A stretch of DNA of 31,213 bases from a virus, in the IMG/VR virus record IMGVR_UViG_3300034418_008293, positions 1 to 31,213 of that record; one strand, written 5' to 3'. This document shows, one piece after another, positions 1 to 31,213 of the stretch. The stretch's first letter is position 1, and the number at the start of each line of letters is the position of its first letter. The position numbers and the translations under genes are program-made. The notes beneath the pieces are model-generated. The model worked only from the letters and a program-made list of their open reading frames with translations. It did no database searches and was not told the origin of the DNA.

Positions 1-597
1 GTCTGGGCCTTGTGGACCAATAGGACCAATAGGACCTTGAGAGCCTGTGTTACCTTTAGGACCTAATGGACCGATATTACCTTTAGGACCAATAGCACCA
101 ATGGGACCTTGTGGACCAATTGGACCTTGAGCTCCAGTATTACCTTTAGGACCAATTGGACCTTGATTACCTTTTGGACCAATTGGACCTTGTGGACCAA
201 TATCACCAATAGGACCTTGAGAGCCTGTGTTACCTTTAGGACCTAATGGACCGATATTACCTTTAGGGCCGATTGGACCTTGAGGACCGATTGGACCCTG
301 AGGACCAATAGAGCCTTTATCACCAACAGGACCAATTGGACCCTGAATACCAATGGGTCCCTGAACACCAATTGGACCTTGTGGTCCTTGTGAACCTGTA
401 TTTCCTTTTGGACCTAGTGGACCAATAGGACCTTGAGCTCCATCTGGACCAATAGGACCTTGAATACCAATAGGACCTTGGGAACCTGTGTTACCTTTAG
501 GACCAATAGGACCTTGGGAACCTGTGTTACCTTTAGGACCGAGAGGACCTTGTGGACCGATAGCACCTTGAGGACCAATAGGACCTTGAACACCACC
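1..597 (-). repeat. Gly-X-Y (GPI/GPQ/GPKGN) coding repeat
   Basis: On the plus strand this reads as repeated 'ggacc' every 9 bases (rc GGTCC, Gly-Pro). Larger blocks containing GPKGNTG-S/A-QGPIG recur several times with near-identical DNA. The repeat continues past the window edge. Confidence 0.85.
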
Positions 598-888
598 TCC
601 AGCTTCTACTCCGCTATTACCATATACTGATAATTTATTTGCTGAAGAGTCAAACCAAAGATCACCTGTAGAGGCACCGGGAGGAGTGCCTGCTACTACA
701 GGTAATACTAATTTTGCTGAGTTTCCTACGTTAACTAATCCGTCGCTTACTTCTAATAAGGTAGTAGCCCCTGCTGATGTGACTAATTTAGAATTATCAG
801 CATCAAGCTCCATTTTGATTTTAGATACATCATTATCTTTAAAATCTAAACTACCTGAGGAGGGTACTATTTGAACGTTTTTGGCCAT
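1..888 (-). CDS. Collagen-like (Gly-Pro-rich) phage fibre protein, 3' end outside window
   Basis: The frame is open from an ATG at 886-888 to the window edge (296 codons visible, no stop), so the C-terminus is missing. Residues 1 to about 97 form a non-repetitive N-terminal domain (begins MAKNVQIVPSSGSLDF; contains TGDLWFDSSANKLSVYG), of the kind found at the virion-proximal end of marine phage fibres. From about residue 98 the sequence is strict Gly-X-Y with many GPI, GPQ, GPK, GNT and GSQ triplets; proline sits mostly in X, as in true bacterial or phage collagen-like stalks. I infer a trimeric fibre stalk whose receptor-binding tip lies beyond the window. The upstream leader has the conserved ATATTTATAA motif 12 nt before the ATG and begins right after the stop of the giant repeat gene. 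Repeat type differs sharply from its two upstream neighbours, which are nearly proline-free in their repeats. Confidence 0.85.
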   Translation of the reverse strand, partial: MAKNVQIVPSSGSLDFKDNDVSKIKMELDADNSKLVTSAGATTLLEVSDGLVNVGNSAKLVLPVVAGTPPGASTGDLWFDSSANKLSVYGNSGVEAGGGVQGPIGPQGAIGPQGPLGPKGNTGSQGPIGPKGNTGSQGPIGIQGPIGPDGAQGPIGPLGPKGNTGSQGPQGPIGVQGPIGIQGPIGPVGDKGSIGPQGPIGPQGPIGPKGNIGPLGPKGNTGSQGPIGDIGPQGPIGPKGNQGPIGPKGNTGAQGPIGPQGPIGAIGPKGNIGPLGPKGNTGSQGPIGPIGPQGPD

Positions 889-900
889 TCTCTTTGTTTG

Positions 901-910
901 TTATAAATAT
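901..910 (-). promoter_or_regulatory. Conserved ATATTTATAA motif (putative late promoter) for the Gly-Pro fibre gene
   Basis: In the gene direction the sequence is ATATTTATAAC, 12 nt before the ATG at 888 and one base after the stop codon of the 3415-aa gene. The same 10-mer precedes seven other gene groups in this window. Promoter function is inferred. Confidence 0.6.
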
Positions 911-911
911 A

Positions 912-3900
912 TTACTTAACTACTTGATACTCAACCCATACTGGTTCTTTTGCTTTTCTTTCAGCGTGAACTATATAGAAAGCGTTAACATCTCCACATC
1001 CACAGCCTACGGCGATTTGTGAGCTGTTCACGTTAATAACGTGGTGAGTGCACGAACTTCCGATAGGAGTTAATTGAACAGTGATACTATCTTCGTAGAC
1101 TAAATCTTTCCAGTAATCTGGTAATTCAATGATACCTTCTCCTGTTACTTTACCTCTAACGTAAACACCTCTCTCTGGGCCTTCAAGAACTGAGTAACGT
1201 AATCTCCAACCTTCTTTTGATGGGTGAGGAATATCGAAGTTCTTTTCTTCGGCGTTAAGAGTTTGGGCTTGAATAGTTCCTACATTATTGATATTGTTAT
1301 TATTCATTTCAATATCACCTGCAGCTGTAAATCCTGAGATTGAACTAACTGTTAATAGGTTTGTAGTAGCGTTATAAGTAAACGCAGCCTCACCAGTAAC
1401 TGTATTAGCATCTGACCAATATGTTACATAAGTAGCAGCACCTGAACCGTCTACTAAGCTTGAACCCCAAACACGAGAATCAATTTCGTCTGTTACGAGT
1501 TGGTTTGATGAGTTTTTAACTACTACTGAGTTGTCAGTACCTGTTCCTAAAGTAGCGTTAATACTATTAGCAACAATTTCCCATCTATTTGTAGTATCAC
1601 CAAGATATAAACCAGCAGTTTCAGCTAAGATATCACTACTTACAACACCTGAAATACTTACAGTATCTGCAGCAGCATTACCAAGTGTAACATCTCCTGT
1701 TGTAGTTAAATCACCTGTTACAGTTAATGTACTACCATTAAATGTTAAGTTAGCTTCAGCGTTTGCTTCACCTTGAACACCAGTTGAAGTTAAGACTCTA
1801 TTATCACCTAAATTGGTAATAGTAGCTGTACCACTAGTACCTGATGAACCTGATGAACCTGATGAACCTGAAGTACCTGAAGAACCTGATGAACCTGTAG
1901 CACCTGAAGTACCTGAAGAACCTGATGAACCTGTAGCACCTGAAGTACCACTAGTACCGGAGCTACCAGATGAGCCTGAGCTACCTGATGAACCCGATGA
2001 ACCCGATGAACCTGATAAACCACTTGTACCTGAAGATCCTGAAGTTCCATTAGTACCGTTTACACCAGAAATACCTGAAGTACCGCTTGTACCTGATGAA
2101 CCTGAGCTACCTGATGAGCCTGAGCTACCTGATGAGCCTGATGAACCTGAAGTTCCTGAAGAGCCACTAGTACCAGACGAGCCTGAGCTACCTGATGAGC
2201 CTGATGAACCCGATGAACCTGAACTACCTGAAGTACCAGATGATCCACTAGTACCAGACGAACCTGAGCTACCTGATGAGCCAGATGAACCTGAAGAACC
2301 TGATGAACCACTAGTACCAGATGAACCTGAAGTACCGGAAGAACCACTAGTTCCTGAAGTACCGTTTATACCTGAAATACCTGAAGTACCGCTTGTACCT
2401 GAGCTACCAGATGAGCCTGAACTACCTGATGAACCAGATGAACCAGATGAACCTGAAGTACCAGATGATCCACTAGTACCAGACGAACCTGAGCTACCTG
2501 ATGAGCCTGAGCTACCTGATGAGCCTGATGAACCCGATGAACCTGAACTACCTGAAGTACCTGATGATCCACTTGTACCCGATGAGCCTGAGCTGCCAGA
2601 TGAACCTGATGAGCCTGAACTACCCGATGAGCCAGATGAACCGCTAGTTCCTGATGAACCCGAAGTACCTGAAGTACCATTAATACCAGAAATACCTGAA
2701 GTACCGCTTGTACCTGAACTACCTGATGAGCCCGATGAACCTGAGCTACCTGATGAGCCTGATGAACCTGAAGTTCCTGAAGAGCCACTAGTACCAGACG
2801 AGCCTGAGCTACCTGATGAGCCTGATGAACCCGATGAACCTGAACTACCTGAAGTACCTGATGATCCACTTGTACCCGATGAGCCAGATGAACCTGAGCT
2901 GCCAGATGAGCCTGATGAACCAGATGAACCGCTTGTACCTGATGAGCCTGATGTGCCTGATGAGCCGCTAGTTCCTGAAGTACCGTTTATACCAGAAATA
3001 CCTGAAGTACCGCTTGTACCTGAGCTGCCAGATGAGCCTGAACTACCTGATGAGCCTGATGAACCAGATGAACCTGAAGTACCAGAGGATCCACTAGTAC
3101 CAGATGAGCCTGAGCTACCTGATGAGCCAGATGAACCTGATGAGCCAGATGAACCAGAAGTACCTGAAGAACCACTAGTACCTGATGAACCAGATGAACC
3201 TGAGCTGCCAGATGAGCCAGATGAACCTGATGAACCAGATGAACCTGATGAACCAGAAGAACCACTAGTTCCTGATGAACCTGAAGTACCTGAAGTACCG
3301 TTTATACCTGAAATTCCTGAAGTACCGCTTGTACCTGAAGAACCTGAAGTTCCTGAAGATCCAGATGAACCAGATGAACCAGATGAGCCTGAAGTACCTG
3401 ATGATCCACTAGTACCAGATGAGCCTGAGCTACCCGATGAACCAGACGAACCAGACGAACCCGATGAACCAGATGTACCTGAGCTACCTGATGAACCAGA
3501 AGTACCCGAAGAACCACTAGTGCCTGATGAACCAGATGAACCTGATGAACCAGATGAACCTGATGAACCAGAAGAACCACTAGTTCCTGATGAACCTGAA
3601 GTACCTGAAGTACCGTTTATACCTGAAATTCCTGAAGTACCGCTTGTACCTGAAGAACCTGAGCTGCCAGATGAGCCTGAAGATCCGCTAGTGCCCGATG
3701 AACCAGATGAACCTGAAGTACCTGATGAACCACTAGTACCTGATGAGCCAGATGAACCTGAAGAACCTGATGATCCACTAGTACCTGATGAGCCTGAAGT
3801 ACCACTTGTACCTGATGAACCCGAACTACCTGATGAGCCAGATGAGCCAGATGAACCTGATGAACCGCTTGTACCCGAAGAACCTGAAGTTCCAGAAGAA

Positions 3901-6900
3901 CCTGAAGTTCCTGAAGTGCCATCTATACCTGAGATACCTGAAGTACCTGAAGTGCCTGATGAACCTGAGCTGCCAGATGAACCAGAAGAACCAGATGAAC
4001 CACTAGTTCCTGATGAACCAGATGAACCACTAGTACCTGATGAACCTGAGCTACCTGATGAGCCACTTGTACCTGAACTACCTGATGAGCCTGAACTACC
4101 TGATGAACCACTAGTTCCTGATGAGCCAGAAGAACCTGATGTACCAGACGAGCCTGAGCTGCCAGATGAACCCGAGCTACCTGATGTACCAGAAGAACCT
4201 GAAGTTCCAGATAAACCTGAAGTTCCTGAAGTTCCGTCAATACCTGAAATTCCTGAAGTACCGCTTGTACCTGAAGAACCTGAAGTGCCTGATGAGCCCG
4301 ATGAACCAGAAGAACCAGAAGATCCGCTAGTTCCTGATGAACCACTAGTACCTGATGAACCTGAAGTTCCTGAAGTTCCATCAATACCTGAGATACCTGA
4401 AGTACCTGAAGTGCCTGATGAACCTGAAGTGCCAGATGAACCTGAGCTACCAGATGAACCCGATGAACCAGATGAACCAGATGAACCTGAAGTGCCTGAA
4501 GATCCGCTAGTACCAGACGAGCCTGATGAGCCAGATGAACCACTAGTACCTGAGCTACCCGAGCTACCTGATGAGCCGGATGAACCCGAAGTACCTGAAC
4601 TACCTGAAGTACCCGATGAACCGCTTGTACCCGATGAACCACTAGTACCAGATGAACCTGAAGTACCTGAAGAACCGCTTGTACCCGAAGTACCGTCTAT
4701 ACCTGAAATTCCTGAAGTACCACTTGTACCTGAAGAACCTGAAGTGCCTGATGAGCCGGATGAACCCGATGAACCAGATGAACCACTAGTTCCTGATGAA
4801 CCTGAAGTTCCTGAACTGCCTGAAGTACCTGATGAACCACTTGTGCCTGAAGTTCCGTCAATACCTGAAATACCAGATGTACCTGATGTGCCTGAAGAAC
4901 CCGAAGTACCTGATGAGCCTGAGCTACCTGATGAGCCTGAGCTACCTGATGAGCCTGATGAACCACTTGTACCTGAAGAACCTGAAGTTCCTGATGTACC
5001 ATCTATACCTGAAATACCTGAAGTACCACTTGTACCTGATGAACCACTAGTACCGGATGAACCTGAGCTACCTGATGAGCCCGATGAGCCAGATGAACCT
5101 GAGGTTCCAGAACTACCTGAAGTTCCTGATGAGCCACTAGTACCCGAAGTACCATCAATACCCGAAATTCCTGAAGTACCACTTGTACCTGATGAACCTG
5201 ATGTACCTGATGAACCGCTTGTACCTGATGAACCTGAGCTGCCAGATGAGCCAGATGAACCAGATGAACCTGAACTGCCTGAAGTACCTGAAGAACCGCT
5301 AGTTCCTGAAGTACCATCTATACCTGAAATTCCTGAAGTACCTGAAGTACCTGATGAACCTGAAGTTCCTGATGAACCTGAACTACCTGACGAGCCAGAT
5401 GAACCTGAAGTTCCTGATGAACCCGAAGTTCCTGAAGAACCTGAAGTTCCATTTGTACCATCTATACCTGAAATACCAGATGTACCTGAAGTACCTGATG
5501 AGCCTGATGTGCCTGAAGAACCAGATGAGCCAGATGAACCTGAAGTGCCTGAGCTGCCAGATGAACCGCTGGTACCAGATGAACCTGAAGTACCTGAAGA
5601 ACCACTAGTTCCTGAAGTTCCATCAATACCTGAGATACCTGAAGTTCCGCTTGTACCTGATGAACCTGAAGTGCCTGATGAACCTGATGTACCTGAGCTG
5701 CCAGATGAACCGCTGGTACCAGATGAACCTGAAGTACCTGAAGAACCAGATGTTCCTGAAGTACCGTCTATACCTGAAATTCCTGAAGTACCTGAAGTAC
5801 CAGATGAGCCTGAAGTACCAGACGAGCCTGATGAGCCTGAGCTACCAGATGAGCCCGATGAACCTGAGCTGCCAGATGAACCTGAAGTGCCTGAACTGCC
5901 TGAAGTGCCCGATGAGCCACTAGTTCCTGAAGTACCGTCTATACCTGAAATTCCTGAAGTGCCTGAAGTACCTGAGGAACCGCTTGTGCCTGATGAACCT
6001 GATGAGCCTGAGCTACCTGATGAGCCTGAAGTGCCTGAACTGCCTGAAGTACCCGATGAGCCACTAGTTCCTGAAGTACCATCGATACCCGAGATACCAC
6101 TTGTACCTGAAGTACCTGAACTACCTGAAGTACCTGAACTGCCTGAGCTACCTGATGAGCCTGAGCTGCCAGATGAGCCAGATGAACCTGAAGTACCTGA
6201 ACTGCCTGAAGTGCCTGATGTTCCATCAATACCTGAAATTCCAGAGGTACCACTAGTACCTGATGAACCGCTTGTACCTGAAGAACCGCTTGTACCCGAT
6301 GAACCTGAACTACCTGATGAACCCGATGAACCTGAAGTGCCTGAAGAACCTGAAGTTCCTGATGAACCACTAGTTCCTGAAGTACCATCAATACCTGAGA
6401 TACCTGAAGTGCCTGAAGTACCTGATGATCCTGATGTGCCTGAACTACCTGATGAGCCCGATGAACCAGATGAACCTGAAGTACCTGATGAACCTGAAGT
6501 ACCTGAGGAACCCGATGTACCTGAAGAACCGCTAGTTCCTGAAGTTCCATCAATACCTGAGATACCTGAAGTACCGCTTGTACCTGAAGAACCGCTTGTA
6601 CCCGATGAACCTGAAGTACCAGATGAACCTGAGCTGCCAGATGAGCCTGAAGTTCCAGATGAGCCTGAAGTTCCTGATGTACCATCAATACCTGAAATTC
6701 CTGAAGTACCGCTCGTACCTGAAGAACCTGATGTACCTGAGGAACCAGATGTACCTGAGCTGCCAGATGAGCCTGAAGTGCCTGAAGATCCGCTAGTTCC
6801 TGAAGAACCGCTAGTTCCTGAAGAACCGCTAGTTCCTGAAGTGCCATCTATACCTGAAATTCCTGAAGTACCTGATGTACCACTTGATCCGCTTGTACCT

Positions 6901-9900
6901 GATGAACCCGAGCTGCCAGATGAACCAGATGAACCTGAAGTTCCGCTTGAACCACTAGTACCTGATGAGCCTGAGGTACCTGATGTACCATCGATACCCG
7001 AGATACCTGAAGTACCGCTTGTACCTGATGAACCTGATGTACCTGAGCTACCTGATGAACCCGATGAACCAGATGAACCAGATGAACCAGATGAACCAGA
7101 TGAACCAGATGAACCTGATGTTCCTGATGAGCCACTTGTGCCTGATGAACCTGAAGTACCTGAAGTACCGTCTATACCTGAAATTCCTGAAGTACCTGAT
7201 GTACCTGAGGAACCTGAAGTGCCCGATGAGCCGCTTGTGCCTGATGAGCCGCTTGTGCCTGATGAACCACTTGTACCTGATGAACCTGAAGTGCCGGAAG
7301 TTCCATCAATACCTGAGATACCTGAGGTACCTGAAGTGCCACTTGATCCGCTTGTACCTGATGAACCAGAGCTGCCAGATGAACCAGATGAACCTGAAGT
7401 GCCTGAAGAACCTGAAGTTCCTGATGATCCGCTTGTACCTGAGCTACCTGAAGTACCTGAAGTTCCGTCAATACCTGAGATACCAGATGTACCTGAAGTA
7501 CCAGATGAGCCTGAACTGCCTGATGAGCCTGAACTGCCGGATGAGCCTGATGAACCACTTGTACCAGATGAGCCTGAAGTGCCTGAAGAGCCACTAGTTC
7601 CTGAAGTACCATCGATACCCGAGATACCACTTGTACCTGAAGTACCAGATGAACCACTTGTACCTGATGAGCCAGATGAACCAGATGAACCTGATGAACC
7701 TGAAGTACCTGATGAACCTGAGCTGCCAGATGAACCGCTTGTACCAGATGAGCCTGAGGTTCCGGATGTACCATCTATACCTGAGATACCTGAAGTACCT
7801 GAAGTGCCTGATGAGCCTGAAGTGCCTGATGAACCCGAGCTACCAGATGAGCCGGATGAACCAGAAGTTCCTGAAGAACCTGAAGTACCAGATGAACCGC
7901 TTGTGCCTGATGAACCACTAGTTCCAGAAGTACCATCGATACCCGAAATTCCTGAAGTACCTGAGGTACCAGATGAACCTGAGCTGCCAGATGAACCTGA
8001 TGAACCCGAAGTACCTGATGAACCACTTGTACCTGAAGAACCTGAAGTTCCTGATGAGCCACTGGTTCCAGAAGTGCCATCTATACCTGAGATGCCTGAA
8101 GTACCTGAGGTACCTGAAGAACCGCTTGTACCTGATGAGCCGGATGAGCCCGATGAACCTGAAGTACCTGATGAGCCAGATGTACCTGAACTACCTGAAG
8201 TGCCAGATGAACCTGAGGTACCTGAAGTTCCGTCAATACCTGAGATACCACTTGTACCTGAAGTGCCTGATGAACCGCTTGTACCTGATGAACCTGATGT
8301 ACCACTTGAACCACTAGTACCAGATGAGCCAGATGAACCTGAAGTGCCTGAACTGCCTGAGGTACCAGATGAACCACTAGTTCCTGAAGTGCCATCGATA
8401 CCCGAAATTCCTGAAGTACCAGAAGTACCTGATGAACCTGAAGTGCCTGATGAACCTGATGAGCCTGATGAACCTGATGAGCCTGATGAGCCTGAAGTAC
8501 CTGATGAACCCGAAGTGCCTGATGAACCTGAAGTACCTGAAGTACCGTCTATACCTGAAATACCAGATGTACCTGATGTACCCGATGATCCTGAAGTACC
8601 TGATGAACCAGATGAACCACTTGATCCACTTGTACCCGATGAACCTGATGAACCAGAAGAACCAGATGTTCCTGAAGAACCAGATGTACCCGAAGTACCA
8701 TCGATACCCGAAATTCCTGAAGTACCTGAGGTACCAGATGAACCGCTTGTACCTGATGTGCCTGAACTACCTGAAGTTCCTGATGAACCTGATGTTCCTG
8801 ATGAACCACTAGTGCCTGAAGAACCTGAAGTTCCTGAAGTGCCGTCTATACCTGAGATACCTGAAGTTCCTGAAGTTCCTGATGAACCTGAAGAACCTGA
8901 AGAACCTGATGAACCACTAGTGCCTGAAGAACCAGAACTACCTGAAGTACCGGATGAGCCAGATGTACCCGAACTACCTGATGTTCCAGAAGTGCCGTCT
9001 ATACCTGAGATGCCTGAAGTACCTGAGGTACCTGAAGAACCTGATGTACCTGATGAGCCTGAAGTTCCTGATGAACCAGATGAACCTGATGAACCGCTTG
9101 TGCCTGATGAACCCGATGTACCTGAAGTTCCGTCAATACCTGAGATACCTGAAGTACCTGATGTACCGTCAATACCTGAAATTCCTGAAGTACCACTAGT
9201 ACCTGAAGAACCGCTTGTGCCTGATGAACCTGAAGTTCCTGAAGAACCTGAAGTACCCGATGAACCTGAAGTACCTGATGTGCCATCTATACCTGAGATA
9301 CCAGATGTACCTGATGTACCGTCAATACCTGAAATTCCTGAAGTACCGCTTGTACCTGATGAGCCTGAAGTTCCTGATGAACCTGAAGATCCGCTAGTAC
9401 CTGAAGAACCAGAGGTTCCAGAAGTACCGTCAATACCTGAGATACCTGAAGTACCTGAAGTACCATCGATACCTGAAATTCCTGAAGTACCTGATGTACC
9501 AGATGAGCCTGAAGTGCCTGAAGAACCTGAAGTACCTGAAGAACCTGATGTTCCTGAACTACCTGAAGTTCCGTTTGTTCCGTCTATACCTGAGATACCT
9601 GAAGTACCTGAAGTACCATCGATACCTGAAATGCCTGAAGTACCACTCGTACCTGAAGAACCTGAGGTTCCTGAAGAACCTGAAATTCCTGAGGAGCCTG
9701 AAGTGCCCGAACTGCCTGAAGTGCCATCTATACCTGAGATACCTGAAGTTCCTGAAGTGCCATCAATACCTGAGATACCACTTGTACCTGAGGTACCTGA
9801 TGAACCGCTTGTACCAGATGAACCATCAATACCCGAAGTACCTGATGAACCTGAAGTACCAGAATCTCCTGAAGTACCTGATGAACCTGAAGTGCCATCA

Positions 9901-11159
9901 ATACCCGAAATTCCTGAGGTACCTGAAGTACCTGATGAACCTGATGTTCCAGATTCTCCTGAAGTACCTGATGAACCTGATGTTCCAGCTTCACCTGAAG
10001 TACCTGATGAACCTGATGAGCCCGATTCTCCTGAAGTACCTGATGAACCTGATGAGCCCGATTCTCCTGAAGTTCCGTCTGTTCCTGAAGTACCCGAACT
10101 GCCTGATGAACCATCTGCTCCTGAAGTGCCTGAGCTACCTGAAGAACCAGATTCTCCTGAAGTACCGGATGAACCTGAAGTACCAGATTCTCCTGAAGTA
10201 CCTGATGAACCCGATGAACCAGATTCACCTGAAGTACCTGAAGAACCGGAAGTTCCAGATGTTCCAGAAGTATTAGATTCACCACCACCTCCAGTAATGT
10301 TAATAAGTACGCCGTTTGAACCGCTGGCGGTTACTTCAACGCCGCTTCCCGTGAAGTTGAGATTGGATGCGTTACCTACGACTAAAGAGCCAGTATAGAG
10401 TACATCTGTGATGGTTAAATCATCAAAGAAGTTTTGTAATTCAATCTGGTATGGGGCAAAGTTTGAACCTGCAGGTAAGTCAGTAATACCAGCTAAGTTA
10501 GTTGCAAATATGGGGGCTAAAGACTCTGATGTAGTTAAGGATACAATAGGAAGGGTTTGACCTGGAGATAAAACTAATTGATCTCCACTTTCTGCTTGTG
10601 TTCCTTCTTCAGCCCATTCAATGTAAAAAGAAGCTTCTGATCCATCCGCAGATCTGTATAAAACATCGGCAATATTATATTTGTGATATCTACCAGGGAT
10701 TAAAGTACCTCCTGAATTTGCGGCTGCTCCTATAATAGCATATACCGGAGTAGATCCATTATATTCATTATCATCACTACCTGTAATATTTTTAGTATTA
10801 ATAGGTGTTGTAGTGTTGGGATCATAGAATGAAGCTGAAGCTACATAATAATCACCATCGGCTGGTGAAATTCTAGCTAAAGTATTTGTTACTGTAGTTG
10901 CTGGGAAGTCCGCAACAGTAATGGTAGCAGCACCAGTATCTACAGATACTACGGTGGTTCCCGCTGTAAAGGGGCCAGAAGCTACAAAAGTTTGTCCAGG
11001 TTTTACATAGTCTATATTGAGGTAACCTGATACGTCAATTACATTAGTAATTGTCTTTGAAGACGTATCAAAATCACCTATAACTCTAATGTATGAGTTA
11101 CTACCTGAACCGATGGGGGTAACTCCAGAAAGTTTACCGTAGAAAAGTTGGTTTGCCAT
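912..11159 (-). CDS. Giant Gly-Ser-Thr triplet-repeat fibre protein (3415 aa)
   Basis: Three regions are visible. Residues 1 to about 295 are a non-repetitive N-terminal domain, probably the virion-attachment part. Residues about 299-3109 are an uninterrupted Gly-X-Y array of about 937 triplets, almost all GTS and GSS, punctuated by about 49 GISGIDG/GISGING/GISGVNG modules; E and D occur mainly in the first hundred or so repeat residues and I saw no proline. Residues 3110-3415 are a beta-rich C-terminal region (LTFNGSTLTVTGDLTTTG; later EKNFDIPHP, VLEGPERGVYVRGK, IELPDYW, GCGCG) that resembles the tip of other phage fibres. The layout of anchor, long stalk and tip suggests a tail or head fibre. 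Estimated mass is near 0.3 MDa per chain. The conserved promoter motif lies 33 nt upstream, directly after a terminator. Exact repeat number may be affected by assembly. What the tip binds cannot be told. Confidence 0.85.
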   Translation of the reverse strand: MANQLFYGKLSGVTPIGSGSNSYIRVIGDFDTSSKTITNVIDVSGYLNIDYVKPGQTFVASGPFTAGTTVVSVDTGAATITVADFPATTVTNTLARISPADGDYYVASASFYDPNTTTPINTKNITGSDDNEYNGSTPVYAIIGAAANSGGTLIPGRYHKYNIADVLYRSADGSEASFYIEWAEEGTQAESGDQLVLSPGQTLPIVSLTTSESLAPIFATNLAGITDLPAGSNFAPYQIELQNFFDDLTITDVLYTGSLVVGNASNLNFTGSGVEVTASGSNGVLINITGGGGESNTSGTSGTSGSSGTSGESGSSGSSGTSGESGTSGSSGTSGESGSSGSSGTSGADGSSGSSGTSGTDGTSGESGSSGSSGTSGESGSSGSSGTSGEAGTSGSSGTSGESGTSGSSGTSGTSGISGIDGTSGSSGTSGDSGTSGSSGTSGIDGSSGTSGSSGTSGTSGISGIDGTSGTSGISGIDGTSGSSGTSGSSGISGSSGTSGSSGTSGTSGISGIDGTSGTSGISGIDGTNGTSGSSGTSGSSGTSGSSGTSGSSGTSGTSGISGIDGTSGTSGISGIDGTSGTSGSSGTSGSSGSSGTSGSSGTSGTSGISGIDGTSGTSGISGIDGTSGTSGSSGTSGSSGTSGSSGTSGSSGTSGTSGISGIDGTSGTSGISGIDGTSGTSGSSGTSGSSGSSGSSGTSGSSGTSGSSGTSGTSGISGIDGTSGTSGSSGTSGSSGTSGSSGSSGTSGSSGSSGSSGSSGTSGTSGISGIDGTSGTSGSSGTSGSSGTSGSSGTSGSSGTSGTSGSSGTSGTSGISGIDGTSGTSGSSGTSGSSGSSGSSGTSGSSGSSGSSGTSGSSGTSGTSGISGIDGTSGTSGSSGTSGSSGTSGSSGSSGSSGSSGSSGTSGSSGTSGTSGISGIDGTSGTSGSSGTSGSSGTSGSSGSSGTSGSSGTSGSSGTSGSSGTSGTSGISGIDGTSGTSGSSGTSGSSGTSGSSGTSGSSGSSGSSGTSGSSGTSGTSGISGIDGTSGTSGSSGTSGSSGTSGSSGTSGSSGSSGSSGSSGTSGTSGISGIDGTSGTSGSSGTSGSSGTSGSSGTSGSSGSSGSSGSSGTSGSSGTSGTSGISGIDGTSGTSGSSGTSGSSGSSGSSGTSGSSGSSGSSGSSGTSGSSGTSGTSGISGIDGTSGTSGSSGTSGSSGTSGSSGSSGSSGSSGSSGSSGTSGTSGISGIDGTSGTSGSSGTSGSSGTSGSSGTSGSSGSSGSSGSSGTSGSSGTSGTSGISGIDGTSGTSGSSGTSGSSGTSGSSGTSGSSGTSGSSGTSGTSGISGIDGTSGTSGSSGTSGSSGTSGSSGSSGSSGSSGSSGSSGSSGSSGTSGSSGTSGTSGISGIDGTSGTSGSSGTSGSSGTSGSSGSSGSSGSSGTSGSSGTSGTSGISGIDGTSGTSGSSGTSGSSGTSGSSGTSGSSGSSGTSGSSGTSGSSGTSGTSGISGIDGTSGTSGSSGTSGSSGSSGSSGTSGSSGTSGSSGTSGTSGISGIDGTSGTSGSSGTSGSSGTSGSSGTSGSSGSSGSSGSSGTSGSSGTSGTSGISGIDGTSGTSGSSGTSGSSGTSGSSGSSGSSGSSGTSGSSGTSGSSGTSGTSGISGIDGTSGTSGSSGTSGSSGSSGSSGSSGSSGSSGTSGSSGTSGTSGISGIDGTSGTSGSSGTSGSSGTSGSSGSSGSSGSSGTSGSSGTSGTSGISGIDGTSGTSGSSGTSGSSGTSGSSGSSGSSGSSGSSGSSGSSGTSGSSGTSGTSGISGIDGTSGTSGSSGTSGSSGTSGSSGSSGTSGSSGTSGSSGTSGTSGISGIDGTSGTSGSSGTSGSSGTSGSSGSSGTSGSSGSSGSSGTSGSSGTSGTSGISGIDGTNGTSGSSGTSGSSGTSGSSGSSGSSGSSGTSGSSGTSGTSGISGIDGTSGTSGSSGTSGSSGSSGSSGSSGSSGSSGTSGSSGTSGSSGTSGTSGISGIDGTSGTSGSSGTSGSSGTSGSSGSSGSSGSSGSSGTSGSSGTSGTSGISGIDGTSGTSGSSGTSGSSGSSGSSGSSGSSGSSGTSGSSGTSGTSGISGIDGTSGTSGSSGTSGSSGTSGSSGTSGSSGSSGSSGSSGTSGSSGTSGTSGISGIDGTSGTSGSSGTSGSSGTSGSSGTSGSSGTSGSSGTSGSSGSSGSSGSSGTSGSSGSSGSSGTSGSSGTSGSSGSSGSSGSSGSSGSSGTSGSSGTSGTSGISGIDGTSGTSGSSGTSGSSGTSGSSGSSGSSGSSGTSGSSGTSGTSGISGIDGTSGTSGLSGTSGSSGTSGSSGSSGSSGSSGTSGSSGSSGTSGSSGSSGSSGSSGTSGSSGSSGSSGTSGSSGSSGTSGSSGSSGSSGSSGSSGTSGTSGISGIDGTSGTSGSSGTSGSSGTSGSSGSSGSSGSSGSSGSSGTSGTSGSSGTSGSSGSSGSSGSSGTSGSSGTSGSSGSSGTSGSSGSSGSSGSSGTSGTSGISGINGTSGTSGSSGTSGSSGSSGSSGSSGSSGSSGTSGSSGTSGSSGSSGTSGSSGSSGSSGSSGSSGSSGTSGSSGTSGSSGSSGSSGSSGTSGSSGTSGTSGISGINGTSGTSGSSGTSGSSGSSGSSGSSGSSGSSGSSGSSGSSGTSGSSGTSGSSGSSGSSGSSGSSGSSGTSGSSGTSGSSGSSGSSGSSGSSGSSGTSGTSGISGINGTSGTSGSSGTSGSSGTSGSSGSSGSSGSSGSSGSSGTSGSSGTSGSSGSSGSSGSSGSSGSSGTSGSSGTSGSSGSSGSSGSSGSSGSSGTSGTSGISGINGTSGTSGSSGTSGSSGSSGSSGSSGSSGSSGSSGTSGSSGTSGSSGSSGSSGSSGSSGSSGSSGSSGTSGSSGTSGSSGSSGSSGSSGSSGSSGTSGTSGISGINGTSGTSGSSGTSGSSGTSGSSGSSGSSGSSGSSGSSGTSGSSGTSGSSGSSGSSGSSGSSGSSGTSGSSGTSGSSGSSGSSGSSGSSGSSGTSGTSGISGVNGTNGTSGSSGTSGLSGSSGSSGSSGSSGSSGSSGTSGTSGATGSSGSSGTSGATGSSGSSGTSGSSGSSGSSGTSGTATITNLGDNRVLTSTGVQGEANAEANLTFNGSTLTVTGDLTTTGDVTLGNAAADTVSISGVVSSDILAETAGLYLGDTTNRWEIVANSINATLGTGTDNSVVVKNSSNQLVTDEIDSRVWGSSLVDGSGAATYVTYWSDANTVTGEAAFTYNATTNLLTVSSISGFTAAGDIEMNNNNINNVGTIQAQTLNAEEKNFDIPHPSKEGWRLRYSVLEGPERGVYVRGKVTGEGIIELPDYWKDLVYEDSITVQLTPIGSSCTHHVINVNSSQIAVGCGCGDVNAFYIVHAERKAKEPVWVEYQVVK
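1833..10265 (-). repeat. 8.4-kb GTS/GSS coding repeat array
   Basis: A 9-bp period (one base triplet each for Gly, X and Y) runs without a frame break for about 8.4 kb, encoding residues about 299-3109 of the giant fibre. Codons vary (GGT/GGA/GGC, AGT/TCA/TCT/AGC, ACT/ACC/ACA), so the DNA is not a simple perfect microsatellite. About 49 GISGI(D/N)G-type modules act as markers of a higher-order period. Confidence 0.95.
2055..3926 (-). repeat. Higher-order 306/315-bp tandem repeats (GISGING units)
   Basis: Marker positions, taken as the isoleucine/valine codon of GIS-GI(N/D)G, fall at 2061, 2367, 2682, 2988, 3303, 3618 and 3924. Spacings are 306, 315, 306, 315, 315 and 306 bp, that is 34 or 35 triplets. 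The first six markers encode GVNG or GING; from 3924 on every marker encodes GIDG. This points to local amplification of a unit about twice the size of the units further upstream in the gene. Confidence 0.9.
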
Positions 11160-11192
11160 GTGTTTATACTAGTATGTACAATGAATATTCTA

Positions 11193-11202
11193 GTATAAAT
11201 AT
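11193..11202 (-). promoter_or_regulatory. Conserved motif (ATATTTATAC) upstream of the giant fibre gene
   Basis: One base after the T-tract of the terminator at 11204-11231 and 33 nt before the ATG at 11159, the longest spacing of the set. The leader between them holds a direct repeat ATACTAG, twice, 16 nt apart. Promoter role is inferred. Confidence 0.55.
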
Positions 11203-11203
11203 G

Positions 11204-11231
11204 AAAAGAGAAGCCCCAAAACGGGGCTTCT
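11204..11231 (-). terminator. Intrinsic terminator after the 591-aa fibre gene
   Basis: In the gene direction: 9-bp perfect stem AGAAGCCCC / GGGGCTTCT, 5-nt loop, followed by CTTTTC. It lies 23 nt after the stop of the upstream fibre gene. The T-tract is short (four), so efficiency may be modest. The stem is symmetric, and on the other strand it is followed by TAAAAATA. Confidence 0.8.
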
Positions 11232-11254
11232 AAAAATATCTTAAATTATTTTTT

Positions 11255-13030
11255 TTAGAATTGGAGAGTATAAATAACTTTTCCAAAAGTATCTAAACCT
11301 CCACTTAGAGTATAGATATTAAAATTAGTAGTTGGTGAGAAAGTTAAACCAGCAGCACCAATTTTAGATCCGGCACCTACGTTATAAGCATCAAATCCAG
11401 GGATATTTCTAGTAGATGTAGAAATATTAGCTCCAGATCCATTTGTGATAGAATTTGGAAGGGTTAATGTAATTACTCCGGTTTCAGAATTATTAATATA
11501 AACAGTACAAGAAATTAATTGGCAATTACCAGCTGATGGAGCATCTATAGTTAATGCCGTTTCACTTAAAGATGATACGTCAAATGCTGGAATATAAGCA
11601 CCTGCTGAACCACTAGTATCTCCTGAATTTGCTACAGTACAAGTAAATGTATCTGTACCTGTTGAGGTAATAGAAACATAAACATAATCTACGTTAAATC
11701 CTCTTAATACTACATAATCACCTGTAGTTAAACCATGTGCTGTAGAAGTTACAGTTAAAGTTGTACCTGAACGGGTCCATGATAATCCGCTTTCAATATT
11801 ACCTGATGATAACATTTGGAATTCATCATTACCTGAAGTTCCGGCATATCTAATAACATTATTATATGGAGTACCTCCACCACCACCTCCGCCAGATTGG
11901 TCTACCCATTCTGTATCGTAGTCAGTACCTGAAGCTTTAGCTAATACTTGTCCTGAAGTACCACCTGTTGGAACTCCTTGTCCTGAAGTACCTGAGCTAC
12001 CAGATGAACCGTTAGTACCTGAAGTTCCTGAAGAACCATTAATACCTGATGTACCAGATGAACCCGAAGAGCCATTAATACCTGAGGTACCAGAAGAGCC
12101 TGAAGTACCTGATGAACCATCTGTACCTACACCTGAAGTACCGGAGCTACCTGATGAGCCATTTGTTCCTGAAGTACCGTTTGTTCCTGATGTTCCGTTT
12201 GTTCCCGAAGTACCACTTGAACCTGAAGTACCATTAATACCTGAAGTGCCTGATGAACCCGAAGAACCATTAATACCTGAAGTACCGGATGAACCTGAAG
12301 TACCTGATGAACCGTCTGTACCTACACCTGAGGTACCTGAAGTACCTGAAGTACCTGATGAACCGTCTGTACCTATTCCTGAGGTACCTGAAGTTCCATT
12401 AGTACCTGAAGTGCCTGAAGTACCATTAGTACCTGAAGTGCCTGAAGTGCCTGATGAACCATCAGCGCCAGAAGTTCCAGATGTACCTGATGAACCATCA
12501 GCGCCTGAAGTTCCAGATGTACCTGATGAACCATCTGTACCTATTCCTGAGGTACCTGAAGTACCTGAAGAACCACTTAAACCAGAGGTACCTGATGAAC
12601 CATCAACTCCTGAAGTGCCCGAAGTACCTGATGAACCGTCAGCGCCTGAAGTGCCTGAGGTACCTGATGAACCGTCTGTACCTATTCCTGAGGTACCTGA
12701 AGTTCCATTAGTACCTGAAGTTCCATTAGTACCTGAAGTGCCTGAAGTACCATCTGAACCCGATGTTCCTGAAGTACCATTTACACCTGAAGTACCAGAA
12801 GTACCAGAAGAACCATCTGTACCTATTCCTGATGTGCCTGAAGTGCCTGAGGTACCTGAGGTACCTGAGCCTCCTCCACCACCTGTGCCTACGGCAACAA
12901 TAGTACCATCAGATGCTTTATAGTAAAGTCCTTCAGCTCCTAATGAGCCAGATGAGAAAACCGCAATCTTACCCGTGCCCGGATTCTCGATTGCGCTTCC
13001 AGTAGTATTTAGAAAATTAATTTGAGCCAC
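11255..13030 (-). CDS. Gly-Thr-Ser repeat fibre protein (591 aa)
   Basis: Start is GTG at 13028-13030, 15 nt after the conserved motif; no ATG start is available near it. Residues 1 to about 54 are an N-terminal domain ([20 protein letters not shown]) typical of phage fibre anchors. Residues about 55-350 are Gly-X-Y repeats rich in GTS and GSS, with GAD, GVD, GIN and GTN triplets and six GIGTDG/GVGTDG elements, each of which breaks the triplet frame by one residue. A linker follows ([26 protein letters not shown]), a pattern common in phage tail fibres, then a C-terminal domain of about 240 residues with beta-rich character. I infer a trimeric fibre or adhesin. It sits between the gp13-15 neck/tail operon and the giant fibre gene and has its own promoter motif and terminator. 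Confidence 0.85.
11981..12868 (-). repeat. Gly-X-Y coding repeat with periodic GxGTDG breaks
   Basis: Encodes residues about 55-350 of the 591-aa fibre. The 9-bp period is reset at six GIGTDG or GVGTDG elements, where a Gly-X-Gly step replaces a triplet. Confidence 0.9.
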
Positions 13031-13045
13031 TTCGAATAGGTTTAG

Positions 13046-13055
13046 TTATAAATAT
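13046..13055 (-). promoter_or_regulatory. Conserved ATATTTATAA motif upstream of the 591-aa fibre gene
   Basis: In the gene direction ATATTTATAACTAAA, 15 nt before the GTG start at 13030. No terminator was seen between the preceding gene (ending 13088) and this motif. Confidence 0.6.
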
Positions 13056-13087
13056 TGTTGTTTTCTGTTAAATCACCTAAATATTAA

Positions 13088-13402
13088 TTAAATATCTCCC
13101 CCTATTTCAATTACTCCACTATTAACTATTGTACCTTGGTTATCAAGGATGTTAGTTACATATAGTTGTGAAGTTGCTCGAGTAATGGAGCCATCAGGTA
13201 ATTGGATTTCAGGACCAGCCTCCATAAGTAAAGTACCAGCTACTGTTAAATTGTATGTAGATACACTAGTATTAGGACTTACTGTAAAATAAGCTCCTGG
13301 GAGGATGATTTGGGGGATGACAGATCCATAAGCTGTGGAATTAAATGTTCCATTGGCAAATGAATTTACTGCTACACTATCTAAAAATCTTACATTACTC
13401 AT
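13088..13402 (-). CDS. Small beta-rich structural protein, unknown function (104 aa)
   Basis: Overlaps the end of the gp15 gene by 4 nt (ATGA), so it is probably translationally coupled to it. No signal peptide or membrane segment is visible. The sequence alternates hydrophobic and polar residues with many Thr, Ser, Gly and Asn (AYFTVSPNTSVSTYNLTVAG; TSQLYVTNILDNQGTIVNSG), suggesting a beta-strand fold such as a short beta-helix or fibre-associated domain. It is the last gene of the neck/tail operon and is followed by the fibre genes, so a virion or fibre-attachment role is plausible. I do not recognise a family. Confidence 0.75.
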   Translation of the reverse strand: MSNVRFLDSVAVNSFANGTFNSTAYGSVIPQIILPGAYFTVSPNTSVSTYNLTVAGTLLMEAGPEIQLPDGSITRATSQLYVTNILDNQGTIVNSGVIEIGGDI

Positions 13403-14379
13403 TTGTGTCCTGTATCGTTTAGTCGTTTACGAGTGGTTGTATTTTCACTCAATCTATTTCTACCATCTAAAGTAACTTGGGGATCAGGTTGAAAAACCTG
13501 TGGGTTTGAAGTAGTCTCCATTGAGAATACAACCTTAGATTTTTCATTAAATTTCTTAACAGAAGCAAGATCTTTTTGTACTATGTCAGGTATAATATAT
13601 CCATACATATTGATGTCAAACGTACTCCTAACAGAACGATCTTCACCTTTTGCTATTTCATTTACTGTATTAAAACTATCAATACGAGCCATAAATTGAA
13701 ATCTTTGTGGGTTTCCCCAATAAGCATCTGATGCGTAGTTAATGGCTTCTACTATATTATTTAATTGTTCAACATAATAAGTTTGTACAATCACACTATA
13801 TTGTAGTGTAACGTAATCTGGAACTACGTTTGCGACAAACTGTTTAGTTTGAACTCTATTATTTAATATATTAAAATTAGAATAGAAATTTTTACTATTC
13901 CAAGTTTTTTGCCAAGAAGTATATAAGTGAGGCATGTTAGCATCTAACTTGTTTGTAATACTTCTATTTTTGGTAATAGTATTTCTCTTAAACATAATCA
14001 TAGGAGACATAATAGCTCCATTTTTATCTCTAAGATATCCATCTTTTTGAACTGATTTCCATCTTTCAGGAGAACCATACATTACAGGAACTTCTATTCT
14101 TTCCCCATTTTGGTATACAAAAGGACGAATTACATTCTGGAAGTAATAAAGGATAGCTTCATCAATATCTTGGATTCCAACTGTAAATTCTTTATAAGTA
14201 TCTCCTTTACGAGACATTTTTTCAGAACGATTAAAAGGAATACCAGCTTGGTTGATATTAGGGTCAGTAGAATATTTACCAGCATCATTAGGATTACCAG
14301 CTGTAACATCATGGGGAGTATGTAAGCCTTCGCTAATTTCCCTTTGAGTTTTTGGTGTTGGTTGTCTTTGCTTTGCCAT
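13399..14379 (-). CDS. 15: gp15-like proximal tail sheath stabiliser
   Basis: 326 aa. T4 gp15 caps the proximal end of the tail and stabilises the sheath before head joining. Similarities to T4 gp15, recognised by eye: IEVPVMYGSPERW near residue 95 against a comparable IRVPITYAS segment; a middle part PDYVTLQYSVIVQTYYVEQLNNIVEAI resembling the gp15 stretch before its IVEQIL; and a late STFDINMYGYIIPD similar to its LTFEVNGWMYPP. It follows the gp14-like gene with a TAATG one-base overlap, and gp13-gp14-gp15 is the T4 order, which supports the call. The N-terminal about 60 residues are polar and extend beyond what T4 gp15 has. Confidence 0.75.
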   Translation of the reverse strand: MAKQRQPTPKTQREISEGLHTPHDVTAGNPNDAGKYSTDPNINQAGIPFNRSEKMSRKGDTYKEFTVGIQDIDEAILYYFQNVIRPFVYQNGERIEVPVMYGSPERWKSVQKDGYLRDKNGAIMSPMIMFKRNTITKNRSITNKLDANMPHLYTSWQKTWNSKNFYSNFNILNNRVQTKQFVANVVPDYVTLQYSVIVQTYYVEQLNNIVEAINYASDAYWGNPQRFQFMARIDSFNTVNEIAKGEDRSVRSTFDINMYGYIIPDIVQKDLASVKKFNEKSKVVFSMETTSNPQVFQPDPQVTLDGRNRLSENTTTRKRLNDTGHK

Positions 14380-14945
14380 TAGAATCTCTCTACTTGTATT
14401 TGTACTTTATCTGCTGGGACATAATGTGTCTCACAGATAACTGCTACATTATATCCAAATTGATTTAAATCATTTTCAAGAGGATTATTACCATTAGCAT
14501 CGGTAAATGGGTACTCTGGGTCTTTACCTACAAAGAATTGAGCAACATTAACGTTATCAATTTGGAAATAAGCTTCTTGATACATTATAATATCACCTAC
14601 TTGAGGTAATATATTAGCACCATTAGGATTATCATTATTTTCTTCACAACTACCAGAGGTAGAAGCTAATAAATCATCTCTTAAGAATTTAAATGTAGGA
14701 GACCAAGAAAAATCTGGGCCTAAACCATTTTCTTTATATTCTTGATTAGGTATTTCAATTAAACAATATAATAGTACTGGTGGGTGATAGTATTTTTCGT
14801 TGGCTGCTTCTCCGTAAATATTAACTTTAGTTTCTTCTAAATCATATTTGTAGAGAACACATTGTTGGGAAATAATGTTGTGCATTACTTCCCTATTAAT
14901 GTTCCTAAAGAGACTCATATCTCTTGCTCCACCGTACAATGCCAT
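14379..14945 (-). CDS. 14: gp14-like neck protein
   Basis: 188 aa. In T4, gp13 and gp14 form the neck that seals the filled head and joins it to the tail. The N-terminal part (YGGARDMSLFRNINREVMHN, then YKYDLEETKVNIYGEA) matches the pattern of gp14 neck proteins in marine T4-like phages: a short helical start followed by a tyrosine-rich segment ending in NIYGEA. The C-terminal half includes VGDIIMYQEAYFQIDNV, probably a beta-barrel strand set. Linked on both sides by TAATG overlaps (one base) to the gp13-like and gp15-like genes, so the three should be expressed together. Confidence 0.75.
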   Translation of the reverse strand: MALYGGARDMSLFRNINREVMHNIISQQCVLYKYDLEETKVNIYGEAANEKYYHPPVLLYCLIEIPNQEYKENGLGPDFSWSPTFKFLRDDLLASTSGSCEENNDNPNGANILPQVGDIIMYQEAYFQIDNVNVAQFFVGKDPEYPFTDANGNNPLENDLNQFGYNVAVICETHYVPADKVQIQVERF

Positions 14946-16114
14946 TAGCCTATGAATATTGTCATTGGTACTCGATCTAACTCACTTTGCATAGCAGTTG
15001 ATTCTGCTTGCCTTCTTTCAAGTAATTTTTGACGAGAAGTATCGTCAAGATAAGCTCTTAATCTATCGATTAATAAGTTTTTGTCAGATGTAGCAGAAGC
15101 TAATAAATCAGCTTGGTTTAAAGTTACTTCAGCTCCTGGGATAGGTACCTGAGTATATTTACCTCTAACGTAGCCTAAAATTTCTTTAACTAATGCTAGT
15201 GTGTATTCGAATACCCAACTTCTACCTACAGAATTGATTGTATCGTAATCAATGTTTCTATATGGCATTTGGGAGATGTTACCAATTTTTTTAGGATCTA
15301 CATCTACAGAAGCACATGCTTCTTCTGATTTGAGCATGTATTCAAACCACAATTGAGCTCCATCATCTCCAGGTTCGGGGACTGGGAATATTCTAAGTTT
15401 ATTATTGATTAATTGGAAAGTGTAATTGGCAAATAGTACATCTCTGTACATTTCAATTCCTTGAATTAATTGTAAATCATAGCTTAATGGGACCATTAAG
15501 AAGGAATTAGCTCCAAATCCACCACCTCCAAAAGCACCGGCAGCCACAGCTCCTAATCCCATAGTACCTCCTAAACCGCCATTAAATACTTCTGTAGAAG
15601 CAGGACGAGGGGTATAAAATACTCTCATAATTTCAACATCACTACCTGTTAAACCAACAGAAGCGGCCCAATCATCTAAGTTATAATCTTGAACACTAGA
15701 AGTTAATACTACTGATCCACTATGGTAATCTACATTACCTCCTACTCCAGCCCATGTTCCGTATTGTTGAGATAATTCAATTACAGGTTGTAAATTTGGG
15801 GTAATTACAGCTTGGTTAAAACTTACTTGAGTATCACCATATGAATATGAAGCACCTTCTAAAGATAAATAATTTTCTCTTTGTAAGTAAGCATATAACT
15901 CGTTAGAATAAACTGTTACCGCTTCTTCAAAAGCAGCATAAAAGTTAATATCCTGTAATTCAACATTTTCAATAGGATATCCTAGGCGCAAAGCACAAAA
16001 CCTTGCTACTTTATCTGCGTCTTTTTGAAAATCAGGATTATAATCATAAAAACCAAATGGAGTATCTCCAGGTTGGAATGATGATGATCCTGGCCAAATG
16101 GGAATGTTTGCCAT
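14945..16114 (-). CDS. 13: gp13-like neck / head completion protein
   Basis: 389 aa, first gene of the gp13-14-15 operon. Residues about 28-75 (FQKDADKVARFCALRLGYP, then VELQDINFYAAFEEAV) are the signature helical region seen in head-tail connector and neck proteins of marine T4-like phages. A glycine-rich loop (FNGGLGGTMGLGAVAAGAFG and following) lies near residue 180-205. It should act at the portal vertex after packaging. The conserved ATATTTATAA motif sits 9 nt upstream, directly after a terminator. The protein is longer than T4 gp13 (about 310 aa), and the assignment rests on this signature plus the following gp14- and gp15-like genes. Confidence 0.65.
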   Translation of the reverse strand: MANIPIWPGSSSFQPGDTPFGFYDYNPDFQKDADKVARFCALRLGYPIENVELQDINFYAAFEEAVTVYSNELYAYLQRENYLSLEGASYSYGDTQVSFNQAVITPNLQPVIELSQQYGTWAGVGGNVDYHSGSVVLTSSVQDYNLDDWAASVGLTGSDVEIMRVFYTPRPASTEVFNGGLGGTMGLGAVAAGAFGGGGFGANSFLMVPLSYDLQLIQGIEMYRDVLFANYTFQLINNKLRIFPVPEPGDDGAQLWFEYMLKSEEACASVDVDPKKIGNISQMPYRNIDYDTINSVGRSWVFEYTLALVKEILGYVRGKYTQVPIPGAEVTLNQADLLASATSDKNLLIDRLRAYLDDTSRQKLLERRQAESTAMQSELDRVPMTIFIG

Positions 16115-16123
16115 GTGTTTTTG

Positions 16124-16133
16124 TTATAAATAT
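16124..16133 (-). promoter_or_regulatory. Conserved ATATTTATAA motif for the gp13-14-15 operon
   Basis: ATATTTATAACAAAA in the gene direction, 9 nt before the ATG at 16114 and one base after the terminator T-tract. If it is a -10-type element the transcript would be almost leaderless. Confidence 0.6.
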
Positions 16134-16134
16134 T

Positions 16135-16162
16135 AAAAAGAGGGGCTCCAATTAAGAGCCCC
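16135..16162 (-). terminator. Intrinsic terminator after the 166-aa gene
   Basis: In the gene direction: stem GGGGCTC / GAGCCCC (7 bp), loop TTAATTG, then TCTTTTT. It lies 26 nt after the stop codon at 16189. Confidence 0.85.
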
Positions 16163-16188
16163 CAATTTAAATATATGATTTTGTGGGA

Positions 16189-16689
16189 TTAAGCCGAAGC
16201 TACAACGTATTCAATTTGAATAGATCCAGTGTATGAACCATCTCCATTACCCGCCATAGCTTTAATTTCATTTATATAACCAAAGGAAGAAGTAGTAGCT
16301 GATGGAATTTCTACATCATCATTACTTAATATAATAGATTTTCCTGGGTCTACTTTGAAGGTTACTGATTCAGATATGGTGTTAATACAATGAATGCTGG
16401 CATAGGTATCACTATTAGGGAAGTTTGTAATTCTAATATACTTAACATCAGCATTTACAAACGAGCCTGGGGTTTGTTCTGATTTAGAATCAACAAAATC
16501 TATAATACCAATTCCGGAACCACTCCATCTATAGTCTATAACTTCCGTTCTTGTAACATAGTTATTAATTCCACATACTGTAAAAGTATTAAAGGATTGT
16601 TGTAAGTTGTAATTAGGCAGGATAATAGATTCCTGAATAGTTACATCTAAACAGCCAGTAGGTGGGGTTTTAGGAGCACAGTTTGCCAT
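16189..16689 (-). CDS. Unknown beta-rich, possibly virion protein (166 aa)
   Basis: I do not recognise the family. The protein begins MANCAPKTPPTGCLDV and is rich in Ser, Thr, Asn and Ile with alternating hydrophobic residues (VTFKVDPGKSIILSND; GSIQIEYVVASA at the end), suggesting a beta-sandwich. Five cysteines occur in the sequence. It has no signal peptide or membrane segment. It forms a single-gene unit: its own ATATTTATAA motif 10 nt before the ATG and a strong terminator after the stop. Its place between capsid/PhoH and neck genes suggests a head decoration or structural protein, but this is positional inference only. Confidence 0.7.
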   Translation of the reverse strand: MANCAPKTPPTGCLDVTIQESIILPNYNLQQSFNTFTVCGINNYVTRTEVIDYRWSGSGIGIIDFVDSKSEQTPGSFVNADVKYIRITNFPNSDTYASIHCINTISESVTFKVDPGKSIILSNDDVEIPSATTSSFGYINEIKAMAGNGDGSYTGSIQIEYVVASA

Positions 16690-16699
16690 TGTATTTTAG

Positions 16700-16709
16700 T
16701 TATAAATAT
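16700..16709 (-). promoter_or_regulatory. Conserved ATATTTATAA motif for the 166-aa gene
   Basis: ATATTTATAACTAAAA in the gene direction, 10 nt before the ATG at 16689 and 14 nt after the phoH stop codon. Confidence 0.6.
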
Positions 16710-16723
16710 TAGGGAAGGGGTTA

Positions 16724-17455
16724 TTATTTGTTTTTTCCGCTAGAGCCCGATGTACCTAAATTCATTCCATTTTCCTCGGCTTCATCATATAGATTAATTA
16801 AATCTTCTACAATTGGATCTCTATGGTTAGTTTTAAGAGAAATAGCACACATATTTTTTATTCTACGGGCTGCTGAGTATAAAAATCTAAATCCAGAATC
16901 TTTTTTCTGTTTTAAATCTACTTGGTGATCATCACCACATACTATCATTTTAGAACGTAAACCAATACGAGTAACAATCATTTGCATTTGTTCGTGTGTA
17001 ACGTTTTGAGCTTCGTCTACGATAACCACACTATCAAGGAAAGTTCTACCGCGCATAAAAGATACAGGTACAATTTCGATTTGTCCGTCTGTAATGTATT
17101 TTTCAATTTTTTCTTTATCATATAACGCATACATATTTTGGTATATAGGCTGTACCCATGGGTCCATTTTTTCGCGGAGGTCACCCGGTAAAAAACCGAT
17201 TTCCTCCTTACTCACCGTAGGTCGTGTAATTATAACTTTCTCAATTTCTCTCGTGAATAATTTCTCTAAAGCAATTTGACAAGCAAGAAACGTTTTTCCT
17301 GAACCAGCTGAACCAGCTAATAAGGTAACTGTATTTTGTAAGATTTTTGCTTTTGCTTCTTTTTGTTCTTCATTTAATGAAACTTTGAACTTAATTGGGG
17401 TCTTAGGTCTTCTCTTTTGTTGGAAGACCTCATCAGTGTGATGATGGGAAGCCAT
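16724..17455 (-). CDS. phoH: PhoH-like P-loop ATPase
   Basis: 243 aa. Walker A is GSAGSGKT at residues 48-55 and Walker B is VVIVDEAQN at 143-151; CGDDHQVDL at 173-181 is the expected third conserved motif, and TRPTVSKEEIGFLPG (78-91) is typical of the PhoH family. PhoH proteins are cytoplasmic ATPases, common in marine phages, whose role in infection is not settled; links to phosphate starvation or RNA metabolism have been proposed. The gene is alone between a terminator/motif joint and the next promoter motif. Odd feature: the last ten residues include GTSGSSG (234-240) followed by KNK, the same heptapeptide that makes up the giant fibre. Confidence 0.93.
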   Translation of the reverse strand: MASHHHTDEVFQQKRRPKTPIKFKVSLNEEQKEAKAKILQNTVTLLAGSAGSGKTFLACQIALEKLFTREIEKVIITRPTVSKEEIGFLPGDLREKMDPWVQPIYQNMYALYDKEKIEKYITDGQIEIVPVSFMRGRTFLDSVVIVDEAQNVTHEQMQMIVTRIGLRSKMIVCGDDHQVDLKQKKDSGFRFLYSAARRIKNMCAISLKTNHRDPIVEDLINLYDEAEENGMNLGTSGSSGKNK

Positions 17456-17479
17456 AAAAATATAAACTTTAGTTGTTTA

Positions 17480-17489
17480 TTATACATAT
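17480..17489 (-). promoter_or_regulatory. Variant of the conserved motif (ATATGTATAA) upstream of phoH
   Basis: One mismatch from ATATTTATAA and continuing TAAA as in other copies. It starts one base after the T-tract of the gp23 terminator, 24 nt before the ATG at 17455. Confidence 0.5.
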
Positions 17490-17490
17490 G

Positions 17491-17517
17491 AAAAAAAGCC
17501 CCGCTTTCGCGGGGCTT
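17491..17517 (-). terminator. Intrinsic terminator after the major capsid gene
   Basis: In the gene direction: 9-bp GC-rich stem AAGCCCCGC / GCGGGGCTT closed by a GAAA tetraloop and followed by a run of seven T (two shared with the stem). It lies 25 nt after the gp23 stop. Confidence 0.93.
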
Positions 17518-17542
17518 CTCTTCTTTATTCTAGATTAATCTA

Positions 17543-19216
17543 TTAAAGGGTATTTAAACCGTTTACGTAGATCTTACCGTAGAATTCTGGACGAATCATC
17601 TTCTTAGCGTAACGAGTTAAGAGACCTTTTCTTGGAGTGAAGGTTTCTGGATCGTAGATAAGAGGAGTCATGATTAACGGAATGTATGGAGCGAATACAG
17701 CACCAGACTCAAGGAACTGAGAGCCTCTGTAACCCATAAGGATTAAGTTCTCGTTCATGTAAGGGTTTTTGTAAACGTCATATCTGTTATTCAAGTTACC
17801 AGCTTTCTGAACACCAAATGCATAGTTTTTAGTAACGTCACCATCAGAAGTAGCAGCGAATCCAGGGATTGACTCAAGGATAGTAGCTACAGCAGGAGAA
17901 ATTACCATAAAGTTAGCACCACCACGAAGAGTTAACTGGTGGATACGGTTGCTTAACTTTTGCATTTTAGTTCCTAAAGTTTGGAACCAACCGCCTTGTG
18001 TATTGTAGAAACCAGAAGCGTTAGCAGCGAAAGTAGTACCGTTGTACTCTTCGTTGTTAATAGCACTCCAGTACTCAGTACCAGCAGCAGCATCTTCGAT
18101 CAACATATCAAGGATTTCGAGGTCGATTTCCAATGAGATGTATTCACTCATGATGTTGGTTACTTCAGCTTCAGCGTCAAGAGCTTGGTAAGCGTTAAGG
18201 TCTTGTGCGAACTCAGGAGTCCAAACAGCCTTTAACTTCTTAGTCTTGGCAACAATAGCTTCAGATTTCATTTGGATGTTGATCTCAGGGATCGCGATCT
18301 CAGCAGTATTAGCAGCGTTAGGTACAGCGTAGTCGTTACCAGCTTCGAAGTCACCTACGTTGTAAGGAGACATTGCTGTAGCCTTATTGTAGAATACTGT
18401 CCACTCGTCACCATCGTTTAATGCAGCATCAGTAGCAACTACGAAAGAAAGTGTATCAGCAGTAGCATTGTAAGTAGTGAATGCTGGGTAAACTTCGTCA
18501 AGAGTGATAAGACCAGAAGAAGTAGCAGGTACGAAACCACGTACAGCTTCAGTGTCAAAGCCAGGAAGTGCAGCAGCAACACCAGCTAAAGTGATAACAG
18601 CTAAGTTAGCTGGGTCTAATCTGCTATCGAAATTGATAGAAGCAGAAGTAGCAGCTGCGTTAGTCATAGTCACATAAGACGATGAGAATTGGTTTGTAGA
18701 GTAAGTAAACTTACCAGCACCGTATAAACCACCAGCACCAAAAGTCTCATTTAAGTTACTCGTAGCAGTACCGAAGTTATTTGCGTTTTGAGTACCATAA
18801 AGTGAACCATTAAGAGCAAATGGAGTTTTAGCAGCGTTATTAGCACCACCATACTGGAAATCTAAATAGAATACAAGACCTGAAGGAAGGTTCATCGGCT
18901 GTACAGAAACGAATTCTTTAGCAGCGATTTGACCGAATACCTTACGTACTAAAGGTAAAGCGATACCAGCCCATTCAGCACCATTGCCTACTGAGAAATT
19001 ACCGTAGCCAGAACCACCACCTACTGATGATTGCTCTACTACTAATTGTTTTGCTTGGTTTTCAAGGATCAAAGACATGTTGTTCTTGTCTACCTCTTTG
19101 GACATACCTTCGAGTAAACCTGTCTTTTCCCACTTTGAAGCCAAACGTGCAGCGTCAGATTGCATATTTTTCCAACCTTGCCCTGCAGACTCTAAAAGAG
19201 ATTGAATTTGTGACAT
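17543..19216 (-). CDS. 23: Major capsid protein (gp23-like)
   Basis: 557 aa, close to the usual length for T4-like gp23 (about 520). The N-terminal part (LLESAGQGWKNMQSDAARLA and MSLILENQAKQLVVE) is a delta-type domain expected to be removed by the prohead protease; candidate cuts after E52 (ILE) or E61 (VVE) fit or nearly fit the T4 consensus of Leu/Ile-x-Glu, and the following GGGSGYGNFSVGN resembles the mature gp23 start. WAGIALPLVRKVFGQIAAKEFVSVQPM is a hallmark segment of gp23. C-terminal MTPLIYDPETFTPRKGLLTRYAKKM is also typical. The gene follows scaffold gp22 by 21 nt and ends at a strong terminator, the T4 order 21-22-23. Confidence 0.96.
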   Translation of the reverse strand: MSQIQSLLESAGQGWKNMQSDAARLASKWEKTGLLEGMSKEVDKNNMSLILENQAKQLVVEQSSVGGGSGYGNFSVGNGAEWAGIALPLVRKVFGQIAAKEFVSVQPMNLPSGLVFYLDFQYGGANNAAKTPFALNGSLYGTQNANNFGTATSNLNETFGAGGLYGAGKFTYSTNQFSSSYVTMTNAAATSASINFDSRLDPANLAVITLAGVAAALPGFDTEAVRGFVPATSSGLITLDEVYPAFTTYNATADTLSFVVATDAALNDGDEWTVFYNKATAMSPYNVGDFEAGNDYAVPNAANTAEIAIPEINIQMKSEAIVAKTKKLKAVWTPEFAQDLNAYQALDAEAEVTNIMSEYISLEIDLEILDMLIEDAAAGTEYWSAINNEEYNGTTFAANASGFYNTQGGWFQTLGTKMQKLSNRIHQLTLRGGANFMVISPAVATILESIPGFAATSDGDVTKNYAFGVQKAGNLNNRYDVYKNPYMNENLILMGYRGSQFLESGAVFAPYIPLIMTPLIYDPETFTPRKGLLTRYAKKMIRPEFYGKIYVNGLNTL

Positions 19217-19237
19217 TGTAATTAATTTATTAAGTTA

Positions 19238-20443
19238 TTATTTAATACCAGCTAATTTCTGCCATCTAGCAACCTGTGGATCAATTTCCATAATAGGTTG
19301 TTTTGATGGAGCAACACCAGCTGCTTTTGAAGCGCGACCTAAATTCTCTCTAAGTGGAGTAGCGGTAGTTGTGTTAGCAACCATACCCTCGTTTAAAGTT
19401 TCGAAAATAAGTTTTACTTCTGAAACATTAGACGCTTTGTCAAATGCTTCTAAAACTTTAACCTTTTGAGCTTCTTTTAAGTTTTTAGCTCTAAAGATTT
19501 TGTTTGTGTAAAGAAGTTTAGCATTTAAAAGATTAGTTTCGTGAAGATCAGATTTCAATTCCTCGATTTCTTTCTTCATTTCATCCATTTCTTCTGTTTC
19601 CCCAATAGATGAAGTTTTACCAGCACCTGATTTGGCTTGACCAGCTGTAGCAGCGCTACCAGCCATACCTAAGAAATCTTTTAATGACATCTTCTTGCCA
19701 TCTACAGTAATGAGTTTACCTAACATTTCTGGATCATTCCAAACTGCTTTAAGTTTGTCGGCGATACCTTCTTCCATGTCTTCTTTCTCATCGTGCATAC
19801 CGTCGAGGTAACCCTCTTCTTCTGCGTCTGTACGAGCGTTCTCGTTTACTTCTACGTCTACTTCTGTTTCATCTTCTACATCGATATCTTCGTCGTCTTC
19901 AACTTCGTCTTCAACTTCGAATTCTTCACCTGCTTCTAACTCACCAGATGTAACCATATCAGCGATTACGTCTTCGATGAATGATTTAAGATCTTCTTCG
20001 GACATGTCTTCGAGGTCGATTTCTTCATCTTCCATATCGTCTTCCATGTCTTCTTTTTCATCTTTCATGCCGTCTTCGTAGCCTTCTTCTTCAGCGTCCG
20101 TTCTAGCATCCTCATCGAGTTCAGCTAATAATTCGTCTAAGTCCATTTCGTCATCGCCTTCGGCTAGATCCTTACCGTACTTCATTTTTTCTGTACGCTT
20201 AGTTTCTTTACTTTCACCTCCGTCTTTGCGGTCATCGTCCTTGTACTCTTTTTTAGCTTCTGTCATTTCATCTTCTACTTCTTTCAAGTCCTCATCTTCC
20301 ATTTCTTGTAGCTTTGCTGATAGCATTGACTTCAATCTTGGTTCAAAGGCCTCTTCCAAAGCAGCTTTTGCGTTTGCAATAGCAGTTTCTTTAAGTGCTT
20401 TTGCATCAGCGATTGCTTCTGCGAGCATATCTCTGTTTGTCAT
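19238..20443 (-). CDS. 22: Prohead scaffold / core protein (gp22-like)
   Basis: 401 aa, very acidic and helical with heptad-like stretches, as expected of T4 gp22, which forms the internal core of the prohead and is later degraded by the protease. Residues 1-60 are Ala/Glu/Lys helical; 100-225 are extremely Asp/Glu-rich; 285-355 look like a coiled coil (EEMDEMKKEIEELKSDL). C-terminal PIMEIDPQVARWQKLAGI resembles the conserved end of marine gp22 proteins. Two near-identical 24-residue copies (111-134 and 201-224) share AEEEGY-x-DGM-x-DEKED; a third copy is in the 347-aa protein two genes upstream. GAGG precedes the ATG as a rare Shine-Dalgarno-like site, and a 135-nt structured leader lies upstream. 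Confidence 0.88.
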   Translation of the reverse strand: MTNRDMLAEAIADAKALKETAIANAKAALEEAFEPRLKSMLSAKLQEMEDEDLKEVEDEMTEAKKEYKDDDRKDGGESKETKRTEKMKYGKDLAEGDDEMDLDELLAELDEDARTDAEEEGYEDGMKDEKEDMEDDMEDEEIDLEDMSEEDLKSFIEDVIADMVTSGELEAGEEFEVEDEVEDDEDIDVEDETEVDVEVNENARTDAEEEGYLDGMHDEKEDMEEGIADKLKAVWNDPEMLGKLITVDGKKMSLKDFLGMAGSAATAGQAKSGAGKTSSIGETEEMDEMKKEIEELKSDLHETNLLNAKLLYTNKIFRAKNLKEAQKVKVLEAFDKASNVSEVKLIFETLNEGMVANTTTATPLRENLGRASKAAGVAPSKQPIMEIDPQVARWQKLAGIK

Positions 20444-20466
20444 ACCTCAAAATTTAGTTTGTGGAA

Positions 20467-20486
20467 TACAGTTATTATGAACTGTA
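20467..20486 (-). promoter_or_regulatory. Leader hairpin 1 upstream of gp22
   Basis: In the gene direction: TACAGTT, loop CATAAT, AACTGTA. A 7-bp perfect stem 23 nt before the ATG at 20443. There is no T-tract, so it is not a terminator; role unknown. Confidence 0.45.
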
Positions 20487-20503
20487 ATTGTGTATTTAGT
20501 TAA

Positions 20504-20535
20504 GTGAATGCTATAGAACATAGCATATTATTCAC
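20504..20535 (-). promoter_or_regulatory. Leader hairpin 2 upstream of gp22
   Basis: In the gene direction: GTGA, 5-nt bulge, ATGCTAT, loop GTTCT, ATAGCAT, TCAC; 11 bp in total. It lies between the terminator at 20579-20606 and the gp22 start. The stretch 20536-20578 is AT-rich (TTTATATATGTATC) and may contain the promoter, but no exact copy of the ATATTTATAA motif is there. Confidence 0.45.
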
Positions 20536-20578
20536 GTTGCGATGATACATATATAAAGAGATATAAAAAAATACAAGG

Positions 20579-20606
20579 AAAAAAAAGGCCCGCTTTCGCG
20601 GACCTT
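20579..20606 (-). terminator. Intrinsic terminator after the prohead protease gene
   Basis: In the gene direction: stem AAGGTCCGC / GCGGGCCTT (one G-T wobble), GAAA tetraloop, then a run of T. It ends the operon 23912-20626 and separates it from scaffold and capsid. Confidence 0.92.
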
Positions 20607-20625
20607 GCCTAAGGTAGCAGGCTTC

Positions 20626-21231
20626 TTAAAATACGGGACAAGTCCCCGTTGAACATAAAATTTCGGTTACAATAGAGTTTACTTTGGCATACTTATCAAT
20701 CTGGGTTTCCTTACCTTCTTTAATCATATGCATATATGAACCTGGGTTGGATGGGGTTGATACGAAATCCCAACATAATAATTCAAAGTCATCTTGTACT
20801 TCTAACACACCATCTCTATTTTGAGATAATGAACCCATACCACGAGATGAAACACCTACTTGTACGTTATTTTCAATTAAAGCTCTTAAGATGTTACCTG
20901 ATGCTGTAGGGAGGATTTCAATTTTACCAACTACGTGATCTCCATCCCACCACAAATCTCTAATGATATGAGATACATTCTTAAGGTTGATAATAGAAGA
21001 TTCGGGGTGGTCTAATTCACCTGTTGCTCTATTTTCTTTTACAACTTCTTGGTACTTATCAATTTCTCTTTCCCATAATGGCTTAGCATAATAGCGACCA
21101 TTGCCATTTTTAACTTCGGCGGTAGCTAAAATACCTTCTACCAGTGGGTTACCGGAAGGAGCTTTAATTCCCTCTAATAATTGCACTGGTGAAACCTTAA
21201 ATGCCTGGGTTTCGATTAGTACTTGTTTCAT
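20626..21231 (-). CDS. 21: Prohead core protease (gp21-like)
   Basis: 201 aa, the usual size for T4 gp21-type serine proteases (peptidase family S80). GELDHPE holds the likely catalytic His75, and GVSSRGMGS holds the likely catalytic serine (128 or 129). VEGILATAEVKNGNGRYY near residue 31 and WWDGDHVVGKIEILPT at 94-109 are characteristic of the family. The enzyme acts inside the prohead, cutting scaffold and the capsid protein N-terminus before DNA packaging. The start is one base after the stop of the 347-aa gene, so it is co-translated with the core proteins; a terminator follows 20 nt after its stop. Confidence 0.95.
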   Translation of the reverse strand: MKQVLIETQAFKVSPVQLLEGIKAPSGNPLVEGILATAEVKNGNGRYYAKPLWEREIDKYQEVVKENRATGELDHPESSIINLKNVSHIIRDLWWDGDHVVGKIEILPTASGNILRALIENNVQVGVSSRGMGSLSQNRDGVLEVQDDFELLCWDFVSTPSNPGSYMHMIKEGKETQIDKYAKVNSIVTEILCSTGTCPVF

Positions 21232-21232
21232 T

Positions 21233-22276
21233 TTAGTATTCAGACTCGTCTGTAGTTTCGTCTACGATTTCTGGTTTAGTATAAGCTTTTCCAGATAATT
21301 TTTCGTAAATTTTTTCCATGCCCGCTTTTTTCTTTTCTAATTCTTTAACAGCGCGTTGCATTTCTTTCATTTTAGCTTTATCTACTAATTCAGATAGATT
21401 TTCATCTTCAGTTACCATAGAAATTCTTTGGTTTTTTTCTTCGATGGCTTCGTCTAAGTAGTTAATTTGAGCTTCTAATTTTACGATATCGCCTTGCTTA
21501 CCGATTTCAGATAATTTAGAATCAATTGATTCTTTTTTAACTTTTTTCTTTTTATCTTTAGCTTTGTCTTCTAAATCTTCTTTTTCGTCACGCATTCCGT
21601 CTAAGTAGCCTTCTTCTTCAGCACGAGTTCTTGCGTTTTCGTTTGCCATTCCTGATGGGCGTAAATCAACATATCCACCGATTGCTTCGTTAATCAAATC
21701 TGTTAACTTAATCATTTTTTCTTCTTTTACGGGGACCATTTGGTCCGATTTTGAAGCTTTTAAACCGGGTGCTTCGTCAGTATACCCAATACCTTTAACA
21801 CCAAATTGAGCTTTGGTAGTATAATATAAAGGATCTTTAGCTAAATTTTTAGCTACAATTTCTTTTAACTCAGTTACATCTTTACCCTCGTTAGCTGGGT
21901 CTTTCATTTCTGTGTAGTAACCTTGTAAGAAGGCTTCACCGTATAGATTATCGATATTTTTTTCGTCTTTATAGTCGAAATCACGAGTTTCCATATCTGT
22001 AACTTCCTTAGTAGGCTTTTTCTCTTCTGCTTTAGCTTCTTCAGCTAAAAACTCTTTCCAATTGATAAAAGGATTAGTTCCACCTGTAGCAACACCACCA
22101 ATACTACCTTCTGAGATGATAGATTTTCTTGTTAATACAGACACTGCTGTATCAAAAGTAGTGATAGGGGTGAATAGATTAGGGAATAACCTACGAGCGG
22201 ATTTCATGAACATATCTTTACGTCCTTTTCCCTCTTTAATTAGGTTGTATTGTTCTTGTAATGTTGGTTGTTTCAT
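21233..22276 (-). CDS. Putative prohead core / scaffold-associated protein (347 aa)
   Basis: I do not recognise a named family. The protein is highly charged and mostly helical. Residues 213-236 carry the motif AEEEGY-x-DGM-x-DEKED, shared twice with gp22, followed by a Lys-rich run (KDKKKKVKKE) and a coiled coil of about 80 residues (about 250-330). Sequences of the Leu/Ile-x-Glu type are present and could be protease sites. Position between portal and protease corresponds to T4 genes 67/68, which encode prohead core proteins. The start overlaps the 82-aa gene by one base (TAATG), with AAAAGGAGA just upstream. I infer an internal core role. Confidence 0.7.
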   Translation of the reverse strand: MKQPTLQEQYNLIKEGKGRKDMFMKSARRLFPNLFTPITTFDTAVSVLTRKSIISEGSIGGVATGGTNPFINWKEFLAEEAKAEEKKPTKEVTDMETRDFDYKDEKNIDNLYGEAFLQGYYTEMKDPANEGKDVTELKEIVAKNLAKDPLYYTTKAQFGVKGIGYTDEAPGLKASKSDQMVPVKEEKMIKLTDLINEAIGGYVDLRPSGMANENARTRAEEEGYLDGMRDEKEDLEDKAKDKKKKVKKESIDSKLSEIGKQGDIVKLEAQINYLDEAIEEKNQRISMVTEDENLSELVDKAKMKEMQRAVKELEKKKAGMEKIYEKLSGKAYTKPEIVDETTDESEY

Positions 22277-22524
22277 TATTCTCCTTTTAACATTTCTTCA
22301 ATATCTTTAATATAGTCTAAAACTAAATCCGTAGGTTTAACCACAGCATAAGAACTGGGTTGGTCCTGGTAATATGAGATAGTTTCGTCTTTGGCTCTAT
22401 CCAATAAAGGATATAAAGCGTTTATACGGGACTCAATCTCTTTGAATGCGGCAATACGTCTTTCTTGGTATTTCCTTACATTCTCAGGTTGGTAAGCTGC
22501 TTCTTTTAGTTTATACTTATACAT
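22276..22524 (-). CDS. Small helical protein in the prohead operon (82 aa)
   Basis: Begins MYKYKLKEAAYQPENVRKY and appears almost wholly helical (YQERRIAAFKEIESRINAL; LVLDYIKDIEEMLKGE). It has no membrane segment or signal peptide. It starts one base after the stop of the 178-aa gene and overlaps the next gene by one base. Size and position suit a T4 gp67-like (80 aa) prohead core component, but I see no sequence motif that proves it. Confidence 0.7.
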   Translation of the reverse strand: MYKYKLKEAAYQPENVRKYQERRIAAFKEIESRINALYPLLDRAKDETISYYQDQPSSYAVVKPTDLVLDYIKDIEEMLKGE

Positions 22525-22525
22525 A

Positions 22526-23062
22526 TTATTTCTTTCCCCATAAATATTTAACTTCTACGCCTTTTGTCGAATGAGGCGGGGCAACGGGTTTCCATCCTAA
22601 CTTATAATAATAGTTGTCTTGAACCCCTTTTTCCGTAGCTTTAGGACCTTTACCTAAACTAGCTCCAGGGTTAGATTCATCTACTTTTTTTTTCTTTTTA
22701 AAGGCAAATGGAGTAGCATATTGGGGGCCTGCTCCCGCAGTAAAAGAAGCAGCACCACCAGCACCACTCATTTCATTCATTCCCTTAATACGTTCGTATT
22801 CTGCTTTTTTATTATTGCGTAAATAAGTTCTTAACTCATTTCTACGTTTACGGATATCGTTATAATGATCCATAAAGAAAGCTTCACCAGTAGCATCTGC
22901 TACTTCCTTAGCCGTATTCATTAATTGAGTTATTTCCTTAAATAAACGCTTATAATCAGCAGTATAATCAACGTCCCAAGTAATTTGACCAGTTTCCGGA
23001 TCAATGTTTGTTACTGTAGTTTGTATACCACCTGATACTTGAGTGTCGCCTATTTTAGCCAT
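22526..23062 (-). CDS. Putative prohead-region protein (178 aa)
   Basis: Overlaps the upstream gene by 8 nt. The N-terminal half includes a helical segment (YKRLFKEITQLMNTAKEVA; DIRKRRNELRTYLRNNKKAEY). The middle is a glycine/alanine-rich stretch (MSGAGGAASFTAGAGPQYA, then TPFAFKKKKK) like that seen in small proteins beside portal and protease in marine T4-like phages. The C-terminus is basic with aromatic residues (NYYYKLGWKPVAPP; VKYLWGKK). Possibly a core or DNA-binding internal protein cut during maturation; function not established. Confidence 0.7.
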   Translation of the reverse strand: MAKIGDTQVSGGIQTTVTNIDPETGQITWDVDYTADYKRLFKEITQLMNTAKEVADATGEAFFMDHYNDIRKRRNELRTYLRNNKKAEYERIKGMNEMSGAGGAASFTAGAGPQYATPFAFKKKKKVDESNPGASLGKGPKATEKGVQDNYYYKLGWKPVAPPHSTKGVEVKYLWGKK

Positions 23063-23912
23063 GAGATGCTTTTAATTCTTCTACTAATTCAAGATATTGA
23101 AGAATATTCACAATATTTTCACTTGTGACTTTAGCTGTTTTATCTAATTCTTCTATTAAATTAGATACCTCGTTAATTTTAATTTGAACTGCTTTATCTT
23201 CAATTTTAGATATCAATTCATTTAACTGAGTTTTAATTTTAGATACTTCAATATTATAAAATTCTCTTAATACTGGAGTTGAATCAACTGAGTTAACATA
23301 CTGTCTTAATACTTCTTTTTGGCTAGTGTGTAAACCATCATACTTACCATTGAATTTTTCCATTAAAATTCTATAGGTGAGCATACGAGTATCTTTGTCG
23401 TATGATTGGAACTCTTGTAGTATATCAGCTTCAACTTTCTGGGTGTTGATTTGAGAAGTTGAAAGATGCTCTAGTAATGTCATTTTGTTATTTACAATAA
23501 CATCAGTATTTACTAAAGCGTCTGTATTTTGGATTTCTACTAGAGTATAAAAGGCAGCATAAGTTTTATAATGAGATAATTTAGCTTTAAAAAAATCTTC
23601 TAAATTATAATTATTTCTAATCTCGTTAATAAGATTATACTTTTCTCTTTTAAGGGCGCTACGATTTAATTTTGAAGAGGCTTCAAGTAATGTTTGAATC
23701 ATTACATTAGCTTTACCTTCAGTCAAAGAAGTATTTTTAGCTAAGGTTTCGTATAATTTATACTCCTTACCTAACTCACTTTTGACAAAATATTTTTGGA
23801 TAATACCCAAAGATGCCGAATCTTTTCCATTAAGGGTATCAGCAGTAACTTGACGAACAAGTAACTCAAAAAGGATACCAGTATTTTTATACTTTGAATG
23901 TTTAATATTCAT
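23055..23912 (-). CDS. Conserved helical protein next to the portal gene (285 aa)
   Basis: Begins MNIKHSKYKNTGILFELLVR and is predicted helical over most of its length, with a likely coiled coil at about 220-280 (IKTQLNELISKIEDKAVQI; LQYLELVEELKA). The YKNTGILFELLVRQ start is familiar from hypothetical proteins of T4-like marine phages. It opens the operon of core proteins and protease. The conserved ATATTTATAA motif is 15 nt before the ATG. A role in prohead initiation or core assembly is plausible from position only. Confidence 0.75.
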   Translation of the reverse strand: MNIKHSKYKNTGILFELLVRQVTADTLNGKDSASLGIIQKYFVKSELGKEYKLYETLAKNTSLTEGKANVMIQTLLEASSKLNRSALKREKYNLINEIRNNYNLEDFFKAKLSHYKTYAAFYTLVEIQNTDALVNTDVIVNNKMTLLEHLSTSQINTQKVEADILQEFQSYDKDTRMLTYRILMEKFNGKYDGLHTSQKEVLRQYVNSVDSTPVLREFYNIEVSKIKTQLNELISKIEDKAVQIKINEVSNLIEELDKTAKVTSENIVNILQYLELVEELKASHG

Positions 23913-23927
23913 TCCAACTAGGATTTA

Positions 23928-23937
23928 TTATAAATAT
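23928..23937 (-). promoter_or_regulatory. Conserved ATATTTATAA motif for the prohead core operon
   Basis: ATATTTATAATAAAT in the gene direction, 15 nt before the ATG at 23912 and 11 nt after the portal stop. It would drive five genes up to the terminator at 20579-20606. Confidence 0.6.
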
Positions 23938-23948
23938 ATGAGGATATA

Positions 23949-25811
23949 TTACTCTTTAATATTTGATTCATCTAATAGTGACTCCTTACGTTTATCAGAA
24001 GTAAAGACTAATTCTTTGTCTAAAGATTCTAATAAAGTTCGGTTTTTAGCAAAATTATGTTTTGCGGCTTCACTAACTGTAGATTGGTCATCTACTTTCA
24101 TGTCCTTTCTACCTAAACGATCTCTACCGAAAGCGTTGTCTTGAGTATTAATATTTGAAACCTTCTCTTCGGGACGACCTAAAGGACGTTTTTCATCATA
24201 ACCATCAGGTACATTACCTGGGTCTGTTTCCATTCTACCTTTACCATATAATGAAGCTAGATCGTGTGGAGTACCATATGAACGACCTGTTGTAAGTGGA
24301 TCATTACCTTCTGTCTCAATTTGAGCCATACGGAATCTACGTTTTTGGTCTTGAGCGATTAAGTCTCTATACTCTTCATACTCGTCCTCACTAAAGTGGA
24401 AGATATGGTTATAAATCCAATCCGTAGGAAGTAATTTATTTTCCATAATTTGAGAAGCTAAATCTACTTTCTCTTTCATTAATGCGATCTTTTCTTGATC
24501 GTAAATGATAGATGGAGTAGTTAATTGTAACTCAAAATTAGTCATTTGTTCGTCTCTATATCCTTGAGAATATAGGTGAACCAAAGCGATTTTATATAAT
24601 TCTGAAATTAGAATACGTTGTAATCTGTCAATTGTGCGACCGAAACGAATATCTTCAGCTGCTAATGTAGCTTTACCAGATAAATTTTCATCATAGCCCA
24701 TAAATGCTTTAGGCACTTTAAGAGCAGCAAATAATTTTTCTCTTAGGTATTCTACGTCTTCGATTGCGGCGTAATCTAAACCTTTTGTAGTATCAATTTT
24801 AGTTGCTTGATCGTTACCTCTAATAGGGATATAAAAATCCTCCATTATGTTTTGCATATTATAATTCAGGTTATACTCACCTGTTTTCTGGTCCATTAAA
24901 GGTGTACGCTTCATTGTAGAAATTGTTTTCTGCATAAAGTTTTCTACCTCATTTGGAGGAATAGAACCAACGTTAATATAGAAAATACGTTTTTCTGGGG
25001 CGCGGACAATTCTATGGATTAGCATTGCATCTTCCATCAACGCATATTGCTTGTATAATTTACGAGCAGGTTCAATGTATGAACGACCATATGGAAGATA
25101 ATTTACATCCGATAGTAATCTAAAGTGAGCAATCTCATAATTATCAAATGTAATAGTATTACCAGCTGCTCTTTGATTTGGTGTATTATAATATCCTGAA
25201 GAAGTACCACCATAGATACCTTCTGGGTTGTAATTAAATACTACTTTAGATGGGTGTTCTGGGTCAAAATTTTCTTGTCTTTCAATATGGTATGCTGAAT
25301 ATGGGATTACATTATAAACACCATATTTTTCTGAAATTTCTAGTTTAAGGAAAAAGTCACCATATTTACACATTTGGCGAGTCCAAGACCACAAATTAAA
25401 TTCAACGTTTAAGATATCGTAGAATAAATTGTAGAGGATCTTTTGAATATCATCATCCGAGGATTTGATTTGAAGTACTTCACCCATATCATTTTTAAGA
25501 GTACATTCATCAGCAATAATATCAAGTGCAGAAGCAATAATAGCATCTGTATCCATTAAATCATAATCGGAGTATATGTAAGTTCTTAAATACTGATAGT
25601 TCATATTGAACTGAGCTCCGTATAAAGAAGTTGAGGCTGGGTTTTGATAGATACCAGAGAATCTATCCATTAGAGAGTTTGTTTGGAACTCACCAGAGGT
25701 TTGAATGTGATCCGTATCGACTACTTTAAGTTGAGTGCCACCAACGTTTCTAATTACGACGTCGGAAGAAAATAATCTTTGTAGTCTTTTGAATAAACTA
25801 GTATCAGCCAT
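23949..25811 (-). CDS. 20: Portal vertex protein (gp20-like)
   Basis: 620 aa, slightly longer than T4 gp20 (524). It forms the dodecameric portal through which DNA is packaged and which nucleates prohead assembly. The diagnostic central region is clear: PYGRSYIEPARKLYKQYALM and EDAMLIHRIVRAPEKRIFYI at about residues 240-280, then SIPPNEVENFMQK and LKVPKAFMGYDENLSGKATL (about 360-385). The region QMCKYGDFFLKLEISEKYGV, near residue 145, is also typical. The C-terminal about 130 residues are polar and charged and less conserved. It has its own ATATTTATAA motif 14 nt upstream. Confidence 0.97.
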   Translation of the reverse strand: MADTSLFKRLQRLFSSDVVIRNVGGTQLKVVDTDHIQTSGEFQTNSLMDRFSGIYQNPASTSLYGAQFNMNYQYLRTYIYSDYDLMDTDAIIASALDIIADECTLKNDMGEVLQIKSSDDDIQKILYNLFYDILNVEFNLWSWTRQMCKYGDFFLKLEISEKYGVYNVIPYSAYHIERQENFDPEHPSKVVFNYNPEGIYGGTSSGYYNTPNQRAAGNTITFDNYEIAHFRLLSDVNYLPYGRSYIEPARKLYKQYALMEDAMLIHRIVRAPEKRIFYINVGSIPPNEVENFMQKTISTMKRTPLMDQKTGEYNLNYNMQNIMEDFYIPIRGNDQATKIDTTKGLDYAAIEDVEYLREKLFAALKVPKAFMGYDENLSGKATLAAEDIRFGRTIDRLQRILISELYKIALVHLYSQGYRDEQMTNFELQLTTPSIIYDQEKIALMKEKVDLASQIMENKLLPTDWIYNHIFHFSEDEYEEYRDLIAQDQKRRFRMAQIETEGNDPLTTGRSYGTPHDLASLYGKGRMETDPGNVPDGYDEKRPLGRPEEKVSNINTQDNAFGRDRLGRKDMKVDDQSTVSEAAKHNFAKNRTLLESLDKELVFTSDKRKESLLDESNIKE

Positions 25812-25825
25812 TGTTTTGTTTATTA

Positions 25826-25835
25826 TTATAAATAT
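25826..25835 (-). promoter_or_regulatory. Conserved ATATTTATAA motif for the portal gene
   Basis: ATATTTATAATAATAAAC in the gene direction, 14 nt before the ATG at 25811. Its first base is also the last base of the terminase stop codon. Confidence 0.6.
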
Positions 25836-27421
25836 TACCTAAGAAGCCAACTAATGTCTTCAGTGCCACCATTGCCATACGGATTTTCAATCTTGTATGG
25901 ATTTTGGGTACCATTAGCATTATAACCACCCTGCCAGCTTACTCTATTGCTAGAGATATTATTTAAAGTAGCTTTAGAGGCTTCTAAATGTTGTGATCTA
26001 AATTTGAATGAAGTATCTCTCATAAACATAGCGATACCAAATGCCATAACTAAATCATCATTATATCCTTGCTGTGCTTCCGCACGGCCATTCTTCCACA
26101 TAAATACTTTCATTTCTTCAATCAAACGTCTTGATTGAATTGTAACATCTTTACCATTAACATACTCTTGAAACTTACCTACAATCATAGGTCGATTTCG
26201 AGATGTCATAGTAAAACCAGCTACCATTTTTGATGTATCCATATATTTGTCAAAATACGAATCACTCATTGCGGAATCACTCTTACTTGAATAGAATAGG
26301 TTAGTATATCCTCTTTCTATTACAGTTTGGATAGTTGCCCAACCAATAGAAGCATTTTCAATTACAAGTAATGCTTCATTATATTCAGTAGCTATACCTA
26401 CTAATAAGTGTCCGTATTCTTTAGTGCCGAGTTGACCTTTATACTCAGCGACTTGAGTATTGGTTTCAATGTCGATAACATGGAATGCAGAGTAGTCCTT
26501 ACCATCACCACGAGCAACGTCAGCAACCACAAGGTAGGATCTTGAATAATCAGCGGGTTCCCAAATCCATAGATTTTGGTCAGCACCACGTTTTTCAAGT
26601 GGATCCTTAATGTATGTTTGTTCATAAAATTGTAAGTATTCAGCGTAGAATACAGTGTCACCTGAGGTGCTGAAATCACAGTCACACTCTTGGGCTGCCA
26701 TTCTAGGATCACCTAGTAATTCATCTTGTCTATCTCTCCACGTTTGGTCACGTTCAGGGTGAACATACCAAGGTAATTTAATTGGTAAGAAATCACTTTC
26801 GCCATTTTCTGCTCTAACCCATGTTTGATGGAACCAGTTACCTGTACCATAAGGAGTAGATAAAGCAATACACCCACCACCAGTAGCAAGTGTTTGTTGA
26901 GCTGAGGCCCAGATTTCGCCAATGTTATCAATAAAGGCAGCCTCATCAATTAATAGAAGAGAAACGGCTTCCGATCTACCTGCATCACTTGATGCTGAAG
27001 TAGCTTTGATTTGGGATCCGTTATTTAGTCTAAGTGTTAATTTGTTATTTTCGTCTGCTGGGATCTTTAGCCATGAAGGTAAATTTTCATACATGAATTT
27101 AACCTTCGTAACCATGTTTTTAGCTGTTTCTTGCTTAGTCGCAATACAGAGTACGTTTTTATCCTTTTGGAATAACATCAACCACAGAGAATAACCTGCA
27201 CCTAATGTTGAGATACCTAACTGACGGGATTTAAGTACTACAGAATAAGGATTTTCTTGAAATAGTTTTAATACTTTTTCTTGGAATGGGAATAGCTGGA
27301 ATGGGATGCGACCACGTTGTGGGTGTTGAATAAAGCAGTATTTTTTCATAAAGTGGACAGGGTCAGCTGCACACTTAATATACTCTTGTTGGATTATTTG
27401 TCTTAAATTGGGTTCGCTCAT
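25835..27421 (-). CDS. 17: Large terminase subunit (gp17-like)
   Basis: 528 aa. It is the packaging motor ATPase and headful nuclease that docks on the portal. ATPase: the P-loop region is KSRQLGIST at 64-72, with the usual Walker lysine position occupied by Ile70 and a lysine at the front (K64); Walker B SLLLIDEAAF at 154-163 with D159 and E160; STPYGTGN (188-195) is the coupling motif region. Nuclease: D301 in VVADVARGDG, E355 in LLVIENASIG, and D455/D456 in YNDDLVMAFG. The start overlaps the previous gene by 4 nt (ATGA). Shorter than T4 gp17 (610 aa), like marine relatives. No gp16 small terminase is evident beside it. Confidence 0.97.
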   Translation of the reverse strand: MSEPNLRQIIQQEYIKCAADPVHFMKKYCFIQHPQRGRIPFQLFPFQEKVLKLFQENPYSVVLKSRQLGISTLGAGYSLWLMLFQKDKNVLCIATKQETAKNMVTKVKFMYENLPSWLKIPADENNKLTLRLNNGSQIKATSASSDAGRSEAVSLLLIDEAAFIDNIGEIWASAQQTLATGGGCIALSTPYGTGNWFHQTWVRAENGESDFLPIKLPWYVHPERDQTWRDRQDELLGDPRMAAQECDCDFSTSGDTVFYAEYLQFYEQTYIKDPLEKRGADQNLWIWEPADYSRSYLVVADVARGDGKDYSAFHVIDIETNTQVAEYKGQLGTKEYGHLLVGIATEYNEALLVIENASIGWATIQTVIERGYTNLFYSSKSDSAMSDSYFDKYMDTSKMVAGFTMTSRNRPMIVGKFQEYVNGKDVTIQSRRLIEEMKVFMWKNGRAEAQQGYNDDLVMAFGIAMFMRDTSFKFRSQHLEASKATLNNISSNRVSWQGGYNANGTQNPYKIENPYGNGGTEDISWLLR

Positions 27422-27990
27422 TTGCCAATTTTCCAGTACATACGACCTGTGAAAACTGGTTGTAAATCTTGATTAACACCTATTCCAAAACCGTATGCTT
27501 GTTTTCTTTTATTTCTATACATCAATTCACTACCTAGGTAATTGATTTGAGATTGATCTCCTGTTAAACCAACTCCAAAGTATAATTCTCTTTTATTTAA
27601 AATAATAGTTTCTTTAATAGTTTTTCTTGGGTAAGTAAAATTGTAAGCAATTTTTCTACCTAAGATTTGGTTTTGGGATACTGTATCAGTGATCGTTAAG
27701 TCTAGACTGTCTAATACTTGTGTATCCTCGTATGTTCTAATAGCATAATAATCTGCTAAAATAGCTGCTGTATCGATTGGGGTTGTAAATGTATCAATAT
27801 CTACCTTAGTAACATATTTTATTTTAGGTACATATACAGGGTATTCTTTTTCAATCGTAACGTATTCGACAATTGTATCCCTAATAATACGTTCAGTAGG
27901 TTCAATTGGTCCAGAACAGTTACGTTGAAGAAGTAAAATTACTAATACAGCTATTAATAATGTTTGAATATTTTTAACGTAGCGATTCAA
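27418..27990 (-). CDS. Membrane-anchored protein with beta-rich C-terminus (190 aa)
   Basis: One N-terminal hydrophobic segment (TLLIAVLVILLL, residues about 10-22) follows a short basic start, so it should insert in the inner membrane with the rest outside. A cysteine follows closely (QRNCSG) but the preceding residues do not make a good lipobox. The middle is rich in Thr, Ile, Val and Asp (TIVEYVTIEKEYPVYVPKI). The last 55 residues alternate aromatic and polar residues (ELYFGVGLTGDQSQI; QAYGFGIGVNQDLQPVF) and end GRMYWKIGK, reminiscent of outer-membrane beta strands. A spanin-like lysis or envelope role is possible. It overlaps the genes on either side (17 nt and 4 nt). Function unknown. 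Confidence 0.7.
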   Translation of the reverse strand: MNRYVKNIQTLLIAVLVILLLQRNCSGPIEPTERIIRDTIVEYVTIEKEYPVYVPKIKYVTKVDIDTFTTPIDTAAILADYYAIRTYEDTQVLDSLDLTITDTVSQNQILGRKIAYNFTYPRKTIKETIILNKRELYFGVGLTGDQSQINYLGSELMYRNKRKQAYGFGIGVNQDLQPVFTGRMYWKIGK

Positions 27991-28279
27991 GTTCGTTCTT
28001 GATTTTGGTTAACTCTTTTAAACGAGTAAATAACTTATCTTTATCTTCACCTTCAGCTAATTTCCATTTTTTAACTGTAGATTTCATTTCTTTAATAGTT
28101 TCTTTAAGCTTAGGATTAACGCTTTCCTTTTGCATTGCATTAATTTCTCTTTCTAATGCTGCTGTGCGTTCTAAAGCTTGGTTATATTCTTCTTGAGCTT
28201 TAACATCTTCAGGAGTTGCTTCTGTAAGAACATCTACAATAGTTTCTTTAATATATTCTGCTAATTCTGAACGTTTCAT
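27974..28279 (-). CDS. Small coiled-coil protein (101 aa)
   Basis: Begins MKRSELAEYIKETIVDVLTE and is helical and highly charged throughout, with heptad patterns at about 25-50 (EEYNQALERTAALEREINAM) and 75-101. It has no cysteine and no membrane segment. It is the first gene of the unit leading to terminase; its end overlaps the next gene by 17 nt. A small terminase (gp16) is one option for a short coiled-coil protein just upstream of gp17, but I see no DNA-binding motif to support it. The conserved promoter motif is 15 nt upstream. Confidence 0.7.
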   Translation of the reverse strand: MKRSELAEYIKETIVDVLTEATPEDVKAQEEYNQALERTAALEREINAMQKESVNPKLKETIKEMKSTVKKWKLAEGEDKDKLFTRLKELTKIKNELESLR

Positions 28280-28294
28280 TACAATATTATTTTA

Positions 28295-28304
28295 TTATAA
28301 ATAT
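28295..28304 (-). promoter_or_regulatory. Conserved ATATTTATAA motif for the packaging operon
   Basis: ATATTTATAATAAAATAA in the gene direction, 15 nt before the ATG at 28279 and one base after the stop of the kinase-like gene. Confidence 0.6.
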
Positions 28305-28305
28305 G

Positions 28306-28836
28306 TCAAAGTTCAATACTATTAATTATTTGGTGGACTCGTTCCTCTGTACTACCCTCAATTACATCGTAGTTTTTGATACGGTGTTTCTGTTGACTTA
28401 AAATATGTCGAATAATGATATCAATTTCATTTCTATACTCTGCATCAGTTTCTCTAATACCATTATCCTCAATTTCTACACCTTCTGGTGAAACGTAAAA
28501 AATATAATCGTATTCTCTAATCAAACGAATAGCGTAAGTATAAAATGCTTCTTTATCAGTCCAATCCATTGATTTAGAAGCTTGAGCAAATGCCATTACA
28601 TCAATTACAGTGCGATCTGTAATGATGTTTTCTTGCATGAGTTCAGTTGCACGTTCAGCTAAAAATACTGTTTGACCCTTTAAAGTTGAATCAGTATTCA
28701 ATGGAATACCCATTGCCATTAGTTCTTTAGAACGTTCAGTTCTAAAATTATAACCCTTAAAATAATCTAGCTCTTGAAGAGCTTTGACAAGTGTAGTTTT
28801 ACCTACACTCATAGTCCCACATAATCCTATTTTCAT
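28306..28836 (-). CDS. P-loop nucleotide kinase-like ATPase (NadR/AAA_28 type)
   Basis: 176 aa. P-loop GTMSVGKT at residues 7-14. TERSKELMAMG (about 33-43), NIITDRTVIDVMAFAQ (about 70-85) and NGIRETDAEYRNEID (about 124-138) follow the pattern of small P-loop kinases such as the ribosylnicotinamide kinase part of NadR: a substrate-contacting DR-x-x-x-D segment and an Arg-containing lid. It may phosphorylate a nucleoside or related small molecule in the cytoplasm. The true substrate cannot be read from sequence. The start overlaps the cupin gene by 4 nt (ATGA), so the two are likely translationally coupled. Similar ATPases are found in other T4-like phages. Confidence 0.8.
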   Translation of the reverse strand: MKIGLCGTMSVGKTTLVKALQELDYFKGYNFRTERSKELMAMGIPLNTDSTLKGQTVFLAERATELMQENIITDRTVIDVMAFAQASKSMDWTDKEAFYTYAIRLIREYDYIFYVSPEGVEIEDNGIRETDAEYRNEIDIIIRHILSQQKHRIKNYDVIEGSTEERVHQIINSIEL

Positions 28837-29216
28837 CCTTGTGAATCTCCTGGTAATACTCTATAACTATCTTCCTCGTAATGTTTAGTAGATACCTCAA
28901 AAATTGTAGCACCTTGAGATAATGCCTTCAATTGATGTGGTTGTCCTACTTCTAAATCTACGATATCTCCTTCACCAATCAAAGTTGATTGTACTGTAGC
29001 TGTTTCAGTATCGATCCAGCTATATTCAAAATTACCTTCAGCTACATACCAAGATTCTTCTTTAATCAAATGGTAGTGCATTGAAAATTTCTTGCCTTTT
29101 TCAAATACAAGCAGTTTACCACAATATAAGTCGTGGTTTACAATCCAAAGCTCGTGTCCCCAAGCTTTTTTGTGGATATCTCCTTTACGAGGAATTGGCT
29201 GATACTTATGTCCCAT
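28833..29216 (-). CDS. Cupin-domain protein (127 aa)
   Basis: A single small cupin. Motif 1 is GKKFSMHYHLIKEESWYVAEG, with likely metal ligands His47, His49 and Glu53 or Glu54; motif 2 contains GQPHQLKAL with His94. KKAWGHELWIVN near the start resembles the mannose-6-phosphate isomerase type II cupin group, which suggests a sugar or sugar-nucleotide substrate, or a non-catalytic binding role. It begins one base after the stop of the 92-aa gene and overlaps the kinase-like gene, in one accessory operon. The metal and reaction are unknown. Confidence 0.82.
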   Translation of the reverse strand: MGHKYQPIPRKGDIHKKAWGHELWIVNHDLYCGKLLVFEKGKKFSMHYHLIKEESWYVAEGNFEYSWIDTETATVQSTLIGEGDIVDLEVGQPHQLKALSQGATIFEVSTKHYEEDSYRVLPGDSQG

Positions 29217-29217
29217 A

Positions 29218-29496
29218 TTAGTTTCTGTAATCTGATAGTAAGTTTTTCATTGAAGAATTTTTATACCAAGGTAAACCTTCACGTTCTTGCATAATTTCAT
29301 TGTATGATTCTTCATCGTACTGGATACCATGGAGATAATATGATTTAGACATTTCTGATTCTTTATCATATGGTTCAATTGCTGGGCCATCCCAACGATG
29401 GAACTTCCAATTTTCCTCACCTTGCATTCTAACCAGATGAATAATTGCTCCTCTTGAGTTAATTTCTTTGTACTCGTAAAGTCTTTCTTTTGCCAT
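29218..29496 (-). CDS. Small protein with HRWDGPA motif (92 aa)
   Basis: WKFHRWDGPAIEPYDKE followed by SYYLHGIQYDEESYNEI matches the 'HRxDGPA ... W/YYxxG' pattern that is repeated in many phage and bacterial proteins; here it occurs about once. It has no membrane or signal segment. It lies 10 nt after the oxidoreductase stop and one base before the cupin start, so all four genes of this block are likely co-transcribed. The biochemical role of this motif is unknown to me. Confidence 0.75.
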   Translation of the reverse strand: MAKERLYEYKEINSRGAIIHLVRMQGEENWKFHRWDGPAIEPYDKESEMSKSYYLHGIQYDEESYNEIMQEREGLPWYKNSSMKNLLSDYRN

Positions 29497-29506
29497 AACT
29501 TATTTA

Positions 29507-30856
29507 TTAATAATTTTCAAAAAATTCAGGATATTCGTCCATATCCTCTTTAAACTGTAAAATATATTCTGCAACGTATGTTCCTTGAGCACCCGAAACT
29601 GTAATACCACGTGCTGATAAAGCGTCACCTACAAAGTGAACGTTGTTAAAATCAGCTAATGCTAATGTATCATAGTCAACTAATGGTTCAGGTGATAGAT
29701 ACTTGACTTCAGGAATATAAACACCCCAATCATTTTGAAGAGTTGGGAATACTTTTTTCATATCCTCGATAAAATCATCAATGTATGAATAGTAACCTTG
29801 GAAAGCTTCACGTACTTCCTCCATTTGAGGACCACTAATAGAAACAGCACTTACATTTTCACCTTCAGATGTTGTTGAGGGACGACGTGAAGGGCTATAA
29901 TACAAACCAGTAGCATCCTTTTGTACTTTCTCTACCAATTCTCTTGACCATTTAAATGGCTCTTCGATACCTTGAATTTCCATCAAGATACCAAAATTGG
30001 TCATATCGTTTCTGTACTTTTCGTCTTTTTTAGCATGTCCGTTGTACGAATGATTTCCATACGTTTCCTCAACGGCAACAAAAGCTGCGTTGTTGTTTGT
30101 ACAGAAAGAGCGTAGCGATACTCCCTCGCCATCAAATTTTCTATATAGTTTGAAGTCATAACTAATATCAATTAGTTTCTGGAAGTGTTTTTGTGGTGCC
30201 TCAAATCGCACCCCAATTTGTACTGGTTTTGGTTCAGTAGGTAGTGTATATTCGTCTGCTAGTTGTTTACCAAAGTCAATACCTGATTTACCAACTGCAA
30301 AGATTAAGCGGTCATATTTTATTGTTTCTTTTGGAGTATTCCAATCACAATATAATTCATTATTATCAAAATCAATGTTGGTTACTTTAGTCTCCCAAAT
30401 AAATTTAACACCTTTAGACACTAGGAAATCGTACCAATTTTTACCAATCTCGTGTAGATAATCTGTACCAACGTGCCATACAGGGAACAAACGTAAACCG
30501 AAATATGGTTTGATGAAATCAGGTTCTGCTTGGGGATCTGAGCATTGTACTTCTTCTGGTTTAGGGTGGAAACGTTTGAAATTATTGATTACCTCATCAA
30601 ACAACTCCATTGCTTTATCTTCTCCACAATACTTAGACATATGACCTCCAATAGCAGTATGGTAAGTTAATTTACCATCGCTCCAACCACCAGCACCTAA
30701 AAAACCCTCCATTACTTCGGAATACTTTCTTTCATATGGACTTTTACCCATATCAATGATAGTGATAGCTTCGCCCGGATAACCATTGTCTACAAGTTTT
30801 GTAGCTGCATTAACACCTGCTACTCCTGCTCCTACGATTACGATTTTTTCCGTCAT
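29507..30856 (-). CDS. FAD-dependent oxidoreductase (COG2509-like)
   Basis: 449 aa. The N-terminal Rossmann motif VGAGVAG (GxGxxG at residues 9-14) binds FAD; the C-terminal VHFVGDALSARGITVSGAQG is the second flavin-contacting segment. GGWSDGKLTYHTAIGGH near residue 56 and PTEPKPVQIGVRFEAP near 206 are features I associate with the COG2509 group of uncharacterised FAD-dependent dehydrogenases. It has no signal peptide. The substrate is unknown. It is full length, not a fragment, and its AT content and leader style match its neighbours, so it looks like an established phage gene. TAGGAA before the ATG is weakly Shine-Dalgarno-like. Phages rarely carry this family, so it may be an auxiliary metabolic gene. 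Confidence 0.85.
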   Translation of the reverse strand: MTEKIVIVGAGVAGVNAATKLVDNGYPGEAITIIDMGKSPYERKYSEVMEGFLGAGGWSDGKLTYHTAIGGHMSKYCGEDKAMELFDEVINNFKRFHPKPEEVQCSDPQAEPDFIKPYFGLRLFPVWHVGTDYLHEIGKNWYDFLVSKGVKFIWETKVTNIDFDNNELYCDWNTPKETIKYDRLIFAVGKSGIDFGKQLADEYTLPTEPKPVQIGVRFEAPQKHFQKLIDISYDFKLYRKFDGEGVSLRSFCTNNNAAFVAVEETYGNHSYNGHAKKDEKYRNDMTNFGILMEIQGIEEPFKWSRELVEKVQKDATGLYYSPSRRPSTTSEGENVSAVSISGPQMEEVREAFQGYYSYIDDFIEDMKKVFPTLQNDWGVYIPEVKYLSPEPLVDYDTLALADFNNVHFVGDALSARGITVSGAQGTYVAEYILQFKEDMDEYPEFFENY

Positions 30857-30870
30857 TGATTCCTATTTTT

Positions 30871-30886
30871 AATTTATTAAATATAC
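30871..30886 (-). promoter_or_regulatory. Possible degenerate promoter motif for the accessory operon
   Basis: GTATATTTAATAAATT in the gene direction, 14 nt before the ATG at 30856, directly after a terminator T-tract. It resembles ATATTTATAATAAA with two bases missing. Confidence 0.35.
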
Positions 30887-30921
30887 AAAAAAAAACTGCG
30901 ACCTCCTAATTGAGGTCACAG
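30887..30921 (-). terminator. Intrinsic terminator after the partial cupin-like gene
   Basis: In the gene direction: stem CTGTGACCTC / GAGGTCGCAG (10 bp with one T-G wobble), loop AATTAG, then nine T. It separates the partial gene from the oxidoreductase operon. Confidence 0.92.
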
Positions 30922-30959
30922 CTCTCCAAATTTTAATTTTAAGCGACTAGGCTATGAAT

Positions 30960-31213
30960 CTAGTCTAAATGTATTTTGAGTAATAGGTTTCCTGTACCTT
31001 TGATTACTCTGTGCCATTCATGGCGGGGTATAAATATATGATCTTCAAATGAGATTGGCAAGGAATTGTCAAATTGAAATTTCCAGTCTGTTTCTCTTAG
31101 TGATTCTATAGTACGGTCTTCATCATCTCGGTGCCACATTAACTCAATTGGGTCAATGTTTTGGGAAAATTCTCTAATGATGTATTTGTTGTTGACTTCT
31201 ATATCAACATAAG
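30960..31213 (-). CDS. Small cupin-like phage protein, 5' end outside window
   Basis: The frame is open from the window edge to a TAG at 30960-30962, giving the last 83 residues. MWHRDDEDRTIESL, TDWKFQFDNSLP, then IFIPRHEWHRVIKGTG and LLLKIHLD are visible. The His-x-Asp ... His-Arg-Val-Ile-x-Gly arrangement looks like a minimal cupin or double-stranded beta-helix with a metal-type His pair, and the WHRDDEDR pattern is familiar from short conserved proteins of T4-like marine phages. The reaction is unknown. A strong terminator follows 38 nt after the stop. A GTATAAATAT match at 31028-31037 lies inside this coding region. Confidence 0.8.
   Translation of the reverse strand, partial: YVDIEVNNKYIIREFSQNIDPIELMWHRDDEDRTIESLRETDWKFQFDNSLPISFEDHIFIPRHEWHRVIKGTGNLLLKIHLD

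Follow-up and report, generated by a model that had tools for sequence, protein, structure and literature searches.

The window analysed here is a stretch of viral DNA of 31,213 nucleotides that carries four genes of metabolic type beside its packaging genes, which raises the question of whether they are passing cargo or a lasting part of the phage, and of what they do. The explanation favored overall, with some reserve, is that the genes form a metabolic operon with its own transcription, and that this operon belongs to the core gene set of a large uncultured clade of T4-like marine phages, which probably infect Bacteroidota. The architecture of this operon is very probable, and a function in the redox-plus-phosphorylation of a nucleoside- or cofactor-type metabolite is put forward tentatively. 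At the sequence level, the explanation is supported by the gene order, purifying selection, a 5' hairpin with a promoter motif, a 3' late-type motif, a covarying hairpin specific to the cassette, the fold families, and a cargo slot whose contents change.

Layout and borders of the unit

The four genes are densely packed on the minus strand. The first gene (29507–30856) encodes the flavoprotein, a COG2509-like FAD-dependent oxidoreductase of 449 amino acids, and is followed after 10 nt by the gene for the HRxDGPA protein of 92 amino acids (29218–29496), which is nearly always found immediately behind the flavoprotein. The cupin gene (28833–29216, 127 amino acids) starts after a gap of 1 nt and overlaps by 4 nt with the last gene of the unit (28306–28836), which encodes a P-loop kinase of 176 amino acids. 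Two small genes separate the kinase from the terminase (25835–27421), and the portal gene lies beyond it (23949–25811). The coordinates and the family matches agree with the first-pass annotation, which described four tightly packed metabolic-type genes next to the packaging genes.

Upstream of the flavoprotein gene, the minus strand features a terminator-like hairpin with a 16-pair stem and a T run (30890–30927) and, fused to it, a sigma-A(Bacteroidota)-like promoter (30878–30909) with a −33 box TTAGG, a 19 nt spacing, and a −7 box TATATTTA. The consensus used for these boxes is that given in PMC6847099. The −33 box is TTTGG in many relatives, and the window's own promoter does not fit the strict TTTGG pattern. 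The full TTTGG promoter precedes 28 of 89 flavoprotein genes and 3 of 79 HRxDGPA genes, and none was found before the hydrox (59), cupin (50), kinase (169), o101 (100), o190 (72), TerL (165), and portal (119) genes. The sigma-A-like −7 box, which is degenerate in G001, precedes 44/89 flavoprotein, 14/79 HRxDGPA, and 2/169 kinase genes. The 3' border is a late-type promoter motif, ATATTTATAA (28295–28304, minus strand), that directly follows the kinase stop and begins the next unit (27974–28279). This motif precedes 98/100 o101 genes and 105/119 portal genes, and it precedes 0/89 flavoprotein, 0/79 HRxDGPA, and 1/169 kinase genes. Judged by these motifs, the unit is bordered by a putative terminator fused to a sigma-A-like promoter on the 5' side and by the late-type motif on the 3' side, and the transcription unit reaches slightly past the start noted earlier, to about 30927. 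Host RNA polymerase would express the unit early, despite its position among late genes.

The same position has a second possible meaning, that the products are late or virion-associated proteins, such as enzymes carried inside the head; this would account for the terminase/portal neighborhood. The neighboring o101 has a late-type motif and an N-terminus that, by eye, resembles a capsid-targeting sequence. However, the cassette features a host-type promoter motif and lacks the late-type motif, and most of the flavoprotein homologues in an alignment of 32 start straight at the Rossmann strand with no o101-like N-terminus, which makes a virion role very unlikely.

The upstream region also contains a conserved mini-hairpin, GAG-A-GCTGTGAC-CTC (30912–30926, minus strand), with the general form XYZ-A[GT]CTGTG[GA]C-Z'Y'X'. 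Most relatives have an equivalent terminator-like hairpin with a 5' arm that is common to the mini-hairpin. The arms covary, with a score of 0.521 vs 0.164 in shuffles (0/500) and at most 0.186 in slides. A scan of 2.9 million viral contigs, which covered the two versions of the element with GTC and GGG stems, led to the flavoprotein in all 124 of 124 judgeable places. The hairpin contexts were picked by A[GT]CTGTG[GA]C with complementary flanks, so part of the core's invariance follows from this selection; a figure with less bias is 73/89, the number of distinct flavoprotein upstream regions that contain CTGTGGC or CTGTGAC. Rfam gave no match at gathering in the window and two matches far below gathering scores in the element region of L188. 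The mini-hairpin may control the flavoprotein gene as a miniature RNA switch or attenuator, although this is a rather unlikely reading. An anti-terminator hairpin with the constant A[GT]CTGTGGC core would have one arm in common with the terminator, the amount of late read-through into the cassette would be set by a protein or by a metabolite of the cassette itself, and the host-type promoter inside the same element would give early expression. Such a switch would serve a single enzyme as its dedicated, compact regulator.

Recurrence, conservation, and the cargo slot

The co-occurrence of the four families was checked in other phages. Of 27 IMG/VR loci that were selected solely by their terminase and had 3.5 kb or more of upstream sequence, 25 carry the flavoprotein, 26 the HRxDGPA protein, 26 the kinase, and 6 the cupin; for loci with distinct terminases these counts are 24, 25, 25, and 6 of 26. 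Among the 129 loci with a full flavoprotein gene and 2.5 kb behind it, HRxDGPA and kinase occur together in 126, the kinase in all 129, and the cupin in 72. The same order of flavoprotein, HRxDGPA, and kinase recurs with 89 distinct flavoprotein sequences, and this recurrence exceeds chance. Most loci were obtained through cassette-protein queries and dereplication was partial; within-clade co-inheritance alone could hold the neighbors together.

The three frame genes are under purifying selection, with median dN/dS values of 0.12 for the flavoprotein (40 pairs), 0.12 for the kinase (28 pairs), and 0.09 for the HRxDGPA protein (14 pairs); the medians of the reference genes, terminase and portal, are 0.08 (40 pairs each). 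The term accessory, used for the operon in the first-pass annotation, is not supported because these genes combine this selection with near-universal presence in terminase-selected loci. In conservation the flavoprotein roughly equals the terminase, and neither more nor less is claimed since two samples disagree in direction: the median identity to the window in the terminase-selected set is 74.9% (44 loci) vs 77.7% for the terminase (80 loci), and the mean distance in 44 mostly cassette-selected loci is 0.218 vs 0.247. Flavoprotein and terminase distances are only weakly correlated (Mantel 0.15), which makes recombination of the cassette probable. None of the three frame genes is present in L285, which represents an empty site, and L249 is without the flavoprotein; these gaps indicate that some phages can do without the unit. 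DUF6884 (PF21818, 2.9e-41) is found near the flavoprotein in L101, L128, L134, and L281, and in L249 it stands at the position expected for the flavoprotein. DUF6884 may be related to YaaA/DpdC.

The metabolic families and the existence of an empty site would also fit ordinary cargo, i.e., host metabolic genes that were recently acquired and are under no special constraint. This is highly improbable, and it is largely contradicted by the conservation data, as the genes are near-universal and conserved. Additionally, when 84,980 species genomes were scanned, the best 80 cellular homologues were just 25–31% identical to the flavoprotein, and the GC content of its gene equals that of its neighbors (0.367 vs 0.376 for the terminase).

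The recurring gene frame consists of flavoprotein, HRxDGPA, a cargo slot, and kinase. In the window the slot holds a sugar-isomerase-like cupin, which is matched along its length by phrog_7851 (labelled 'cysteine dioxygenase'; 2.1e-36 over residues 14–124) and by Pfam Cupin_2 at 1.6e-5 with 25.0 bits, slightly below the cut-off of 27.2. Other loci carry sugar-type genes or nothing; occupants include a mannose-6-phosphate-isomerase-like cupin, a heptose-1-phosphate nucleotidyltransferase-like protein, and a pyruvyltransferase-like protein, and in some loci the cupin is fused to an FkbM methyltransferase. Of 163 loci with distinct kinases, a sample that includes loci fetched by the cupin query, 57 have an empty slot and 77 lack the window-type cupin, and the frame genes stay.

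The first-pass annotation had suggested that the flavin enzyme, the cupin, and the kinase could together act on one pathway. A version of this with all four proteins is the making of a modified nucleotide sugar, for which the kinase would provide the phosphate, the cupin would isomerise or epimerise, and the flavoenzyme would carry out a redox step. The close packing, the sugar-type enzymes of the slot, and the sugar-nucleotide genes that adjoin the same cupin family in cyanophages favor this suggestion. It is nevertheless unlikely and stands unsupported, because other genes, mostly of sugar type, can take the place of the cupin in the slot, and the frame persists without it; the best kinase folds, moreover, are deoxynucleoside and nicotinamide riboside kinases. 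The cupin would act in a separate, sugar-type reaction.

The flavoprotein, the kinase, and their possible reaction

The assignment of the flavoprotein as COG2509-like holds. Its nearest structure is VP0956 (PDB 3NLC) with a Z of 24.7, 383 aligned residues, and an rmsd of 4.5, and hhalign pairs it with a bacterial-type COG2509 member at a probability of 99.8. It also matches Pyr_redox_2 in Pfam (2.8e-9) and phrog_12409, 'dehydrogenase' (5e-21). The N-terminal FAD Rossmann motif GAGVA (residues 9–13) is unchanged across 32 phage homologues, G9 and G11 are invariant also with bacterial-type members, and an alignment of four marine phage, one Campylobacter phage, and two bacterial-type sequences has 44 invariant columns. 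The C-terminal domain PF21688 is called in three bacterial-type homologues and is uncalled in the window and Campylobacter phage proteins, and this region of the phage flavoprotein still aligns by profile and fold. No characterised COG2509 member was found, and a literature search gave nothing on the COG2509 reaction. Matches in human-faecal 'Bacteriophage sp.' records (11/49 records) were set aside as phage evidence because two of them, MT836377 and MT835490, look bacterial, with genes recognised by eye as DnaX, RecR, and SmpB, or ThyA and DHFR.

The kinase matches AAA_28 in Pfam (3e-14) and phrog_2107 (9.5e-26) and has the Walker A motif GTMSVGKTT. Its description as NadR-like was right for the fold, in a tie with deoxynucleoside kinases, and did not extend to the full NadR architecture. 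The structure comparison with NadR (6gye) gave a Z of 16.5, which is equalled by deoxyadenosine kinase (2jaq, Z 16.9), and the phage kinase is 17–21% identical to NadR and the deoxynucleoside kinases. NadR has a fused NMN adenylyltransferase domain, whereas the phage kinase is a single domain without it; phrog_3462 matches only through profile positions 168–337 of 346. D74-R75-T76 (DRT) is invariant across 28 sequences, and deoxynucleoside kinases feature a (D/E)R[ST] motif. The HRxDGPA protein has no family match, and the best Pfam hit among 22 homologues is one at a chance-level E of 0.36.

A common role for the flavoprotein and the kinase is plausible. The flavoenzyme would hold FAD in its Rossmann domain, would probably be reduced by NAD(P)H, and would oxidise or reduce a small metabolite that resembles a nucleoside or cofactor; the kinase would phosphorylate a nucleoside-like partner in the same pathway, with the HRxDGPA protein as an accessory subunit.

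A more specific proposal gives the flavoprotein, and perhaps the kinase, a part in tailoring or supplying the 7-deazaguanine modification of the phage DNA. G001 carries FolE, QueD, QueE, QueC, and a DpdA-like protein, and QueC is present in G001–G003 and G007 of 19 records; this presence in a few long genomes may reflect shared ancestry, and the G001 cassette is ~70 kb away from the Que genes. In the phage Immuto, a homologue of the kinase is encoded just behind DpdA, flanked by a formyltransferase-like gene and QueF, but for all its DpdA and QueF genes the phage has no flavoprotein match at 1e-5. As background, Cui et al. 2023 are reported to describe formyl- and methyl-preQ1 in phages. No 7-deazaguanine step is known to need a flavin, which counts against the proposal. 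Among the named cultured phages of the phages collection, only Campylobacter phages carry the flavoprotein (38 records), and PMC6884629 reports dADG for Campylobacter phages. However, an annotated Que gene was not found in the NCTC12673 record, and the matches listed for the G001 QueE query include no record of the NCTC12673 type. The involvement in 7-deazaguanine modification is thus quite unlikely.

If the favored reading of a core metabolic operon is right, the gene for a COG2509-like flavoenzyme would almost qualify as a hallmark of this widespread clade of marine phages and would have its own control. Constraint comparable to that on the packaging motor would make the COG2509 reaction worth solving, and the kinase, the 92-residue protein, and the dedicated control element would narrow the search. 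It would also mean that 'cargo' adjoining the terminase can be core and hold a swappable slot.

Comparison with known systems

The phage flavoprotein shares with VP0956 and cellular COG2509 proteins the whole-length fold and the motifs G-x-G, SDxK, HxG, GxxG, IGxRxE, RxFC, NGH, and GD. The cellular proteins differ in sequence, as given above, and in their neighbors. Their neighborhoods, with the flavoprotein located in 73 of 80 loci, point to no function, the commonest neighbors named by eye being purA-like (7/73 loci) and dnaB-like (5/73). Gp008 of Campylobacter phage NCTC12673, a 'NAD(FAD)-utilizing dehydrogenase', belongs to the same family, is also from a T4-like phage, and is 26% identical in the alignment; its neighbors include dUTPase, endolysin, and clamp loader, and no HRxDGPA, cupin, or kinase gene was seen beside it. 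The HI0933/YhiN-type flavoproteins (2GQF, 3V76, 2I0Z, and 4CNJ) are the next-best folds (Z 16.8–17.5), but just 214–226 of their residues align with the window flavoprotein, which scores 18.5 bits with Pfam HI0933_like, far under the cut-off of 50. YhiN is reported to have an rRNA dihydrouridine activity. With morons and auxiliary metabolic operons, the unit has in common a terminator-like hairpin and a host-type promoter motif of its own within a foreign transcription region, so at the motif level it has its own putative promoter and terminator. Unlike morons, which are accessory and compositionally foreign, it is present in 25/27 terminase-selected loci and has a GC content like that of its neighbors.

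Gene layout, distribution and slot contents

The cassette occupies the minus strand as four open reading frames, which are, in reading order, the flavoprotein (29507-30856), a 92-residue HRxDGPA protein (29218-29496, 10 nt further on), a cupin (28833-29216, after 1 nt) and a kinase (28306-28836, spacing -4 nt). Searches of Pfam, PHROGs and NCBIfam matched three of the products to flavin-type, cupin and AAA_28 kinase families and left the HRxDGPA protein without a match; the four genes are confirmed as the first-pass annotation described them. Downstream of the kinase lie the small genes o101 (27974-28279) and o190 (27418-27990), the terminase (25835-27421) and the portal (23949-25811). The partial small gene upstream of the flavoprotein, hydrox (30960-31211), appears mini-cupin-like by eye with an HxD...HR pattern, has no Pfam match and recurs upstream of the cassette.

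By eye, o101 and many proteins of two long records of relatives, G001 and G003, feature short amphipathic starts (MDNFDLKKYLAEGKLxE, MKxSExxxxIKExIxxxLxE), which resemble T4 capsid-targeting sequences; these proteins may form a large group of internal head proteins. Elsewhere the window encodes a collagen-like GPIGPQGP protein (1-888), a 3415-residue protein made largely of short repeats of one type (912-11159) and its 591-residue relative (11255-13030). All three are probably fibre proteins, with repeats of extremely low complexity.

The four genes had been described as an accessory operon, and this is corrected here: the flavoprotein, HRxDGPA protein and kinase form a three-gene frame that is core to these phages, with a swappable slot and its own control signals. 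IMG/VR scans, from each of which up to 80 loci were taken, found relatives of the flavoprotein in at least 592 stretches, the terminase in at least 600, the kinase in 470 and the cupin in 63. Loci picked by terminase (80) make up the least biased sample, and 27 of them have at least 3.5 kb upstream; these 27 carry the flavoprotein in 25, the HRxDGPA protein in 26, the kinase in 26 and the cupin in 6 (24, 25, 25 and 6 of 26 for distinct terminases only). Locus L249 has the HRxDGPA protein and kinase without the flavoprotein, and L285 (9341-10001) is an empty site in which hydrox and a 134-residue protein are followed by the terminase, without any frame gene. In 129 loci, mostly retrieved with cassette proteins as queries, the flavoprotein is complete and followed by 2.5 kb of sequence; 126 of them (89 distinct flavoprotein sequences) carry both the HRxDGPA protein and the kinase, 2 have only the kinase, and 1 has the kinase together with the cupin. 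A DUF6884 protein (PF21818) lies close to the flavoprotein or replaces it in L249 (1521-2006), L128 (4565-5041), L101, L134 and L281. In the phages collection, the human-faecal 'Bacteriophage sp.' records MT835490 and MT836377 look like bacterial chromosome pieces.

The space between the HRxDGPA and kinase genes was surveyed in 163 loci with distinct kinases, including loci retrieved with the cupin. It holds the window-type cupin in 86 and is empty in 57; other contents are nucleotidyltransferase-like (13), a 94-residue protein (11), glycosyltransferase-like (8), another cupin (4), unclassified (4) and pyruvyltransferase-like (1), and these counts overlap, as some occupants stand together in one locus. 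The closest family to the nucleotidyltransferase is heptose-1-phosphate adenylyltransferase, with a score below the cut-off; the second cupin has a match to mannose-6-phosphate isomerase (8.8e-31), the pyruvyltransferase match is below its cut-off, and the glycosyltransferase, labelled by eye, has no Pfam match. Some loci carry the cupin as a fusion with an FkbM methyltransferase domain (L048, 6e-15; L199, 3.7e-10), and phage relatives of the cupin sit among sugar-nucleotide genes in cyanophages. Given the variable, sugar-type slot contents and the cyanophage context, the cupin is best read as putative sugar-type cargo of the slot, not as a fixed member of the unit.

Borders, promoter motifs and the covarying hairpin

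A terminator-like hairpin (30927-30890, minus strand) lies directly before the flavoprotein gene; a 5.7 kb scan found 6 such sites versus 2.6 expected. In many relatives, a hairpin is followed by TTTGG, ~20 nt and GTATATT[TC]A, 20-40 nt ahead of the flavoprotein ATG. The published Bacteroidota sigma factor consensus (PMC6847099, PMC9723704) is TTTG / TANNTTTG; unlike that consensus, the -7 box here ends in A. In the long records G002 and G003, most TTTGG-type matches precede, by 9-32 nt, genes that lie outside the structural block, and within the block one match precedes the flavoprotein while others are inside genes or before single genes.

A second motif, ATATTTATAA, occurs upstream of o101 (98/100) and portal (105/119), and hardly ever upstream of the flavoprotein (0/89), HRxDGPA (0/79), kinase (1/169), o190 (1/72) or terminase (0/165). 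Motifs of this type occur on the minus strand of the window at 28304, 25835, 23937, 16709, 16133, 13055 and 910, 18-25 nt ahead of late gene starts, one copy starting two positions past the kinase stop; ahead of late genes, their 7-mers show 6-9 fold enrichment. The motif is likely the late promoter of the clade. With the hairpin and host-type promoter motif on the 5' side and the late motif on the 3' side, the unit is predicted from motifs to span about 30927 to 28306. The HRxDGPA gene is preceded by a -7 box in 14/79 and a full promoter in 3/79, so a second transcription start is possible there in some units.

The element preceding the promoter has the form XYZ-A[GT]CTGTG[GA]C-Z'Y'X'. In 28 distinct 22-mers, hand-picked from 45, 90.7% of cells pair, and the covariation score is 0.521 versus 0.164 in shuffles (0/500) and at most 0.186 when slid; changed-pair and pair-type numbers, two of five other measures, are not above shuffles, and 10/28 have a broken inner G-C pair. 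The pattern fits 142 places in the collected loci, not dereplicated, 126 of them within 120 nt of the tabulated flavoprotein start. The other 16 lie 67-358 nt ahead of it, and the 8 beyond 200 nt leave space for a small gene. The pattern is absent from 2.6 Mb of other loci (both strands counted). Two exact versions retrieved 104 and 22 IMG/VR stretches; the flavoprotein follows within 130 nt in 116 of the 125 examined and further on in 8, and in 1 the contig end is too close to judge. The 3' arm also forms part of the 5' arm of the terminator-like stem in 41/49 dereplicated contexts, and GGG-type contexts keep the hairpin with this stem absent (6/6). Candidate roles for the element are part of a terminator, a protein site or a switch.

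Protein folds, conservation and origin

The flavoprotein model (pLDDT 79.6) best matches 3NLC, the COG2509-type structure of VP0956 (Z 24.7, 383 residues, rmsd 4.5), followed by four HI0933/YhiN-type structures (Z 16.8-17.5). In BFVD, an uncultured phage protein carrying the name COG2509 ranks first (44% identity) and a protein from a Campylobacter phage second. When four marine phage proteins are aligned with one from a Campylobacter phage and two of bacterial type, 44 columns are invariant, including RxFC and NGH. For the kinase (model pLDDT 88.7), Mycoplasma deoxyadenosine kinase (Z 16.9) and NadR (Z 16.5) are tied as structural matches.

Median identities to the window in terminase-picked loci are 74.9% for the flavoprotein (44 loci), 77.7% for terminase (80), 68.2% for portal (72), 64.9% for kinase (59) and 46.0% for HRxDGPA (50). 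In 44 loci with all five genes full and distinct terminases, mostly retrieved with cassette proteins, mean protein distances are 0.218, 0.247, 0.274, 0.337 and 0.527, respectively. Conservation of the flavoprotein and of the terminase is similar, and the order of the two varies with the sample. Median dN/dS is 0.12 for the flavoprotein, 0.08 for terminase and 0.08 for portal (40 pairs each), 0.12 for kinase (28 pairs) and 0.09 for HRxDGPA (14 pairs). The Mantel correlation with terminase distances is weak for the flavoprotein (0.15) and better for the kinase (0.55), which suggests that the flavoprotein recombines between phages of the clade. The gene is interrupted in two contigs (L263, 892-2225; L270, 6802-8111), through either sequencing error or decay. 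Recent acquisition of the cassette is unlikely, judging by cellular flavoprotein homologues that are 25-31% identical among the best 80 listed and a base composition equal to that of neighbour genes.

Candidate role and comparison with known phages

The likeliest role of the unit, offered tentatively as a candidate, would be a redox step plus phosphorylation, acting on a metabolite that resembles a nucleoside or cofactor. The 170 kb record G001, whose opening genes are repeated at its end, encodes GTP cyclohydrolase (FolE), QueE, QueD and QueC at about 60-67 kb (L290), as well as a DpdA-like protein 36% identical to the annotated DNA guanine transglycosylase of phage Immuto. Because of this preQ0 gene set and DpdA-like protein, G001 would be expected to have 7-deazaguanine-modified DNA. 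QueC is present in 4/19 long records, the remainder being mostly fragments. Campylobacter phages are reported with dADG (PMC6884629). A distant kinase homologue (28%) is located inside the deazaguanine cluster of Immuto, whereas Immuto has no flavoprotein match and the record of NCTC12673, a Campylobacter phage with a related flavoprotein, has no annotated Que gene; a link between the cassette and 7-deazaguanine DNA is therefore possible but weak. The nearest cultured phages by terminase, the Flavobacterium phages immuto (60% amino-acid identity), differ in being without the cassette and feature the same terminase-portal-protease-capsid block.
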